Shown in pieces: positions 1-64,000 of a stretch of 64,000 bases of DNA. Below the pieces are notes generated by a model that saw only the letters and a program-made list of their open reading frames with translations, searched no databases and was not told the origin of the DNA. This DNA is from Methanoculleus sediminis (GTDB lineage Archaea; Halobacteriota; Methanomicrobia; Methanomicrobiales; Methanoculleaceae): contig NZ_JXOJ01000002.1 of assembly GCF_001017125.1 (NCBI RefSeq), positions 621,017 to 685,016 of the forward strand. Direction: 5' to 3'. Position 1 is the stretch's first letter. Each line of letters begins with the position of its first letter. Both the position numbers and the translations under genes were made by a program.

Positions 1-427
1 GGAATATAATACTTCCCAATGGAGCACTATGGTTCAGAGGGGATCGGGAAACCGACCTCCCTTATTATCGCTGTTTTGAAAGGATCAGACCACAGACAAT
101 GGATCTTCCGGAAGCGGTGCGGCAGGGGAAAACAGCCGTTCCACCCATCATCCGGGGCTGCTTCATTTAATCCTTCTTAAAGGCTGCATTCGATAAGACC
201 GGACATAGCAGGAATCGCAGCGTGCGGAACTTCTGCCCACTCCCGGGAAAAGACAGCGGCCATTCTCCCCCGGACCGGAACGTTTATCTGGTCGGATGCG
301 GTTTTAGGAACACCATAGTAAATTAAATTACATTTATTTTTAAGAAAGTTTAGCAGTTAAGTTTAATAATAACCTATTAATATATGCCAGCACAGTCCCG
401 TTTCAGTACGTCAAGAGGGGAAAGTGG
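1..427. other. Gene-free stretch with AT-rich upstream region
   Basis: I see no convincing gene here. Roughly the last 110 bases are strongly AT-rich compared with the rest of the window and form the promoter region of the first glycosyltransferase gene. The left part may belong to the 3' flank of a gene outside the window. Short reading frames crossing the right end are shadows of the downstream gene. Confidence 0.6.
377..384 (+). promoter_or_regulatory. TATA box of the surface-polymer operon
   Basis: The element TTAATATA lies in an AT-rich tract. With the usual archaeal spacing of about 26 nt it would start transcription near 407, about 20 nt before the ATG at 428. A GAGGGG ribosome-binding site sits just before that ATG, which favours the long form of the first protein. 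Confidence 0.5.
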
Positions 428-1582
428 ATGTACGACAAGGATCCGGTTCGCGCGAGGCCACCCGCTCACCTGGAGGGGTGGTTCGCCGAAGAAACAACTG
501 TGCCGTTGCCGCAGTACATGGATGCAGAGAGAGACAGATGGATCGAACGACATCGCCCCCGGAGCATCGGGCAGGAGAGCGCGACAGGCGTCCCGGCCCT
601 CCGCTGTGAGGTTCAGGAGCAGGTGAACCCTCTGAGGACGCCGGCGGCTCCGGGAAACCGGCGGGCGGTGAACGAAACCGCCGGGACTGCCGCCGTCGTG
701 TCCCGACGGCCGGGCAGGATGCGGACGCTTGCGGCGATCCCCTGTTTCGACGAAGAGGTCGCGATCGGTTCCGTCGTCCTGCGAGCCCGGCAGCATGTCG
801 ACGAAGTTCTGGTGATAGACGACGGATGTACGGACAACACCGTGAAGATTGCCCGGGACGCAGGGGCGACCGTCATCTCGCACGGAGTCCGAAGGGGGAA
901 AGGGCAGGGGATCAAGAGCGCTCTACGGTATGCGGTCGATCACGACTACGACTGCCTGGTCTTCATGGACGGCGACGGCCAGCACGACCCCGGGGAGATA
1001 CCCCTCCTGGTCGAACAGATCCGCGCCGATGCTGCCGATCTCGTCATCGGCTTTCGGACCTTCGACCAGATGCCGTTTTACAGGCGATTCGGCCGGGCAG
1101 TGCTCGATATCGTCTCCAGCACCGGAAGTTCGATAACCGACTCGCAGTGCGGCTTTCGGGCGCTGAACAGAAAGACCATGGAATCGATGCTCGGTGCGCT
1201 TCGGATGGACGATTTCTCGACGGAATCGGAGATGCTCCGGATCGCCCAGGAGAGACGCTTACGTATCGGGGAGACGCCGATAAACTGCAAATACGGTGAT
1301 TTCGATACATCCACAAAGAACCCTCTCTCTCACGGGATGGAGGTGCTCGGCTCGATATTCTGGCTTGCCGTGGAGAGAAAGCCACTTCTCCATATCGGCC
1401 TGCCCGGGCTTGCCGCGATGCTTGCCGGAGTCTTTTTCTTCCTCCAGTTCCTCCGGGGATTCAGCGAGACCGGCCTCGTCCCGATCGAACAGGGCATGCT
1501 TGCATCGCTCTTCCTGATCCCGGGGACCGTCGCACTCATGCTGGGCCTGGCGCTTGCCCTCGTCGCAAGGATGCGGGAGTGA
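428..1582 (+). CDS. Family 2 glycosyltransferase, dolichyl/polyprenyl-phosphate sugar transferase type
   Basis: Predicted 384-aa membrane glycosyltransferase that moves a nucleotide-activated sugar to a polyprenyl phosphate or glycan at the inner face of the membrane. The GT2 domain begins near residue 98 (MRTLAAIPCFDEE) and shows VIDDGCTDNT, the metal-binding FMDGDGQHDP and the family motif DSQCGFRA. Two hydrophobic helices close the C-terminus (about residues 315-380). The first 97 residues are unusual and low in complexity. The ATG at 719 would give a standard-length domain, but a promoter and a GAGGGG site support 428. It is the first gene of the WecB/WecC operon. Its exact sugar donor cannot be read from the sequence. 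Confidence 0.85.
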   Translation: MYDKDPVRARPPAHLEGWFAEETTVPLPQYMDAERDRWIERHRPRSIGQESATGVPALRCEVQEQVNPLRTPAAPGNRRAVNETAGTAAVVSRRPGRMRTLAAIPCFDEEVAIGSVVLRARQHVDEVLVIDDGCTDNTVKIARDAGATVISHGVRRGKGQGIKSALRYAVDHDYDCLVFMDGDGQHDPGEIPLLVEQIRADAADLVIGFRTFDQMPFYRRFGRAVLDIVSSTGSSITDSQCGFRALNRKTMESMLGALRMDDFSTESEMLRIAQERRLRIGETPINCKYGDFDTSTKNPLSHGMEVLGSIFWLAVERKPLLHIGLPGLAAMLAGVFFFLQFLRGFSETGLVPIEQGMLASLFLIPGTVALMLGLALALVARMRE

Positions 1583-1610
1583 ACGATATGATGCAGAGGA
1601 GACGTGAAGA

Positions 1611-2714
1611 ATGATTGGCGTAATACTCGGCACGCGGCCGGAGATCATCAAGATGTCCCCCGTCATCAGGGAGTGCGAACGCAGAGGTATCGACTACTTC
1701 ATCCTTCATACCGGGCAGCACTACTCCTACGAGATGGATCGGCTCTTTTTTGAGGAACTCGAACTCCCCGACCCGGACTACAGCCTCGACGTGGGTTCCG
1801 GCACCCATGCCGGCCAGACGGCAAAGATCATGACCGGCGTCGAGGACGTCCTCGTAAAGGAGTCGCCCGACGTCGTCCTGGTGCAGGGGGACACGAACAC
1901 CGTCATGGCCGCGGCTCTCGCGGCATCGAAGCTGCACATGAAGGTAGGGCATATCGAAGCGGGCCTGCGGAGTTTCAACCGCTGGATGCCGGAAGAGATC
2001 AACCGGGTGCTCACCGACCATATCTCGGATTACCTCTTCGCCCCGACGGAGAGCGCGAGAGACAACCTCCTCCGGGAAGGGATCGCCGAGCGGAAGATCT
2101 GCGTGACCGGCAACACCGTCGTCGATGCGGTATACCAGAACCTCGGCATAGCGGAGAAAAAGGGCAACGTACTGAAAGAACTCGACCTCGAGCCCCGTGA
2201 ATACTTCCTCGTCACCGCCCACCGGCAGGAGAACGTGGACAACCGGACGCGCCTCAAAGAGATCCTGAAAGGGCTCGAAGGGGTGCAGAGGGAGTTCTCC
2301 CTGCCGGTCGTCTTCCCCGTCCACCCGCGAACCGAGAAACGGATCAAGGAACTCGGGATCGGCGTCGACGGGCTGAACCTCACCAAACCCTTCGGGTTCC
2401 TGGAGTTCCTGCAACTGGAGTCGCAGGCGAAACTCGTGCTGACCGATTCCGGCGGCGTCCAGGAAGAGGCCTGTGTTCTCGGCGTCCCCTGCGCCACGAT
2501 GCGTTACGACACGGAGCGGCCCGAGACGCTGGACGTCGGATCGAACATTCTGGTCGGTGCCGACTCACAAAAGATACTCGAAGCGGTTCGTTCGATAGAA
2601 TCCTGGAAATCCGGGTGGAAGAACCCCTACGGAGATGGGATCGCCGGAAAAATGATTATCATGGTCTGTGCCGCCGCACGGCCCCCGATGACTGCCCGAG
2701 GAGAATGCACATGA
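1611..2714 (+). CDS. wecB: UDP-N-acetylglucosamine 2-epimerase, non-hydrolysing
   Basis: Cytosolic enzyme (367 aa) interconverting UDP-GlcNAc and UDP-ManNAc, the first step to ManNAc-based glycans. The family signatures are complete: LGTRPEIIKMSPVI at the N-terminus, HIEAGLRSFNRWMPEEINR near residue 110, TGNTVVDAV, HRQENVDN, and DSGGVQEEA near residue 285. The start ATG follows a GGAGACGTGA stretch. The last 15 or so residues are less typical than the rest. The stop overlaps the start of wecC in an ATGA junction, so the two pathway enzymes are translationally coupled. Confidence 0.96.
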   Translation: MIGVILGTRPEIIKMSPVIRECERRGIDYFILHTGQHYSYEMDRLFFEELELPDPDYSLDVGSGTHAGQTAKIMTGVEDVLVKESPDVVLVQGDTNTVMAAALAASKLHMKVGHIEAGLRSFNRWMPEEINRVLTDHISDYLFAPTESARDNLLREGIAERKICVTGNTVVDAVYQNLGIAEKKGNVLKELDLEPREYFLVTAHRQENVDNRTRLKEILKGLEGVQREFSLPVVFPVHPRTEKRIKELGIGVDGLNLTKPFGFLEFLQLESQAKLVLTDSGGVQEEACVLGVPCATMRYDTERPETLDVGSNILVGADSQKILEAVRSIESWKSGWKNPYGDGIAGKMIIMVCAAARPPMTARGECT

Positions 2715-4084
2715 AGATCTGTGTACTGGGATTAGGATACATAGGATTGCCGACTGCACTGCTGTTTGCGGCTCACGGATCGGATGTCGTAGGCGTCGAC
2801 GTGAAGCGGAGCGTGGTGGATTGCCTGAATCGCGGGAACCTGCCGTTCGGGGAGCCGGGACTCGACGACCTTTACGGCGAGGCTAAAAGCCGGTTCCTCG
2901 TCAGAACCGAACCGGAGGCCGCGGACGTCTTCCTGATCGCCGTGCCGACGCCCCTGGACCCGGCAACGAAGGTCTCCAACCTCTCCTACGTCAAGAGTGC
3001 GGCCGACATGATCGCCCCCCACCTTCGCAGAGGGAACCTGGTCGTTCTCGAATCGACCGTCCCTCCCGGAACCAGCGAACGGGTCGTCATCCCGAGACTC
3101 GAGAAGAGCGGCGTTGCCGTCGGAGACTTCCTCTACGCCCACTGCCCCGAGCGGGCGATACCGGGGCGAACCCTGCAGGAGATGCCGGGCAACAACCGCA
3201 TCATCGGCGGCTACGACCGGGACTCCACCGACCGGGCGACCGCGATCTACCAGACCTTCGTCCGCGGGCAGATATACCAGACCGACACGAGGACGGCGGA
3301 GTTCGTCAAGCTGATGGAGAACACCTGCCGCGACGTGAACATCGCGCTCGCAAACGAGTTCGCCCAGCTCGCGGAGGAGTGCGGGATCAACGTCTGGGAG
3401 GCCATCACCCTCGCAAACAAGCACCCCCGGGTCACCGTCCTCAACCCGGGCCCGGGTGTCGGAGGGCACTGCATCGCCGTCGATCCCTGGTTCCTGACGG
3501 AGAACTCGACCCGGTGCAGGATGGTCTCCACCGCACGGGAGATCAACGACTCCATGCCGAACTACGTGCTGCGTGTCGCACGCGGCCTGCTTGCCGGGGT
3601 TCGCGACCCGACGATCAGCATCCTCGGTGTCGCCTACAAGGGCAATGTCGGCGACACCCGGGAGAGCCCGGCATACAAGTTCATCCAGCTCGCCGAGAAC
3701 GAAGGGTATGCCATCCGGTGCCACGACCCGTATGCGGCGGAGTTCACACACCCCCTCATGAATCTCCCGGAAGCGACTGCAGGGAGCGACTGTATCGTCA
3801 TCCTCACCGATCACGACTGCTTCCGGAAACTCGACCCGGCAGGGCTCCGGGTGAGGACGAAACTCGTCATAGATGCCCGGAACATCCTCGACCACGAGAA
3901 GTGGACCGACCAGGGCTTCGCCGTCCGCGTGCTGGGCGACGGTTCATCGGTGCAGCAGACGGTTCCGGGAGATATCGCGGCCCCCGCAGGCCTGTACCCC
4001 GCGGGCGCCGCGAGGTCGATTGCATCCTCATCGCCGCCGTCCATATCCCTGCTCTCTCCGAACGGGCGGGAGGGCTACCTTTAG
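2711..4084 (+). CDS. wecC: UDP-N-acetyl-D-mannosamine dehydrogenase
   Basis: NAD-dependent four-electron oxidation of UDP-ManNAc to UDP-ManNAcA. The 457-aa protein has the N-terminal Rossmann motif GLGYIGLPTA, the substrate motif FVKLMENTCRDVNIALANE, the catalytic cysteine in GVGGHCIAVDPWF (about residue 256), and a C-terminal UDP-binding domain. The start at 2711 overlaps the wecB stop (ATGA) and has a GGAG site about 8 nt upstream. An in-frame ATG two codons earlier is also possible. The last 45 or so residues (Ala/Ser/Pro-rich) extend beyond the usual end of the family. The product is a uronic acid whose carboxylate could be amidated by the ligase/transferase genes further on. Confidence 0.95.
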   Translation: MKICVLGLGYIGLPTALLFAAHGSDVVGVDVKRSVVDCLNRGNLPFGEPGLDDLYGEAKSRFLVRTEPEAADVFLIAVPTPLDPATKVSNLSYVKSAADMIAPHLRRGNLVVLESTVPPGTSERVVIPRLEKSGVAVGDFLYAHCPERAIPGRTLQEMPGNNRIIGGYDRDSTDRATAIYQTFVRGQIYQTDTRTAEFVKLMENTCRDVNIALANEFAQLAEECGINVWEAITLANKHPRVTVLNPGPGVGGHCIAVDPWFLTENSTRCRMVSTAREINDSMPNYVLRVARGLLAGVRDPTISILGVAYKGNVGDTRESPAYKFIQLAENEGYAIRCHDPYAAEFTHPLMNLPEATAGSDCIVILTDHDCFRKLDPAGLRVRTKLVIDARNILDHEKWTDQGFAVRVLGDGSSVQQTVPGDIAAPAGLYPAGAARSIASSSPPSISLLSPNGREGYL

Positions 4085-4163
4085 TCCTCCCGGACGCGGT
4101 TTCGCCGGGCAGGAACCGTCGGCCGGCCTTCCACGACCTCATTCAGAGACCACGAGGAGTTGC

Positions 4164-5372
4164 ATGAAACAGGTATGCATCGTATCCCAACACTTTCCGC
4201 CGGAGAAATCAGGAAACGCGTCACGAATACACGACACCGCCGTGCACCTTGCAAAACTGGGGATCGGCGTGACCGTGCTTGCGCCGCACCCCACGTTTCC
4301 TACCGGCTCGTTCCCCCGTACCTGGAAGCGCTCGGACGTGCAGGAGGTCGACGGGATCCGGGTCGTCCGCCTCTGGACCTGGCAGCCGGGCACCGGCGAT
4401 CCGGGGTTTGGAAGCAGAATGGCCTACTACCTCATATTCCCGATCCACGCCGCACTCTGGCTCCTCCTCACCCGGAGCCGGTTCGACGCAATCATGACGT
4501 CGGCGCCGCCGCTCTTCACCGGGATCCCGGGGTACGTCCTGAAACGGAGATCAAGGGTGAAGTGGATCCTCGATATCCGCGACCTCTGGATCGATGCATC
4601 GATAGGCCTCGGTTTCCTCCGGGAGGGGAGCATCTACGAGAAGATGAGCCGGAAGTTTGAGCAGATGTGCCTTTCCCGGGCGGATCTCGTCGGGGTCACG
4701 ACGGAAGAACTCGGGCGGAGGATCTCGTCGCGCTACCGGGTTACCGCTCCCATGGAACTGATGCCGAACGGCGTCAATACCGAATTTTTTCGTCCCACAG
4801 ACGGCGGGAAGAAGCGGCAGATCATCTACGCCGGAAACGTCGGGCACGCCCAGGATCTCGATAAAGTGGCTCTCGCCGTCAAGTCGATGAACGGCACCTA
4901 CAACCTGAAGTTCGTCATCGTCGGCGACGGCGACACCAGGAAGAGCCTTGAGAGGCTGGTGAAGACGGAGAGCCTGACCGACTCCGTCGTCTTCACGGGC
5001 ACCCTTCCGCGCGAGGAGATCCCGCGGCTCCTCTCTGAATCGCTCGTGGGGGTGGCGCCCTTAAAGAGGCTCGCGAACCTCGAGTACGCCGCCCCCACCA
5101 AAGCCTACGAGTACATGGCGTGCGGGATACCCTTCATCGGCTGCGGGAACGGCGAGATCGCCCACCTCGCGAAGGAGTCGGGTGCGGGGGTCATCGCCGA
5201 CAACACGCCGGAGGCAATCGCCGCGACGCTTTCTGCGCTTCTCGACGATCCGGAGAAGATGGAGGAGATGGGCCGCCGGGGCCGGGAGTATGTCGCGGAA
5301 CATTACGACCGGCGATCGGTCGCACTGAAACTGAAGCACTACATCGAGAGGATGACATGGACGGGCGTGTAA
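4164..5372 (+). CDS. Family 4 glycosyltransferase (GT-B fold)
   Basis: Predicted 402-aa cytosolic or membrane-associated glycosyltransferase. It starts SQHFPPEKSGNASRI, typical of the N-terminal acceptor domain of WbuB-like GT4 enzymes. The C-terminal nucleotide-sugar domain shows PNGVNTEFF, YAGNVGHAQDL and the EYAAPTKAYEYMACGIPF segment carrying the donor-binding Glu. A GAGGAG site lies 5 nt before the ATG. The gene overlaps the next one by 16 nt, which ties it to the operon. Sugar and linkage are unknown. WbuB-like members often act on HexNAc residues, which would fit the WecB/WecC supply. Confidence 0.88.
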   Translation: MKQVCIVSQHFPPEKSGNASRIHDTAVHLAKLGIGVTVLAPHPTFPTGSFPRTWKRSDVQEVDGIRVVRLWTWQPGTGDPGFGSRMAYYLIFPIHAALWLLLTRSRFDAIMTSAPPLFTGIPGYVLKRRSRVKWILDIRDLWIDASIGLGFLREGSIYEKMSRKFEQMCLSRADLVGVTTEELGRRISSRYRVTAPMELMPNGVNTEFFRPTDGGKKRQIIYAGNVGHAQDLDKVALAVKSMNGTYNLKFVIVGDGDTRKSLERLVKTESLTDSVVFTGTLPREEIPRLLSESLVGVAPLKRLANLEYAAPTKAYEYMACGIPFIGCGNGEIAHLAKESGAGVIADNTPEAIAATLSALLDDPEKMEEMGRRGREYVAEHYDRRSVALKLKHYIERMTWTGV

Positions 5373-6547
5373 GATCACTTCTCTCCCGCGTTGCCGGAGA
5401 GGTCAGGGGGCTCGCCGTCGTCGACGGCGAGACCGCGTATATCCGCGATCCGGTCTTTGGGGTCGTCCGGAACCGCGTGCACGCCGAGGTCGCGAAGGCG
5501 CTGCTCCGGTTAGGCGGCGACCCGCTCGTGGGCCCGATCCTGAACTACGCCGCAGGATGCCAGAACCCGGACGGGTCATGGAACGAGGTTCACGTGAACT
5601 ACAACGAGCCTTCGGCGCTGATCACGGCGTTTATCGGCGACGCGCTCCTGGAGGCGGCGGACCGGCACCCGCATGATGAGGCGCTCCGAAAAGCCGGGGA
5701 CTTCGTCCTCGCCGCCGAGAGGAGCCCGGGATGCTTCCTGAAGTCCCGGGGGTACACAGCCGACCACCTGAACGTCGACGCCTCCTGCGGGGCGTTCCTC
5801 GCCCGGTATGCCGAGCGTTATGACGATGAGGGGGCCCGTGCGGCGGCGCTGCGGGCGGCGGAGAACGTCGTCCGCCACCAGTGTAAATGCGGCGTCTACC
5901 CCTACGCCGTCGATAAGGGGACCTACCCCTACGTCTTCAAGCTCCCCTGCGTGCACTACCAGGGGGTGACGATCTACTACCTCGCAAAGGCAAACGACGT
6001 CCTGTGCGACGACCGGATAGACGAGAGCATCGCGATGGGCGTGCGGTGGCTCGCAGATGCCCAGCGTCCCGACGGGCGGTTCGACTGGTCGAGGAGCGGG
6101 CTCTCCTTCGCCTACTACCTCTCCGGGGCATACGCGTTCGCCCAGGCCTCCTTTATCTATGCGGCGCGGACGGACGAGCGCTACCGGGAACACGCCGATC
6201 TCTGTCTCGATCGGCTTGATAAGTATGTGCAGGGGCTTGCACCCCGGTGGGAACCGGGTTCCTGGCTCGGTCTCGTCCCGTCCGTCGCCACGGCGGCGAA
6301 GACGGCATCGCTCGGGCACTATCCGTTGCGGCACCGGGCGTTCCGTTTCGGCTACGGCATGTACCGCGAGATCGCCCGCCGAAGATACGGCGAAACCGCG
6401 GAGACACGGTCCTTCGAGGCCCTCTGCCGGCTGCTCGGGATCCGGTCGTCGACCGTGGAACCGTCGAATAACTTCCCCGATCTCTTCATGACTTCAGAGG
6501 TGCTCGACTGTCTCAGTCAGTCGGGAATCTGGGGGGAATCCACATGA
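5357..6547 (+). CDS. Uncharacterised alpha/alpha-toroid-like protein of the polysaccharide operon
   Basis: A 396-aa soluble protein that I cannot assign firmly. The sequence is rich in helix-forming repeats containing short motifs such as QNPDGSWNEVH, QRPDGRFDWS and NVDASCGAF. These resemble the repeats of alpha/alpha toroids found in terpene-cyclase/prenyltransferase folds, AGE epimerases and uronyl hydrolases or lyases. There is no signal peptide or membrane segment. It overlaps the GT4 gene before it and the oxidoreductase after it (ATGA), and toroid lyase-like proteins are common partners of the two-domain oxidoreductase. A role in modifying or trimming a uronic-acid-containing lipid-linked glycan is a guess from context. 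Confidence 0.7.
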   Translation: MDGRVRSLLSRVAGEVRGLAVVDGETAYIRDPVFGVVRNRVHAEVAKALLRLGGDPLVGPILNYAAGCQNPDGSWNEVHVNYNEPSALITAFIGDALLEAADRHPHDEALRKAGDFVLAAERSPGCFLKSRGYTADHLNVDASCGAFLARYAERYDDEGARAAALRAAENVVRHQCKCGVYPYAVDKGTYPYVFKLPCVHYQGVTIYYLAKANDVLCDDRIDESIAMGVRWLADAQRPDGRFDWSRSGLSFAYYLSGAYAFAQASFIYAARTDERYREHADLCLDRLDKYVQGLAPRWEPGSWLGLVPSVATAAKTASLGHYPLRHRAFRFGYGMYREIARRRYGETAETRSFEALCRLLGIRSSTVEPSNNFPDLFMTSEVLDCLSQSGIWGEST

Positions 6548-8691
6548 AACAGGTATTGCTCGATCTGCAGTCAGGGTCCATCCAGGTGGAGAACGTTCCC
6601 GTTCCCGCCGTAACGAGGGGGGTCGTCGTCGAGAACGCCTACTCCCTCATCAGCGCCGGCACGGAGTCGTCGCTGATCAATCTCGCACAGCAGTCGCTCG
6701 TCGGCAAGGCGAAGGCACGCCCCGACGACGTCAGGAAAGTCCTCCAGAAAGTCGGGACGGACGGCCCCCTCTCGGCCTACCGGCAGGCGATGAGCCGTCT
6801 TGCAAAACCCGAACCGCTCGGCTACAGCTCTGCCGGCACGGTGGTGACGACGGCATCCGATGGCTTCGAGGTCGGCGACCGCGTCGCCTGCGCCGGAGCC
6901 GGGTATGCGGTGCATGCCGAGTACGTCTCGGTTCCAAAGAACCTCTGCGTCAAAATCCCCGACGATGTCGGATTCCGGGAAGCGGCGTTCACGACCGTGG
7001 GAGCGATCGCGATGCACGGCGCGAGAAACGCGAACGTCACCGTGGGCGAGAACGTCGCGGTGATCGGGCTCGGGCTGATCGGACTTCTCACTGTCCAGAT
7101 CCTCAAAGCCGCGGGGTGCCGGGTGATCGGGATCGATATCGACCCCGAAAAACTCGCGCTCGCCGCGGATCTCGGTGCTGATGTCGTCTCGAACTACGAC
7201 GGCCTCTTCGAGAGGGCGCGGGGGTTATCGCCGTTCGGGGCGGACGCGGTCATCATCACCGCGGCCACCAGATCGAGCGCACCCATCGAGGCCGCCGGCC
7301 GCCTGGTCCGGGATAGGGGCAGGGTCGTGGTCGTCGGGAACGTCGGCATGAACGTGCCCCGGGACGTCTTCTACGAGAAGGAGGCGGAGGTCGTCGTCTC
7401 CCGGTCCTACGGCCCCGGGCGATACGACAGGAACTACGAGGAGCGTGGGATCGACTACCCGATCTACGTCCGGTGGACGGAGAAGAGGAACATGGAGGCG
7501 TTTCTCGAACTGGTGCGGCAGAAGAAGATCGACCTCGACCGCCTGATCACGCACACCTTCCCGCTCGACGACGCTCCGGGGGCCTACGACCTCATCAATA
7601 CCGGGAAGGAACGGTTCATCGGGATCCTCCTGCAGTACAGCCCGAACGGTGCGGGGGCCTCCGACACCGTCGTCCACCTCCCGGAGCCGTCGAAGCAGAG
7701 GCGCAGGGTTCCGGCCGCGGCCCGGACGCTCGGGTGTATCGGCGCCGGGGTTCACGCCCAGAGCGCCCTCTACCCTCTCCTGCCGAACCTCCCGGTGAAC
7801 CTCGGGGGGCTTGCGACCGCGACGGGGCTCTCGGCGCAGACGGTCGCGAAGAAGTACGGGTTCGCCTACTGCACCACCGACTACCACAAGATCCTCGACG
7901 ATCCCGATATCGACGCGGTGATGATCGCGACGAGAAACGACCTGCACGCGCCCATGGCGATAGACGCGCTCCGTGCCGGAAAAGACGTCTTCGTCGAAAA
8001 ACCGCTCGCGACCGATATCGACAGCCTCCGCCGGATCGTCGAGGCCAGAAACGAGTCCGGGCGGCGGCTGATGGTGGGGTTCAACCGCCGCTACTCCCCG
8101 CTTGCGGCGAGGATGAAGGAGTTCTTCGCAAACCGGGCAACCCCCGCCGTCCTGCACTACCGGGTCAACGCCGGGCAGATCCCGCCGGACCACTGGGTGC
8201 ACGACGACGAGCAGGGCAGCGGGATGCTGATCTCGGAGTGCTGCCACTTCATCGACTTCATGCAGTACATCACCGGGGCACGGCCGGTCCAGGTCTTTGC
8301 CCGGGCGATCGAACCGACCGGGACGCTCCAGAAGTACGACAACTTCCAGGCGACCCTGACATTCGACGACGGGTCGCTCGGCACCGTCACCTACACGACG
8401 CTCGGCGACCGCTCATACCCCAAAGAGACCGTCGAGGTCTTCGCCGGCAACGCTGTCGGGAGGATCACCGACTTCCGCGACCTCGAACTCCGGCGGGAGG
8501 GGAAAGCATCGCGGGAGAAGCGGTGGCTCGCCCAGGAGAAGGGGTTTGCCGAGGAACTCCTGGCGTTCGTGAAGGGCGAGGAGCCGGACTTCGCCGCAAG
8601 CGTCGCGACGACCATTGCAACGTTCGCGGCGTGGGAGTCGATCGATACCGGGGCGGCGCGGGAGATCGATCCCGGGCGGGTCGGGTTGTGA
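6544..8691 (+). CDS. Two-domain oxidoreductase: zinc-type alcohol dehydrogenase fused to Gfo/Idh/MocA
   Basis: A 715-aa fusion. Residues 1-370 form a medium-chain dehydrogenase with the NAD(P)-binding motif GLGLIG near residue 175. Residues 395-715 form a Gfo/Idh/MocA sugar dehydrogenase with Rossmann motif GCIGAGVHAQ near residue 397 and the family motif EKPLA near residue 486. Such fusions occur in bacterial and archaeal polysaccharide clusters and probably carry out paired redox chemistry on a nucleotide or lipid-linked sugar. The reaction has not been defined as far as I know. The ATG overlaps the stop of the preceding gene, and a T6 run 25 nt after the stop may end the operon. Confidence 0.88.
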   Translation: MKQVLLDLQSGSIQVENVPVPAVTRGVVVENAYSLISAGTESSLINLAQQSLVGKAKARPDDVRKVLQKVGTDGPLSAYRQAMSRLAKPEPLGYSSAGTVVTTASDGFEVGDRVACAGAGYAVHAEYVSVPKNLCVKIPDDVGFREAAFTTVGAIAMHGARNANVTVGENVAVIGLGLIGLLTVQILKAAGCRVIGIDIDPEKLALAADLGADVVSNYDGLFERARGLSPFGADAVIITAATRSSAPIEAAGRLVRDRGRVVVVGNVGMNVPRDVFYEKEAEVVVSRSYGPGRYDRNYEERGIDYPIYVRWTEKRNMEAFLELVRQKKIDLDRLITHTFPLDDAPGAYDLINTGKERFIGILLQYSPNGAGASDTVVHLPEPSKQRRRVPAAARTLGCIGAGVHAQSALYPLLPNLPVNLGGLATATGLSAQTVAKKYGFAYCTTDYHKILDDPDIDAVMIATRNDLHAPMAIDALRAGKDVFVEKPLATDIDSLRRIVEARNESGRRLMVGFNRRYSPLAARMKEFFANRATPAVLHYRVNAGQIPPDHWVHDDEQGSGMLISECCHFIDFMQYITGARPVQVFARAIEPTGTLQKYDNFQATLTFDDGSLGTVTYTTLGDRSYPKETVEVFAGNAVGRITDFRDLELRREGKASREKRWLAQEKGFAEELLAFVKGEEPDFAASVATTIATFAAWESIDTGAAREIDPGRVGL

Positions 8692-8715
8692 TGGGGTTTA
8701 AGCGTTGAGACCAGG

Positions 8716-8721
8716 TTTTTT
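8716..8721 (+). terminator. T-run terminator after the polysaccharide operon
   Basis: Six consecutive T residues, 25 nt after the stop of the two-domain oxidoreductase. Oligo-T tracts are the usual archaeal termination signal. Confidence 0.4.
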
Positions 8722-8779
8722 GCCCCGCCACAGCGAGGGCAGTGCGTGGTGACATCACCATCGCGGGGGGCGGCTCGCG

Positions 8780-8845
8780 GGGAGTGCGAGCGAAGCGAGC
8801 TTGAGCACCGATAGGTGCGACGGGGGCACGCCCCCTCCCCTGTCT
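8780..8845 (+). repeat. Dispersed GC-rich hairpin element, plus-oriented copy
   Basis: The unit reads GAGTGCGAGCGAAGCGAG, then TTGAG, a stem GCACC-GATA-GGTGC (8805-8818), then a G5/C5 snapback (GGGGGCACGCCCCC). Related copies with different stem sequences occur near 44400-44560 and 62570-62890, and inverted in the array at 8999-9230. Confidence 0.65.
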
Positions 8846-8998
8846 CAACCCGGTATGCGAACATCTGTAGCCTCCTCCCCCCGAGGGGGCGGAGGCAATG
8901 TATAGCCGGTGGAAAGCCGTATCCCCGGGAGCGAGCCGGGACTCCGTTCTTTTCCAGGGTCTCCCGGTACCCGCGGGTGGTGAAATCCAGACGCAATG

Positions 8999-9230
8999 CC
9001 CCACTAACGGTGCTCGAACTCTGTTCCTGCGAAACATCGCAAGTCGCACCTGACGGTGCTCGAACTCCGTTTCTGCGAAACAGCGCAAGTCGCACCTGAC
9101 GGTGCTCACGCTCCGCTCCTCACGGAGCGTCGCACCTCGCACCTGACGGTGCTCACGCTCCGCTCCTCACGGAGCGCCGCACCTCGCACCTGACGGTGCT
9201 CACGCTCCGCTCCTCACGGAGCGTCGCGCA
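8999..9230 (-). repeat. Tandem array of five 46-47 bp hairpin repeats
   Basis: The anchor (A/C)ACGGTGCTC recurs at about 9005, 9051, 9097, 9144 and 9191, giving periods of 46, 46, 47 and 47 bp. The three right-hand copies are nearly identical and contain GCTCCGCTCCTCACGGAGC. The two left-hand copies have diverged (GAACTCCGTTTCTGCGAAAC). On the minus strand each unit reads like the element at 8780-8845, with stem GCACC-GTCA-GGTGC. It is not CRISPR: the repeats are contiguous and there are no unique spacers. Confidence 0.8.
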
Positions 9231-9281
9231 AAAAACACCCGGGGAGTGCCCGGGCCCCCATATTCGGGCCCGATTCACCGC

Positions 9282-10490
9282 TTACGAAGAAGAAAGCTGG
9301 GTACTTCGGATATACGCCAGCTGCTCACGGATCCGCTCCGGGATCGTGCGGGAATCTTCTGCCGTAACGGCCTCCTTCCACTCCTCCCGGCACGGGCCGT
9401 CCAGACCGTCGAACTCCGTCGTGTCGAAACGGGAGTTGTATCGCTGGATCGCCTCCGTGATCCCGGCATCGCACTTCCCGCAGTTCCGTGCCCAGTCAAG
9501 CGATTCGACCGAATAGTTCCAGGGGCTGACGTAGACACGGGCACGATCCCCGAACCGCTCCCGGCACTGCTGGAGGAGTTCGACAATCGTCCAGAGCCAC
9601 GGCGGGCGGTAGAGATCGTTCTTCCAGAGTTCGTGCACGACGGTGTTCTTCTCGACCGTCGTCACCTCGAGGTCGACGTAGTCGATCCCGCGCGAGACGC
9701 AGTAGGCTATGGTCTGCAGGATATCGTCTATCGCTTCTCCTTCGGTGAGGAACGGCGGTTTCACCAGGAGAAGCGGTTTCGTCAGCACGCCCATCCCCCG
9801 CATCCTCGAATGGAAGATATCGAAGTTGTTCGCCGAGAACCCCTTGTTGATGCAGAGGTTCATCACCTGGGCGTTTGCAGACTCGAACCCGAACGCCACC
9901 TCGAGCTGCCGCCCGTTCAAGGCCTTCTTCATCTTCGCCACGTGCTCGTCGGGGGAATAATCGATCCTGGACTCGACGACCACCTTCTTGATGTTTTTGT
10001 AGCCGTCGATGTACGAGCAGATCTTCTCGATGGCGGCAACCGGCATCTCGCGTTCGTTAAAGATATTGCCGTCGTTGTATATCGAGACGATCGGATAATC
10101 CCCGAGATCGACGGCGTCCATCACGTACTCGAACTGCGCGATGTATTCTTCAGCCGATACCTCCCTGCCCCGGGACGTTGCACAGTAAAAACCGCACATG
10201 GTGCACCCTCCCGTCTTCTCGACCCATTCGCACCCCGTGGAACGGAGGAAGATGATCAACCGCCTGATGGGCTGATCGTCGAGATGCCCAATCCGCTCCT
10301 CCCAGCCGATGGGAACCGTAAAATCGAGGTCGTGCGGAGTGTTTCCATTCCGTTTGCGCAGACCCCCGGCCAGTGCGCGGATCTCGTTTAAAATATCATT
10401 CTCCGTTGAGTGACCCGTAAAGGTCTCTGCGCTGCTACTGCTATCAGGTACGGCCCTATCTAGAATAATTATCCCCCCTGTTCCGGGCAT
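9282..10490 (-). CDS. Radical SAM protein, RaSEA-like (TIGR01210 type)
   Basis: A 402-aa radical SAM enzyme. The segment GCEWVEKTGGCTMCGFYC (about residues 90-107) carries the cysteines expected to bind the 4Fe-4S cluster. Its layout, with WVEKTGGCTMCG, matches the RaSEA/Elp3-like branch rather than classic CxxxCxxC. Later features include SIYNDGNIFNE, ESRIDYSPDEHV and FGFESANAQV. RaSEA works with ArcS to form archaeosine in tRNA, so a tRNA-modification role is the best guess. No arcS or tgtA lies nearby and the gene sits between surface-polymer genes, so another substrate is possible. A TATA-like tract lies inside the first ten codons, so the start is uncertain. Confidence 0.75.
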   Translation of the reverse strand: MPGTGGIIILDRAVPDSSSSAETFTGHSTENDILNEIRALAGGLRKRNGNTPHDLDFTVPIGWEERIGHLDDQPIRRLIIFLRSTGCEWVEKTGGCTMCGFYCATSRGREVSAEEYIAQFEYVMDAVDLGDYPIVSIYNDGNIFNEREMPVAAIEKICSYIDGYKNIKKVVVESRIDYSPDEHVAKMKKALNGRQLEVAFGFESANAQVMNLCINKGFSANNFDIFHSRMRGMGVLTKPLLLVKPPFLTEGEAIDDILQTIAYCVSRGIDYVDLEVTTVEKNTVVHELWKNDLYRPPWLWTIVELLQQCRERFGDRARVYVSPWNYSVESLDWARNCGKCDAGITEAIQRYNSRFDTTEFDGLDGPCREEWKEAVTAEDSRTIPERIREQLAYIRSTQLSSS

Positions 10491-10532
10491 GCACCTTCAT
10501 GCCGAAGGCGCACGTCCCCGGTGACTGTCGCC

Positions 10533-10721
10533 TTATCTTACCAAGACATACCCCTGATAGGCTTTCGCATATTTATAGTTTATCCAATCTGTCAGGTTAT
10601 CGGGCCATGTTTTCGAAAAGGTATTCTTTGACGGGAAATCCAGGAAATCAGGCAGTCTGTTGAGAAGAATCGGATCCGCACTCCCGCCGTATTTCCCCCG
10701 GTTGGCGATCCGTTCGCCCAT
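10533..10721 (-). CDS. Small hypothetical protein, possible gene remnant
   Basis: A 62-aa frame starting MGERIANRGK, with an AGGATCAGGG stretch before the ATG and a TATA-like TATATAAA at 10764-10771, about 45 nt upstream of it. The frame extends to a GTG at 10802, but that start would lie upstream of the promoter. The composition (Asn, Lys, Trp, Tyr) differs from neighbouring GC-rich genes. I recognise no family. It may be the surviving tail of a decayed surface-polymer gene. It lies 42 nt upstream of the radical SAM gene on the same strand. Confidence 0.3.
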   Translation of the reverse strand: MGERIANRGKYGGSADPILLNRLPDFLDFPSKNTFSKTWPDNLTDWINYKYAKAYQGYVLVR

Positions 10722-10947
10722 AGAACCCTGATCCTGAATGGGGGAGATGACGGCATGCCAATTTTTATATACGTTGTTCAGGGGTATACTATCCCGATGC
10801 ACCGGCAGGTGGTCGTCCGGGCAATTCGCCCGGAGAAGAGTCGGAAAGGGCCCGGTACAAACCGGAAACCGGTGGGGCGAAGAGGCGGCATCACCGTGCG
10901 TTTCCGGCAGCTAGGGCAGAAGAGCGCATGAGAGGGGAACGGATATT

Positions 10948-12375
10948 ATGATTCGTCTGGGAGAGAGGATTTGCGGCAGGGAATCGTTCACTGCAAAAGC
11001 TCTCGCGCTCCTCCCGGCTTATAACGTCTATCGAAAGACCTACGCCCTCCTCCGGAAGTCCCAGCAATGGAGCCGGGAAGAACTCGCGGCCCACCAGGCG
11101 CAGGCGCTCTCGCGCCTCCTCGACCACGCCTACGAGAACGTCCCCTACTACCGCCGGGTCTTCCGCGAGCGCGGCCTCGTCCCGGAGGACATCCGGACCC
11201 CCGACGACCTGGTGCTCCTCCCGTTCCTGACCCGCGAGGACCTCCAGAACAACCTCCCCGACCTGAAGGCACGGAACTACCCCGACTCCGCCTTCGAGTA
11301 TGTCACCACCGGCGGCTCCACCGGGATCCCGGTCGGCTTCTACTACGAGAAAGGCGTCTCCCGGGCCCGGGAATGGGCGTTCATGAAGACCCAGTGGGAC
11401 CGCGTCGGCTACCGGTTCACCGACCGCTGCGTCGTCCTCCGGGGCTACATCGTCGGGTCGGCAAGAGACGGCGTCTTCTGGAAGAAGACCCTCTGCGGCC
11501 GGTGGCTCTTGATGTCTTCCCACCACATGACCGAGGAGACCCTGCCCGCCTACATCGACCGGATCGAGAGGTTCGAGCCCCGGTTCATCCAGGGATACCC
11601 CTCCACGGCCGTGATCCTGGCGCGATACATGCGGGAGCACGGGGTCGAGCCGTTCCCGACCGTCAAAGCCGTCCTCTGCGGGTCGGAGAACCTCTACCCC
11701 TGGCAGCGCGACCTGCTCGAGGAGGTGTTCGGGTGCCGGGTCTTCTCCTGGTACGGCAACTCCGAGCAGACGGTGCTTGCCGGCGAGTGCGAGGAGAGCA
11801 CCCACTACCACATCTTCCCCGAATACGGGATCGTCGAACTGATCGGGCGGGACGGCCGGCCCGTCCGGGGGCCGGGGGCCATGGGCGAGGTGGTCGCGAC
11901 CAACCTCACCAACTTCGTCTGCCCCCTCATCCGATACCGCACCATGGACCTTGCCACGGCGGCCGGGGGAACCTGTTCCTGCGGGCGGAGCTACCCGATA
12001 CTCGAGCGGGTCGAGGGGAGAGTCCAGGACTTCATCGTGACGGGGAAAGGCGAACTACTTTCCGGGATCGCCATGAACATCGATACCGATGCGTTCGATA
12101 ACGTTAAACAGTTTCAGTTCTACCAGGAGAAGGTCGGGGAAGTCATACTGAATATCGTGAGAAAATCAACGTTCAGCAAGCAGGACGCGGAGTACCTCTA
12201 CCGGGAAGTAAGCCGGAGTTGCGGCGACGACGTACTTATCACCATCAGGTACGTCGACAACATACCGCTCACCGCCCGCGGCAAGCATCGCTACTTCGTT
12301 CAGGACCTGCCGATACACTTCAGCGAACGGGAGGGGGGGATTGTCGAGCATGTGTCCTCCGATCTACTCGCCTGA
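10948..12375 (+). CDS. PaaK/CapK-family adenylate-forming ligase, copy 1
   Basis: A 475-aa member of the phenylacetate-CoA ligase/CapK/coenzyme F390 synthetase family, which adenylates a carboxylate with ATP and passes it to an acceptor. The N-terminal helix YENVPYYRRVF is typical of the family. The phosphate loop is TTGGSTGIPVGF (about residue 118), the adenine motif is YGNSEQTVLAGECE, and RYRTMD precedes a CSCGRSYP zinc-like segment and the mobile C-terminal domain. It is first of two adjacent copies, with a third at 17.7 kb. In polysaccharide loci CapK proteins are linked to capsule modification. The substrate is unknown. Confidence 0.85.
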   Translation: MIRLGERICGRESFTAKALALLPAYNVYRKTYALLRKSQQWSREELAAHQAQALSRLLDHAYENVPYYRRVFRERGLVPEDIRTPDDLVLLPFLTREDLQNNLPDLKARNYPDSAFEYVTTGGSTGIPVGFYYEKGVSRAREWAFMKTQWDRVGYRFTDRCVVLRGYIVGSARDGVFWKKTLCGRWLLMSSHHMTEETLPAYIDRIERFEPRFIQGYPSTAVILARYMREHGVEPFPTVKAVLCGSENLYPWQRDLLEEVFGCRVFSWYGNSEQTVLAGECEESTHYHIFPEYGIVELIGRDGRPVRGPGAMGEVVATNLTNFVCPLIRYRTMDLATAAGGTCSCGRSYPILERVEGRVQDFIVTGKGELLSGIAMNIDTDAFDNVKQFQFYQEKVGEVILNIVRKSTFSKQDAEYLYREVSRSCGDDVLITIRYVDNIPLTARGKHRYFVQDLPIHFSEREGGIVEHVSSDLLA

Positions 12376-13780
12376 ACCGGGAGGTATGCATACGAGGGCA
12401 GGTCTTCGTCGATGGGTGTCGCGTGCGAACCCGCTCACCGTAAAGGCACTCAGCCTGGTGCCGTCTTACCGCACCTACCGGCAGATGTACGCGCTCCTCC
12501 AGCGGTCACAGTGGTGGAGCCGGGAAGAACTCGCGGCCTATCAAGCGCAGGCGCTCTCGCGCCTCCTCGACCACGCCTACGAGAATGTCCCCTACTACCG
12601 CCGGGTCTTCCGTGAGCGCGGTCTCGTCCCGGAGGACATCCGGGGCCCGGGGGATCTCGAACTCCTCCCGTTCCTGACCAAAGAGATCGTCCAGGCCAAC
12701 CTTCCCGACCTGAAGGCCAGGAACTACCCGGAGTCCGCCTTCGAGTACGTGCGCACGTCCGGCTCCACCGGAACCCCCATGGGGTTCTACTACGAAAAAG
12801 GGGCCTCCCGGGCCCGGGAATGGGCGTTCATGAAGACCCAGTGGGACCGCGTCGGCTACCGGTTCGGCGACCGTTGCGTCATACTCCGGGGGCACGTCGT
12901 GGACGGGGCCTCCAGCGGCACCTACTGGCGGCGAGCGCTCTTCGGCCGGTGGCTGATCATGTCCTCCCACCAGATGACCGAGGAGACCCTGCCGGGTTAT
13001 GTATCCTGGATCCGGGCATTCAGGCCCCGGTTCATCCACGCCTACCCCTCCACGGCCGTGATCCTGGCGCGATACATGCGGGAGCACGGGATCGGGCCGT
13101 TCCCGACCGTCAAAGCCGTCCTCTGCGGGTCGGAGAACCTCTACCCCTGGCAGCGCGACCTGCTCGAGGAGGTGTTCGGGTGCCGGGTCTTCTCCTGGTA
13201 CGGCAACTCCGAGCAGACGGTGCTTGCCGGCGAGTGCGAGGAGAGCACCCACTACCACATCTTCCCCGAATACGGGATCGTCGAACTGATCGGGCGGGAC
13301 GGCCGGCCCGTCCGGGGGCCGGGGGCCATGGGCGAGGTGGTCGCGACCAACCTCACCAACTTCGTCTGCCCCCTAATCCGATACCGCACCATGGACGTCG
13401 CGGTCGCCACGGAGAAGCAGTGCTCGTGCGGGAGACAGTATCCCCTGCTCGAGAAGGTGGAGGGGAGGCTCCAGGAGTTCATCGTAACCCGGAGCGGGCA
13501 CCTGATCTCCGTCACCCCCATCAACTACGAGTCTGAGGCGTTCGAGAACATACGGCAGTTCCAGATGTACCAGGAGGAGGTGGGCGAACTCATCATGAAG
13601 ATCGTCAGAAAACCGGCCTACACCGAGAAGGATACCCGGCAGCTGACCGACGAACTTCGATGCCAGCTCGGCGACGGGGTGAACGTCCACGTCCACTTCG
13701 TCGACGAGATTCCCCGCACCGAAGGCGGCAAGTTCCGGTACCTCATCCAGAAAATTCCCATCTCGATCGGCGACCTCTGA
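12350..13780 (+). CDS. PaaK/CapK-family adenylate-forming ligase, copy 2
   Basis: A 476-aa paralogue of the preceding gene with the same motif order (TSGSTGTPMGF, YGNSEQTVLAGECE, RYRTMDVAV, CSCGRQYP). The region coding residues around 200-340 is almost identical in DNA to copy 1, while the C-terminal domain has clearly diverged. The ATG at 12350 is preceded by GAGGGGGGGA about 10 nt upstream and overlaps the end of copy 1 by 26 nt. A TTG at 12341 and an ATG at 12386 are alternatives. Stop and convergent FemAB gene are separated by only 6 nt. Its function is probably the same chemistry on a different carboxylate. Confidence 0.85.
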   Translation: MCPPIYSPEPGGMHTRAGLRRWVSRANPLTVKALSLVPSYRTYRQMYALLQRSQWWSREELAAYQAQALSRLLDHAYENVPYYRRVFRERGLVPEDIRGPGDLELLPFLTKEIVQANLPDLKARNYPESAFEYVRTSGSTGTPMGFYYEKGASRAREWAFMKTQWDRVGYRFGDRCVILRGHVVDGASSGTYWRRALFGRWLIMSSHQMTEETLPGYVSWIRAFRPRFIHAYPSTAVILARYMREHGIGPFPTVKAVLCGSENLYPWQRDLLEEVFGCRVFSWYGNSEQTVLAGECEESTHYHIFPEYGIVELIGRDGRPVRGPGAMGEVVATNLTNFVCPLIRYRTMDVAVATEKQCSCGRQYPLLEKVEGRLQEFIVTRSGHLISVTPINYESEAFENIRQFQMYQEEVGELIMKIVRKPAYTEKDTRQLTDELRCQLGDGVNVHVHFVDEIPRTEGGKFRYLIQKIPISIGDL

Positions 13781-13786
13781 CGGGTC

Positions 13787-14818
13787 TCAGTCGATGTAGT
13801 GGACGACCCTGCGCTTCAGCCAGGGATTGTTGAAGACGGAGGTGTACGCCCATTCCGCCAGGGTCCCGACTATATCCTTCCGGCAGACTTCCATATACAT
13901 GCCGAGAGCCGAACAGAACTTCGACTTGAAGAAGTTGAGGTCGGGCGTGTTCGCCCCGATGTTCTCCAGGTAGGAATACCCGTCGGCCCGTGCACGCTGA
14001 ACCAGGAGCCACTGGAGATACTCGTTCCCTGCATGAGCACTCTCGATTCGTGGCGTGCCCATCCAGAGCAGGAACCGCTTGTACTCCTGGGTGGCGACGG
14101 CTCCCGTGAGCGCGCCTTCCCGGTCATAGAGGTAGTACGCCGCGAGATGATCCGGGTACGCCCGGAAGACATCCTCAAAGTAACGCCTGCTGATCATCGG
14201 GATGTTCATATCAGGCTGGCTGAACCGCCCGGCAAGCGCCGTATACAAATCAGAGAGATCGGTGCTCCGCACGAGATCCATCCCGGCCTTCTCGGCTTTC
14301 CTGATTTTATTCCGGAGTTTATAGTGGAAATCCCCCCAGATCGTCTCGAGCGGCCGCGTAAGATCGATGACGTAGGTGTAGTGAACCTTTGGAGTATACC
14401 CCCTCCAGATGAACTGCCTGACGTCGGTGAGGCCGGGGACGAAGATCAGGGAGAAGTAGTGCGGCGATATCGCATCGATCTCTGCAGAGAGATCCGCCGC
14501 AACGAGATCCATGATCGCCTCCTGCTTGCCCAGTTTCAACGCGGCAAAATCCTTCGCCGGGATAAGGCCCTGGTAGGGGATGACCGCCTGCATGGGCGGC
14601 GGCGAGAAGAGCGTCTTGACCCCGTGCACGCTCCTGAAGAAGAGCGGAGCGAGGCAGACGAGTTCCTCTCCCTTGTAGATGCCGTACGGGAGGAGCCGGT
14701 ACCCCGTGTGCCGGGCCGTGATCGTGATGTAGTCCCACCTGTGAAAAAGCAGCCCGTACGGGCTTGCATCGACAAATGAATCCCACGTATCCCTGTCCTT
14801 AACAAGTTCGAGCACCAT
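13787..14818 (-). CDS. FemAB-like GNAT-fold transferase, copy 1
   Basis: A 343-aa soluble protein with a tandem GNAT (FemAB/BioF2-like, Acetyltransf_6) architecture. FemAB proteins use aminoacyl-tRNA or other acyl donors to build amide bonds on cell-surface precursors. Family-typical segments are SPYGLLFHRWDYI near the N-terminus, LRNKIRKAEKAGM near residue 165, and the C-terminal GNAT core YKRFLLWMGT followed by AGNEYLQWLLVQRA. It has two paralogues in the next 3.5 kb. It is convergent with ligase copy 2. A TATA box at 14882-14893 gives a leader of about 40 nt. Confidence 0.85.
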   Translation of the reverse strand: MVLELVKDRDTWDSFVDASPYGLLFHRWDYITITARHTGYRLLPYGIYKGEELVCLAPLFFRSVHGVKTLFSPPPMQAVIPYQGLIPAKDFAALKLGKQEAIMDLVAADLSAEIDAISPHYFSLIFVPGLTDVRQFIWRGYTPKVHYTYVIDLTRPLETIWGDFHYKLRNKIRKAEKAGMDLVRSTDLSDLYTALAGRFSQPDMNIPMISRRYFEDVFRAYPDHLAAYYLYDREGALTGAVATQEYKRFLLWMGTPRIESAHAGNEYLQWLLVQRARADGYSYLENIGANTPDLNFFKSKFCSALGMYMEVCRKDIVGTLAEWAYTSVFNNPWLKRRVVHYID

Positions 14819-14975
14819 AGAGCCAGACTTCCCGCCAAACGGTCATGCCAGACCGGGCCCGATACAGGATACCTCAAGGGCAATATTTATATCTTTCCCG
14901 GTAACCCCGGGGAGCGTGGGGCTGCGCCGATTTAAGCGGACACGAGAGATGCCGGGCCCCGGCGGGCCATCCCGA
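14819..14975. promoter_or_regulatory. Promoter region of FemAB-like copy 1
   Basis: On the minus strand AGATATAAATATTG (14880-14893) is a good TATA box for the gene starting at 14818. Nothing else is recognised in this spacer between two same-strand paralogues, so each has its own promoter. Confidence 0.5.
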
Positions 14976-16004
14976 TCACCTGACGTAGGGGACAAACCTC
15001 TTCTTGATCAGCGGTCTGTTGACGATGTTGCTGTACGCCCATTCCGCAACCCTGCCCACGCCGTCTTTCCTGCTCACCTCAAAAAAGATCGCAAGATCCG
15101 GGTTGTACTTCGCCTTATGCATGTTCAGGTTCGGGTTGTTCGCCCCGGTATTCTCGAACTCCGAAAAACCCTTCGTTTTGGCGTCTCGGATCAGGCACCA
15201 CTGGAGATACTCGTTTGCCGACGTGCCGTCGATCTTCGGCCCGCCGACCCAGAGGATGTAGCGCCTGTATTCCAGGGTCGTGCCGACCCCCTTGAGGTCG
15301 CCGGCCCGGTCGTAGAGGTGGTAGACACGGGCGTGGTCCGGATATGCCCGGAAGATATCCTCGAAGTAGTCGCGGGTGATCATCGGGATCTTCATATCCG
15401 GGCGGCTGAACCGCAGGCGCACCGTCTCGTAGAACCGGGTAAGACCGTCGCCCTCCTCCAGGTGGTAGCCTTCCTTCTCGAACCGCCGGAGACTCGTGCG
15501 CAGCTTCGCGTTCACGTTCCCCCAGAGGGTCTCGATCGGCGGTGCGAGGTCGATCGTATACGAGTAGTTGATCCCGGTCCGGTAACCGTCCCAGATAAAC
15601 CGGCGGATGTCGTGAAAGCCCGGGACGAACGTCATCGAGAGGTAGTTCGGCGCGAGATCACGGAGGGCTTCCGTGAGCCCGTCGGCCACCGCCTGCAGCA
15701 TCGACTCCTTCCTGCTCTGCTTTGCCGCTGCATAATCCCTGGCCATGACCACCCCGAGATACGGTATGACCGCCTGCATGGGCGGCGGCGAGAGCACGAC
15801 GGTGACGCCGTTCGTCCGCCTGCAGAAGAGCGGGAAGACCGCGAGCAGTTCTTCGCCCTTGTAGATGCCGTAGGGAAGAAACGCATACCCGGTATGCCGT
15901 TTCGTGATCGTCAGGAAGTCCCACTTATGAAAGAGGAGGCCCGAGGGGCTCTCGTCGACAAACGCGTCCCAGGCATCTCTGTCCGCGATGATCTCGACCG
16001 GCAA
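14976..16004 (-). CDS. FemAB-like GNAT-fold transferase, copy 2 (TTG start)
   Basis: A 342-aa paralogue. A longer frame reaches 16154, but the TTG at 16004 is preceded by GGAGGAA at good spacing, lies about 37 nt after the predicted transcript start from a TATA box at 16064-16073, and aligns residue for residue with the starts of copies 1 and 3 (the pattern D-x-D-x-W occupies residues 8-12 in all three). Shared motifs are SPSGLLFHKWDF, LRTSLRRFEKEGY and ANEYLQWCLIRDA. Part of a likely surface-glycan amide-forming set. Confidence 0.85.
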   Translation of the reverse strand: MPVEIIADRDAWDAFVDESPSGLLFHKWDFLTITKRHTGYAFLPYGIYKGEELLAVFPLFCRRTNGVTVVLSPPPMQAVIPYLGVVMARDYAAAKQSRKESMLQAVADGLTEALRDLAPNYLSMTFVPGFHDIRRFIWDGYRTGINYSYTIDLAPPIETLWGNVNAKLRTSLRRFEKEGYHLEEGDGLTRFYETVRLRFSRPDMKIPMITRDYFEDIFRAYPDHARVYHLYDRAGDLKGVGTTLEYRRYILWVGGPKIDGTSANEYLQWCLIRDAKTKGFSEFENTGANNPNLNMHKAKYNPDLAIFFEVSRKDGVGRVAEWAYSNIVNRPLIKKRFVPYVR

Positions 16005-16063
16005 ACTGTTCTTCCTCCACTCTGCCGGAGAGGGCCGGCAGGACTTTACCTCCTGCGGTCGGC

Positions 16064-16073
16064 CATATAAATC
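16064..16073 (-). promoter_or_regulatory. TATA box of FemAB-like copy 2
   Basis: The minus-strand sequence GATTTATATG, 60 nt upstream of the TTG at 16004, lies inside the longer upstream frame and so argues against an upstream start. Confidence 0.5.
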
Positions 16074-16239
16074 TAACGGCTGACGGGGTCGTGCCGGGGC
16101 ATTGAGCCCGACCGGCCACACGAACACGGTATCCATTCCGACGTTTCCGGGCATCAGGAGCCCTGAACCATGATTTTTGAGATAACATATCTCGCCCGGT
16201 GCCGTGAGGCACCGGGGAGGAGAGGGGCGGCGGCGAACC

Positions 16240-17256
16240 CTAAACCCTGCCGGCCGCCATCATCAACCGTTTCATAAAGGAGCGGTATGCCCACTCGGAA
16301 AAAGCGCCGAAGGTGTCTTTCTTCTCGATCTCAAAGTACATCGTGAGATCGGGGTTGAACTTCGATTTGAAGAAAGCCAGATCGGGGTTGTTCGCACCCA
16401 TGTTCTCGAACGTCCGGTAGCCTTCGGCATGTGCACGCCGGATCAGGAGCCACTGGAGATACTCGTTCCCCGCGTGAGCGCTCTCGATCTTCGGCGTTCC
16501 CATCCAGAGCAGGAACCGCTTGTACTCCTGAGCGGCCACCACGGCCGCGACCTCGTCCTCTGCATCGTAGAGGGTGTAGACCCCTATCCGGTCCGGGTAG
16601 GCGCGCACGAGATCCTCGAGGTAGTCGCGCCTGATCGGCGGGATGTCGAGTGACGGGTCGCGGTAACGATCGGAGATGAGCGCATGGAGCGTGGAGACAT
16701 CCCCGGATCTCTCCAGCCGGAGACCTGCTTTCTCTTCCTTCTTCAGCTTGCTGCGGAGTTTGTAGTGGAGGTTGTTCCAGATATCCTCGAGCGGCCGCTC
16801 CAGATCGATGGTGTAGGTATACCGGACCCGCGCATCGCACCGGTCCCAGAGGTAGTGGCGTATATCGTCGAATCCGGGGACGAAGGCCATCGAGAGGTAG
16901 TTCGGTGAGAGATCGAGGAGTTCCCCGCGAATCTCCTCCGCGATCAGCCCGAGAAGGGATTCTTTCTTGCTCCGCTTGAGCGACCCGAACTTCCCGCTCG
17001 TCACGCACCCGAGGTGGGGGATCACCGTGAGCGGCGGAGGCGAAAAAACGGCGTTGATGCCGTGCATCCGCCTCCAGAAGAGCGGAAATACACAGAGCGG
17101 CTCGTCTCCCTTATAGATCGCGTAGGCAAGGAGAGTGCTCTTCGTATGGTTTGCCGTCAGGTGCAGGTAGTCCCACTTGTGAAAGAGGAGGCCCGAAGGG
17201 CTCTCGTCGATGAACGTGTCCCAGGTATCTCCGTCCTCGACTCTGATCGCTGTCAT
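16240..17256 (-). CDS. FemAB-like GNAT-fold transferase, copy 3
   Basis: A 338-aa paralogue with the same features: SPSGLLFHKWDYL, LRSKLKKEEKAGL and AGNEYLQWLLIRRA. A GTG at 17268 is an alternative, but the ATG at 17256 aligns exactly with the starts of copies 1 and 2. A TATA box CATATATACC is at 17323-17332. The C-terminal ends of the three copies (RSFMKRLMMAAGRV here) differ the most. As with the ligases, three copies suggest three acceptors or three amino or acyl groups. Confidence 0.85.
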   Translation of the reverse strand: MTAIRVEDGDTWDTFIDESPSGLLFHKWDYLHLTANHTKSTLLAYAIYKGDEPLCVFPLFWRRMHGINAVFSPPPLTVIPHLGCVTSGKFGSLKRSKKESLLGLIAEEIRGELLDLSPNYLSMAFVPGFDDIRHYLWDRCDARVRYTYTIDLERPLEDIWNNLHYKLRSKLKKEEKAGLRLERSGDVSTLHALISDRYRDPSLDIPPIRRDYLEDLVRAYPDRIGVYTLYDAEDEVAAVVAAQEYKRFLLWMGTPKIESAHAGNEYLQWLLIRRAHAEGYRTFENMGANNPDLAFFKSKFNPDLTMYFEIEKKDTFGAFSEWAYRSFMKRLMMAAGRV

Positions 17257-17457
17257 CCCTTCCGTCACTCCGGTGCTGTCATGCAGTCTGCGGCTCGGCG
17301 ACCTCTAATCATCTCCCGGACTCATATATACCTTTCCAAGGGTCCACCGTATCGCGCAGCCGGTCGCCGCGGGGCCGGGCGCAGTTACCCTGCCCGGGCG
17401 GCGAGCCCGGATCCGCGGACAGGAATCATTATATACCGGAACACGTGAGGTAGGGGC

Positions 17458-17649
17458 ATGGTCGCACTCCGCCTCCTCGCCATGGACGACGTTTCATTCC
17501 GCTCGTGGGAAGGCAACGGTTCGGGCGCATACGGCGACATCTGGGTGATCATCCCGGAAAAAAATCTCTTCCCGGAGTTCCTTAAACACTTTTACCGCGC
17601 ATCCGGCCGGGATCTGATCTCGATACCGTACTCCGAGAACTTCTTCTGA
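17458..17649 (+). CDS. Small hypothetical protein (63 aa)
   Basis: A short frame starting MVALRLLAMDD and ending SIPYSENFF. A TATATA element at 17430-17436 lies about 25 nt upstream of the ATG, so the transcript would be leaderless, and a GAGGTAGGGG tract also precedes the ATG. I recognise no domain. It lies in the ligase/FemAB cluster, between FemAB-like copy 3 and ligase copy 3. It could be a genuine small protein or the tail of a lost gene. Confidence 0.4.
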   Translation: MVALRLLAMDDVSFRSWEGNGSGAYGDIWVIIPEKNLFPEFLKHFYRASGRDLISIPYSENFF

Positions 17650-17721
17650 ACCTGCCGGGGAACCCGGCCGCCTTCATCGTGCTGCCGGTGCTGTCCAGCC
17701 ATACCGGGAGCAAAACGTTTA

Positions 17722-19155
17722 ATGCAGAGTATAGATATGAGCACCACGATGAGTGTGCGGATGAATCATCGTGAATCGAGAGCTCTCCGGCTTGAGAATT
17801 CTGTGACCGCGAGGGCACTCCGCATCCTCCCCGCATACTCTGCTTACATTAAGACCTACGCTCTCCTCCGGGAGTCCCGGCAATGGAGCCGGGAAGAACT
17901 CGCGGCTCACCAGGCGCAGGCGCTCTCGCGCCTCCTCGACCACGCCTACGAGAACGTCCCCTACTACCGCCGGGTCTTCCGTGAGCGCGGCCTCGTCCCG
18001 GAGGACATCCGGACCCCCGACGACCTGGTGCTCCTCCCGTTCCTGACCCGCGAGGACCTCCAGAACAACCTCCCCGACCTGAAGGCCAGAAATTACCCCG
18101 ATTCCGCCTTCGAGTACGTCACCACCGGCGGCTCCACCGGGATCCCGGTCGGCTTCTACTACGAAAAAGGCGTCTCCCGGGCCCGGGAATGGGCGTTCAT
18201 GAAGACCCAGTGGGACCGCGTCGGCTACCGGTTCACCGACCGCTGCGTCGTCCTCCGGGGCTACATCGTCGGGTCGGCAAGAGACGGCGTCTTCTGGAAG
18301 AAGACCCTCTGCGGCCGGTGGCTCTTGATGTCTTCCCACCACATGACCGAAGAGACCCTGCCCGCCTACATCGACCGGATCAAGAGGTTCAAACCCCGGT
18401 TCATCCAGGCGTATCCCTCGGTGGCGACGATCCTGGCGCGGTACATGCGGGAGCACGGGGTCGAGCCGTTCCCGACCGTCAAAGCCGTCCTCTGCGGGTC
18501 GGAGAACCTCTACCCCTGGCAGCGCGACCTGCTCGAGGAGGTGTTCGGGTGCCGGGTCTTCTCCTGGTACGGCAACTCCGAGCAGACGGTGCTTGCCGGC
18601 GAGTGCGAGGAGAGCACCCACTACCACATCTTCCCCGAATACGGGATCGTCGAACTGATCGGGCAGGACGGCCGGCCCGTCCGGGGACCGGGGGCCATGG
18701 GCGAGGTGGTCACGACAAGCCTCATAAACCCCATCTGCCCCCTCATCCGATACCGCACCATGGACGTCGCGGTTCTCGGGACGGACTCCTGCACCTGCGG
18801 GCGGAGCTACCCGATGCTCGAGCGGGTCGAGGGGAGGCTCCAGGAATTCATCGTGACGAAGAACCGCCGGTTCATATCGATGACCGCGGTAAACATGCAT
18901 TCCGACATCTTCGACAACGTTGCGCAGTTCCAGTTTCACCAGGAGAAAGAGGGAGAGACCCTGCTACGGATCGTGAAAAAACCCGGATACAGCGACCGCG
19001 ACACGGAGCGCATCCTCAAGGAACTCGACAGAAAATTCGACGGCGACGTGGACGTGACCATCCGCTTCGTCGATGAGATTCCCCGCACCCAGCGCGGTAA
19101 ATACCAGTTCCTGATACAGGAACTCCCGCTGGGTCACGGGGGCATTTCGGTGTGA
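17722..19155 (+). CDS. PaaK/CapK-family adenylate-forming ligase, copy 3
   Basis: A 477-aa paralogue of the ligases at 10.9 and 12.3 kb. The region for residues 50-210 is nearly identical in DNA to copy 1 (TTGGSTGIPVGFYYEKG, RYRTMDVAV), the central YGNSEQTVLAGECE segment is shared by all three, and the C-terminal domain is its own. Several in-frame ATGs follow the first (17737, 17749, 17761), so the start is uncertain by about 13 residues. The stop is followed within a few bases by the CapA-like gene, with which it is probably co-translated. Confidence 0.85.
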   Translation: MQSIDMSTTMSVRMNHRESRALRLENSVTARALRILPAYSAYIKTYALLRESRQWSREELAAHQAQALSRLLDHAYENVPYYRRVFRERGLVPEDIRTPDDLVLLPFLTREDLQNNLPDLKARNYPDSAFEYVTTGGSTGIPVGFYYEKGVSRAREWAFMKTQWDRVGYRFTDRCVVLRGYIVGSARDGVFWKKTLCGRWLLMSSHHMTEETLPAYIDRIKRFKPRFIQAYPSVATILARYMREHGVEPFPTVKAVLCGSENLYPWQRDLLEEVFGCRVFSWYGNSEQTVLAGECEESTHYHIFPEYGIVELIGQDGRPVRGPGAMGEVVTTSLINPICPLIRYRTMDVAVLGTDSCTCGRSYPMLERVEGRLQEFIVTKNRRFISMTAVNMHSDIFDNVAQFQFHQEKEGETLLRIVKKPGYSDRDTERILKELDRKFDGDVDVTIRFVDEIPRTQRGKYQFLIQELPLGHGGISV

Positions 19156-19160
19156 GAACC

Positions 19161-20270
19161 ATGCGAAAACTCAGGTTAATTGCAGTAGGAGACATATGGG
19201 TTCGGACGGCGAACTATCAATACCCGTTCGGGAGGGTCAGTCATCTTCTCGAGAGTAAGGACGTCCTCTTCGGGAACCTGGAGACCACCCTCTCGGATAC
19301 GGGAGAACCGGCAGAGAAGCACCACGTGATCTTCACATGCCCGGATTCGGCCCGGCACCTGAAGGAGGCCGGGTTCGACGTCATGAGCGTTGCAAACAAC
19401 CACTCCGGCGACCTCGGTGTCGAGGGATTCAAGAACACCCTGAACGCACTCGAGAGACGGGGTATTCTCGCCATCGGCGGATCGGCGACCGAAGATCGGC
19501 AGGAACCGATCATCCTCGAGAGGAACGGTATCTCGATCGGGTTTGCGGGCTATACGATCGGCAAACTCGCCATATCGCGTGAGGTCTCGGTCAACCGGCT
19601 GGTCGAGGAGGACATCCTCAAGGATATCGCATCTCTCAAAGGCCGGTGCGACCATATTGCCGTCTCGCTGCACTGGGGGACGGAGATGGCCTACTACCCG
19701 TCTCCCGAGCAGATCGACCTCGCCCACCGGCTCATCGATGCGGGGGCCACCCTGATCCTCGGGCATCACCCCCACACCATGCAGGCGATCGAACGCTACC
19801 ACGGGGGGCTCATCGCCTATTCGCTCGGCATGTTCCAGTTCGAGCCGCGCTGGCCCCACAACATCTCGCGGGAGGCGATCATGCTCTCGGTCGACCTGCA
19901 GAAGAACGGCGTCGTCGGGACGCATGAGACGGCGCCGCTCATCATCGACGACGACTTCATACCCCGTCCCGCAGAGGGTCCGATGGGTGAGGAGATCCTG
20001 AACTTTCTATCCGAGATCTCGCGTCCGGTCGCCGAAGGCAGGCTCACCAGGGCAAGGTGGTTTGAGGAGATCGCGCCGGTCTACATGAAGATGAACCTCG
20101 AGAGTTACCGTTACCGGATACGCCGCAAAGGTCTCTTCCCGCTCCTGGAGATGGGAGCCTGGTTCTTCACGCCGTTCTGCCTGAAATGCTGCGCCGGCCT
20201 GGTACGGCGGTTATTTCGCCCGGAAATGGCGCGCAGGAGGCGTGCCCCCGGACAGAACGCCGGGAACTGA
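19161..20270 (+). CDS. CapA-family metallophosphoesterase-like protein (poly-gamma-glutamate capsule type)
   Basis: A 369-aa protein of the CapA/PgsA family. Metal-site motifs are in order: VGDIWV at the N-terminus, FGNLETTLSD, ANNHSGDLG, SLHWGTEMAYYP and LGHHPHTMQ. CapA is needed to make or anchor poly-gamma-glutamate in bacteria, and the family has a calcineurin-like phosphoesterase fold. There is no signal peptide. The C-terminal 70 or so residues contain a hydrophobic stretch (LLEMGAWFFTPFCLKCCAGLV) that may be a membrane contact. A GTG at 19152 overlapping the ligase stop is an alternative start. Its position after a CapK-like ligase supports a capsule-like polymer. Confidence 0.85.
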   Translation: MRKLRLIAVGDIWVRTANYQYPFGRVSHLLESKDVLFGNLETTLSDTGEPAEKHHVIFTCPDSARHLKEAGFDVMSVANNHSGDLGVEGFKNTLNALERRGILAIGGSATEDRQEPIILERNGISIGFAGYTIGKLAISREVSVNRLVEEDILKDIASLKGRCDHIAVSLHWGTEMAYYPSPEQIDLAHRLIDAGATLILGHHPHTMQAIERYHGGLIAYSLGMFQFEPRWPHNISREAIMLSVDLQKNGVVGTHETAPLIIDDDFIPRPAEGPMGEEILNFLSEISRPVAEGRLTRARWFEEIAPVYMKMNLESYRYRIRRKGLFPLLEMGAWFFTPFCLKCCAGLVRRLFRPEMARRRRAPGQNAGN

Positions 20271-20454
20271 ACGAAGGTGAATGCCGGGGCACGCGAGAGT
20301 CCGGTTCAACCGGACCCCGTCCCCGGCCCGTTCTTCGACGCATTCTTCATTCCGACCGGCCATTCCCCGGGAAGGCCGCCGGGGGCCCGGGAGCCGGATC
20401 GCAAAACCCTCATTACAATTGATGACAAATATAAACGCGAGGAGTGTAACCAAT

Positions 20455-21336
20455 TTGTCAGCGATTCCAAAGGAGGAGTATCTCTATAAGTGCACGTCCG
20501 CCTGCGCGGGGTGCAGCTCTTCCCTGTGTCTGCGTTACGTGCTCAAAGCCGCCGGACCCGACTCCGTCCTGGTCGTACCCGCCTGCTGCACCAGCGTTAT
20601 CCAGGGGATCTACCCCGGCACGGCGATGAACGTGCCCGTCTACAACGTCGCGTTCGCCGCGGCCGCAGCCTGCGCCTCCGGTATGAGCGAGGCGTTTGCG
20701 GCACTAGGAAGAGAGACCAACGTCATCGTCTACGCGGGCGACGGCGGAACGGTCGACATCGGGATTCAGGCGCTCTCCGGTGCTTTCGAGCGCGGCACCA
20801 ATTTCCTGTACATCTGCTACGACAACGAGGCATACGGCAACACCGGCATGCAGCGGTCGGGCGCAACGCCGCTCGGGGCGCGCACCACCACGACCCCCGG
20901 CGGCAAGCCCACGACCAAGAAGGATCTCGACCGGATCGTCGAGGCGCACAACCCGCCCTACATGGCGACCGCCTGCAGCGCCTACCCCCTCGATCTCTAC
21001 AAGAAGGTCCAGAAGGCACTCTCGATCGAGGGGCCCAAGTTCATCCACATCCTCGCACCGTGCCCGCCGGGGTGGCGCTACCCCACGGAGAAGACGGTCG
21101 AGATGGGGAAACTCGCCGTGAAGACCGGGACATGGATTCTCTACGAGCGCGAGTTCGGGAAACTCGCGATCAGCGGCCCGTCGAAGGCGGCGATGAAGCG
21201 GCCCGCCCCGCTCGAGGACTACATCAGGGGCCAGGGCCGGTTCAAGAACCTGAGCCCCGAGACCCTCGATCTGATGCGCCAGCAGGTGCAGCAGAACATC
21301 CAGCGGCTCTCCCGCGAGGAGGCAGGCGTATGCTGA
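20455..21336 (+). CDS. 2-oxoacid:ferredoxin oxidoreductase, beta subunit (pyruvate or 2-oxoisovalerate type)
   Basis: The thiamine-diphosphate-binding subunit (293 aa) of a four-subunit enzyme that interconverts acetyl-CoA (or a branched acyl-CoA) plus CO2 with the 2-oxoacid, using ferredoxin. It has cysteines CTSACAGCSSSLC at the N-terminus for a 4Fe-4S cluster and the TPP motif GDGGTVDIG with YDNEAYGNTG near residue 118. The TTG at 20455 has GAGGAG at good spacing. An ATG at 20422 lies within an AT-rich TATA-like tract. The beta gene leads the operon, unlike the gamma-delta-alpha-beta order of many Por operons, so substrate assignment is open. Confidence 0.88.
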   Translation: MSAIPKEEYLYKCTSACAGCSSSLCLRYVLKAAGPDSVLVVPACCTSVIQGIYPGTAMNVPVYNVAFAAAAACASGMSEAFAALGRETNVIVYAGDGGTVDIGIQALSGAFERGTNFLYICYDNEAYGNTGMQRSGATPLGARTTTTPGGKPTTKKDLDRIVEAHNPPYMATACSAYPLDLYKKVQKALSIEGPKFIHILAPCPPGWRYPTEKTVEMGKLAVKTGTWILYEREFGKLAISGPSKAAMKRPAPLEDYIRGQGRFKNLSPETLDLMRQQVQQNIQRLSREEAGVC

Positions 21337-22442
21337 CGATCGCGACCGGAAACAGGGCGGTCGCCGATGCGGTGAAGGCCGCGAAACCCGGCGTCATCGC
21401 CGCATACCCGATCACCCCCCAGACCGAGATCGTCGAGCAGATCGCCGAATACGTCACCGCCGGCGACCTCGACAGCCGCTACATCCCGGTGGAGAGCGAG
21501 CACTCGGCGATGGCGGCCTGCATCGGGGCGAGCGTCGGGGGCGTTCGGACGTTCACGGCGACGAGTTCCCACGGCCTCCTCTACATGCACGAGATGGTCC
21601 ACTGGGCCGCGGGCGCCCGTCTCCCCATCGTCATGGCGAACGTCAACCGGGCCCTCGGGCCCGGATGGAACACCTGGGCGGAGCATACCGACGCCTTCTC
21701 CCAGCGCGACACGGGCTGGCTGCAGGTCTTCGTGGGCACCGTCCAGGAGGCCTACGACGCCACCCTGATGGCGTTCAAGATCGCCGAGGACGAGAGGGTT
21801 CTTCTTCCCGTGATGGTCAACCTGGACGGGTTCACGCTCAGCCACATCACGCAGTCGCTCGATACGGTGGAACTCGGCGACTTCCTGCCTCCCTTCCGCC
21901 TCCCGCACGCCATCGACACGTCAAACCCCCTCGGCTACGGGCCCATGACCGGCCCGGCCGACTACTTCCGGTTCCGGTGGGACATCGAGCGCTCGATGCG
22001 CGACGCCCGGGGCGTGATTACGGAGGTCGAGCGTGAGTTTGCAGAGCGGTTCGGCCGCTCCTACGGCCCCACGGAGGAGTACCGGTGCGAGGACGCCGAC
22101 GTCGTCGTCGTCGCGATGGGAACCCTCGGCAAGGAGGCGGAGGTGGCGATCGACCGCCTCCGCGACGAAGGGGTCAGGGCCGGTTCCATGCGCCTGCGCT
22201 GGTTCCGCCCCTTCCCGGACCTCGACCTCTCCGGGCGGGACGTCGTGGTGATCGACCGCGACTACTCCTTCGGCTTCGGCGGCGTGGTGGCGCATTCCCT
22301 CAAATCAAAGACCGGCATCGAGCCTTACAGCGTGATCGCCGGCCTCGGCGGCCAGGAGGTCACCTACAACGATATCGCGGATTTTGTCCGGAACCGCCAT
22401 CCGGGAAAAGAGATGTGGTTCGGGGTGAGCGACCATGTATGA
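21330..22442 (+). CDS. 2-oxoacid:ferredoxin oxidoreductase, alpha subunit (PorA/VorA type)
   Basis: The 370-aa catalytic partner of the beta subunit, carrying the pyrimidine-binding domain and the Rossmann-like C-terminal domain. PorA-type signatures are AYPITPQTEIVEQIAEY at the N-terminus, VESEHSAMAACIGAS, TATSSHGLLYMHEM, SQRDTGWLQVF and LPVMVNLDGFTLSH. The first 7 nt overlap the beta gene and the last 8 nt overlap the gamma gene. In autotrophic or mixotrophic methanogens such enzymes make pyruvate or branched 2-oxoacids for biosynthesis. Confidence 0.9.
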   Translation: MLTIATGNRAVADAVKAAKPGVIAAYPITPQTEIVEQIAEYVTAGDLDSRYIPVESEHSAMAACIGASVGGVRTFTATSSHGLLYMHEMVHWAAGARLPIVMANVNRALGPGWNTWAEHTDAFSQRDTGWLQVFVGTVQEAYDATLMAFKIAEDERVLLPVMVNLDGFTLSHITQSLDTVELGDFLPPFRLPHAIDTSNPLGYGPMTGPADYFRFRWDIERSMRDARGVITEVEREFAERFGRSYGPTEEYRCEDADVVVVAMGTLGKEAEVAIDRLRDEGVRAGSMRLRWFRPFPDLDLSGRDVVVIDRDYSFGFGGVVAHSLKSKTGIEPYSVIAGLGGQEVTYNDIADFVRNRHPGKEMWFGVSDHV

Positions 22443-22962
22443 GATCAGGATCCACTCCCGGGGCGGGCAGGGCGGTGTCACCGCCGCGAAACTCCTCGCC
22501 CTCGCGGCGTTCAGGGACGGCAAGCACGCAACCGCCTGCCCGTTCTACGGGGCGGAGCGGCGCGGGGCGCCGGTCGTCTCGTTCGTCCGGATCGACGACG
22601 AACCGATCAAGGTGTACAGCCAGATCCATGAGCCGGATCTCGTGATCGTCCTCGATACGAGCATCATGGATGTGGTGGACGTCCTGGACGGCCTCAAGGC
22701 CGACGGCACGGTTCTCTTAAACAGCGCACACCCGGTTGCCGGGTGCAACGGAACCTGCCGTCACGTCGACCTGACCGGGATCGCGCTTGCACAGAACCTG
22801 GTGGTCGCGGGAAGCCCCATCCTGAACACCCCGGTGCTCGGGGCGCTCGCGAAGGTGGGCATCGTCACCCTCCCGTCGGCACTGCAGGCGATCCGCGAGA
22901 TGTTTAGCGACGAGCGGAACGTGAAAGCTGCCGAGGCGGCGTACGAGGAGCTGAAAATATGA
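22435..22962 (+). CDS. 2-oxoacid:ferredoxin oxidoreductase, gamma subunit
   Basis: A 175-aa gamma subunit. It begins EIRIHSRGGQGGVTAAKLLA, the family hallmark, and continues with FYGAERRGAPVVSFVRID. It ends with the ALGALAKVGIVTLPSALQAI segment. It overlaps the alpha gene at its 5' end and the ferredoxin gene at its 3' end (ATGA), so the four subunits are made in a coupled series. Confidence 0.93.
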   Translation: MYEIRIHSRGGQGGVTAAKLLALAAFRDGKHATACPFYGAERRGAPVVSFVRIDDEPIKVYSQIHEPDLVIVLDTSIMDVVDVLDGLKADGTVLLNSAHPVAGCNGTCRHVDLTGIALAQNLVVAGSPILNTPVLGALAKVGIVTLPSALQAIREMFSDERNVKAAEAAYEELKI

Positions 22963-23204
22963 GAGAGAGACTTGCGCTCAGCAGGCCGAAGGAGGCCGCG
23001 TCGGGGAAGACCGGGACGTGGCGGACGTTCCGGCCGGTTGTGGATAAGGAGACGTGCAACGCCTGCGGCCTCTGCGCCCAGTACTGCCCGGACGGGGTCA
23101 TCGACGAGGAACTGAACATCGACCTCGACTACTGCAAGGGGTGCGGCATCTGCGCGAACGAGTGCCCGAAAGAGGCGATCACCATGGTTCGCGAGGAGCG
23201 CTGA
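22959..23204 (+). CDS. 2-oxoacid:ferredoxin oxidoreductase, delta subunit (2x4Fe-4S ferredoxin)
   Basis: An 81-aa ferredoxin-like subunit with two CxxCxxCxxxCP clusters (CNACGLCAQYCP near residue 32 and CKGCGICANECP near residue 58), which carry electrons from the TPP site to soluble ferredoxin. Its 3' end overlaps by 26 nt the 3' end of a convergent zinc-ribbon gene. Confidence 0.93.
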   Translation: MRERLALSRPKEAASGKTGTWRTFRPVVDKETCNACGLCAQYCPDGVIDEELNIDLDYCKGCGICANECPKEAITMVREER

Positions 23205-23568
23205 CCTCCTCGTCGATAGGGCTTTTCGCCATATACTCCAGGTTGAACCGGTAGAAGTGCGCATAACCGCAGTTGCGGCACCGGGTCGTGAAGTGGTTGC
23301 ACCCGATCGCGAGGTCGTGCGGGCCCGCGACTCCGCAATTTTTGCATCGTCCGTCGGCCTCGAGGGTCCAGAGATCGTAACGCCCGATCGGCGTGCAGGT
23401 TCCGACCGCCCCGGTGCTCTCGAACCGCGGGATGAATATCCGGGTCGCCCCGCAGGCAGAGCAGATCACCTGCGCCTGCGCCGAGACCGCTTTTATGATC
23501 TGGTCGACATCCTCGCCGCAGTGGTAACAGCGGGTGCGGTGCCGGGTGAAGATGAACCGCTCGCTCAT
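23179..23568 (-). CDS. Zinc-ribbon protein of unknown function
   Basis: A 129-aa protein with three CxxC pairs plus others: CYHCGED at the N-terminus, ICSACGATRIF near residue 36, RCKNCGVAG near residue 74 and RCRNCGYAHF near residue 96. The arrangement suggests two four-cysteine zinc ribbons. No catalytic domain is visible. The gene is convergent with, and overlaps, the ferredoxin subunit gene. A role in nucleic acid or protein binding is possible, but not shown. Confidence 0.75.
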   Translation of the reverse strand: MSERFIFTRHRTRCYHCGEDVDQIIKAVSAQAQVICSACGATRIFIPRFESTGAVGTCTPIGRYDLWTLEADGRCKNCGVAGPHDLAIGCNHFTTRCRNCGYAHFYRFNLEYMAKSPIDEEVSAPREPW

Positions 23569-23728
23569 GCATGATACTTGAGGAGCGCAAGATAAAACCT
23601 CCGTCCCGGAGTGCGGGCGGCCCTACTCCGGGACGGCAGGTTGGTGCCGCTCCCGGGCCGGGTCACGGGCGGGAGGCAAACGTTAAATAGCACCCCCGCA
23701 CCTCTGTTGCCGAATAGGAGGTTATGAG

Positions 23729-24031
23729 ATGGCAGCGTTGAGAGTCGCACCCTATGTCTGCGCTTACTCGGATGAGAACGAAGAGAACCTTCACATCGAG
23801 ATCGAGCTACCCGGGGTCGATAAGAAGGACATCACGTTCAAGATGCAGGAGACCAGTTTCTCCATCGATGCAACCCGCGGCGACGTACGCTACGTCGGCA
23901 CCTACGCGATCGGCTGTCCGGTCGACACCAACAGGGCGAAGGCGACATTCCGAAACGGCCTGCTGGCCGTGGATGTCCCCTACATGCAGCCGGCCGCGGA
24001 GGAGACGAAGGAGATCCCCATCGCGGAGTGA
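23729..24031 (+). CDS. Hsp20/alpha-crystallin small heat-shock protein
   Basis: A 100-aa single-domain sHsp. The alpha-crystallin core shows ELPGVDKKDITFKM and, near the end, ATFRNGLLAVDVPY (family A-x-x-x-n-G-v-L). The C-terminal EIPIAE holds the IxI anchor used to form oligomers. The N-terminal arm is very short. AGGAGGT precedes the ATG at good spacing, and a TTAAAT promoter element is near 23681-23688. It is followed by a palindrome and a T6 run. Confidence 0.9.
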   Translation: MAALRVAPYVCAYSDENEENLHIEIELPGVDKKDITFKMQETSFSIDATRGDVRYVGTYAIGCPVDTNRAKATFRNGLLAVDVPYMQPAAEETKEIPIAE

Positions 24032-24059
24032 AGGGCCCTTCGAGGCAGATCTCTTTTTT
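24031..24059 (+). terminator. Terminator after hsp20
   Basis: The perfect palindrome AAGGGCCCTT (24031-24040) is followed by a T6 run at 24054-24059. Confidence 0.5.
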
Positions 24060-24137
24060 ACCGCCGGGTGCCCTGCGCCCCGATAGCGGGAGGGGGCCGT
24101 CCGCACCCCGCGACCGCTCCGTCCGCCGGGAGGAGTC

Positions 24138-24148
24138 ACCTTTATTAG
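24138..24148 (+). promoter_or_regulatory. TATA box of the DUF255 gene
   Basis: ACCTTTATTAG is centred about 27 nt before the ATG at 24171. The transcript would be leaderless or have a 1-3 nt leader. Confidence 0.45.
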
Positions 24149-24170
24149 CCAGCATCCGCACGTCAGGGAT

Positions 24171-26336
24171 ATGAACCCGGCACGCGGATACGACCCGGAA
24201 GCACCGGAAGCCCCGGTGCGGGAGGAATCGCCACCGAACCGGCTGATCAACGAACAGAGCCCTTACCTCCTCCAGCACGCCCATAACCCCGTCGACTGGT
24301 ATCCCTGGGGGGAGGAAGCGTTTTCACGGGCGCGGGAGGAGGGAAAACCGATATTCCTCTCCATCGGCTACTCGGCCTGCCACTGGTGCCACGTCATGGA
24401 AGAAGAATCGTTTGCCGACCCGCAGGTCGCGAAACTCTTAAACGACGTCTTCGTCTGTATCAAGGTGGATCGCGAGGAGCGGCCGGATATCGACCAGGTC
24501 TACATGGCGGCCGCCCACGCGCTGACCGGTGCCGGAGGATGGCCGCTCACCATTCTGATGACCGCCGACAAAAAACCCTTCTTTGCGGCGAGTTACATCC
24601 CCAAGGAGAGCCGCTACGGGATGACCGGCCTTCTGGATCTCATCCCCCGGATCAGTAAGGTCTGGCAGAACCAGCGGCAGGAACTCGAGAACGCCGGCGA
24701 CCAGGTCATCCAGGCGCTGCAGGGCGCGGCGAGAACCCCGACGGAGGAGGGCGAACCCGGCGAGGCGGTTCTCGACGAGGCCTATAACACCTTCTTCCGG
24801 GTCTTCGACGGGGAGAACGGGGGGTTCGGGGATGCGCCCAAGTTCCCGGCCCCGCACAACCTCATATTCCTGCTCCGGTACGGGAACCGGACGGGGAAGG
24901 AGCCGGCATACACGATGGTCGAGAAGACGCTCCATGCCATGCGCCGTGGCGGGATCTTCGACCAGATCGGCCACGGGTTCCACCGCTACTCGACGGACGC
25001 GGAGTGGTTCGTCCCGCACTTCGAGAAGATGCTCTACGACCAGGCACTCCTCGTCTTGGCATACACGGAGGCTCACCTCGCGACAGGGAGAGAAGAGTTC
25101 GCGAGAATCGCCCGGGAGACGATCGCCTACGTCCTGCGGGACATGGCCGATCCGGGCGGAGGCTTCTACTCGGCGGAGGACGCCGACAGCGAGGGGGAGG
25201 AGGGGAAGTTCTACCTCTGGACGAAGGACGAGATCCTCGGCGTTCTCGGGGAAGAGGACGGCGAACGGTTTTCGCGGATCTTCAACGTCACGGAGCCCGG
25301 GAACTACCGGGAGCAGCCCGGAGGGAAGAGGACGGGCAGAAACGTCCTCCGCCTGCGCCGGCCTCTCGCATCCTGGGCGCACGAGTTCGAAACCTCGGAG
25401 GACGATCTGGTGTGGTTCGTGGAGGAGGGGCGGCAGAAACTCCTTGCGGCCCGCGAGCGGCGTGTCCGCCCGGGAAAGGACGACAAGATCCTCGCCGACT
25501 GGAACGCCCTCATGATCGCCGCCCTCGCGAGAGCGGCCCGGGTCTTCGACGATCCGGACTACCTGGCGGCGGCGGAGAAGGCGGCCGCGTTCGTCCTCAC
25601 GAATCTTCGCGGGCAGGACGGGCGGCTCCTCCACCGCTACCGGGGCGGCGAGGCCGGCCTCGCGGCAACCCTCGACGACTACGCGTTCATGATCTGGGCG
25701 CTCATCGAGGTCTACGAGGCGTCGTTTGTCCCCGGTCACCTCAAGACCGCCGTCGACCTCTCCCGGGACCTCATCGCCCGTTACTGGGACTGCAACCAGG
25801 GGGGGTTCTTCTTCGTGCCGGACGATGCAGACGTCCCCGTCCGACAGAAACCGGTCTACGACGGGGCAATCCCTTCCGGCAACAGCGTGGCCATGTACGC
25901 CCTCTTCGTCCTCGGGCGGATGACGGCGAACCTCGAACTCGAGGAGACGGCGGAGCGGATACGACGCGTCTTTGCCGGAACCGTCAGCGAATCTCCTACC
26001 GCCTGCTCCCACTTCCTCACCGGTCTCGAGTTCATGCTGGGGCCGAACTTCGAGGTGATCATATCCGGCGTTCCGGGCGCGGAGGATACGAAAGCGATGA
26101 TCGGCGCCATCCGGTCGCACTACGCGCCCGACGCCGTCATCATCTTCCGTCCTTCCAACGAAGAGGAGCCGGAGATCGTGGAGGTGGCCGGGTTCACCCG
26201 CGACATCGTGATGATCGAGGAGAAGGCGACGGCATACGTCTGCACCAACTACGCCTGCGACATCCCGACGACCGATCCCGACGAGATGGTGCGGCTCGTG
26301 AGAACGACCGGACGGCCGTCGGAGCCGATCGCCTGA
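24171..26336 (+). CDS. Thioredoxin-fold DUF255 protein (YyaL/SSP411 family)
   Basis: A 721-aa member of the YyaL/spermatogenesis-associated protein 20 family. It has an N-terminal thioredoxin-like domain with the signature [14 protein letters not shown] (about residues 70-83, CxxC in CHWC) and [14 protein letters not shown] large alpha/alpha-toroid domain, related to AGE-type enzymes, follows. The molecular function is not established, and redox or sugar-related roles have been suggested for relatives. Length and motif content are normal. It is followed after 16 nt by an osmC-like gene, making a small redox-themed operon. Confidence 0.9.
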
Positions 26337-26352
26337 CTTCAGGGGGTACACC

Positions 26353-26895
26353 ATGATCGGGCGAAACGGGGTCGATATGGAGCGGGTGAACGCTCTTAAG
26401 AAGGTGATGCAGGAGGATCCGGCAGCGGGCAGCAAGACCATTTCCGCCATCACGAGCTGGAACGGCGGTGCCCACTCCACCACGATCGTCCGGAACTTCG
26501 CTGTCCCGGCCGACGAACCGGCCGTCCTCGGCGGAACCGACCGCGGGCCAGGCCCGACGGAACTGATGCTGACGGGACTTTCCGCCTGCATCGCGACCGG
26601 GATCGCCTACAGCGCGGCGGAAGACGGGATCGAGGTCGATTCGATCGAGATCGATGTTGCGGGCGACCTCGATCTCGGCGGGTTCCTCAATATCGGCGAT
26701 CTTCGACCGGGACTGGCGGAGATCCGCCTGACCGTCCGGGTGGATGCCGACGCGCCGCGGGAGACGATCGAAGAACTCGTGAACCACGGCTACCGGCGCT
26801 CGCCGGTCGCGGCATCGCTCGAGGGCAGGGTGCCGGTCAGGATCTGTATCGGGGGGGAGGAGGCGGCGCTCTCTGAACCCCGATCCGGGGCCTGA
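26353..26895 (+). CDS. OsmC-family protein
   Basis: A 180-aa OsmC-fold protein. OsmC/Ohr proteins reduce organic peroxides with a pair of cysteines. The first cysteine is present in LTGLSACIATGIAY (about residue 79). The usual second one in a C-P-V motif is replaced here (YRRSPVAASL), so classical two-cysteine peroxidase activity is doubtful. YhfA-like OsmC relatives also vary. It lies just after the DUF255 gene and converges with the rhodanese gene 14 nt later. Confidence 0.82.
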   Translation: MIGRNGVDMERVNALKKVMQEDPAAGSKTISAITSWNGGAHSTTIVRNFAVPADEPAVLGGTDRGPGPTELMLTGLSACIATGIAYSAAEDGIEVDSIEIDVAGDLDLGGFLNIGDLRPGLAEIRLTVRVDADAPRETIEELVNHGYRRSPVAASLEGRVPVRICIGGEEAALSEPRSGA

Positions 26896-26909
26896 TCACG
26901 TCCCCGCCT

Positions 26910-28313
26910 CTACACCGGCGGAGAGGCGGAAACAACTCTCTCCTCGTCTTTGACCAGCGGATAGTTCGCCGCCTTCCACCCAATCGTGCCGCCGAGCAGG
27001 TTTATGACGTTTCTAAACCCGTGCTTCTCGAGGATGCTCGCCGCAAGGCTCCCCTTGTACCCGGCATCGCAGTGGACGACGACCCGCTTATCCTCCGGGA
27101 TCTCCTCGATATGCTCCTCGAGATGCCCGACGTAGATGTGATGCGACCCCTGAATGTGACCATCCTCCTCCCGGTGATTGACGTTCCTGACGTCGAGCAC
27201 CCAGATCGACGGGTCGTCCAGGTTCTCGGCGAGGTCGGGAGGAGACCAGGTGCCGGAGCGCTCGACGATCTCGCCCTGCTTGAACCAGGCCGCAAACCCC
27301 CCCGCGAGGTATCCCGAGATGTTGTCGTAGCCGAGCCGCACGAAGTGGCGCACCACGTGATCCAGGTCCAGGTTGAAGTCGTCCACGAGGATGATCGGGC
27401 CCTCGTAGTTTAAGTAGTAGCCCATGTAGAGGGGGAGGCCTTCCCGCCAGATGCTGATGGTCCCGGGGATATGCCCGCCGGCGAAACTCGTCGGGGACCG
27501 GATATCGACGATCTGCGCCATCTTATCCATGAGCGAACGAATCTCCCGGGCCGAATACGCCCGCAGGTGCGGCAGGTTGTAGATCAGGGGCGGCCCTTCC
27601 CGATTGAGTTTTCGCATCATCCTGAAATATTGCGGCTCGTAGAGCCGTTCGCTCACCTTGCGCTCGACGAACTCCTCTTTCGAGAGAGAGAGCAGCCCGT
27701 TCGTCGCCTTCTCAAACCCGATGGTCGTGTACTCCCGGTCGCTGATGTTCCCGCCGCAGACGGATCCCGCGCCGTGGGCGGGGCAGACGATCGCGCTGTC
27801 CGGGAGGGTGAGGAGTTTCTCGTGCAGGCTCGTATACAGCATCTCCGACATCTCCCGCCGCTTATCCTCGCCGGCGAGATCGGTTCTCCCTACATCCCCG
27901 GCGAAGAGCGCGTCGCCGGTAAAGACCATCAGGGGATCCCCGGAGACCGACCGATCGCGGAGCAGGAGCGATATGCTCTCTACGGTATGGCCGGGCGTCT
28001 CCAGAACCTCGAGCTCGAGCGGGCCGAGCGAAAACGTCTCCCCTTCACGGACGCCGGTGCCGAACTTGAAATCCTCCCGGGCGCCGTGCAGGATCTCCGC
28101 CCCGGTCGGGCGGGCGAGCTCCCGGGAGCCGATGACGTAATCCTCGTTCTTGTGCGTCTCGAAGATCTTCGTGATCTTCATGCCCGCGCGCTCGGCGACG
28201 GCCGCGTAGACCAGGCAGTCGCGCCTCGGATCGATGACCGCCGCCTCCCCGCCCGCCCCGACGATGTATGAGTTGTGAGCAAGGATATCGGACTTAATCT
28301 TCTCAAACAACAT
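26910..28313 (-). CDS. Metallo-beta-lactamase fold/rhodanese protein, persulfide-dioxygenase-like
   Basis: A 467-aa protein. Residues 1-240 are a metallo-beta-lactamase fold of the glyoxalase II/ETHE1 type, with CPAHGAGSVCGG and FTGDALFAGDVGRTDL. Two rhodanese domains follow. The last has the active-site cysteine in VVHCDAGYKGSLAAS, and the first lacks an obvious loop cysteine. The usual metal motif HxHxDH reads ETHKNEDYVIGS, so two of the histidines are replaced. Relatives oxidise or move sulfane sulfur. Here the metal chemistry may differ. A TATA box TTTTATATATCC lies at 28369-28380. Confidence 0.85.
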   Translation of the reverse strand: MLFEKIKSDILAHNSYIVGAGGEAAVIDPRRDCLVYAAVAERAGMKITKIFETHKNEDYVIGSRELARPTGAEILHGAREDFKFGTGVREGETFSLGPLELEVLETPGHTVESISLLLRDRSVSGDPLMVFTGDALFAGDVGRTDLAGEDKRREMSEMLYTSLHEKLLTLPDSAIVCPAHGAGSVCGGNISDREYTTIGFEKATNGLLSLSKEEFVERKVSERLYEPQYFRMMRKLNREGPPLIYNLPHLRAYSAREIRSLMDKMAQIVDIRSPTSFAGGHIPGTISIWREGLPLYMGYYLNYEGPIILVDDFNLDLDHVVRHFVRLGYDNISGYLAGGFAAWFKQGEIVERSGTWSPPDLAENLDDPSIWVLDVRNVNHREEDGHIQGSHHIYVGHLEEHIEEIPEDKRVVVHCDAGYKGSLAASILEKHGFRNVINLLGGTIGWKAANYPLVKDEERVVSASPPV

Positions 28314-28422
28314 CCGTATTCATCTCCCGGGTGGTGGAACCCGTTCCGATGAGCCGGGATACGGGGCGGATATATAAAAGGTTTCCGTGGGATACGGAGA
28401 GAGACCGGGCGTCGCCGGCCGC

Positions 28423-30471
28423 TCACTCCTGCCGGACGGCCCTCACCTCGAGGATGCCGCCCACCGCCTTGAACGCATCCTCGAGCTCCTCGAAGTTCGG
28501 GATCCGGGAGCCCCGGAGGATGCGCAGCCCGCTCCTGATGCTGTCGCCGCCGAGCATGCAGCCCACCACCATCTTCTCCGTGTTCCTGGAGAACCGGACG
28601 ATCTCGTTCGCGACGTGCGCCGGATCGACGAGTGTGGTCGGCACGGCGATCACGAACGCGATGTCCCAGAAGTCCTGGTGGCGGATCAGTACGTCGAAGA
28701 GAGCGGCGAACCGGGTGGCGTCGGCGTCCCCGAGGATATCCATGGGATTCGAGTGGTTCCAGAACGGCGGGAGGAACGCATTGAGCTCGCGGAGCACGTC
28801 GTCGGGGAGGTCGACCATATCGACCCCGTACGCCTCGGCGTAGTCGGAGGCGAGGACGGCGAACCCGCCCGCACTGGTGACGGCGATCGCACGTCTCCCT
28901 TTCGGGTAGCCCTCGGAGGCCAGGAGTTCCGCGAGGTTGAAGGCGTCCCGCAGGCTCCGGGCCGGGATCACTCCCGCCTGCCGGAACGCCGCGACGTAAA
29001 CCTCGTAACTCCCGGCAAGCGACCCGGTGTGGGACGACGCCGCGGCCTTGCCCTTCCGGGACGAACCCGACTTCACCGCCACCACCGGCTTTCTTCCGGC
29101 GACCTCGCCGACGATCTGCATAAACCCGCGTCCGTCCTGGATCTCCTCGACGTACAGGGTGACCGACCGGGTCTTCTCGTCCCGCTCGGCAAACCGGAGA
29201 AAATGCTCGAACCCGAGATCCGCCTGGTTGCCGACGCTGATGACGGTCGAGAACCCGAACTCCTCGGGAAGGCTCCAGTCGACGACGGTGGTGATGATCG
29301 CGCCGCTCTGGGAGATGAAGGCGACGTCCCCCGCCCTCGGGGAGACGGGGTCGAACGTTGCGTTGATCCCCATGTGAGGCATCATGATCCCGAGACAGTT
29401 CGGGCCGATGATCCTGATGGAGTGCCGCTTTGCAATCGCCGTGACCTCCTCTTCGAGAACCGCGCCTTCACCGCCGATCTCGCGGAACCCGGCGGTGACG
29501 ATGACCGCGAGACGGACGCCTTTCTTCCCGCACTCCTCCATCACCTCCGGGACGATCCGGGCGGGCACGGCGACGACCGCCCAGTCGACCGGGCCCGGGA
29601 TATCCAGAACGGTGGGGTAGGTCTTCCGCCCGAAGAGTTCGCTTCTCGATGGGTTGACCGGATAGAGGTTCCCGGGGAACGAGAGCAGGTTCCGGAGGAC
29701 GGAGTAGCCCACCTTGTTCGGGCTTGCGGAGGCGCCGATCACGGCAATGGATTCCGGGTAGAAGATGTCCGGGGGTGCCCGAACCCTGAGCCGGGCGGCC
29801 GCGCCCCCGGCGGTATCCCCGACGATGATCCTCGCATCGACGACGCTGACGCCGTTCTCGTAGACGATGACGGGGTTCAGGTCGAACTCCCGGATCCGGG
29901 GGTCTTCGATGAAAGCCTGTGCCATCGCGGCGATGACGCGGACGAGCGCCTCCTCGTCCTTCGGGGGCTCTCCCCGGTATCCCCGGATGAGCCGGTAGCC
30001 TTCAATCTCACGGATCATGGCACGAATCTCGGCGTCGGTGACGGGCAGCACGCGGATGGAGACATCTTCGAGGAGTTCCACCAGTTTCCCCCCGAGACCG
30101 AACGTGATGACCTTCCCGAACGACGGGTCGGTCTTCCCGCCGATCAGCACCTCGAGCCCCGCGGGCATCTCTCTCTCGACGATGATCCCGATGACCGTCG
30201 CCTCCGGGGCACGGGCGGCGGCGTTCTGCATGATTGTTCGGAACGCCTCTTCGGCCCCATCGGGGCTCTCGATCCCGGTGATGACTCCGCCGACGTCGCT
30301 TTTGTGGACGATCTCCGGGGAGATGACCTTCATGACGACGGGATAGCCTATTCGCCCGGCGGCCACCCGTGCATCCCCGGCACTGGCGGCGAGATGATGG
30401 GGCGGCACCGGTATCCCGCACGATTCGAGAAGGCGGTAGCCCTCAGATTCGGTTAACATCCTCTCCGGCAT
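28423..30471 (-). CDS. ADP-forming acetate/acyl-CoA ligase, fused with domains in beta-alpha order
   Basis: A 682-aa enzyme converting acyl-CoA, ADP and phosphate to acid, CoA and ATP. Residues 1-230 are the ATP-grasp (beta) part with YPVVMKVISPEIVHKSDVGG. Residues 240-682 are the CoA-binding and ligase (alpha) part with SIAVIGASASPNKVGYSV, IIGPNCLGI, FISQSGAI and SSHTGSLAGSY. The usual fused enzyme runs alpha then beta. The ATG at 30471 has a CGAGGAA site 7-8 nt upstream. Longer starts at 30546 and 30627 lack one, and a TATA-like ATAATTATT overlaps 30546. Confidence 0.88.
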   Translation of the reverse strand: MPERMLTESEGYRLLESCGIPVPPHHLAASAGDARVAAGRIGYPVVMKVISPEIVHKSDVGGVITGIESPDGAEEAFRTIMQNAAARAPEATVIGIIVEREMPAGLEVLIGGKTDPSFGKVITFGLGGKLVELLEDVSIRVLPVTDAEIRAMIREIEGYRLIRGYRGEPPKDEEALVRVIAAMAQAFIEDPRIREFDLNPVIVYENGVSVVDARIIVGDTAGGAAARLRVRAPPDIFYPESIAVIGASASPNKVGYSVLRNLLSFPGNLYPVNPSRSELFGRKTYPTVLDIPGPVDWAVVAVPARIVPEVMEECGKKGVRLAVIVTAGFREIGGEGAVLEEEVTAIAKRHSIRIIGPNCLGIMMPHMGINATFDPVSPRAGDVAFISQSGAIITTVVDWSLPEEFGFSTVISVGNQADLGFEHFLRFAERDEKTRSVTLYVEEIQDGRGFMQIVGEVAGRKPVVAVKSGSSRKGKAAASSHTGSLAGSYEVYVAAFRQAGVIPARSLRDAFNLAELLASEGYPKGRRAIAVTSAGGFAVLASDYAEAYGVDMVDLPDDVLRELNAFLPPFWNHSNPMDILGDADATRFAALFDVLIRHQDFWDIAFVIAVPTTLVDPAHVANEIVRFSRNTEKMVVGCMLGGDSIRSGLRILRGSRIPNFEELEDAFKAVGGILEVRAVRQE

Positions 30472-30738
30472 GGGTATTCCTCGCGGTAGGCCGATCCTGT
30501 CAGGCACGATCGGCGCCCTGTTGCACGGATTGGTCGGATCGCTCATAATAATTATCCGTCCCGGAGGATTGAGACGGGTTTCCACAAAAAAAATTGCAGA
30601 ACCGGTATGCAGCGGACCGGACTCCATGAAACGGCAGAGGGTGGCCGGGAACGGAGTGCGAACCCGGGGGGGTGCCGTGATCGCACCAGTAAAACTCCTG
30701 TAAATTTAATCTCACCGAATAAACCAAATTTAGAAAGA

Positions 30739-30750
30739 TATAATAAATAG
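30739..30750 (+). promoter_or_regulatory. TATA box of receptor copy 1
   Basis: ATATAATAAATA is centred about 28 nt before the ATG at 30773. The same core (TATAATAAA) precedes copy 2 at 32164-32172, although the upstream sequences differ. Confidence 0.5.
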
Positions 30751-30772
30751 TGCTACAATCATTTTTGATCGT

Positions 30773-31927
30773 ATGATTATGCCAAAATACACCGGAATGC
30801 TCACGGCCGCAGTACTTGCGGCCCTCGTTCTTGTCATGCTCGCCGCAGGGTGCACCGGCACCGGAACCGTCCAGGGCGGCGCCGGCGAGACCGTCACGGT
30901 CACCGACGGCTTCGGCCGGGCGGTCGCCGTCCCGTCGCCCCCGGAGAGCGTCGTCTGCTCGGGGTCCGGGTGCCTGCGCTATCTCGTCTACCTGCAGAGC
31001 CAGGATCTCGCCGTCGGCGTCGACGATATCGAGAAGGAGGGGCGGGCAATCGAAGGCCGGCCCTACGCCCTCGCTTACGGGGCGCAATTCAAGGATCTCC
31101 CCCTGATCGGCGAGTTCCGCGGCAAGGACGACCCGGAGAAGATCCTCGGAATAGGCCCGCAGGTCATCCTCAAGACCGGCTCCACCGGAACGGCATACGC
31201 GACCAGTGCCGGCGACGCAGATAAGCTCGAGGCAAAGACCGGCATCCCGGTCGTGGCGTTCCCCTACGGATCGCTCAGGAACGACGCCGAAAAAGCCGAG
31301 ATGTACACCGGGCTCCGCGTGATGGGGGAGGTCCTCGACAAGCAGGACCGTGCCGAAGAGGTGATCGCCTACATCGAGGCGACGATCGCCGACCTCGAAG
31401 CCCGGACCGCCGACATCCCCGAGAGCGAGCAGAAGACGGCCTACATCGGCGGCGTCTCCTCGGCGGGCGCCCACGGCATCATCTCCACCGAGCCCGCCTA
31501 CCCGCCCTTCCTCTGGGTGAATGCCAAGAACGCCGCCGCAGGACTCGGCACCGCCCACGCCGACGTCGCGAAAGAGGCGCTCGTCGACTGGAACCCCGGA
31601 TACGTCTTCATCGATGTCGGCACGATCCAGATGGAGAACGACGGGGCGATCGGGGAACTGAAGTCCGACCCCGCGCTCCAGGGCCTCTCCGCCGCGAAGG
31701 AAGGCCGTGTTTACGGTGTACTCCCGTACAACTTCTACAGCACGAACTACGAGACCGTGCTCGCCGACGCCTACTTCGTCGGCAAGACCCTCTACCCCGA
31801 CCGGTTCGCCGACATCGACCCCGGGGAGAAGGCGGACGAGATCTACACCTTCTTCATCGGGAAACCGGTCTTCTCCGACCTGAACAGCCAGTACAGGAAT
31901 CTTGGATTCACGGAGATCCCGCTGTAA
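30773..31927 (+). CDS. ABC transporter substrate-binding lipoprotein (BtuF/FepB type), copy 1
   Basis: A 384-aa cell-surface receptor for a metal chelate, such as an iron-siderophore or cobamide. A signal peptide ends in the lipobox LAAGC (Cys about residue 25), and the two-lobed helical-backbone receptor domain follows (VTVTDGFGRAVAVPSPPESVVC near residue 40, then LLVDWNPGYVFID-like lobes). It is very similar to copy 2, with runs of identical DNA. The permease and ATPase genes follow copy 2 only. The ligand cannot be decided from the sequence. CbiZ encoded 19 kb away makes a corrinoid one possibility. Confidence 0.88.
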   Translation: MIMPKYTGMLTAAVLAALVLVMLAAGCTGTGTVQGGAGETVTVTDGFGRAVAVPSPPESVVCSGSGCLRYLVYLQSQDLAVGVDDIEKEGRAIEGRPYALAYGAQFKDLPLIGEFRGKDDPEKILGIGPQVILKTGSTGTAYATSAGDADKLEAKTGIPVVAFPYGSLRNDAEKAEMYTGLRVMGEVLDKQDRAEEVIAYIEATIADLEARTADIPESEQKTAYIGGVSSAGAHGIISTEPAYPPFLWVNAKNAAAGLGTAHADVAKEALVDWNPGYVFIDVGTIQMENDGAIGELKSDPALQGLSAAKEGRVYGVLPYNFYSTNYETVLADAYFVGKTLYPDRFADIDPGEKADEIYTFFIGKPVFSDLNSQYRNLGFTEIPL

Positions 31928-31953
31928 CGGAAGAACGCTCGGGCGGACAGGAC

Positions 31954-31994
31954 GGAAGAGAAGGTATCTACTGCAGAGAGCATCCTTCTCTTCC
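31954..31994 (+). terminator. Strong 11-bp hairpin between the duplicated receptor genes
   Basis: The arms GGAAGAGAAGG (31954-31964) and CCTTCTCTTCC (31984-31994) are perfect complements around a 19-nt loop, 27 nt after the stop of copy 1. There is no T-run directly after it. It may end or stabilise the copy 1 transcript, so that copy 1 can be made without the transporter genes. Confidence 0.55.
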
Positions 31995-32119
31995 CGGCCG
32001 GCACGGCCGGAGCGCGCGGTGTGGCGCCCTGCTCTCATGCTCTCCGGGCATGCGGTCAGGAAGGGCTCCCGAACCCTGAGGAACTACACCGGTTCGGCCG
32101 ATTATCGGCGCAGGTATTA

Positions 32120-32172
32120 CGAATCTAAATCGAGTCACACCTGATAGGTGGCGATTCGATAACTATAATAAA
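32120..32172 (+). promoter_or_regulatory. Promoter and candidate operator of receptor copy 2
   Basis: Nested inverted repeats CGAATC/GATTCG (32120-32125 and 32153-32158) and CACCT-GAT-AGGTG lie directly upstream of a TATA box (TATAATAAA). The predicted transcript start is about 5 nt before the ATG at 32198. The arrangement suggests a repressor site. The regulator is unknown. Confidence 0.45.
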
Positions 32173-32197
32173 CAATGTTACTACTACAGATATTAGT

Positions 32198-33352
32198 ATG
32201 CCACCGTTCCGATACAGAGGAGTCCTCACGGCCGCAACGCTTGCGGCCCTCGTTCTTGTCATGCTCGCCGCAGGGTGCACCGGCACCGGAACCGTCCAGG
32301 GCGGCGCCGGCGAGACCGTCACGGTCACCGACGGCTTCGGCCGGGCGGTCGCCGTCCCGTCGCCGCCGGAGACCGTCGTCTGCTCGGGGTCCGGGTGCCT
32401 CCGCTACCTCGTCTACCTGCAGAGCCAGGACCTCGCCGTCGGCGTCGACGACCAGGAGAAGAAGGACCAGCCGATGGAAGGCCGTCCTTACGCCCTCGCC
32501 TACGGGGCGCAGTTCAAAGACCTCCCCCTGATCGGTGAGTTCCGCGGCAAGGACGACCCGGAGAAGATCCTCGGAATAGGCCCCGCGGTCATCTTCAAGA
32601 CCGGCTCCACCGGAACGGCGTACAGCACCAGCGGCCCCGAGGCCGACAAACTTCAGGAGAGAACCGGCATCCCGGTCGTGGCGTTCCCTTACGGATCGCT
32701 CAGGAACGACGCCGAAAAAGCCGAGATGTATGCCGGGCTCCGCACGATGGGCGAGGTCCTCGATAAGCAGGACCGTGCCGAAGAGGTGATCGCCTACATC
32801 GAGGCGACGATCGCCGACCTCGAAGCCCGGACCGCCGACATCCCCGAGAGCGAGCAAAAAACGGCCTACATCGGCGGCGTCTCTTCGGCGGGCGCCCACG
32901 GCATCATCTCCACCGAGCCCGCCTACCCGCCCTTCCTCTGGGTGAATGCCAAGAACGCCGCCGCAGGACTCGGCACCGCCCACGCCGACGTCGCGAAAGA
33001 GGCGCTCGTCGACTGGGACCCGGAGTACATCTTCGTCGACCTCGGGACGACCCAGCTCGAGAACGACGGGGCGATCGGGGAACTGAAGACCGATCCCGCG
33101 CTCAAGGGCCTCTCCGCCGCGAAGGAAGGCCGTGTTTACGGTGTACTCCCGTACAACTTCTACAGCGTGAACTACGAGACCATCCTTGCCGACGCCTACT
33201 TCATCGGCAAGACCCTCTACCCCGACCGGTTCGCCGACATCGACCCCGGGGAGAAGGCGGACGAGATCTACACCTTCTTCGTCGGGAAACCGGTCTTCGA
33301 CGAGCACAACAACGAGTACCGGAACCTCGGCTTTCAGGAGATCCCGCTCTGA
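32198..33352 (+). CDS. ABC transporter substrate-binding lipoprotein (BtuF/FepB type), copy 2
   Basis: A 384-aa paralogue of the previous receptor with the same lipobox LAAGC and the same domain layout. Differences cluster in patches, for example the segment after GVDD and the C-terminal tail (VFDEHNNEYRNLGFQEIPL). It is followed 30 nt later by the permease gene, so it is the receptor made together with the transporter. The very similar neighbour indicates a recent tandem duplication or ongoing sequence exchange. Confidence 0.9.
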   Translation: MPPFRYRGVLTAATLAALVLVMLAAGCTGTGTVQGGAGETVTVTDGFGRAVAVPSPPETVVCSGSGCLRYLVYLQSQDLAVGVDDQEKKDQPMEGRPYALAYGAQFKDLPLIGEFRGKDDPEKILGIGPAVIFKTGSTGTAYSTSGPEADKLQERTGIPVVAFPYGSLRNDAEKAEMYAGLRTMGEVLDKQDRAEEVIAYIEATIADLEARTADIPESEQKTAYIGGVSSAGAHGIISTEPAYPPFLWVNAKNAAAGLGTAHADVAKEALVDWDPEYIFVDLGTTQLENDGAIGELKTDPALKGLSAAKEGRVYGVLPYNFYSVNYETILADAYFIGKTLYPDRFADIDPGEKADEIYTFFVGKPVFDEHNNEYRNLGFQEIPL

Positions 33353-33382
33353 TGCCGGACTTTGAGAGGAGGAGATAACGAG

Positions 33383-34495
33383 ATGCACTTTGCAGACGGG
33401 GCCATCCCCGCCGACTACATGGGCTACGTGCGCCGAAAGCACCTCTGGATACTCGGGGGCGTGGTCCTCCTCTTTCTCCTCCTGATCGTATCCATATCGG
33501 TCGGCGCGGTGAGCATTCCCCCGTACGAAGTCTTCCTCTCCATCGTGAACGGTATCGTCGATCGGATTAACCTGCTTCTCAACCCCGGCACCGCTCTCAA
33601 CCCATCCAGCACCGACCGGATCGTCTGGAACATCCGCCTCCCGCAGGCGCTTGCCGCGATCGTCGCCGGGGTGGGGCTCTCGGTGGCCGGGGTCGCCATG
33701 CAGTCGATCCTTCGTAACCCGCTCGGGTCGCCGTTCACGCTCGGCATCTCGAACGCCGGCGCCTTCGGGGCGGCCGTCTCGGTCATCGTCCTCGGCACCG
33801 GACAGATGCATTCCACGGTCGCCGACGCCGTCACCTTAAACAACCCCTACGTGACGACGCTGGTGGCGTTCATCTTCTGTCTCCTTGCGACGGCCGTGAT
33901 CCTGCTTATCTCCCGGATACGCGGGGCCTCCCCCGAGGTGATGGTCCTCGCCGGCGTCGCCCTCTCCTCGCTCTTCACGGCGGGGACGATGTTCCTGCAG
34001 TATTTCGCCGACGACACCCAGCTCGCCGCCGTCGTCTTCTGGACGTTCGGCGACGTCGGACGGGCCAGCTGGCAGGAACTCGGGATCATGGCCTTCGTCA
34101 CGATAGCGGCCTCGCTCTACTTCATCGCGAACCGCTGGAACTACAACGCGATCGACGCCGGCGACGAGACCGCAAAGGGCCTCGGCGTCAGCGTTGAGCG
34201 GGTTCGCGACGTCGGGATGGTCGTCGCGGCGCTCGTCTCCGCCGTGATCGTCTCGTTCCTCGGGGTCATCGGCTTCGTGGGGCTCGTCTGCCCGCACATG
34301 GTAAGACGGCTCATCGGCGACGACCAGCGCTACCTGATCCCCGGTTCATGCGTCATGGGCGGGATCCTCCTCCTGGCCTCGGACACGGTCGCCCGGATCA
34401 TCGTGGCTCCCTACATCCTCCCCGTCGCCGTGCTCACGGCATTTTTAGGCGCACCGGTCTTCATCTACCTGCTGCTTAGGGGGTACCGGCGATGA
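33383..34495 (+). CDS. FecCD/BtuC-family ABC transporter permease
   Basis: A 370-aa polytopic membrane protein with about ten hydrophobic segments. It forms the channel for an iron-chelate or cobamide. Typical segments are RLPQALAAIVAGVGLSVAGVAMQ, NPLGSPFTLGISNAGAFGAA and GVIGFVGLVCPHMVRRL with the ATPase-coupling loop. The ATG at 33383 has AGGAGGAG about 9 nt upstream. An upstream in-frame start at 33362 lacks a site. The stop overlaps the ATPase start (ATGA). Confidence 0.93.
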   Translation: MHFADGAIPADYMGYVRRKHLWILGGVVLLFLLLIVSISVGAVSIPPYEVFLSIVNGIVDRINLLLNPGTALNPSSTDRIVWNIRLPQALAAIVAGVGLSVAGVAMQSILRNPLGSPFTLGISNAGAFGAAVSVIVLGTGQMHSTVADAVTLNNPYVTTLVAFIFCLLATAVILLISRIRGASPEVMVLAGVALSSLFTAGTMFLQYFADDTQLAAVVFWTFGDVGRASWQELGIMAFVTIAASLYFIANRWNYNAIDAGDETAKGLGVSVERVRDVGMVVAALVSAVIVSFLGVIGFVGLVCPHMVRRLIGDDQRYLIPGSCVMGGILLLASDTVARIIVAPYILPVAVLTAFLGAPVFIYLLLRGYRR

Positions 34496-35259
34496 TCCTC
34501 GACGTCGACGGCGTGGCGTTCAACTACCGGAGCGCTCCGGTCATCCGGGATATCACGTTCGATCTCCGGCCCCATCAGATTCTCGCGATCCTGGGGCCGA
34601 ACGGTGTCGGGAAGACGACGCTCTTGAAGTGCATGAACGCGATCCTGCGGCCGAGGGCCGGATCCGTCCTCATCGAGGGGGCGGACCTCCTCACCGCCGA
34701 CAGGATGGAGATCGCCCGGAAAGTCGGCTACGTCCCGCAACGGTGCGAGGCGGCCCGATTGACCGTCTTCGACGCCGTCCTCCTCGGCCGCCGGCCGCAT
34801 ATCGGGTGGGACGTGACGGAGAAGGACATCCGGATCGTCGAGGCGGCGATACGGATGCTCAGTCTCGAGAACCTGACGCTCCGATACATCGACGAGATGA
34901 GCGGCGGGGAACTCCAGAAAGTGAGCATCGCGAGAGCGCTCGTGCAGGAGCCCCGGGTGCTGCTCCTCGACGAACCGACGAGCAGCCTCGACCTCAAGAA
35001 CCAGATCGAGATCCTCGGGATCGTCAGGCACGTGACGGCAGAGCACGACGTCGCCGCGGTGATGACGATGCACGACCTGAACATGGCGCTTCGCTACGCC
35101 GACCGGTTCATTCTCTTAAAGGACGGCGTCATCCATGCCGCAGGGGGTTCCGACGTGGTGACGCCGGAGATCATTGAGGCGGTCTACGGCGTCCCCGTAA
35201 CGGTCGAACGATACAACGGGTACCGCTTCGTCGTGCCCCTGGAACCGGAGAGCGCCTGA
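34492..35259 (+). CDS. FecE/BtuD-family ABC transporter ATPase
   Basis: A 255-aa ATP-binding subunit. It has Walker A GPNGVGKTT (about residue 36), the Q-loop at GYVPQR, signature MSGGELQKVSIARAL, Walker B VLLLDEPTSSLDL and the switch histidine in TMHDLN. It is the last gene of the receptor-permease-ATPase operon and is coupled to the permease gene by a 4-nt overlap. Confidence 0.95.
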   Translation: MILDVDGVAFNYRSAPVIRDITFDLRPHQILAILGPNGVGKTTLLKCMNAILRPRAGSVLIEGADLLTADRMEIARKVGYVPQRCEAARLTVFDAVLLGRRPHIGWDVTEKDIRIVEAAIRMLSLENLTLRYIDEMSGGELQKVSIARALVQEPRVLLLDEPTSSLDLKNQIEILGIVRHVTAEHDVAAVMTMHDLNMALRYADRFILLKDGVIHAAGGSDVVTPEIIEAVYGVPVTVERYNGYRFVVPLEPESA

Positions 35260-35331
35260 GATCCAGCCCTTCCAGGCTCATGAAGAGTAACGTATAAGCC
35301 CGCCGTCGCCGATATGCCCGGCCGGGGGCAT

Positions 35332-35664
35332 ATGATACTCGAGACGTTCATCGGAATCGCCGAGATAGTCCTCGGGACGTTCGGGGCGCTCTTTATCGTC
35401 TACGGAGCGGCGATCGCGATCATCGAGCTCCTGGCGCGGGAGACACGCCTCCGAAAGCAGAGTTACCACGACATCAGGTGGTTCTTCACCACGCGCATCC
35501 TGATCGGTCTCGAGTTCTTCGTTGCCGCCGATGTCTTAAAGACGATCCTCGAACCGACACTCGAGGATCTGACCATCCTCGGGGCGCTCGTCGCCATCAG
35601 GACCGTCGTAAGTTACTTCCTTGGACAGGAGGTGAAAGAACTTCCCGAGGAGAGAAAGTTGTAA
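35332..35664 (+). CDS. DUF1622 membrane protein
   Basis: A 110-aa integral membrane protein with about three hydrophobic segments (IAEIVLGTFGALFIVYGAAIAIIELLA, then FFTTRILIGLEFFVAADVLKTIL and ILGALVAIRTVVSYFLG). The family is widespread and uncharacterised. The start at 35332 fits a TATA box (CGTATAAG) near 35291-35298. An ATG at 35314 would be too close to the promoter. Confidence 0.8.
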   Translation: MILETFIGIAEIVLGTFGALFIVYGAAIAIIELLARETRLRKQSYHDIRWFFTTRILIGLEFFVAADVLKTILEPTLEDLTILGALVAIRTVVSYFLGQEVKELPEERKL

Positions 35665-35688
35665 AAGGGGGTTTGGCGGGGCTTTCAG

Positions 35689-36120
35689 TCACTCGCTCTT
35701 CCGGCCCTGCAGTGCCGTTAAGTGCTCGTGCGCCCCTTCGACGACTCTTCTCGAGTTCGCGAAGGTGATCGTCTGCAGCGCCTCGTCGTAGGGGAGCCAC
35801 CGGTAGTCGATGTGCTCGTCCGAGAGCGTCACCTTCTCCTCCGGGGTCTCGATGAGGTAGTAGACGACCTCCTTGTAGACCGTATGCGCCCGACGCTGGA
35901 AGAAGTAGTGAACCTCCTCGCGGAACCCGGGGACGAACCCTGCGCGGGTGATCCCGGTCTCCTCCTCAAGTTCGCGGAGCACCGTCTCTTCCTCGCTCTC
36001 GCCGCGTATACCGTGCCCCTTCACCAGATCCCAGTGACCGGCCCCGTACTTCAGGATGAGGTACTGGAGATCCGCATCCCGTCGGACGACGACTGCCCCG
36101 CATGAACGCTCTTTTGCCAT
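35689..36120 (-). CDS. Nudix hydrolase, diadenosine tetraphosphatase-like
   Basis: A 143-aa single-domain Nudix enzyme with the Nudix box GIRGESEEETVLRELEEETGI near residues 36-56. It begins ERSCGAVVVRRD, typical of bis(5'-nucleosyl)-tetraphosphatases (ApaH-replacing type), and has GHWDLVKGHG before the box. It probably cleaves Ap4A or related alarmone nucleotides. It is 7 nt downstream of the uracil-DNA glycosylase gene on the same strand, which suggests a nucleotide-damage operon. Confidence 0.88.
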   Translation of the reverse strand: MAKERSCGAVVVRRDADLQYLILKYGAGHWDLVKGHGIRGESEEETVLRELEEETGITRAGFVPGFREEVHYFFQRRAHTVYKEVVYYLIETPEEKVTLSDEHIDYRWLPYDEALQTITFANSRRVVEGAHEHLTALQGRKSE

Positions 36121-36127
36121 GATCTCT

Positions 36128-36745
36128 TCAATCCTGTCTCGTGGAGTTTCCGGCCGCCGCGAGTTCGCGCCCGATGATCCGGAAGTCCTCTTCCAGGGAC
36201 TCCCGGTACCCCGGGTTATAGAGCGCGGCGGCAGGGTGGAGGGTGGGGATGAGGCGGACCGGGTGACCGAAGAGGAGGGCGGGGTAGACCGTCCCCCGGA
36301 TCTCCGTGATCCGGTCGAACTCGACCGGCAGGAACGAGAGGATATACCTGCTCGAGTGCCGGCCCAGCATCACGATCACCTTCGGCCTGATGATCCTGAT
36401 CTGCTCCTCGAGGTACGGGGTGCAGGCCAGGATCTCCTCGTCCCGGGGGTCGCGGTTCCCGGGCGGCCGGTGCTTGACGATGTTCGCGATGAAGACGTCG
36501 TCACGGGTCAGGCCGATACCCGATAGAAGGCCTTCGAGGAGTTTTCCCGCCCGGCCGACGAACGGCCTCCCGGTGAGGTCTTCCTGCTTTCCCGGTGCTT
36601 CGCCGATGAGCATGAGGCCAGCCCGGGGGTTCCCTTCTCCCGGGACTGCATGGTGGGTGTTCTCCCAGAGGGGGCATTTCCGGCATTCGCCGATGACGGC
36701 GGCAAGGTTCTCTATCGCTACGTTGCTCTCCGTCTCCTCTGCCAT
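36128..36745 (-). CDS. Uracil-DNA glycosylase, family 4 (4Fe-4S type)
   Basis: A 205-aa enzyme removing uracil from DNA. It has the Fe-S cysteines in ECRKCPLW near the N-terminus and the later CTPYLEEQIRIIRP, the active-site motif GEAPGKQEDLTGRPFVGRAG, KHRPPGNRDP, and the HPAA loop. The ATG at 36745 lies about 25-30 nt after a TTATACG promoter-like element. A start at 36787 would put 14 extra residues (MHKKVIRV...) before the conserved core. Confidence 0.9.
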   Translation of the reverse strand: MAEETESNVAIENLAAVIGECRKCPLWENTHHAVPGEGNPRAGLMLIGEAPGKQEDLTGRPFVGRAGKLLEGLLSGIGLTRDDVFIANIVKHRPPGNRDPRDEEILACTPYLEEQIRIIRPKVIVMLGRHSSRYILSFLPVEFDRITEIRGTVYPALLFGHPVRLIPTLHPAAALYNPGYRESLEEDFRIIGRELAAAGNSTRQD

Positions 36746-36970
36746 GCCCACACTATTGACAATAACTCGTATAACCTTCTTATGCATTGTGTTTTGGCGC
36801 CGGATTCTATCCTACCCGCCCGGGATCGGTCCGGGAGGGAGAGGGGCGGTGCCGGCCGTTCGGCTACGGTTCCCACCAGCCGGCGCGGCACCGTCTTCGT
36901 GCTTATAGAGGCCGGTCTCCGGGGAGGTGGTCCGGCACGGGTCTGACGAGTAGATGCGTGACACAGAAAT

Positions 36971-36980
36971 CGTTTATAGA
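36971..36980 (+). promoter_or_regulatory. TATA box of the lipoprotein operon
   Basis: CGTTTATAGA is centred about 25 nt before an ATG at 37000, so the mRNA probably starts at or next to that ATG. Confidence 0.4.
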
Positions 36981-36999
36981 GGGATGCCGAGTCTCAATC

Positions 37000-37113
37000 A
37001 TGACGTACAGCCTCCGGCAGCCGCCCCCGCCCGGATCGGGTACTACCGACGGGCGGGAACCGGCCAGAACCCCTCACGGGCACGACTCCACACCCGCGGA
37101 GAGAGCCGGATGA
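37000..37113 (+). CDS. Possible 37-aa leader peptide coupled to the lipoprotein gene
   Basis: A short frame, MTYSLRQPPPPGSGTTDG and on to AERAG. Its ATG lies at the predicted transcript start and its TGA overlaps the lipoprotein ATG (ATGA). This is the geometry of a leaderless uORF, although the sequence has no recognisable domain and may be chance. Confidence 0.25.
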   Translation: MTYSLRQPPPPGSGTTDGREPARTPHGHDSTPAERAG

Positions 37114-37694
37114 GACAGACTCTCGCTCTTCTCGCTGCGCTGCTGCTCCTGGCATTCGGGGCCGGATGCACCAGCACACCGGAAAACGTCACACCCGCCC
37201 CGGTCCTCCACTACGAGCGGGGGGACGTCTTGATCCCGATCAACACATCCAAGATTCCAGTGCGGGGATTCGACGCCAATGTCACGGAGGTTATCGAGAC
37301 CCTCCTCGCCGACCAGCGGGCCGGGGCCCTGCTTGAGGGCGGGTGGAAGATAGTCTCGGTTCGGACAGGTTTTGATTACGACTTGAAGACGCATGTCGAC
37401 GTAGAGTTCCGGAGCGATGAACCGTCACCGTCGTTCTTCATCGAAGTGGACGAACAGAAGGGGCACACCGGCTGGGGGCGCTGCAACGTCCCGCGCTGGC
37501 TTGGAGGCCCATTTGCAGGCCCCTACCCTGAGAACTATCACCAGAACTGGACGCCCAGAAGGGGCGTTGACTGGATCTATGTCTTCGATCACCACAACGA
37601 TCGGGTAGTGATGGTCTACAACGAAACGACGATCTTCTACCTCTACCCCTCGTACGGGAGAGAGTGGTATGAAAGCGTGGAGGCGTCAGGATGA
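37110..37694 (+). CDS. Predicted surface lipoprotein, copy 1 of a local family
   Basis: A 194-aa protein with a signal peptide and the lipobox AFGAGC (Cys about residue 20), then an exported domain. Shared family features are VLHYERGDV, PINTSKIPVRGFDANVTEVIE, LLADQRAGALLEGGWKI, SFFIEVDEQ and the C-terminal IFYLYPSYG. I know no function. GGAGAGA precedes the ATG. The stop overlaps the second copy (ATGA). Confidence 0.75.
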   Translation: MRQTLALLAALLLLAFGAGCTSTPENVTPAPVLHYERGDVLIPINTSKIPVRGFDANVTEVIETLLADQRAGALLEGGWKIVSVRTGFDYDLKTHVDVEFRSDEPSPSFFIEVDEQKGHTGWGRCNVPRWLGGPFAGPYPENYHQNWTPRRGVDWIYVFDHHNDRVVMVYNETTIFYLYPSYGREWYESVEASG

Positions 37695-38284
37695 AGCGGA
37701 TCTTCATTCTCTCCCTTACGCTGCTGCTCCTGGCGCTCGGGGCCGGGTGCATCGACTTCCCCGGGGCGAACGCCACGGAAAACGCTACCTCTCCCCCGGT
37801 CCTTCACTACGAGCGGGAAAACGTCTCGATCCCGATCAACACATCCGAGATCCCGGTGAGAACGTTCGATGTCAACGCAACAGAGGTGATCGAGATCGTC
37901 CTCGCCGACCAGCGGGCCGGGATTCTGTTTGAGGGCGGATGGCAGATCACCTCGATCCGGACGGGCTTTGAGGGGGAGGACCCGAACCGGGAGCACATCG
38001 ACGTGGAGTTCAGGAACGATGAACTGTCGCTGTCGTTCTTCATCGAAGTGGACGAATGGGAGAGGCAGACCGGCAGAGGACGTTGCAGCGCCACGATCTG
38101 GAGGGGGCACCCGTGGACGTCAGAACCCTTCCCCGAGGAGGAAGACTATCACCAGGTGGTAAACCCGTATATGGGCCTGTTTGTGGTCGTCGATCATCAC
38201 AACGAGAGGGTGTTGATGGCCTATGACGATACGACGATCTTCTACCTCTACCCCTCGTACGGGGATGCGACTGAATGGGAGTGA
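37691..38284 (+). CDS. Predicted surface lipoprotein, copy 2 of a local family
   Basis: A 197-aa paralogue of the preceding protein with lipobox LGAGC, PVLHYERENV, PINTSEIPVRTFDVNATEVIE, VLADQRAGILFEGGWQI, FFIEVDEWE and IFYLYPSYG. It is coupled to copy 1. A decayed third copy follows at 38474. Secreted and membrane-anchored; role unknown. Confidence 0.75.
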   Translation: MKRIFILSLTLLLLALGAGCIDFPGANATENATSPPVLHYERENVSIPINTSEIPVRTFDVNATEVIEIVLADQRAGILFEGGWQITSIRTGFEGEDPNREHIDVEFRNDELSLSFFIEVDEWERQTGRGRCSATIWRGHPWTSEPFPEEEDYHQVVNPYMGLFVVVDHHNERVLMAYDDTTIFYLYPSYGDATEWE

Positions 38285-38744
38285 CCGAAGCGGAACCGAC
38301 GCCCCTCTCCCCTCTCTCATGGAACAGGGTGATGTGAAAGCGTAGGGGAGGGCGATGCGGGAAAATGCAGGTTGCCGGAACGAGCATGGAACCACCATAG
38401 AAGGGAAACAAAATGAACAGAAAAGTGGGAATGCGGGCGCAAATCGTACCTGCAACCGGCGAGAGCCGGTTAAGTGAAGCAGATCTTCATTCTTTCCTTT
38501 GCACTGCTACTCCGGGGCGCGCTGTCTCTCCTGCACGGATCTGGCCCTGCGGCCAGTCCGCCACTCGCACCTGCAGGGCCGCGGACAGCCCTGCGGCCAG
38601 CCCGCCACTCAAAATTAATACCCCCGAAGGTGAACACTATATAGAATTTCCCGGCGAGCGTGCGGCCCGGTCTCGTCGGAGCGGCGGCGAACAGGGATAT
38701 CCAACCCGAGGCGAGGCTGCAGGACGAATGGAGCGATTTGTACA
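38285..38744. other. Intergenic region holding a lipoprotein-gene relic and the lysS promoter
   Basis: Apart from the relic at 38474-38644, this stretch has no supported gene. It holds a short direct repeat (GCCCTGCGGCCAG plus CCGCCACTC, twice near 38546 and 38589) and a TATA-like CTATATAGAA at 38637-38646 that may serve the LysRS gene with a leader of about 75 nt. Confidence 0.5.
38474..38644 (+). pseudogene. Relic of a third lipoprotein gene
   Basis: From a GTG the frame reads VKQIFILSFALLLRGALS, matching the signal peptide of copy 2 (MKRIFILSLTLLLLALG), then changes to unrelated Pro/Arg/Ala-rich sequence and stops after 56 codons. Similarity is clear in DNA as well (GAAGC-GATCTTCATTCT). 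The mature domain is lost. Confidence 0.6.
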
Positions 38745-40271
38745 ATGAGCGATATGGATCACACCTGTTTTGACACGGCAAAGATCGACAAGATACAGGA
38801 ACTGCGCGAACGCGGGGTGACGATCTACCCCTACACCTTCGACCGCAGGGATACCGTCACCGGGATCAAAGAGCGGTTCTCCACGATCGAGCACGAGAAG
38901 AGCGAGGAGGAGGTCAGCACCGCAGGGCGGGTCTACATCGTCCGCCAGCACGGCAAGACAATCTTCGCCGATATCGGAGACTCCGGGGGCCGGATACAGC
39001 TCTACCTGCGGAAGAACGACCTCGGCGAGGAGCAGTTCGAGCTTTTCAAGCAGTACGTCGACGCCGGGGACATCATCGGCGTCGTCGGCCACGTCTTCCG
39101 GACGAAGATGGGCGAGATCACCGTCTGGGTCGACCGGTTCGAACTCCTCACGAAATCGGTCTGCCCGCTTCCCGAGAAGTTCCACGGGCTCAAGAACGTC
39201 GAGATTCGCTACCGGCAGCGCTATCTCGACCTGATCATGAACGAAGAGAGCCGCGAGACCTTCCGGACGCGGAGCAGGATCATATCCCTTCTGCGGCAGT
39301 TCCTCTTCGAGCGGGACTACCTGGAGTTCGAGACGCCCACCCTGCAGCCGATCTACGGCGGCGCGAACGCCCGGCCGTTCACCACCCACCACAACGCCCT
39401 CGACCAGAAACTCTACCTCCGGATCGCCCCGGAACTCTACCTCAAACGCCTGGTCGTCGGCGGGTTTGAGAAGGTCTTCGAGATCGCGAAGAACTTCAGG
39501 AACGAAGACATCGACACCAACCACAACCCCGAGTTCACAATGGTGGAGATCTACGAGGCCTACCGCGACTACGACGACATGATGAACCTCACCGAGGAGA
39601 TCCTCTCCTATCTCGCGGAGAGGGTGCTCGGGACGACCGCCTGCTCGTTTGCGGGGCATGATCTGGACTTCTCCCGGCCCTGGCGCCGCCTCACGATGGA
39701 GGAGGCGGTGCGGGAGTACGCCGGGATCGACTTCCCGGCCATGAGCCTCGAAGAACTCCGCGCCTTCGGCCTCGAGCACTGCGTGGAGGGCTGCGAGAGC
39801 GCCACGACCCGGGGCGAGTACCTGGTGCTCTTCTTCGAGCACTTCGGCGAGAAGCACCTCATCCAGCCGACGTTCGTCTACGACTTCCCGATCGAGAACT
39901 CGCCGCTTGCAAAGAAGCACCGCGCGAAGGAAGGGCTGACGGAGCGGTTCGAACTCTTCATCGCCGGGATGGAGATGGCGAACGGCTTCTCGGAGTTAAA
40001 CGACCCCCTCGACCAGAAGTCCCGGCTCGAACTTCAGGACGCAAAGCGCCGGAGGGGCGATCTCGAAGCGCAGATGATCGACTACGACTTCATCAACGCG
40101 CTCGGCTACGGGATGCCCCCGACGGGCGGCGTCGGCATCGGGATCGACCGCCTGGTGATGCTCCTCACCGGCAAGGACTCGATCAAGGAGATCCTCCTCT
40201 TCCCGCAGATGAAGACCGCCGTCCCCGGGCAGAACGGGGACGGAGCGGAAGAGAGCGACAGGGAAGAGTGA
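38745..40271 (+). CDS. lysS: Lysyl-tRNA synthetase, class II
   Basis: A 508-aa enzyme charging tRNA-Lys. It has an N-terminal OB-fold anticodon-binding domain (VYIVRQHGKTIFADIGD) and a class II catalytic core: motif 2 region FEIAKNFRNEDIDTNHNPEFT with EIYEAY, and motif 3 GIGIDRLVMLLTGKDSIKE near the C-terminus. Many archaea use class I LysRS instead, so class II here is lineage-informative. Start ATG follows GGAGCGA. The YwbE-like gene follows 19 nt later. Confidence 0.96.
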   Translation: MSDMDHTCFDTAKIDKIQELRERGVTIYPYTFDRRDTVTGIKERFSTIEHEKSEEEVSTAGRVYIVRQHGKTIFADIGDSGGRIQLYLRKNDLGEEQFELFKQYVDAGDIIGVVGHVFRTKMGEITVWVDRFELLTKSVCPLPEKFHGLKNVEIRYRQRYLDLIMNEESRETFRTRSRIISLLRQFLFERDYLEFETPTLQPIYGGANARPFTTHHNALDQKLYLRIAPELYLKRLVVGGFEKVFEIAKNFRNEDIDTNHNPEFTMVEIYEAYRDYDDMMNLTEEILSYLAERVLGTTACSFAGHDLDFSRPWRRLTMEEAVREYAGIDFPAMSLEELRAFGLEHCVEGCESATTRGEYLVLFFEHFGEKHLIQPTFVYDFPIENSPLAKKHRAKEGLTERFELFIAGMEMANGFSELNDPLDQKSRLELQDAKRRRGDLEAQMIDYDFINALGYGMPPTGGVGIGIDRLVMLLTGKDSIKEILLFPQMKTAVPGQNGDGAEESDREE

Positions 40272-40290
40272 ACCCCCGCATTTTCAGGTC

Positions 40291-40485
40291 ATGAACGGAC
40301 GGAACAGGGCCGCCATCAAACCCGGGATGACGGTGGATATCGTACTCAAACGTGACCAGAAGACCGGCAAGCGCACCCGGGGCATCGTCGCCGAGATCCT
40401 GACGAACTCCTCTTTTCACCCCCACGGGATCAAGGTCCGGCTCCGGGACGGGCAGGTCGGGCGGGTGCAGGAGATCGTCGAATAG
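40291..40485 (+). CDS. YwbE-family small protein (DUF2196)
   Basis: A 64-aa protein with the family pattern KPGMTVDIVLKRDQKTGKRTRGIV and FHPHGIKVRL. Small basic SH3-like beta protein of unknown function, found alone in bacteria and archaea. It is probably co-transcribed with lysS and ends 2 nt before the convergent histidine kinase gene. Confidence 0.85.
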   Translation: MNGRNRAAIKPGMTVDIVLKRDQKTGKRTRGIVAEILTNSSFHPHGIKVRLRDGQVGRVQEIVE

Positions 40486-40487
40486 GG

Positions 40488-42368
40488 CTAGGCGGCCTTG
40501 CGGAGGGTGAACCGGACGGCCGTCCCCTCCTCCGGCCGCCCTTCCACCCGGTCGTCCGCCCATATCCTCCCGCCGTAGCGTTCGATGAGCATCCGGCAGA
40601 TGTAGAGGCCGAGACCCAGACCGGCAAGCGATCCGCTCCCCTTCTGGAAACGGCGGAAGAGTTCGCTCTTCACCGCGTCGGGGATGCCCGGCCCGCTATC
40701 CTCGACCGAGATCAGCACGTCCTCCCCGCGGTCTTCGACCCGGACGGCGATCTCGACCCCCGGCCCGCCGAACTTCACCGCGTTGCCGATGAGGTTCGCG
40801 AAGACCTCCGAGAGGAGGTCATCTGCAAGAACCGCAAGCGGGCGCCCTTCGTACCGGATTCGGATCGCGGGGTGGTTCGCGATCTCCGTGCGGACCACCG
40901 GATCCAGGTCCACCCGTGTCAACGGACTTCCGCTCTCCAGGGCCTCCCGGAGGGTGGCGACGGACCCGATGATCGCGGAACTCTGTTCAAGCCGGGAGAG
41001 CATCTTCTCGGCCATCTCCCGCCGTTCCCCTTCAAGCGCACCGACGAGGAGACGGGTATACCCGATAGCGACGGTGTTTGCATTGTTGATGTCGTGGACC
41101 ATGATGTCCAGAAAGAGCGTTGCCGCCCGGTTCGACTGCTCGAGGTCGGCAGTCCGTTCCCGGACCAGATCTTCAAGCCGGGTGCTGTAACCCCGTGCCG
41201 TCTCCTCCGAGGCGCGGAGACGCCGGATGTTCTCCTTAAGGGCGTCGACCATGGCATCGATGCTCTCTTCGAGACGGGTGAACTCCGCTCCCGCGGAGAC
41301 CCGGATCCGGTGATCGAGATCCCCCCGGGCTATGATGTTGACGTCGTCGACAATCTCCCGCACCGGACGGGTTATCTGCCGCGAGACCGGAACCGCGATG
41401 CAACAGGCGGCGAGGCTTGCGAAGAGCGCGAGGAGGGCATGAGTGAGGCGGATCCCGGCAAGCCGGGCATCGAGAGGAGCGGTACTGTAGGTCAACTCGA
41501 CGACCCGGCTCGCGTCCGAGGGGGATCCGGCAGCGGAGAGGTCGACAAGGACGTACCGGACGATCTTGCCCGCTACCGGATCCGTTATTGTCCGGTCCCG
41601 TTGCTCCTCATAGACCGCCCGGGCAACGAAATCGATGGCGGCGGGATCGGCCGGGCTCTCCGACTCGGTCGCATTGACGGATCTCCCGTAACGGTCGAAG
41701 ATCCGGATCCCTTCGAGCGCAGGGTTCAACCGCATCAGGTCGTCTTCGAGGGTCCGGTATTTCAGATCGAACCGGTCGGTCCCGATGGAACCGCAGACGA
41801 GCCCGAGCTCGAAGAGATAGCGGTGATCCGGCGAAGGCATGTAGGCGTACTTTCGCAACCGCCCGCTCGCCGGCTCCGCCACGATCCGGTCGGCCGTAAA
41901 CGAGTCACCGAGCCGGATCTCCGTTATCCGGTTATGGAAAGATGGAACTTCACGGAAATCGATGCCGAGATCAGGAGGGTAGGTGGTATATTCGATGACA
42001 CCCGCGTCGTTGATGATGTAGACGTCCATCTCCTCCCCGAGCTGCGCTCTGACGCGGGCAAGATCCATCTCTTCCGGATCCCCGCCCACCCGTTTGTATT
42101 CGGCCAGAACCGGGGTGAACGCCTCCTGCATCCGGTGGTCGAGCGTGCAGTCGAAGAGATTCAAGCCCGCATCCATAAGGCGTATCGACTGGACGGCACT
42201 CCTCTCCGTCTGCTCCCGGAGGTGATCCTCCTCGGCGATCAGGGCCCCCTCGACCTGCCGGTAGTCCAGAGCCGAGATCAGCCCGATCACCGGGAGCGTG
42301 ATCACGATCATGACGAGGATCAGGTGCGTACCGAATCGGAGCGGTCTTCCGCCCCCGACCGCCGTCAT
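40488..42368 (-). CDS. Membrane sensor histidine kinase, copy 2 of a coupled pair
   Basis: A 626-aa kinase. One N-terminal transmembrane helix, a long extracellular sensor (about residues 35-310, Cache-like, with EYTTYPPDLGIDF), a second helix, and a HAMP-like region (ITRPVREIVDDVNIIARGDL) precede a dimerisation helix with LFLDIMVHDINNANT near residue 420. The ATPase has N box NLIGNAVKFGG, G1 DSGPGIPDAV and G2 GLGLGLYICRML. The ATG at 42368 overlaps the stop of the other kinase and has GGAGGA upstream. No response regulator is adjacent. Confidence 0.9.
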   Translation of the reverse strand: MTAVGGGRPLRFGTHLILVMIVITLPVIGLISALDYRQVEGALIAEEDHLREQTERSAVQSIRLMDAGLNLFDCTLDHRMQEAFTPVLAEYKRVGGDPEEMDLARVRAQLGEEMDVYIINDAGVIEYTTYPPDLGIDFREVPSFHNRITEIRLGDSFTADRIVAEPASGRLRKYAYMPSPDHRYLFELGLVCGSIGTDRFDLKYRTLEDDLMRLNPALEGIRIFDRYGRSVNATESESPADPAAIDFVARAVYEEQRDRTITDPVAGKIVRYVLVDLSAAGSPSDASRVVELTYSTAPLDARLAGIRLTHALLALFASLAACCIAVPVSRQITRPVREIVDDVNIIARGDLDHRIRVSAGAEFTRLEESIDAMVDALKENIRRLRASEETARGYSTRLEDLVRERTADLEQSNRAATLFLDIMVHDINNANTVAIGYTRLLVGALEGERREMAEKMLSRLEQSSAIIGSVATLREALESGSPLTRVDLDPVVRTEIANHPAIRIRYEGRPLAVLADDLLSEVFANLIGNAVKFGGPGVEIAVRVEDRGEDVLISVEDSGPGIPDAVKSELFRRFQKGSGSLAGLGLGLYICRMLIERYGGRIWADDRVEGRPEEGTAVRFTLRKAA

Positions 42369-44254
42369 GGGTTGTCCTCCTCCGCCTTCCGAAGCGTAAA
42401 CCGGATGGCGGTGCCGCACTCCGGGCATCCCTCCACCCGGTTGTCCGCCCATATCCTTCCGCCGTAGCGTTCGATGAGCATCCGGCAGATGTAGAGACCG
42501 AGTCCCGTCCCCGCCGCGCCGTGGGTTCCCCGAACCAGCCGCTCGAAGAGTCGGACCTTTATCGCGTCCGGGATACCCGGTCCGGTATCCTCGACCGAGA
42601 CCAGCGCCTCCTCCCCGCGCTCTTCGACCCGGACGGTGGTCTCGACCGCCGGCCCGCCGTGCTTCGCCGCGTTGCCGATGAGGTTCGCAAAGACTTCTGA
42701 GAGGAGGTCGTCGGCGAGGACGGTGGCCGTGGTGCCGGAATACGTGATTCCCGTGACGGAAGAACGCTCTATCTCGGCCCTGATAACGGAATCAAGGTCG
42801 AGCGGACGAAGCGACGGCACGCCACCCTGAACCTGCTGGATGGTGTTGACGTTGTGGACGATCTCGATACTCTTCGTAAGCCCCTTCCTCGCCTTCCCGA
42901 GCAACTCGACCTCGGGCCCTCCCTCGAGTTCGGCGTGGAGAAGGTCGGCGTAGAGGTTTGCGACGTTGTTTGCGTTGTTGATATCGTGCCCCATGATGTC
43001 CAGGTAGAGGGTCGCCATCCGGTTGCACTCCTCGAGAGCGGCGGTCCGTTCCCGGACCTGCTCTTCGAGGACACGGCTGTGCCGGACGATCTCCTCCTCC
43101 GACTCCCGGAACTTTCGGATAGTCTCCTTCAAGGATCCGACCATCGCCGAGACGCTCTTTGCGAGGTGTACGAACTCCTCGTCCCCGCTCATCCGTATGG
43201 GCCGCTCCAGATCCCCGCGGGCGATGGCATCGACATCCTCGACAAGGATGCGTATCGGCCGCGTCAGGTGGTGCGCGGCGATGGCCGAGAGAGAGCCGAT
43301 GCAGAAGAACGCGATAAGGAGGACACCCGCATGCCGGTCGAACATTCCGGCGAGTTCCGCCTCCGCCCTCCTCGTGGTATAGGTCAGTTCTACGACCTGG
43401 CTCATGTCCGATGCATAATCGAGGTCGGCCATATCGACGAAGACGTAGCGTGTCAGTTCGCCTGCAGTGGCGTTCTCCACCTCGATCGTGGCCTTCTCCC
43501 GGTAAGCCTTGCGGACGAACTCCAGCCGGCGGTCGTCGTCGGGATGCACCTCCCCGGTGATCATCTCCCCCAGGCAGTCGAAGATCCGGATCTCGATAAC
43601 GTCCGGGTTTTCATCCACAAGTTCCCGGACGGTCTCCCGGTACTTCAGCGCTGTGCGGTACTGCTGAAACTCGGACTCCGCAAGGCCGAGTTCGAAGAGG
43701 TAGCGGTGATCCGGAGAAGGATGATACGCGTACTTCCGGAGTTCCCCTGACGAGATCTCGGAGACGACCCTGTCGGCAGCAAACGAGTCTCCAAGCCGGA
43801 TCTCTGTTAGCCGACCGTAAAACTCGGGCATTTGCCTGAAATCAAGGCCAAGGTCAGGAGGGTAGGTGGTATATTCGATGATACCCGAGTCGTTGATGAC
43901 ATAAAGATCCATCCTGCCCCCGAGTTCCTCCTTGACACCGGGGAGATCCATCTCTCCCGGATCCCTTCCCGCCCGCTCGTACTCGGCGATAAAAAGGTCG
44001 AATCCCCCCTCCATCTCCCGGTTCAACGTCTTATCGAAGAGTTTCAGCCCGGTGTCCACCAGGTTCACCGCGAGGACGATGCCGGACTCGGTCTGGTTCC
44101 GGGACTCTTCGGCATTCGCCTCCAGTTCCTGCCTGACCGCCGCCGAATCGACGATCGAGAGCAGGCAGACGACAGGGACCGTCGCGAGGAGAATCACAAG
44201 CAGAAGATAGACCATGAGCGGAAGCGACGGTCGCACGGGACTCTTCGCCGTCAT
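42365..44254 (-). CDS. Membrane sensor histidine kinase, copy 1 of a coupled pair
   Basis: A 629-aa paralogue of the downstream kinase with the same layout: helix at residues 10-35, extracellular sensor with EYTTYPPDLGLDF, second helix, HAMP (LTRPIRILVEDVDAIARGDL), phosphoacceptor helix LYLDIMGHDINNANN, and ATPase boxes NLIGNAAKHGG, DTGPGIPDAI and GTGLGLYICRML. The HDINN sequence replaces the usual HE-P motif of HisKA. The two genes are joined by an ATGA overlap, so the proteins are made in similar amounts and may form heterodimers. Confidence 0.9.
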   Translation of the reverse strand: MTAKSPVRPSLPLMVYLLLVILLATVPVVCLLSIVDSAAVRQELEANAEESRNQTESGIVLAVNLVDTGLKLFDKTLNREMEGGFDLFIAEYERAGRDPGEMDLPGVKEELGGRMDLYVINDSGIIEYTTYPPDLGLDFRQMPEFYGRLTEIRLGDSFAADRVVSEISSGELRKYAYHPSPDHRYLFELGLAESEFQQYRTALKYRETVRELVDENPDVIEIRIFDCLGEMITGEVHPDDDRRLEFVRKAYREKATIEVENATAGELTRYVFVDMADLDYASDMSQVVELTYTTRRAEAELAGMFDRHAGVLLIAFFCIGSLSAIAAHHLTRPIRILVEDVDAIARGDLERPIRMSGDEEFVHLAKSVSAMVGSLKETIRKFRESEEEIVRHSRVLEEQVRERTAALEECNRMATLYLDIMGHDINNANNVANLYADLLHAELEGGPEVELLGKARKGLTKSIEIVHNVNTIQQVQGGVPSLRPLDLDSVIRAEIERSSVTGITYSGTTATVLADDLLSEVFANLIGNAAKHGGPAVETTVRVEERGEEALVSVEDTGPGIPDAIKVRLFERLVRGTHGAAGTGLGLYICRMLIERYGGRIWADNRVEGCPECGTAIRFTLRKAEEDNP

Positions 44255-44399
44255 TTACGCATACACTCCGCTCCTCATGCGATACCCCCGGGGGCAGGAT
44301 CAATTCCTCAAGGAAGGGTATATCTGTAACTATATAGCATGAACGATTTTGACGCGAAAGAGGAAATTTGAACAGATCATTTCGTCGCGAGATGCCGGA

Positions 44400-44560
44400 G
44401 GGGGCAGGATCACGCCCCCCTGCAGACCGGGATCGGAGGGGAGCCCGACGGGCCGAAGGGTGCGACGGTTCACTAGAACCGGAGCATGAGAAGCCCGAAG
44501 GGCTTCGAGTCCGGAACTCGAGCACCGGAGATGCGGTGCAACTCCCGGGTGGAAACGCGG
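44400..44560 (+). repeat. Dispersed GC-rich hairpin element copy with three adjacent stems
   Basis: Three stems are consecutive: CGGTTC-ACTA-GAACCG (44466-44481), GAAGCCC-GAA-GGGCTTC (44490-44506) and CGAGT-CCGGA-ACTCG (44506-44520). The context GAGCATGAG(stem)GAG resembles GAATGAG(stem)GAG at 62790-62815. Confidence 0.55.
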
Positions 44561-44564
44561 TGCG

Positions 44565-44570
44565 AAAAAA
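44565..44570 (-). terminator. T-run terminator of the thermosome gene
   Basis: T6 on the minus strand, 58 nt after the thermosome stop. Confidence 0.4.
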
Positions 44571-44627
44571 GAGAGTGCCGGGCCCGGATCGCGGCCCCGG
44601 ATCGTATCGTGGGACGGTACGGTGATC

Positions 44628-46292
44628 TTACATCGGGGGCATGCCCATGCCGCCCATGCCGCCACCCATGCCACCGCCCATGGCAGCCATCTCCTCAGGA
44701 GAGGGGCCGGCGGACTTGGACGAGGCGATGACGTCGTCGATCCGGAGGATCATGACGGCGGCCTCGGCGGCGCTTGCGATTGCCTGGGTCTTCACCCGGA
44801 GGGGCTCGACGACGCCGCCCTTGAGCATGTCGCCGGAGGCGGCGTTGAAGACGTCGAGGCCCATGTATTTTGCATTCTTGCCGCCTTTCTCGTGGGAGGC
44901 GCGCAACGCAACGAGCATGTCGATCGGGTCGAGACCCGCGTTCTCGGCAAGCGTCCTCGGGATGATCTCAAGTGCGTTTGCAAACGCCTCGATGGCAAGC
45001 TGGGCACGGCCGCCGACACTTGCGGCGTACTCGCGGAGCCGGAGCGAGAGCTCGATCTCGGGGGCACCACCGCCGGCGACGAACTTCTTGTCCTCGACGG
45101 CAACGCTGACGACCCGGAGCGCGTCCTCGATGGCGCGGTCGAGTTCATCGACGACGTGCTCGGTGCCGCCGCGAATGATGATCGAGACCGCCTTCGGGTT
45201 CTCGCACTCGGTGACGAAGATCATCTCTTCGCCGGAGACTTTCTTCTCCTCGACACTGCCGGCCTTTCCGAGTTCCTCGGGGGCGATGGCGTCGATGGAG
45301 CTGACGACGGCCGCACCGGTGGCGCGGGCGAGTTTCTCCATGTCGCTCTTCTTGACACGGCGGACGGCAAAGATGCCGGCCTTGGCGAGATAGTGCTGGG
45401 CGATGTCGTCGATGCCCTTCTGGCAGAAGAGGACGTTCGCGCCGCTGGCAACGATCTTGTCGACGATGCCCTTGATCATCCGCTCCTCTTCATCGAGGAA
45501 CATCTGGAGCTGGTCGGGGCTCGTGATGCTGATCTCGGCGTCGACCTCGGTCTTCTTGAACTCGACGGCGGCGTTCAAGAGCAGGATCTTCGCGTTCTTG
45601 ACGGCACGGGGCATCGCGGGGTGGACACGCTCCTTGTCGATGATCATGCCCTCGACGATCTCGGACTCCTCGATGGAGCCGCCGACCTTCTTCTCGACCT
45701 TCACGAACTCGGTGTCGACGGTTCCGTCGGCGTCGGCGACCATCGTGATTGCCTTGACGACGAGCTCGGTGAGTTTCTCCTTTGCAGCCTCGGCGCCCTT
45801 GCCGGTCATGGCGGTGTCGGCAAGCTTCCTGAGCATCGCCATGTCGTCGGGCTTGACGTCGACGGCGATCTCGTCGAGGATATCCTGGGCCTTGTCGGCT
45901 GCCATGCGGTAGCCGTGGGCGATGACCGTGGGGTGCACGTCCTGGTCGAGGAGATCCTCGGCACGCTTCAGGAGCTCGCCTGCGATCACCACGGCTGTCG
46001 TGGTGCCGTCGCCGACCTCATCGTCCTGGGTCTTGGCGATCTCGACCATCATCTTCGCGGCGGGGTGCTCGATATCCATCTCTTTCAAGATGGTCACACC
46101 GTCGTTCGTGATGACGACGTCGCCGATGGTATCGACGAGCATCTTGTCCATGCCCTTCGGGCCAAGCGTTGTCCGTACAGCGCTTGCCACGGCTTTTGCG
46201 GCTGCGATGTTGCCCGACTGTGCGTCACGACCGCGGGTACGCTGGCTACCCTCTTTCAGAATCAGGATTGGTTGTCCTCCAAGACTTGACAT
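44628..46292 (-). CDS. Thermosome (group II chaperonin) subunit
   Basis: A 554-aa subunit of the ATP-driven archaeal chaperonin. Signature segments: [24 protein letters not shown]-type ([15 protein letters not shown]), [20 protein letters not shown] with the catalytic Asp, and [17 protein letters not shown]. The C-terminus ends in a Gly-Met tail ([16 protein letters not shown]) that faces the cavity. The ATG at 46292 follows GGTGAT. An ATG three codons earlier is possible. A TATA box lies at 46336-46345. Confidence 0.97.
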
Positions 46293-46335
46293 AGGTATCA
46301 CCGTTGTTAAGCGATAGAAAGGTAGGTTTGTAGTT

Positions 46336-46345
46336 CTATATAAAC
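46336..46345 (-). promoter_or_regulatory. TATA box of the thermosome gene
   Basis: Minus-strand GTTTATATAG sits in the 57-bp gap after the HTH regulator gene, about 48 nt before the thermosome ATG, giving a leader of about 22 nt. Confidence 0.55.
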
Positions 46346-46349
46346 TTAT

Positions 46350-47264
46350 TCACTCATTTATCATATCTATGAGTTCCGAGCCGTCTTCGAGGGTGTGGAG
46401 ATGTTCTTCTCCGATAAGAAGCGTTTTGCCGATCTTTTTCTGCTTTTTATAATCCGTGATGACGCACATTGCAAACGTCTTCGTGATCTGCGAGATGTTG
46501 CCGATGAGCGAAGCGCGCTTCACGATCTTCTGGGAAGTGCCGTACGCCGTCAGGATCGTGTGCCGATCAAAGAGCGCCAGAGCCTGGAACGGAGCCTGCC
46601 GCATCGCATGGATCTCCATCCCCATACGTTCAAGGTCGGCCAGAACGTCGCCGGGCGTGGATTCCAGGTGCTTCTCGGGTTCGGGAGTGCGGTAACCGAG
46701 GAGCTCGATCGTCTCGACGAGCGGGGCGTTGAAGATCTCCTCGAGCCTGATGGCGACATCGAGCGTGGTACCCATCCCGCTCTCGTACTTGCTGATCGTC
46801 CGGCGGGAGACCCCGAGGTGCGACGCAAGATCCCCGAGCGACATCCTGAAGCGCTCCCGCACCTCCCGCAGAAGATCGCCTTTGATCTTCACGTAGAGGC
46901 CACCGGGGGAGGCGTAGACCATCGGCGAGAGCCCTTCCACGAAGTAGTCGTAGAGTGTCTCGGGGCTGAGGGCAAAGAGCCCGTAGCGGATGTAGACGAC
47001 GCCGCGCTCGAGATCCGTATCGCGTGCCCGCTCCCCGACGATGAGGGGGGTGGCCTCCAGGTGGCTGGCGATCAGGTTGAGATCCCAGGCGATGTCGGCG
47101 CTCACGCTGTCGATATGAGAGGCGACTTTGATGATGACCAGGTTGTCGCCCTTCTTCGCGATAAGGTCGAAACTCCGCGGACGGATGTTGCATCGCTCCG
47201 AGACGTCGAAGTTCGCGAGGAGCATGATGCTGATGACCATCTGGGGGAGGCGATCCTGCGACAT
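46350..47264 (-). CDS. HTH-type transcriptional regulator of the archaeal MJ0586-like family
   Basis: A 304-aa protein. The N-terminal 120 residues resemble a restriction-endonuclease-like domain (SFDLIAKKGDNLVIIKVASHID), followed by an XRE helix-turn-helix (MSLGDLASHLGVSRRTISKYESGM, about residues 140-163), then a conserved archaeal C-terminal domain. The family is widespread in archaea and its targets are largely unknown. It is upstream of the thermosome gene and divergent from tiaS, with a 47-bp shared promoter region. Confidence 0.85.
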   Translation of the reverse strand: MSQDRLPQMVISIMLLANFDVSERCNIRPRSFDLIAKKGDNLVIIKVASHIDSVSADIAWDLNLIASHLEATPLIVGERARDTDLERGVVYIRYGLFALSPETLYDYFVEGLSPMVYASPGGLYVKIKGDLLREVRERFRMSLGDLASHLGVSRRTISKYESGMGTTLDVAIRLEEIFNAPLVETIELLGYRTPEPEKHLESTPGDVLADLERMGMEIHAMRQAPFQALALFDRHTILTAYGTSQKIVKRASLIGNISQITKTFAMCVITDYKKQKKIGKTLLIGEEHLHTLEDGSELIDMINE

Positions 47265-47311
47265 AACCCGTAAGAATCGATATAGCCGGAGACGATATAA
47301 ACTAGAGGGTT
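47265..47311. promoter_or_regulatory. Compact divergent promoter between the HTH regulator gene and tiaS
   Basis: Within 47 bp there is a minus-strand TATA (TTTATATCG, 47292-47300, about 7 nt leader for the regulator) and a plus-strand TATA-like CGATATAGC (47278-47286, about 5 nt leader for tiaS). Each TATA overlaps the other's likely start-site region, so the two promoters may exclude each other. Confidence 0.45.
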
Positions 47312-48595
47312 ATGTGGATCGGGATCGACGATACGGACTCGCCTGCCGGGATGTGCACCACCTACCTCGGTGCGGTCCTGGTGCGGCGGCTCGCGCAGGC
47401 GGGGCTGCGCACCATCGGCGCCCGCCTGGTCAGGCTGAACCCGAACGTCATCCACAAGACCCGGGGGAACGCGGCGATCGCCATCGAGGCCGACGGCGAT
47501 CCGGAGACGGGCTTCGCCCTCGCCACCGCGTGCGTCGAAGAACTCGCGGAGTTCGACGACGAAAAGACCAATCCCGGCGTGGCGGTGGCGAGCGTCCGTC
47601 CGCCGCCGGACTTCTATTACGCGGCGCTCCGGGACTACTGCACCGTTGACGAGGCGGTCAGGGTGCTCGAGGCGGCCGGGGCCCTGTACCGGGGCTACAA
47701 GAACCGGCGCGGGCTCATCGGCGCAACAGCCGCGATCGCAAGCGATCTTCCCGACCTGACCTACGAACTGCTCGCCTACCGGAAGCGCCCGTTGTGGGGG
47801 ACACACCGGCAGGTGGATGCAGCGAGCCTCTTTCGCGCCGAGGAGGAGACCTACCCGCATACCTGGGACACGGTCGACCGGGAGAACAGCGTGGTGGTCG
47901 GGGTGCCCCACACCCCCGACCCCGTCCTCTTCGGCATCAGGGGGGAGAGCCCGGCATGGGTAAAGGAGGCGCGTTCATACGTGCGCTCGGAGGAGCCTGC
48001 CTGCGAGCAGGTCTACGCCACCAACCAGGGAACCGACGCCCACCTGATACCGGGATCGATCGCAACGCTCCGGGAGGGGCGGTCGTACCTGGTGCGGGGC
48101 ACGGTCGCAGAGGCCGCTGCCACCGGGCCCGGCGGCCACGTCTCGTTCCTCCTCAACGATTGCGGCATCGATCTCCGCTGTATGGCCTACGAGCCGACCA
48201 AGGGGTTCCGGGACGTCGTGAGGGCGCTCGTCCCGGGCGACGTGGTGGCCGCGGCCGGGAGTTACAAGGGCGGGAGCCTCAACCTCGAGAAACTCGGTGT
48301 CGCCCGCCTCGCCGACGCGGCCCGGATCCGCCCGCCGGTCTGCCCTGCCTGCGGAAAGCGGATGACGAGCGCCGGGACAGGCAAGGGCTACAAGTGCAGG
48401 GTCTGCGGCGAGCGCAGCCGCGAACCCGAGACCGAGGTGGTGGAGCGCCGGCTCCGGCCCGGGTGGTATGAGGTGCCCTCCACTGCCCGCCGGCATCTCG
48501 CACGGCCGCTGGCGCGCGGCGTCCCGGGATGGGAAGAGATCGTGCTTCAATCCGGCCGGAAGTGCAATCAATCCTCCACCACGTCAATCAAATGA
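47312..48595 (+). CDS. tiaS: tRNA(Ile2) 2-agmatinylcytidine synthetase
   Basis: A 427-aa enzyme that attaches agmatine to C34 of tRNA-Ile(CAU), letting it read AUA. It starts MWIGIDDTDSPAGMCTTYLGA, shows RLNPNVIHKTRGNAAIAI and GLIGATAAIA, an OB-fold part (SYLVRGTVAEAAAT), and a C-terminal zinc ribbon (CPACGKRM...CRVCGERS). Length and motif order are typical. The predicted mRNA is almost leaderless. Confidence 0.95.
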   Translation: MWIGIDDTDSPAGMCTTYLGAVLVRRLAQAGLRTIGARLVRLNPNVIHKTRGNAAIAIEADGDPETGFALATACVEELAEFDDEKTNPGVAVASVRPPPDFYYAALRDYCTVDEAVRVLEAAGALYRGYKNRRGLIGATAAIASDLPDLTYELLAYRKRPLWGTHRQVDAASLFRAEEETYPHTWDTVDRENSVVVGVPHTPDPVLFGIRGESPAWVKEARSYVRSEEPACEQVYATNQGTDAHLIPGSIATLREGRSYLVRGTVAEAAATGPGGHVSFLLNDCGIDLRCMAYEPTKGFRDVVRALVPGDVVAAAGSYKGGSLNLEKLGVARLADAARIRPPVCPACGKRMTSAGTGKGYKCRVCGERSREPETEVVERRLRPGWYEVPSTARRHLARPLARGVPGWEEIVLQSGRKCNQSSTTSIK

Positions 48596-49073
48596 AGTTT
48601 ACAAAAAAAGATTTATAACGTTTGTGCGTTAACTTACTCCCTGGTGATCCCGTGCCGACGATCTGCGGCGAACGTATGCATGCCCCGACCTCTCCGTCCG
48701 CGACGGTGCCACCCATGGCGGACGGGGTTTCGCGGCAGGCTGTACGGGTTCGCGGCAGAGTATGCACGGAACGAAGACGAAGGTAGCCTTCCGGGCACCT
48801 TTCCGTTTCCGGCCCGAAAGTCCGCTCTCTAGAGAGATGGTCCGGGCATACCGGACCCCGACACGGTGGGACGAGCGGGATCATCCCGTGTCGAATAACC
48901 AGTCATCCCCTGTCTGGCAGCGGGGGCCCGACCACCGGACCCCCGCAACATCATGGCATTTTTATCAGGGCATTCCTTTCAGCCGACGGGCCTTACGGAC
49001 GGCCCCGCAAAAAGACGATCCATTATCGTGCATGAATGCCAATACCTCGTACAGAAGCTGGTGTAACAGTATC
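48596..49073. other. Structured 478-bp gap between tiaS and the deoxyhypusine synthase gene
   Basis: I see no supported protein. A TATA-like GATTTATAAC (48609-48618) would start RNA near 48640. Inverted repeats follow: CTCTCTAGAGAG (48825-48836), GGTCCGG-GCATA-CCGGACC (48839-48857), CGGGAT-C-ATCCCG (near 48878-48890) and GCGGGGG/CCCCCGC (48920-48926, 48940-48946). It may be a long 5' leader or a separate non-coding RNA. A frame crossing it into the next gene lacks conserved residues. Confidence 0.4.
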
Positions 49074-50009
49074 ATGACCTTCAAGTACGGGGAAGCGGTT
49101 CAGCAGGCACGGGTGCACCCCGGGATGACGGTCGGCGAACTCGTCGACGAACTCGGGAAAGCCGGAGCCTACAACGGAGGGTCGCTGTGGCAGGCGGTCA
49201 ACATCTACGAACGGATGCTCCGCGACGAAAAAGCGCTGAAATTCTTCGGCCTCTCGGGTGCGATGGTGCCCGGCGGCATGGGGGGCATCGTCGCCGACCT
49301 CATCGAGAGAGGACATATCGACGTGCTCGTCTCGACGGGGGCGAACCTCACCCACGACGTCATCGAGGCGATCGGCTGCCACCACTACCACGGGACCGCT
49401 CAAGTCTCCGATACCGAACTCTGCGAGGAGGGGGTCAACCGGATCTACGACATCTTCCTCCCGAACGAGGCGTTCATCCGGTTCGAGGAGTTTCTGCAGG
49501 ACGCCTACTCCTCCCTACCCGAAGGCTCGACGGTCTCGATCTCCGATCTCCTCGGCCGGATCGGCAGCCGGCTCGATACCGGGATCCTCTCCGCGGCGGC
49601 AAAGGCCGGGGTGCCGGTTTACTGCCCGGCCATTCAGGACTCGATGATCGGGCTGCAGTACTGGCTCTTTTCCCAGACGCACAGGGTCACGGTCAGCGCG
49701 TTCGACGACATGCCCGGGCTGCTCGATCGGTGCTTTGAGGCCGAGCGGGCCGGCACCATCCTGGTCGGCGGCGGCGTCCCGAAGAACTACATCCTGCAGA
49801 GCAAACTGATGACCGAGAGCGGGTTTGATTACGCGGTGCAGCTCACCGGCGACCGGCCGGACCTCGGCGGCCTCTCGGGTGCGACGCTCGACGAGGCCCG
49901 GTCGTGGGGCAAACTCACCGGAGAGGCCACCGCCGTGACGGTCTACGGCGACGCGACGATCAACCTGCCGCTCCTCGTTGCGGCAACCCTCGAGAGGCTG
50001 GGATCGTGA
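49074..50009 (+). CDS. dys: Deoxyhypusine synthase
   Basis: A 311-aa NAD-dependent enzyme that moves the aminobutyl group of spermidine to aIF5A, the first step of hypusine formation. It has VHPGMTVGELVDELG, LSGAMVPGGMGGIVADLIERG, STGANLTHDVIEA and the active-site lysine region GGGVPKNYILQ near residue 239, with TGDRPDLGGLSGA after it. The ATG at 49074 gives a normal length. An ATG at 49032 would add 14 residues. Stop and pyrF start overlap (GTGA). Confidence 0.94.
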   Translation: MTFKYGEAVQQARVHPGMTVGELVDELGKAGAYNGGSLWQAVNIYERMLRDEKALKFFGLSGAMVPGGMGGIVADLIERGHIDVLVSTGANLTHDVIEAIGCHHYHGTAQVSDTELCEEGVNRIYDIFLPNEAFIRFEEFLQDAYSSLPEGSTVSISDLLGRIGSRLDTGILSAAAKAGVPVYCPAIQDSMIGLQYWLFSQTHRVTVSAFDDMPGLLDRCFEAERAGTILVGGGVPKNYILQSKLMTESGFDYAVQLTGDRPDLGGLSGATLDEARSWGKLTGEATAVTVYGDATINLPLLVAATLERLGS

Positions 50010-50641
50010 CCGAACTCATCCTCTCCCTCGACGTGCTCGACCGGAAACAGGCGGTGAGCGTTGCGGAGTCGTGTGCACCCTTCATCGACGCGATCAAGAT
50101 CGGTTATCCCCTCGTCCTCTCGACAGGCCTCTCGATCGTCAGCGACCTCGCCGATCTCGCCCTCCCGCTCATCGCCGACTTCAAAGTCGCGGACATCCCG
50201 AACACCAACCGCCTCATCTGCGAGGCGGTCTTCTCGGCCGGGTTCGACGCCGTGATCGCCCACGGGTTCGTGGGAGCCGATGCCGCGAGAACCTGCGTCG
50301 AGGTGGCGCACAGGCACAGCGGGGCGGCCTACATCGTCGCCGAGATGAGCCATCCCGGGGCGACCGAGTTCTTCCACGGCGGCGTCGCCGAACGGATCGC
50401 GGAACTCGCCGTCACCTGCCGGGCCGACGGCATCATCGCTCCGGCTACCCGTCCCGAGCGGATCGCCCGGCTCCGGGAGATCGTCGGCAGCAAGGCGATC
50501 TACTCGCCGGGCGTGGGGGCACAGGGCGGCGACCCCGACGAAGTTGCCCGGCTGGTCGACGGGATCATCGTGGGAAGGAGCATCTACGAAGCGGAGAACC
50601 CGGGCGCCGAAGCCGAACGCCTCTCCCGCATCCGCCGGTGA
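50006..50641 (+). CDS. pyrF: Orotidine 5'-phosphate decarboxylase
   Basis: A 211-aa TIM-barrel enzyme making UMP from OMP. It starts ELILSLDVLDR, has the catalytic D-x-K-x-x-D in IADFKVADIPNTN near residue 60, and the phosphate site SPGVGAQGGDPDE and GIIVGRSIY. It uses a GTG start that overlaps the stop of the deoxyhypusine synthase gene, so it is translationally coupled to an unrelated pathway. Confidence 0.95.
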   Translation: MTELILSLDVLDRKQAVSVAESCAPFIDAIKIGYPLVLSTGLSIVSDLADLALPLIADFKVADIPNTNRLICEAVFSAGFDAVIAHGFVGADAARTCVEVAHRHSGAAYIVAEMSHPGATEFFHGGVAERIAELAVTCRADGIIAPATRPERIARLREIVGSKAIYSPGVGAQGGDPDEVARLVDGIIVGRSIYEAENPGAEAERLSRIRR

Positions 50642-50727
50642 TGAATTCTCCGTTCCGATCCCCGTCAGGGGAGATGACGAACCCTATGAGTGATCTGAGG
50701 CGGATGCGGCCTATCCCGCATCTGAAG

Positions 50728-50738
50728 GGTTATATATT
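50728..50738 (+). promoter_or_regulatory. TATA box of the NrdD-tail/cbiZ operon
   Basis: GGTTATATATT is centred about 26 nt upstream of the ATG at 50759, giving a leaderless mRNA. Confidence 0.55.
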
Positions 50739-50758
50739 CTCCCGCAGATACTGGTATC

Positions 50759-51121
50759 ATGAACTGGAGTCCCGAACAACTCAAACTGGCGGAGAAATAC
50801 CGGAGCCTCGATGAAATCCCCGCGGGAGAGCGGCGGTACAAGTGCCACACCTGCCACTTCGTCGTGGACGAGAACCCCTGCCCTCACTGCGGCGAGACGT
50901 CGCTTGAGATCATGTGCCCGCTCGACCACTGCGACTGCCACCACTCCATCGTCGAGAGCATCGAGTACTGTCCGCTCTGCGGCAAGGCTGTCTGTCCGGA
51001 GTGCGGGAGCCATGACGTCGTCCAGATCAGCAGGGTCACCGGATACCTCCAGGACGTTGCGGGCTGGAACGCGGGCAAGCAGCAGGAGCTGAAAGACCGG
51101 GTCCGCTACTCCGTCGTATGA
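50759..51121 (+). CDS. Stand-alone NrdD C-terminal (glycyl-radical-tail) zinc protein
   Basis: A 120-aa protein. Residues 30-70 hold zinc-ribbon-like pairs (CHTC, CPHC, CPLDHCDCHH). The last 50 residues, CPLCGKAVCPECGS then RVTGYLQDVAGWNAGKQQE and the end LKDRVRY, match the C-terminal end of class III anaerobic ribonucleotide reductase, including the zinc site and the radical glycine of RVxGYL. No catalytic barrel is present. It may act as a replacement radical tail, as GrcA does for pyruvate formate-lyase, or as a regulator. Its stop overlaps the cbiZ start. Confidence 0.75.
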   Translation: MNWSPEQLKLAEKYRSLDEIPAGERRYKCHTCHFVVDENPCPHCGETSLEIMCPLDHCDCHHSIVESIEYCPLCGKAVCPECGSHDVVQISRVTGYLQDVAGWNAGKQQELKDRVRYSVV

Positions 51122-52011
51122 GATATTTCGTCAGGGACGAGACTCTTTTTCTTCGCGGCCGGTTCAGGGCAGCGAGCACCGGGGTTCACGGGGGTATCGG
51201 CGACGTCACGACGGTCCTGAACCACACGGTGCCCCGCGACTTCGAGGGCGATCCGGTGCGCCATCTCGACCTTCTCGCCGCCCGGCACGGGATCTTCCGG
51301 GACTACTTCGGCCTCATGACGGCCGTTAACATGCGCCACCTCTGCGTGCTCCAGTACGATTTCGTTACGGTCTTCATCACCGCCGGGGTGACCAACCCGA
51401 CGGGGGGGCCCGCGAGGGGCGACGCCCCGCACACCATCAACATCATCGTCTACAGCCGGGAGGGGATGTGCGATGCGGCGCTCCTTGAAGCAATCGTCAC
51501 CGCGACGGGGGCGAAGGCCCAGGCGCTCCACGACCTCGGCTACGACTTCCCCGGGACCACGACGGACGCGGTCGCCGTCGCCTGCGAACGTGACGCTCCA
51601 CCATCGCACACCTACGCCGGAACCCTGACCGGGGTCGGCAGCAGGGTTCACGAGGCCGTCCTCTACGGGCTCCCGGAGGCCCTCGCGCGGCAGCAGGGCG
51701 GGACCCGGCGGAGCGAGCCGTCGTTCTTCATTTACAGCCGTTACGGCGGGGACCACTGGGTGGAGTGGCAGAAGGAGAACTGCCCCTACTACCCCTGCCA
51801 CTTTCCGGGACAGCGGTGCGACTACTGCTACTGTCCCTGCTACCCCTGTGCGGACGAAGAACTCGGCGAGTGGGTCGAGAGTTCGAATGGTGGCAAGATC
51901 TGGGGGTGCGCGGGCTGCACGCTCCTGCATGTCCCGGAAATTGCAGATTACATGAAAAGAAACCCGGAGGCCGCTCTCGCCGAACTCAAGCGTCTCCGGC
52001 AACGATTATAA
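51118..52011 (+). CDS. cbiZ: Adenosylcobinamide amidohydrolase with C-terminal cysteine-rich domain
   Basis: A 297-aa protein. Residues 1-210 are CbiZ, which cleaves the aminopropanol arm of adenosylcobinamide to adenosylcobyric acid for corrinoid salvage. Seen motifs are STGVHGGIGDV, FITAGVTNPTGG, HTINIIV and ATGAKAQALHDLG with GTTTDAVAVAC. Residues 225-290 form the small Cys-rich domain often fused to CbiZ (CPYYPCHFPGQRCDYCYCPCYPC, CAGC). It is coupled to the NrdD-tail gene by an ATGA overlap. Confidence 0.92.
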   Translation: MRYFVRDETLFLRGRFRAASTGVHGGIGDVTTVLNHTVPRDFEGDPVRHLDLLAARHGIFRDYFGLMTAVNMRHLCVLQYDFVTVFITAGVTNPTGGPARGDAPHTINIIVYSREGMCDAALLEAIVTATGAKAQALHDLGYDFPGTTTDAVAVACERDAPPSHTYAGTLTGVGSRVHEAVLYGLPEALARQQGGTRRSEPSFFIYSRYGGDHWVEWQKENCPYYPCHFPGQRCDYCYCPCYPCADEELGEWVESSNGGKIWGCAGCTLLHVPEIADYMKRNPEAALAELKRLRQRL

Positions 52012-52018
52012 TCGGATT

Positions 52019-52213
52019 TTACGCCTCGGCGACGCCGAGAGCGGAGAGCATCTCTTCGAGAGGGATGCCGTGCGCCTGGGCGGCTTCCCGGATCGTCTCG
52101 TTGTTTGCGATGGCGCAGCCAAGGCAACCCATGCCGAACCGGAAGAGTACCTGTGCCGATTCGGGCTTCTCCCGAAGGAGTTCCGCGATTGTACTGTCCG
52201 CAGTCAATGCCAT
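52019..52213 (-). CDS. DUF1858 small protein
   Basis: A 64-aa protein of the DUF1858/ScdA N-terminal-like family, with MALTADSTIAELL, ESAQVLFRFGMGCLGCAIANNETIREAA. The GMGCLGC cysteine pair probably binds metal or takes part in thiol chemistry. The ATG at 52213 lies exactly where transcription should start from a TATA box at 52236-52244. A longer frame to 52303 has no support. Confidence 0.85.
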   Translation of the reverse strand: MALTADSTIAELLREKPESAQVLFRFGMGCLGCAIANNETIREAAQAHGIPLEEMLSALGVAEA

Positions 52214-52232
52214 GCAGCTGATGTTGTCCTTG

Positions 52233-52245
52233 CCTCTATATATAC
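52233..52245 (-). promoter_or_regulatory. TATA box of the DUF1858 gene
   Basis: Minus-strand GTATATATAGAGG is centred about 27 nt before the ATG at 52213, predicting a leaderless transcript. Confidence 0.55.
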
Positions 52246-52483
52246 ATTCAAGTATCGGGTGCAGAGGCGTCCTGATTTGCTCGCAGACGCCTAAACCGCG
52301 CATCCGCCTGCCCCGGCAGGTACCGGCAACCTGGAGCCCGCATGGGGACCGCCCCTCCGGTCAGCGGGGGGACGTGTGCCGCGTGATGACCGGGGCGGCC
52401 GACTCCTGCCGTGCTCTCTTCCGGCCGGCCGCATGGGGGGCATCCGCGGCGGGCTCCGGGTTCACTTTCACATCGCGGGCCGA

Positions 52484-52518
52484 GTCTTAATACCCTGACA
52501 GTCTGAAGTACAGACTGG
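52484..52518 (+). promoter_or_regulatory. RPA promoter with start-site inverted repeat
   Basis: TATA-like TCTTAATA (52485-52492) is followed by CAGTCTG-AAGTA-CAGACTG (52499-52517), which overlaps the predicted transcript start. It could be an operator or a 5' stem of the RPA mRNA. Confidence 0.45.
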
Positions 52519-52528
52519 AGATGTAAGT

Positions 52529-53803
52529 ATGAACCTATCAGAGGTAACAGAGAGAATCTCCCGGAAACTTGAAGCAAAAGGCGCACAGCCCGATCGGCAG
52601 AAGATCGAATCACGCCTCCGCCGTCTCGTCGAGGAGTTCGGCGTCCACGTCGACGAGGCCGAACGAACGGTGACGGCCGATCTCGCCCGCGAGCACAACG
52701 TCACCGGTGTCGGGAGCACCTCCACCGAGCTCCGCCCGATACACGAGATCGTTCCCGGCGAGTGGGTCACGATCGAGGGGAAGATCGTTGCCCTGACCCC
52801 GCCCGTCTCGCCCTCGATCGCACAGACCGGGATCATCGCCGACTCGAGCGGCGCCATGCGTTTTGTCACCTGGGCACGGGCGAACGCCCCTGCAATGGAG
52901 TACGGCCACTGGTACCGGCTCGAGTCCGCGGTCGTCGACGAGTACAAGGGTGCGCCGAACCTGAAGATTCACTCGGGCACCACGATCGCCCGGATGGAAA
53001 AGGATGCTCCGCTTCTTCCTTCGATCACGCCGATCGCCGAGCTGAAGCCCGGCGTCGGGAGCGTGCGGGCCAAGTTCATCCAGGAGTGGGACGCCTCGCA
53101 CGACCGGATGCTCCAGACGGGGCTCCTCGGCGACGAGACCGGCACCATCAAGTTCGTCATCTGGAAGGAAGAGGGAGCCGGCTCCTCCGGAACCAGCCCG
53201 GCGGCTCCAAAGGAGCCGCTCGGAAAAGATAAACTGGAACTCGATGCCGTCTACAACATCTTCTACGCCACCGTAGACGAGTACAACGGCAGGCTCTCCC
53301 TCGCCCTGAACACCGCAATGTACATCGCCGACGAGGGCGATATCGAGGTCGGGCGAACCGAGACCGAGATCCGGGGCGCTCTCGTCCACGTCGCTCCCGG
53401 CTCGGGCCTGATCAAACGCTGCCCCGTCGAGGGCTGCAACCGGACGCTCTCCCGGCAGAACTACTGCCCGGTGCACGAGATCCAGCCAGAGTTCCGCTAC
53501 GACCTCCGCTTGAAAGCGGTCCTCGACGACGGCGTACGTGCCAGGAACGTCCTGATGCAGCGTGAGGTCGTCGAGGCCCTCACGGGGATCACCCTTGAAG
53601 AGGCCGTCCAGATCGCGGAGACGAACCCGCTCGGCATGGACGAGATCTTCTACCGGATCAGGAACACGGTGCTCGGCCGCTACTATACCTGCAGCGGGAA
53701 CGAGTTCGGCGGCAGGCTGCTCGTCAACGCCTGTACCCCGATCGTGTTCCAGCCCGAAGAACTGGCTGCGTTGCTGAACCGCGCCGGGGGTGAGCCGGCA
53801 TGA
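52529..53803 (+). CDS. Replication protein A, single-stranded-DNA-binding subunit with zinc finger
   Basis: A 424-aa ssDNA-binding protein with an N-terminal helical part, two or three OB folds (WVTIEGKIVALTPP near residue 80, VGSVRAKFIQEW near 175, and TEIRGALVHVAPGSGLIKR near 285) and a zinc finger C-x4-C-x9-C-x2-H in CPVEGCNRTLSRQNYCPVH near residue 300. This layout matches the Methanosarcina RPA3 type, which works with a partner protein encoded next to it. Protects ssDNA in replication and repair. The ATGA overlap joins it to the partner gene. Confidence 0.93.
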   Translation: MNLSEVTERISRKLEAKGAQPDRQKIESRLRRLVEEFGVHVDEAERTVTADLAREHNVTGVGSTSTELRPIHEIVPGEWVTIEGKIVALTPPVSPSIAQTGIIADSSGAMRFVTWARANAPAMEYGHWYRLESAVVDEYKGAPNLKIHSGTTIARMEKDAPLLPSITPIAELKPGVGSVRAKFIQEWDASHDRMLQTGLLGDETGTIKFVIWKEEGAGSSGTSPAAPKEPLGKDKLELDAVYNIFYATVDEYNGRLSLALNTAMYIADEGDIEVGRTETEIRGALVHVAPGSGLIKRCPVEGCNRTLSRQNYCPVHEIQPEFRYDLRLKAVLDDGVRARNVLMQREVVEALTGITLEEAVQIAETNPLGMDEIFYRIRNTVLGRYYTCSGNEFGGRLLVNACTPIVFQPEELAALLNRAGGEPA

Positions 53804-54366
53804 AGCCCCAGAGCGCATTCGAGCGCGAACCGGCTCGCAGGGTCTTCGCATCCGAGCTCCGCGAGACCCGCTACCAGTTCAAGGACGGCGAGGACGAGAA
53901 GAGCCCGACCTACGTCATCCTCCCGACCGGGATCCGGAGCAACCGGATCTTCATCGCCGGGACGCTCACGGAGAAGCAGCGGCAGGGCGACCAGAACATC
54001 TTCTACCGAGGGAGAGTGGTCGACCCGACGGGCACCTTCTTCATCATGGCGGGCTCCTACCAGCCCGAGGCGATGCAGCAGCTTGCCCGGATCGAGCCGC
54101 CGGCCTTCGTCGCCGTCGTCGGGAAGCCGAACCTCTACACGACCCCGGACGGGAACTGTCTGGTCTCGGTTCGCGTGGAGTCGGTCGCGGTCGTGGACCG
54201 CGAGACCCGCGACCTCTGGGTGCTGGATACCGCCCGCGAGACCCTGGACCGGCTGGATGCGTTCGGCACCACCGACGACTCCAGAAAGGCCCAGGAGGAG
54301 TACGGGACGCAACCGGACGTCTACAAAAAGATCGTCTACGACGCCCTCACCCAGGTGCAGCTGTAG
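53800..54366 (+). CDS. RPA-associated protein (COG3390 type)
   Basis: A 188-aa OB-fold protein that typically pairs with archaeal RPA3. It begins with EREPARRVFASELRE and contains RSNRIFIAGTL and FYRGRVVDPTGTFFIMAGSYQPEA. It is translationally coupled to the RPA gene. A short hairpin and a T8 run follow the stop. Confidence 0.92.
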   Translation: MKPQSAFEREPARRVFASELRETRYQFKDGEDEKSPTYVILPTGIRSNRIFIAGTLTEKQRQGDQNIFYRGRVVDPTGTFFIMAGSYQPEAMQQLARIEPPAFVAVVGKPNLYTTPDGNCLVSVRVESVAVVDRETRDLWVLDTARETLDRLDAFGTTDDSRKAQEEYGTQPDVYKKIVYDALTQVQL

Positions 54367-54395
54367 AGGCTCTACCTCCGAAAACTCTTTTTTTT
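54363..54395 (+). terminator. Terminator of the RPA operon
   Basis: GTAGAG-G-CTCTAC (54363-54375) overlaps the stop codon region, and T8 is at 54388-54395. Confidence 0.6.
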
Positions 54396-54560
54396 GCAGA
54401 CCCGCTGCATTTGCTCCCGGTAGCAACCTTCACGGTGTGATACCGGTGCAATATCGCCCCCCTGCTATATTAGCGCAGAAACCCGCCCGGACTTAAGGAT
54501 AATGCCTGACGGGGATAGGGAGGAGAGCCCCGACGCACAAAAATAGTGGGTATCGGCCTC

Positions 54561-56546
54561 TTACAGCCTGAAGACGAAGAGGTTCCAGAAGTTGACCCAC
54601 CACGACAGCATGAAAAGTCCGATAACGACGATGCTGTAGTGCACCCGGTGCCATACAGACCAGTAACGCCGTCTCCAGACCAGGATGGCAAAGGCGGCGG
54701 CCACAGCCGATAAGAGCACGGCAATGACCGGGACGGTCATGACTGCGCTCAGGACAAGGGGGATCGTCTGGCCGAACATGTACGACTCGATGAGTGCCAT
54801 ATCGCCCATCACCGCCGGGAGGAGAGCGAGCACGAAGACGACGAAGAGCAGGGAGGCCGCTCCGGCCACCAGGCGGACATACGCGGAGAGGGCCGTATCG
54901 CGTTCGTCCCCGGTAACACCGTAAACCCGCCGGAATACGGCCATGATCGGCCATACGAGAACCGTCAGGAGAATCGCGAGGCCGGCATTCTTCACGCCGT
55001 CGGTGAACGGATCGGTTGCATACCATGGCACCCGCTCGAACGCGAAGAAAGGCAGGTTTCCGTAACAGAAGAAGTCTACAGTGCCCTGTTCATCCTCGTG
55101 AAAGACCAGGTTCCCGTAAGATGTCCGCTGACCGCTCGATTGCGCAAAGACACCGGGAGTGACCTCGCCATATTCGGAAGGAGGGCTTCCGCTCGATGTA
55201 AACAACAGCGTCTTCTCTCCCTGTTCGATACGTATCTGCCCGGGCCGCGAGAGATAGAACTCGAACGTTCTGTAGTTTTGACGCGTCGACTGATAGGTCC
55301 CGGTGTATTTTCCGGCGGGCGTTCCTGAATCTTTTGCGGGCGCGATGGAGGCGGAGGCGGGATAGAACCGATCGACAAACTCCATCAGGAGATCGTCTCT
55401 CGCTTGACCCCCTCCGAGACTGTTGTAGGAGACAAAAAATCCTGTCCCCCTCTCCGGGATGATTGCAAGGAGGGAATGGAACGTATCCGTGTCGCCGCCA
55501 TGCCCGATTATTCTCTCGTCGTTCAGGCGTGTCTCGTAAAACCCGAGGCACATGCCGCTTACACGCGGATCGTTGGAGAACGCCGGCGCGTGCATGAGGG
55601 CGGCAGTCTCTTCCGAGAGGATCTCCACACCGTGCCAGGAACCGTTCTTCATATGGGCGGCAAGGAATGCCGCCATGTCGTTTGCGGTGGAACTGATGGC
55701 TCCGGCAGGACCGATGACATAGATCATATCCACAACGGCCTCGTTCGCCATTCCCGTATAATGGTAGCCGGAGGAGAGGTTCCGGGCCATCTCCGGGGGA
55801 AGCGTGTACGAGATGCTTGTTCTCGTCATGGAGAGCGGGGAGAGGATATGCTCGTTGAGGTACTGCTCATAAGGCACACCGGTAACGTCTTCGACGATGA
55901 CCGCAGCGAGTGTTGTACCGTAATTCGAATACGAGGTGACCGTCCCGGGGGGATACACCCTGGCGGGAACGTTCTCCTTGCAGTATATCCTGAACGGATA
56001 GAGATCCTCTACGTCTAAAACGGCCCCATGGATCCCCTGCTCTTCAAAACCCGCCGAATGCGTCATCAGGTGCCGCATCGTCACCGGGTTTCCAGGATAT
56101 GTCTCCGGGATTGAGAAATCTTTCAAATACGTATTGATATCCGCATCCAGGTCGATCTTCCCTTCTTCCACCAGCTGCATGACACATGTCCAGGTGAAGA
56201 GCTTGGTGATCGACCCGATGTGAAAGAGCGTCGTTTCGGGATCGACGGGTGTTCTGTTTTCAATATCGGAGTACCCGTATCCTCTGGAAAAGATCAGTTC
56301 CCCATCCTGTACGAAAGAAACCGTGGCACCTGGAATGTTGTACTTCGCCAGTCCTGCCGGTACGGCCTCATCAAAAAATGCTTCCACTTCCGCACGATCT
56401 ACGGTTCCGCTCTCGAAGGAAGGTCCGGCATCGCCGGCAAGCACCGGTGACCATGTGATCAGGATCAATGCAAGAACCAGGATCGTATACCTGCGGAAAC
56501 CTCGAAGTTTCCCGGAACGGTGAACGTTTCGGCCCTCAGAAGGCAT
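54561..56546 (-). CDS. Membrane-anchored serine hydrolase of the class C beta-lactamase/penicillin-binding fold
   Basis: A 661-aa exported protein. After a signal-like helix (residues 20-38) comes a serine hydrolase domain with S-x-x-K in GSITKLFT (Ser near residue 112), Y-x-N in YSNYGT near 211 and HGG near 358. A beta-rich linker follows, then about five transmembrane helices from residue 500 to the end. Archaea have no murein, so the substrate may be a peptide, ester or D-amino-acid bond in the envelope or environment. A TATA-like element at 56572-56580 supports the ATG at 56546. Confidence 0.88.
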   Translation of the reverse strand: MPSEGRNVHRSGKLRGFRRYTILVLALILITWSPVLAGDAGPSFESGTVDRAEVEAFFDEAVPAGLAKYNIPGATVSFVQDGELIFSRGYGYSDIENRTPVDPETTLFHIGSITKLFTWTCVMQLVEEGKIDLDADINTYLKDFSIPETYPGNPVTMRHLMTHSAGFEEQGIHGAVLDVEDLYPFRIYCKENVPARVYPPGTVTSYSNYGTTLAAVIVEDVTGVPYEQYLNEHILSPLSMTRTSISYTLPPEMARNLSSGYHYTGMANEAVVDMIYVIGPAGAISSTANDMAAFLAAHMKNGSWHGVEILSEETAALMHAPAFSNDPRVSGMCLGFYETRLNDERIIGHGGDTDTFHSLLAIIPERGTGFFVSYNSLGGGQARDDLLMEFVDRFYPASASIAPAKDSGTPAGKYTGTYQSTRQNYRTFEFYLSRPGQIRIEQGEKTLLFTSSGSPPSEYGEVTPGVFAQSSGQRTSYGNLVFHEDEQGTVDFFCYGNLPFFAFERVPWYATDPFTDGVKNAGLAILLTVLVWPIMAVFRRVYGVTGDERDTALSAYVRLVAGAASLLFVVFVLALLPAVMGDMALIESYMFGQTIPLVLSAVMTVPVIAVLLSAVAAAFAILVWRRRYWSVWHRVHYSIVVIGLFMLSWWVNFWNLFVFRL

Positions 56547-56745
56547 ATCATTCAGTTATATCCTTTTTGCACAATTTAGACTTGCTGAAATGATCCAAAT
56601 AGGAAAAATCGCATTTCTTGCCTTTCGGGGTCTAAAAATGCCAATCGTGGAAAAAAGTGTTCCGTCCGTAAACGGATCTCCCAACCCGGTATCGGTTCCG
56701 GAACGGCTTTCCGGGTGTCAACTACCCGCGCCTGTGGGATAGGAT

Positions 56746-56886
56746 TCAGGATTCCCTGATCCCGGTGAGAACCTCCAGCTCGATCACATCATCGCAGTTC
56801 TGGACGGCGAGTTCAACGATACCCCTGAAGACGTGGGGGTTCGTGGCAGTCATCAACCGTCTCCGGCCGAAAAGAGGGGTCAGCAT
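56746..56886 (-). CDS. Possible small protein after the recombinase-like gene (46 aa)
   Basis: A minus-strand frame, MLTPLFGRRRLMTATNPHVF and on to LEVLTGIRES, 32 nt after the recombinase-like gene. AAGAGG abuts the ATG. A second ATG at residue 12 has GGAG at better spacing. No family recognised. It may be an operon partner of the recombinase-like protein. Confidence 0.3.
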   Translation of the reverse strand: MLTPLFGRRRLMTATNPHVFRGIVELAVQNCDDVIELEVLTGIRES

Positions 56887-56918
56887 CCTCTTTGCCGACC
56901 AGGTGCCCTTTGACTACG

Positions 56919-57557
56919 TCACTCCTCCGGCTCCTGCCGGACGCCCTTCCACTCCCCCTTCAGTTCCGGGTAGTCCGCGAGGATCTTGCTGACCGTGCTC
57001 CTGCTCACGTCGAACATCCTGCAGATCTGGCTGATGCTCGTGCCGGCCTGCCGTACCGTGAGGAGAGCCTCGACCTGCCCCTCGTTGAGCGCCTTCGGCC
57101 GTCCGATGGGGCGCCCGTTATCTTTCTTCGTCTTCTTCGCGACGGCCGGGGCGGCTTTCCGGCCGCTCTCGCGGTACTGCTCCATATACTCGATGAAGTT
57201 TCCGATCGCCGCTCCCCTCTCCTTCGGGTCGTCCCGGAACCCGAAGAAATCGTTATTCACGCAGTAGACGGTGTAGTGCTCGTTCAAGGTTTTGAGTGCG
57301 GCAAGCCCGGCGTCCGGGTCCCTCGCGAGGCCTGCAAGGTCGGGGATAATGATATCGGAACAGTTGTTGGCGGCGCAATACTCCAGCATCTCTGAAAAAC
57401 CCTTCCGCTTCTCCGGGGGCGTTGCAGTTGCCCGGTGATCGTGGAAGATTTCAACAACCTGAAACCGGTATTTGCAAAAATCCTCGACATCCCTCTTTTG
57501 TGCTGCGAAATCCCCCTTCTTTCTCGTATTCAAGTATGCCACAGCATCTCTTTTCAT
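56919..57557 (-). CDS. Serine-recombinase-like protein with altered catalytic site and C-terminal HTH
   Basis: A 212-aa protein. Residues 1-120 look like a resolvase N-terminal domain (AYLNTRKKGDFAAQKRDVE, DIIIPDLAGLARDPDAGLAAL). The last 60 residues form a Hin-type HTH (GRPIGRPKALNEGQVEALL, TSISQICRMFDVSRSTVSKIL). At the start, where active enzymes have Y-x-R-V-S, this protein reads YLNTR, so the nucleophilic Ser and its nearby Arg appear to be missing. It may be a DNA-binding regulator. The ATG at 57557 lies 27 nt after a TATA box. A longer frame to 57671 includes the promoter and is unlikely. Confidence 0.75.
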   Translation of the reverse strand: MKRDAVAYLNTRKKGDFAAQKRDVEDFCKYRFQVVEIFHDHRATATPPEKRKGFSEMLEYCAANNCSDIIIPDLAGLARDPDAGLAALKTLNEHYTVYCVNNDFFGFRDDPKERGAAIGNFIEYMEQYRESGRKAAPAVAKKTKKDNGRPIGRPKALNEGQVEALLTVRQAGTSISQICRMFDVSRSTVSKILADYPELKGEWKGVRQEPEE

Positions 57558-57577
57558 CCGATTATGGTGCCGTACAA

Positions 57578-57592
57578 TCGTATATATTGTTT
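57578..57592 (-). promoter_or_regulatory. TATA box of the recombinase-like gene
   Basis: Minus-strand ACAATATATACGA, about 27 nt before the ATG at 57557, predicts a leaderless mRNA. Confidence 0.55.
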
Positions 57593-57728
57593 TTGAAAAC
57601 ACCCGCGCCGTGCCGTTTTGCGGCGCAACTGGAGAGCCCGAGCACGTTACGGGGGATGTGCAAAAAGGCATCCGGGAATACTTTTCGGGAGGCGGGTTTT
57701 GCGGGGGAGGAACGAAAAGAAGCGGGTG

Positions 57729-58403
57729 TTATTGCGATTTCTCCGACTCCCACCGCTCCAGGACGTCCTTCCCCTCGATGAAGACAAGCCCGTGCTTTCT
57801 CGCATACTCCATCGCACCCTCCTTCGAGAGGGCAAACCCCGTCTCGTCGTCCAGCATCTCGCAGATCGTGACCGCCGGGGTGATGTTAGCCATGGTCGCG
57901 AGCGCGATCGAGAGCTCGGTCTGCCCCCGCCGCTCGTCAAGCAGCCGGTCGGCGGCCCTGAGGAGCGCCATATGGCCCGGCGTCCGGAAATGCGCCGCAA
58001 AGGCATGGCCGCCGCCGTTGAGCGACTTTCTCACCTCGTCCGCGATGGCGGTGACCGTCAGGGCCCGGTCACGGTCGGTGACCCCGGTATAGGTCTCGCG
58101 GTGATTCACCCAGAGGGAGAACGAGGAGTGGTTCTTCGGGTCGTACGGGACCTCACCGTCCCTCTCAACGAGGCTGCAGGCCCGCAGGACCTCGTGCGCA
58201 AACGGCAGGCCGAGCCTCTTTGCAGCCTCGGGATGGACCGCCGTGCAGATCAGCCCGCCGCCGTCTTTACGCATCTGCCGGATGTGGGCGGGCGTGACGG
58301 CGTCCGAGCGGATCGCGAAATCCGTCTCGCGCTCGCGGTTGTCAAAGTCGTATAGCAGGACGAATTCGCCCCTGGCAAGGGCCTTTATGGCTGCATCAAT
58401 CAT
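57729..58403 (-). CDS. ribB: 3,4-dihydroxy-2-butanone 4-phosphate synthase
   Basis: A 224-aa enzyme turning ribulose 5-phosphate into the four-carbon unit of riboflavin. Seen motifs: LYDFDNRERETDFAIRSD near residue 18, GGGLICTA, FSLWVNHRETYTGVTDRDRALT, and HFRTPGHMALLRA then RRGQTELSIALA. The ATG at 58403 has GGAG 8 nt upstream and overlaps the end of ribK by 8 nt, so the two riboflavin genes are coupled. An ATG at 58421 is an alternative. Confidence 0.94.
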   Translation of the reverse strand: MIDAAIKALARGEFVLLYDFDNRERETDFAIRSDAVTPAHIRQMRKDGGGLICTAVHPEAAKRLGLPFAHEVLRACSLVERDGEVPYDPKNHSSFSLWVNHRETYTGVTDRDRALTVTAIADEVRKSLNGGGHAFAAHFRTPGHMALLRAADRLLDERRGQTELSIALATMANITPAVTICEMLDDETGFALSKEGAMEYARKHGLVFIEGKDVLERWESEKSQ

Positions 58404-59064
58404 GGGTAATCTCCACCTCAATCGTATCGTTATCGTTCAGGTTCAGGGCTTTGCGAAGTTCGCACCCGGCGATGACCTCGATGATATCTTCCGGGTAATG
58501 GGTGCGGGAGGGCACGACGATCGCGCACTTCTGCCCCCTGATCCGGCAGGGGAGCACCCGTGCGCCGCCGAACGTCCGATCGTCGGCGGTAAATCCGGGA
58601 ATGTCGATCCAGCCGGCGTGATCGAGCAGTTTGCGGACCTCGATACTCGCTGCATCGAGCCTGATGTTCAGGGTTCCGGGGAAGGGTTCGAACCCGAGAC
58701 ACTCACCGAACTGCTCCTTGTAATGAGGGATGCTCATGTAGTAGCGGCCTTCCCCGAGCCCGCTGATCACGGTTCCTGTCAGGGTGTACCCCCTCTGATC
58801 CGGGTTGAATATCCGGACGTAATCCGTGTACTCCCGCTTCAGCGCCTGCTCGCCCTCGCGGGTGACGGCGACATACTGGCCGTCGGGCTTCATCGTTCGG
58901 ACGACGAACTGCTGCCGCTCAAGCGCGATCAGCCGCCGCGAAGCGGTCTGGGGGCTGATATCCAGAACGTTGCCGAGCGACTGCGACGAGAGCCAGATCG
59001 GCCCGCGGCACCCGCCGAGCAGGGCAATCGTCTTCAAGGACTGCAGGTCTTCCGCTTCAACCAT
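58396..59064 (-). CDS. ribK: CTP-dependent riboflavin kinase with N-terminal HTH (RbkR)
   Basis: A 222-aa bifunctional protein. Residues 1-90 are a winged HTH (LSSQSLGNVLDISPQTASRRLIAL). The C-terminal beta-barrel has the archaeal kinase motifs GTVISGLGEGRYYMS, LGFEPFPGTLNIRL and PEDIIEVIAG. It makes FMN using CTP and, as in other RbkR proteins, probably controls ribB and its own operon. The ATG at 59064 lies at the predicted transcript start. A start at 59085 would abut the TATA box. Confidence 0.93.
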   Translation of the reverse strand: MVEAEDLQSLKTIALLGGCRGPIWLSSQSLGNVLDISPQTASRRLIALERQQFVVRTMKPDGQYVAVTREGEQALKREYTDYVRIFNPDQRGYTLTGTVISGLGEGRYYMSIPHYKEQFGECLGFEPFPGTLNIRLDAASIEVRKLLDHAGWIDIPGFTADDRTFGGARVLPCRIRGQKCAIVVPSRTHYPEDIIEVIAGCELRKALNLNDNDTIEVEITHD

Positions 59065-59085
59065 TGTATCAGAATTGAGATGCAT

Positions 59086-59106
59086 ACTATATACGGGTTG
59101 CGCAAC
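59086..59106 (-). promoter_or_regulatory. ribK promoter with palindromic candidate operator
   Basis: The perfect palindrome GTTGCGCAAC (59097-59106) directly abuts the minus-strand TATA box CGTATATAG (59087-59095). This is where a repressor would block promoter binding, and RbkR itself is the obvious candidate. Confidence 0.45.
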
Positions 59107-59152
59107 GATCCCGCTTCGTTGATCTTCGTGAAATGTCGATGTGGGATACGCT

Positions 59153-59163
59153 AATTATTTAAG
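59153..59163 (+). promoter_or_regulatory. TATA box of the mevalonate operon
   Basis: AATTATTTAAG is centred about 28 nt before the ATG at 59187, so the regulator mRNA is leaderless or nearly so. Confidence 0.5.
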
Positions 59164-59186
59164 TCGGGGGTGCTGACAGTACCTGC

Positions 59187-59897
59187 ATGAAATCCGGAGT
59201 GCGGCATCAGCTTGCCGAGAAAATGGCAGGAGAAATCACACTCTCGGACTCACCGGGTCAGGCCCTCAAGAAGTGGCGGCAGAGCTTCAACATCCCGCAG
59301 GGATTGCTTGCCGAGCGACTGGAGGTCTCTCCCTCAGTTATCAGCGACTACGAAAGCGGACGGCGAAAGAGTCCGGGAACTGCCATCGTTGGAAAGATCG
59401 TCGATACGATCCTCTCGATCGACGAGGACAACGGAGGCCGGTTCATCAACAAATTTGCGAAAATCCTGTACAGCGAATTCGACGAAGACGTCATCTACGA
59501 CATCCACGAGTACGCGTCCCCTGTGGCCCTCTCCGACTTTGCGGAGGCCATCGGCGCCGTCATGCTCTGCGGCCCGACGGATCAGACCATCTACGGGTAC
59601 ACGGTGATCAACAGCCTCAATGCGATCCTCCAGCTCTCTTCGAGCGAGTTCAACCGCATCTATGGCTGGAGCACGGAACGTGCCCTCATCTTCACCGAGG
59701 TCTCGACCGGAAAATCTCCCATGGTGGCGATCCGGGTCACGCCGTTCAAACCGCGTTGCGTGGTGCTGCAGGGACTCGGCCCGGACGAGGTGCATCCGTT
59801 GATCCCGGGCCTCGCGGAACGCGACCGGATCAGCGTGCTCTGCACGGAGATGGATGTCGAGACGATCATCAGTTCACTACGAGGAAAACTATGGTAG
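59187..59897 (+). CDS. XRE-type HTH regulator of the mevalonate operon
   Basis: A 236-aa protein with an N-terminal XRE HTH ([20 protein letters not shown] then [21 protein letters not shown], about residues 20-62) and an archaeal C-terminal domain ([26 protein letters not shown]). It is first in the HMGS-thiolase-DUF35 operon and overlaps HMGS by 7 nt. Similar regulators stand beside HMGS in other methanogens, so control of isoprenoid lipid synthesis is likely but unproven. Confidence 0.87.
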
Positions 59898-60943
59898 GCA
59901 TCTACTCATACGGCGTCTACATCCCGCGATACCGGATAAAAGTCCCGGAGATCGCGCGGGTCTGGGGCGCCAATGCAGACGACATCATGAGAGGTCTCGG
60001 GGTCTTTGAAAAGTCCGTCCCCGATCTCGATGAAGATACCGCAACGATCGCCGTCGAGGCGGCACGCGCCGCCCTCCGGCGGAGAACCGTCGACACCGAC
60101 GCGATCGGCGCCATCTACGTGGGCAGCGAATCCCACCCCTACGCGGTCAAGCCCACGGCCTGCACGGTCGGCGAGGCGATCGGGGCGACCCCGAACATGA
60201 CCGCCGCCGACTACGAGTTCGCGTGCAAGGCGGGGACGGCAGGCATCCAGACCTGCATGGGCATGGTCAAGAGCGGGATGATCCCGTTCGGGGTCGCCAT
60301 CGGTGCGGACGTGGCGCAGGGCGCTCCCGGCGACGCGCTCGAGTACACGGCCGCCGCCGGCGGAGCAGCGTTCGTCATCGGTAACGAGGACGTCATCGCC
60401 GAGATCAACCACACCTGTTCGTTCACCACCGACACGCCCGACTTCTGGCGGCGCGAAGGGCAGAACTACCCCCGCCATGGCGGGCGGTTCACCGGCGATC
60501 CCGGCTACTTCAAGCACGTTCAGGGTGCGGCGCGGCTGATGCTCGATGCGAGGGGAACGAACCCGAAGGACTACGATTACGCCGTCTTCCACCAGCCAAA
60601 CGCGAAGTTCCCGCAGCGGGTGGCGAAGATGCTCGGGTTCACGGACGAGCAGATCCGCCCCGGCCTCGTCGTCCCGAGGCTCGGCAATACCTACTCGGGG
60701 GCGTCGATGATCGGGCTGGCGGCCACGCTCGATGTGGCGAAACCGGGCGACCGGATCTTCGTCACCTCGTTCGGGTCCGGGGCCGGGAGCGATGCCTTCG
60801 ACATCACGGTGACCGACGCCATCGAGTCCGCAGAGTTCGACCGGACGGCGGCGCCGAGCGTGGAGAACCTCCTCGCAAATCCGACCTACCTCGACTATGC
60901 ACTGTATGCCAAACACAAGGGAAAGATCGTGATGCAGAAATGA
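59891..60943 (+). CDS. Hydroxymethylglutaryl-CoA synthase, archaeal type
   Basis: A 350-aa thiolase-fold enzyme that joins acetyl-CoA and acetoacetyl-CoA to HMG-CoA for archaeal lipid isoprenoids. It has [16 protein letters not shown], the nucleophilic cysteine in [11 protein letters not shown] near residue 114, the histidine in [11 protein letters not shown], and [19 protein letters not shown] precedes the ATG. It is coupled to thiolase by an ATGA overlap. Confidence 0.96.
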
Positions 60944-62100
60944 GAGACGTAGCAGTAATCGGAGTCGGGTGCACGGAGTTCGGGGAGCACTGGGGAACCT
61001 CGTTCCGCGACCTCTTCGTCAAGGCCGGGGCGCTGGCGCTCGAGGATGCCGGTGTCACCGGCGAGAGGATCGACGCTCTCTACGTCGGGAACATGAGTGC
61101 CGGACGGTTCGTCGAGCAGGAGCACATCGGTGCCCTGATCGCGGATTACGCAGGCCTCGCGAGCAACAACATTCCCTCGACGAGGGTGGAGGCGGCCTGC
61201 GCCTCCGGCGGGCTTGCCTTCCGGCAGGCGGTCATCGCGGTCGCGAGCGGCATGGAGGATGTCGTCGTCGCGGCCGGCGTCGAGAAGATGACCGACGTCG
61301 GGACCGGAGCGAGCGTGGACATGCTCGCGAGCGCCGCAGACCGCGAGTGGGAAGGGTTCGCCGGAGCGACCTTCCCCGGGCTGTATGCGATGATCGCAAA
61401 AGACTACATGCACCGCTACCCCCTTACCCGGGAGCAGCTTGCACAGGTCGCGGTGAAGAACCACGAGAACGGCGCGAAGAACCCGATCGCACAATTCCGA
61501 AACCGAATCACGGTCGATACGGTCTTAAATTCGTCGCTCGTGGCCGACCCCCTGCGGCTCTTCGACTGCTCGCCGATCACCGACGGTGCGGCGGCGGTCG
61601 TGGTGGTTCCGCTCGAGCGTGCCCGCGAGTTCACCGACTCGCCGGTCAGGGTGCTTGCAAGCGCCCAGGCGAGCGACACGATATCGCTCCACGACCGGCG
61701 GGACATCTCGACCCTGGACGCCTCGGTCGCCGCAGGCAAGCGGGCGTTCGCCCAGGCGGGCCTCACCCACAAGGACATTGACATGGTGGAGGTCCACGAC
61801 TGCTTCACGATCGCGGAGATCTGCGCAATCGAGGACCTCGGGTTCTGCAAGAAGGGCGAAGCGGGGAGACTCACCGCGGACGGGGCGACTGCTCTCGGCG
61901 GGGAGATCCCGGTGAACACGAGCGGCGGCCTGAAGGCCTGCGGCCATCCGGTCGGTGCGACCGGGATCAAGCAGATCTGCGAGATCGTCGGCCAGCTCCG
62001 CGGCGAGGCCGCAGGTCGGCAGGTGGACGCGGAGATCGGTATGGCGCATAACGTCGGCGGCACCGGCGCGACGGTCGTCGTGCACATCCTGGGGGCCTAA
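60940..62100 (+). CDS. Acetyl-CoA C-acetyltransferase (SCP2-type thiolase)
   Basis: A 386-aa thiolase making acetoacetyl-CoA. It has the acyl-binding cysteine in [15 protein letters not shown] (about residue 87), [12 protein letters not shown], and the C-terminal [17 protein letters not shown] with the second cysteine and histidine. In methanogens this enzyme forms a complex with HMGS and the DUF35 protein so that acetoacetyl-CoA is passed on directly. Gene order here is HMGS, thiolase, DUF35. Confidence 0.95.
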
Positions 62101-62102
62101 CC

Positions 62103-62495
62103 ATGTCGGTCTCACGGTTCTGGAGAAAGATTCCGCAGCGTTACAACCTCGTCGGGACGAAGTGCACAACCTGCGGGCGGCACTTCTTCCCGCCCCGGTC
62201 GCTCTGCCCCGACTGCCGGCGGAGCGGCAACATCGTCGACCACAAGTTCACCGGCGAAGGAGCGGTCGTCACCTACACGGTGATCCGGTCGGCAAGCGAC
62301 CAGTTCGAGAACACCACGCCCTACGTCCTCGCGGTCGTGGAACTCGACGAGGGCCCGAGGCTCACCACCCAGATCGCATGTCCCATCGAGGATATTAAGA
62401 TCGGGATGCGGGTCAAAAGCGTCTTCCGCCGGATAGCGGCGGACGGCGAGAGCGGCACCATCCACTACGGCACGAAGTTCGTCCCGGTGGAATAA
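62103..62495 (+). CDS. DUF35 zinc-ribbon/OB-fold scaffold protein of the thiolase-HMGS complex
   Basis: A 130-aa protein with a zinc ribbon (CTTCGRHFFPPRSLCPDCRRSG, about residues 18-39) and an OB fold (GAVVTYTVIRSA). In the methanogen complex DUF35 bridges thiolase and HMGS and helps shield the CoA intermediate. It begins 2 nt after the thiolase stop. Confidence 0.93.
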   Translation: MSVSRFWRKIPQRYNLVGTKCTTCGRHFFPPRSLCPDCRRSGNIVDHKFTGEGAVVTYTVIRSASDQFENTTPYVLAVVELDEGPRLTTQIACPIEDIKIGMRVKSVFRRIAADGESGTIHYGTKFVPVE

Positions 62496-62499
62496 ATCT

Positions 62500-62570
62500 A
62501 ACCCTTTTCGGGTTGGCAGGGGTTTCCCGCGCAGAGTGCGGGATTGAATCACGCTCTATACTTCTTTTTT
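62500..62570 (+). terminator. Terminator of the mevalonate operon
   Basis: Two hairpins, AACCC-TTTTC-GGGTT (62500-62514) and CCCGC/GCGGG (62526-62530, 62538-62542), precede a T6 run at 62565-62570. Confidence 0.55.
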
Positions 62571-62571
62571 G

Positions 62572-62605
62572 GTTCGCACGAGAGCGTAGCGAGATTGAGA
62601 CGTCA
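62572..62605 (+). repeat. Dispersed hairpin element, partial copy
   Basis: GAGAGCGTAGCGAGATTGAGA repeats the core GAGCGAAGCGAG-TTGAG of the element at 8780, but without a clear downstream stem. Confidence 0.45.
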
Positions 62606-62754
62606 TCAGGCTTTGAAGATGCAGGCGGTGTGTCCAGCGGTGCGGCGGATGCATGGGCGCCGAGGGGTGCAACGGGTTTCCCTCCGTCAGAGGATATCGG
62701 AATAACTTCAATCACAAGCTCCATCCACGGCTTTCCAGTGGATATCGCCAGGAG

Positions 62755-62890
62755 AGGGGGGGAGGGGACAGGGGAGTGCGAGCGCAGCGAGAATGAGAAA
62801 CTCGAAGAGTTTCGAGGGGGGATGCTCCCCCCTTCCCACCTGACGGTGGTCGAGCTCCGGGCGTTCCGCCCATCGCACTCCCCGTCAGCC
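62755..62890. repeat. Dispersed hairpin elements, facing pair
   Basis: A plus copy (GAGTGCGAGCGCAGCGAGAA then TGAG, stem GAAACTC-GAA-GAGTTTC near 62797-62813, G-run and C-run) faces a minus copy whose stem is CCACC-GTCA-GGTGG. The latter keeps the GTCA loop of the 9-kb array but changes both arms together. Confidence 0.6.
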
Positions 62891-63042
62891 CCACCCCCAA
62901 TGGCGATACTCCCACGGAATCCGTGCCAGATATAGCCATAGGAAGTTCGAAGGATAGAACCCGGGTGCCCCGGGTGCGAGGTTCGATGTTCCGCCAGGAA
63001 CGACTGCCTGCAGGATGCAAGAACCGCAATCTCCAGATCCCC

Positions 63043-63966
63043 TTACTTCTCCATCACAATATCATACACCGCGTGCCACTTCCCCGGCGAGTAGGTCCTG
63101 ACCTGCCGCTCGACGACCTCCCCACGGGTGACCTCGCGGATCAGGGGGAGGTATTCGCCCTCCTGCTCCTCGAGGGCGTAGAGGTGGATCGTGCCGCCGT
63201 CCCGGCAGAGGGCGGCTGCCGCCGGGAGGAACTCCGGCGCGGCGAGGGGGAGGTTCATGACGACCCGATCGAAGGGAGCAAAACCGAGCCGGGGGAGGTG
63301 CGCGGCGTCGGCGAGCATCGGGATGACGTTTCCGGCGCGGTTGAGCGCGATGTTCTCGATCAGGAGGTGGACCGCGGCGGGGTTGAGGTCCGCGGCGACG
63401 ACGAACCCTGCCTTCCCGGCGAGGGTGATCGCGAACGGCCCGACGCCGGCGAACATATCGAGCACCCGTTCTCCTTCCTCCATCGCCCCGAGAACCCGCT
63501 GCCGCTCGGTCGAGAGCCGGGCGGAGAAGTAGGCAAGGGAGAGATCGACATCGAAGGAGTGGCCGTACTCCGTCACCCGGGTGCGGGTGGAGGGAACTCC
63601 GGCAAGAACCGCAAACCGGCGGGTGCGGTACTCCCCCTCGACGGCGGTCTCCGGGAACAACACCGTATCGAGTGACGGCCGGGAGGCGAGCAGCCGCTCC
63701 GCGCCTTCGGGATCGTTCTCCTGCATGATGGCAATCCCGCCGACGAGCTCGTGGCGGGGGAGAACGAGGCGTTCCGGCACCGCCTCGAACTCGCACCGGA
63801 CGGCGCCCAAAACCTCCTCCGTCACCGGGAAGAGGACCGCGTCGCCCTCCGGCCGCGGGCGGAACCGACGGTCGAGGAGCCCCTCCTCAAGCAGCCGGCG
63901 CCGCGTCTCTTCAGCCTCTCGTCTCGGCACCGCAAGGCACCACTGTTCTTCTCCCAGATCGACCAC
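63043..63966 (-). CDS. trm5: tRNA (guanine37-N1)-methyltransferase, archaeal Trm5
   Basis: A 307-aa SAM-dependent methyltransferase making m1G37, needed for reading-frame maintenance. It has the D1-like N-terminal region, GHSFDVDLSLAYFSARLSTER, the SAM motif VLDMFAGVGPFAI near residue 167, ADLNPAAVHLLIENI, and the NLP motif in VVMNLPLAAPEFL. It uses a GTG start at 63966. A 16-bp inverted repeat lies 12-27 nt upstream. Confidence 0.92.
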   Translation of the reverse strand: MVDLGEEQWCLAVPRREAEETRRRLLEEGLLDRRFRPRPEGDAVLFPVTEEVLGAVRCEFEAVPERLVLPRHELVGGIAIMQENDPEGAERLLASRPSLDTVLFPETAVEGEYRTRRFAVLAGVPSTRTRVTEYGHSFDVDLSLAYFSARLSTERQRVLGAMEEGERVLDMFAGVGPFAITLAGKAGFVVAADLNPAAVHLLIENIALNRAGNVIPMLADAAHLPRLGFAPFDRVVMNLPLAAPEFLPAAAALCRDGGTIHLYALEEQEGEYLPLIREVTRGEVVERQVRTYSPGKWHAVYDIVMEK

Positions 63967-63977
63967 CAGCCATTTAG

Positions 63978-63993
63978 GTATGAGTTCTCATAC
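63978..63993. promoter_or_regulatory. Inverted repeat upstream of trm5
   Basis: GTATGAG-TT-CTCATAC has perfect 7-bp arms. It lies in the short leader or at the predicted start-site region of the Trm5 gene and could be an operator. Confidence 0.35.
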
Positions 63994-64000
63994 TTATTCA

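Follow-up and report, generated by a model that had tools for sequence, protein, structure and literature searches.

The window, the whole stretch of 64,000 nucleotides of Methanoculleus sediminis DNA that was analysed, carries at 10948-20270 three PaaK-type ligases, three FemAB-type tandem GNATs (here called Fems) and one CapA protein, beside wecB/wecC and glycosyltransferases (Table 1). All seven genes are open at the coordinates given, and this arrangement, already described in the earlier note, is confirmed and proves to be syntenic in the genus.

Table 1. Genes of the locus and its flank, in window positions.
Feature	Position	Strand	Assignment and remarks
GT2, family 2 glycosyltransferase	428..1582	+	PF00535; syntenic in genus
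wecB, WecB-type UDP-GlcNAc 2-epimerase	1611..2714	+	PF02350, 392 bits
wecC, WecC-type UDP-sugar dehydrogenase	2615..4084	+	PF03721, PF00984, PF03720
GT4, family 4 glycosyltransferase	3873..5372	+	PF00534; long ORF
Hyp475, unnamed protein of ~396 aa	5357..6547	+	Weak alpha/alpha-toroid similarity; start taken from relatives; cluster marker
BiDomDH, zinc dehydrogenase fused to Gfo/Idh/MocA oxidoreductase	6544..8691	+	PF00107, PF01408
Radical-SAM paralogue of RaSEA	9282..10490	-	TIGR01210, 238 bits vs cut-off 212
LigA, PaaK-type adenylate-forming ligase	10948..12375	+	PaaK-type model matches
LigB, PaaK-type ligase	12386..13780	+	PaaK-type model matches; ATG preceded by GGGAGGT
FemA, FemAB-like tandem GNAT	13787..14818	-	PF13480 above cut-off
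FemB, FemAB-like tandem GNAT	14976..16154	-	PF13480 above cut-off
FemC, FemAB-like tandem GNAT	16240..17268	-	PF13480 above cut-off; FemA/FemX fold (model)
LigC, PaaK-type ligase	17722..19155	+	PaaK-family match by sequence and model fold
CapA/PGA_cap protein	19152..20270	+	PF09587, 209.7 bits vs cut-off 27

Some of the listed starts are open to revision. The listed wecC ORF start overlaps wecB and several homologues align only from residue 24, and the true start is probably downstream. Likewise, the true start of GT4 probably lies inside its long ORF, and that of FemB around 50 codons inside the listed one. For LigB the listed TTG start (12341) falls within LigA, and the ATG at 12386 was used. 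At its start CapA shares 4 bases with LigC, with a possible alternative ATG 9 bases downstream. As for the substrate names of wecB and wecC, these are Pfam family matches, and such families cannot separate dehydrogenase substrates. Two further WecB-like genes are found on contig C10 of the genome. Hyp475 has a weak squalene-cyclase similarity, also seen in a relative; neither this protein nor the RaSEA paralogue matched a Pfam family at E<=0.01 in the profile search.

The order GT2-wecB-wecC-GT4-Hyp475-BiDomDH-RaSEA paralogue-LigA-LigB-Fem(1-3)-LigC-CapA recurs across the fetched genus stretches, and this synteny rules out chance clustering of the seven genes. Among the 14 readable loci, LigA and LigB are present in 14/14 and LigC in 13/14; FemC is kept in all 14, with FemA intact in ten and FemB in seven. 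Intact Fems range from 1 to 3 per locus with the ligases retained, and in some genomes the copies are decaying (remnants in L030 and L034). A pairing of one ligase with one Fem is ruled out by this loss of Fems where ligases are kept. Two genus members, G011 and G030 (1.9-2.0 Mb), have none of these: no ligase, no Fem, no RaSEA paralogue and no Hyp475. They offer a natural comparison.

A simpler cluster, GT2-wecB-wecC-GT4-Hyp475-BiDomDH-Lig, is found in L061 and L063, with a single ligase and no Fem nearby. The same is seen in L064 as far as the contig reaches, which shows nothing beyond the ligase. The second ligase of G064 (L062) does have a Fem nearby, and in G065 the Fems are ~120 kb away from its ligase. 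The upstream cluster is also present in G119 and G033 (L095, L096), where contigs stop shortly past BiDomDH and are neutral on the ligase-only form. Conversely, Fem genes occur with no ligase in the same stretch in L091-L094, L079-L086 and L089, and the independence from ligases that the earlier note took as telling against its reading is in part observed. Ligases and Fems are not a fixed pair.

In terms of linkage outside the genus, a Fem lies <=10 kb from a ligase in 5/19 ligase-bearing genomes under fixed thresholds, against 1/66 wecB places away from ligases among the matches listed, a comparison that is uncorrected for kinship, sets genomes against places and owes 3 of its 5 cases to one family. 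A wecB gene is found <=10 kb from a ligase in 9/19. Furthermore, glycosyltransferase or wec genes are near the ligase in 16/21 stretches outside the genus, and CapA adjoins it in 6/21 (24 ligase places, 23 of them inside these 21 stretches, with G042:C1:799968 left out and the genus stretches L065 and L078 excluded). Assignment to a glycan locus is well supported, and 10948-20270 with its flank is probably the form that a surface-glycan locus of Methanomicrobiales takes in Methanoculleus, and would decorate a sugar chain.

The ligases match PaaK-type models. The best NCBIfam match for all three is NF045666 (DVU_1553 family AMP-dependent CoA ligase), at 134-138 bits against a cut-off of 300. 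All three remain below the equivalog cut-offs of TIGR02155 (phenylacetate-CoA ligase PaaK; 104-107 vs 646 bits) and TIGR03335 (coenzyme F390 synthetase; 80-89 vs 459 bits), and TIGR03098, the exosortase-associated ligase, is far from its own (at most 16.8 vs 592 bits). Among solved chains, phmmer gave PaaK-family matches for LigC (E 2.7e-33 to 4r1l). The LigC model (pLDDT 82.2) has the PaaK-type fold, with Z of 29.0 to BT_0428, 28.1 to PaaK1 and 28.0 to 2-hydroxyisobutyryl-CoA ligase; across the family, NatL2 and ClxA included, the fold extends from ~residue 40 to 470 with Z 24-29. A weaker likeness is seen to GH3 amido synthetases (Z up to 17.9). In an alignment of 28/37 listed ligase ORFs plus the 3 from the window, G137-S138-T139-G140 and T456, G459 and K460 are invariant in 31/31; the latter three correspond to the catalytic-lysine motif of the C-terminal domain.

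What sets the trio apart from the PaaK family is three copies with homogenised cores. LigA, LigB and LigC are mosaic copies of one another. Within the 13 three-ligase loci, the adenylation cores of LigA and LigC of the same genome have a mean identity of 93.8%, compared with 87.1% (LigA) and 85.3% (LigC) between orthologues of different genomes. The C-terminal tails have the opposite pattern: A and C of the same genome are on average 42.5% identical, and orthologues 83.6% (LigA) and 79.6% (LigC). These averages omit L041, which has LigA and LigB only, and L056 and L057 were treated separately. Within a genome, the LigB core shares only 81-88% identity with those of LigA and LigC. In the window, the three ligase genes are 100% DNA-identical across two 60-column segments. 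Judged from these alignments the ligases evolve in concert, with cores homogenised per genome and C-terminal domains that are distinct and conserved across species. Because the cores are homogenised, this pattern suggests a single activated acid, common to the three ligases, and three acceptors or partners. Core homogenisation may also reflect the mechanics of conversion tracts instead of selection for one substrate.

As for the Fems, the genome has six PF13480 places, FemA, FemB and FemC plus three on contig C1, the latter with 20-24% identity to FemA. None of the three Fems of the locus matched PF02388 (FemAB proper) at E<=0.001. The only NCBIfam match of each is TIGR03019, the XrtA/PEP-CTERM FemAB, and the scores (FemA 51.0, FemB 41.1 and FemC 55.0 bits) are so far under the cut-off of 260 that this equivalog is rejected.

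FemC, the one Fem that was modelled (pLDDT 85.7), has in the predicted model the tandem GNAT fold of FemA/FemX along most of the chain. The highest Z values are to FemA (25.0; S. aureus), the streptothricin enzymes Sbb17/Sba18 (22.3-22.8) and FemX (21.6-22.7; Weissella), with MprF (16.1) next, and an unknown-function protein (15.5), a mycobacterial tandem GNAT (14.4) and mycothiol synthase (13.9) lower; CoA-using GNATs are at about 14. Identity to the matched FemA, FemX and Sbb17/Sba18 chains is only 11-16%. The likeness to FemA/FemX rests on fold comparison, because neither phmmer with FemC nor a 36-sequence Fem profile (33/34 listed Fem ORFs and the three of the window) found a Fem among solved structures, the profile giving one designed protein at E 0.017.

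FemA and FemX use aminoacyl-tRNA as donor and need no separate ligase. Since the FemC model is closer in fold to these than to CoA-using GNATs, the Fems probably obtain an amino acid of their own. To our knowledge the host, an archaeon, has no peptidoglycan, unlike the FemABX setting. A common fold does not prove the donor: Caulobacter HfsK, a Fem-like tandem GNAT tied to polysaccharide, is a proposed acyltransferase of polysaccharide (excerpts of PMC5362036). It differs in that it serves a bacterial holdfast and that its proposed pathway includes a deacetylase, and neither a PaaK ligase nor a RaSEA paralogue is named in these excerpts (PMC5362036).

Ligase mosaicism and the RaSEA paralogue at 9282-10490 are both absent from the earlier note. 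The paralogue is not the sole TIGR01210 gene of the genome, which is ruled out by a better-scoring copy elsewhere (G000:C13, 322.9 bits). Compared with four canonical copies, it has four extra residues inserted in its first cysteine loop, and its N-terminal region differs. It is rare, and accompanies the Fem-bearing form of the locus where contigs are readable. In another family (G067/G072/G077/G082) it stands beside asparagine-synthase-like genes, near a Fem gene. RaSEA is the archaeosine radical SAM enzyme, which cuts an N-C bond of preQ0-lysine in tRNA. By analogy, the paralogue might modify a glycan: an activating enzyme would couple an amino acid to the uronic acid carboxylate, the paralogue would cut the N-C bond of this amino acid to leave a primary amide, and Fems would then build on that site or on a nearby amine. 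We regard this as a long shot. The activating enzyme in such a scheme would be the PaaK-like ligase here and the asparagine-synthase-like protein in G067/G072/G077/G082. If true, tRNA-modification chemistry would have moved onto a surface glycan, and the RaSEA family, through a member tied to glycan genes, would have found a new application.

Our best explanation of the whole, held tentatively and with a little less than even confidence, is a glycan locus with one acid for three ligases and a separate Fem branch. Gene content, synteny, concerted evolution, predicted folds and linkage come from the analysis itself; the substrates, the sequence of steps and the final product are all inferred, as follows. 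WecB and WecC would make UDP-ManNAcA, which glycosyltransferases would put into a lipid-linked glycan. LigA, LigB and LigC would adenylate one identical carboxylic acid, because gene conversion keeps their cores alike, and their distinct C-terminal domains would pass the acyl group to three acceptors or partners, either via CoA or by forming an amide or ester directly. CapA may work next to LigC. Independently of the ligases, Fems would move an amino acid onto an amine of this glycan or of a precursor to it. The likeliest donor is aminoacyl-tRNA, as for FemA and FemX, and the RaSEA paralogue would be the putative radical-SAM enzyme of this branch.

Other explanations place the ligases differently. 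In one, unlikely in our view, they adenylate the carboxylate of ManNAcA, whether this is free, bound to a nucleotide or already part of the glycan, and then join it to an amine, much as GH3 enzymes link acyl acids to amino acids, and Fems act elsewhere. The best LigC fold matches are PaaK-family acyl-CoA ligases, and we know of no PaaK-family member that accepts a sugar acid. In favour are the likeness of LigC to GH3 and the wecB genes near ligases outside the genus. Furthermore, excerpts of two sources describe amino acids amide-linked to ManNAcA or related acids in Vibrio VPS and Methanococcus N-glycans, with glycine (PMC3901696) and threonine (PMC2952790), and the enzyme adding threonine to the Methanococcus glycan was still unidentified in the latter, a 2010 review.

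The earlier note had proposed a relay, in which ligases and Fems form matched pairs of three specificities, the ligase activating a carboxylate and the Fem placing that group on the glycan. The three ligases and three Fems side by side in the window, the two Fems set between two ligases in G097 and G129, and the enrichment of Fems near ligases all point that way. Against it stand the single-ligase clusters without Fem, the Fems without ligases, the varying Fem number with persistent ligases, the homogenised cores and a FemC fold nearest to FemA/FemX, and we consider such coupling decidedly improbable. From that interpretation we retain a glycan locus that combines enzymes of the WecB/WecC type with ligases that activate carboxylates and proteins of the Fem fold; the coupled three-specificity relay is not supported.

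It is very unlikely that the ligases are ordinary CoA ligases for aromatic or short acyl acids, or of the coenzyme F390 type, sited here by chance; models for these enzymes do match, with scores under their cut-offs, and the glycosyltransferase and wec neighbours recur outside the genus. Lastly, mostly neutral copy number, with tandem duplication and gene conversion adding copies without new function, would fit the Fem decay and is most improbable given three ligases kept in 13/14 readable loci and tails conserved by type between species.

In XrtA/PEP-CTERM systems, too, a ligase and a Fem occur in one exopolysaccharide setting; the family scores given above separate both proteins from those of the present locus. 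Within the collection of papers searched, nothing was found linking FemAB with phenylacetate-CoA ligase and polysaccharide, nor on FemAB with exosortase and exopolysaccharide or in Methanoculleus. The locus is a compact candidate set, common in the genus, for amide-linking amino acids to archaeal surface sugars. Finally, the ligase trio shows clearly, in a natural setting, concerted evolution that acts on a catalytic core and leaves the C-terminal domain free to differ.

The window carries, in order, a GT2 gene, wecB, wecC, a GT4 gene, Hyp475, BiDomDH, a RaSEA paralogue, LigA, LigB, three Fem genes, LigC and CapA, with a 4-base overlap between the last two and 2-oxoacid:ferredoxin oxidoreductase genes after CapA. 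It spans positions 621017-685016 of contig C8 in a 2.49 Mb genome (G000) that belongs with Methanoculleus. The seven genes named in the earlier note (three ligases, three Fem and CapA) are all real, open reading frames, and the kind of locus, glycan modification, was read correctly. We file it with the known polysaccharide or glycan modification loci bearing PaaK-type ligases and Fem-type transferases. What is unusual here is the concerted ligase trio together with the RaSEA paralogue, and literature searches found no paper on this gene combination.

Features of the window and of four compared stretches (L numbers), with positions within each stretch
Stretch	Feature	Position	Strand
Window	Hyp475	5357-6547	
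Window	BiDomDH, two-domain dehydrogenase	6544-8691	
Window	RaSEA paralogue, radical-SAM	9282-10490	-
Window	LigA, PaaK-type ligase	10948-12375	+
Window	LigB, PaaK-type ligase	12386-13780	+
Window	FemA, FemAB-like	13787-14818	-
Window	FemB, FemAB-like	14976-16154	-
Window	FemC, FemAB-like	16240-17268	-
Window	LigC, PaaK-type ligase	17722-19155	+
Window	CapA	19152-20270	+
L001 (G000:C1:480500-500400)	Second set of three Fem-like genes	8520-11808	
L041 (genome G022)	Region without LigC and CapA	14622-15252	
L042	Solo Fem gene	9810-10838	
L091	RaSEA paralogue flanked by two PF00733 (asparagine synthase) genes	7651-12529	

The three ligases were compared in the 13 loci that have all of them, with the core taken as LigC residues 45-344 and the tail from residue 380. 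Within one genome, the LigA and LigC cores are on average 93.8% identical (range 84-99), above the mean between orthologues (87.1% for LigA, 85.3% for LigC), and a tree of cores pairs LigA with LigC of the same genome as sisters in 10 of the 13 loci. Tails behave in the opposite way, with paralogues 42-44% and orthologues 80-87% identical, and they cluster by type. In stretch L056, from another genus, the first ligase has a tail closer to that of LigB (73% identity) than to that of LigA (43%). At the DNA level, LigA, LigB and LigC of the window are 100% identical in two 60-column windows at LigC residues 261-300, with both ends diverged. The LigB core is less alike, at 81-88% within a genome. 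We read these alignments as gene conversion that maintains one adenylation core, while selection acts separately on the C-terminal domains. In adenylate-forming enzymes the acid sits in the large domain, and the second half-reaction relies on the small C-terminal domain. The idea of three ligase specificities is wrong or unproven; given homogenised cores and distinct tails, the simplest reading would be one shared acid and three acceptors or partners, with the LigB core a weaker fit.

Ligase matches (E<=1e-60) are present in 33 of 35 genus genomes, and Fem matches (E<=1e-10) in 30, among them one genome (G016) with only one 25%-identical Fem and another (G017) with only a solo-type Fem. Exactly three ligase matches were found in 20 genomes, four or five in 3, two in 5, one in 5 and none in 2; many irregular counts are partial matches at contig ends. 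The single match in G033 is divergent (289 bits), and in G022 LigC is absent inside a contig, not at its end. In searches of the genus genomes, G011 and G030 gave no ligases, Fem, RaSEA paralogue or Hyp475. Gene order is syntenic across the fetched genus stretches. The 14 readable loci (13 of these stretches plus the window) hold intact copies of LigA and LigB in 14, LigC in 13, FemC in 14, FemA in 10 and FemB in 7. CapA is complete in 11 of these loci; the stretch end truncates it in L029, L039 has a remnant, and L041 has none, its oxidoreductase genes coming directly after FemC. Hyp475, an unnamed protein that belongs to no Pfam family, marks the glycan cluster in 34 of the 150 genomes of the order.

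A ligase search in named genomes gave 27 loci, 25 of them archaeal and many from Methanoculleus or Methanomicrobiales. Of the 21 ligase stretches outside the genus, 7 contain Fem, 6 contain CapA and 16 contain glycosyltransferase or wec genes. At fixed thresholds, Fem lies within 10 kb of a ligase in 5 of the 19 genomes outside the genus that carry one (7 of 24 places), and at 1 of 66 wecB places away from ligases among the matches listed (Fisher P 0.0018, a test of genomes against places, uncorrected for kinship and with three of the five genomes from one family). In two genomes of other families (L061 from G064, L063 from G065), GT2-wecB-wecC-GT4-Hyp475-BiDomDH leads straight into a single ligase, with neither Fem nor the RaSEA paralogue within the 20 kb stretch. 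L064 (G133) has the same appearance, but its contig ends at the ligase. Pointing the other way, a second ligase of G064 (L062) has Fems inside its stretch, and in G065 they lie about 120 kb from the ligase. Since Fem is enriched near ligases while such clusters do without it, the linkage is real yet not obligatory. The proposed coupling, in which the Fem proteins place the group activated by the ligases, is wrong or unproven.

The RaSEA paralogue, a neighbour that the earlier note missed, reaches 238 bits with TIGR01210, above the cut-off of 212, and a better copy (322.9 bits) lies on another contig (C13) of the source genome. Compared with four canonical copies, the first cysteine loop of the paralogue is longer by an insertion of four residues, and its N-terminal region differs as well. 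RaSEA turns preQ0-lysine into archaeosine in tRNA (PMC11298593). The paralogue occurs in 13 of the 392 genomes searched across the phylum, all from two genera (E<=1e-60), and in 32 of 150 order genomes (E<=1e-70), namely 25 of the genus, G097, G129, G148, and G067, G072, G077 and G082. In G097, G129 and G148 it sits inside the same wec cluster; ligase and Fems come after it in the first two and are on another contig in G148. The exceptions are fragmented assemblies: in G032 and G016 it adjoins a piece of LigA where the contig ends and no locus-type Fem was found, and in G014 Fems and ligase pieces are present and the paralogue was not matched. The last four genomes (L091-L094), one genus of another family and counted as one event, have it no more than 3 kb from a Fem gene. 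Both asparagine-synthase-like proteins of L091 have glutaminase-domain matches below cut-off; relatives of both are found in L092 and L094, and of one only in L093. The paralogue accompanies Fem in two settings, each with a different carboxylate-activating enzyme: a PaaK-type ligase in the window-type locus and asparagine-synthase-like genes in L091-L094.

The FemC structure predicted from 36 sequences (mean pLDDT 85.7) best matches FemA (Z 25.0, rmsd 3.6 over 290 residues), then Sbb17/Sba18 (Z 22.3-22.8) and FemX (Z 21.6-22.7). Lower matches are MprF (Z 16.1), a functionally uncharacterised protein (15.5), a tandem GNAT of mycobacterial origin (14.4) and mycothiol synthase (13.9). FemA and FemX use aminoacyl-tRNA, and Sbb17 and Sba18 are annotated as aminoacyl-tRNA users in the match rows. 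The LigC model (mean pLDDT 82.2) matches BT_0428 (Z 29.0), PaaK1 (28.1) and a 2-hydroxyisobutyryl-CoA ligase (28.0), also NatL2, AjiA1 and ClxA, with GH3 amido synthetases lower (Z 17.9). The wider group matched by the LigC model takes in both CoA ligases and amide formers, and the predicted fold cannot pick between these activities.

Among published systems, the Fem-like HfsK is proposed to acylate the Caulobacter holdfast polysaccharide, its homologues being coupled to various polysaccharide systems (PMC5362036). A 2010 review places threonine on a ManNAcA of the M. voltae glycan and lists the threonine-attaching enzyme of M. maripaludis as unidentified at that date (PMC2952790). Vibrio VPS bears glycine as an amide of a guluronic acid, which could derive from ManNAcA (PMC3901696).

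Other Fem sets were also seen. No ligase match fell inside the 20 kb of L001, whose Fem-like genes are 20-24% identical to window FemA by alignment and are accompanied by glycosyltransferases, a CapA 50% identical to that of the window, and a gene without Pfam match which we take to be deacetylase-like. Solo Fem genes elsewhere in Methanoculleus-group genomes (L042, L043, L045, L046) share about 50% identity with those of the locus, with no ligase in the stretch and conserved unnamed neighbours. In readable rows from other families (L079, L083, L084, L085, L089), Fem genes adjoin a presumably deacetylase-like gene, often with several conserved neighbours; its relative in L091 has a weak Pfam match to DUF7033 only.
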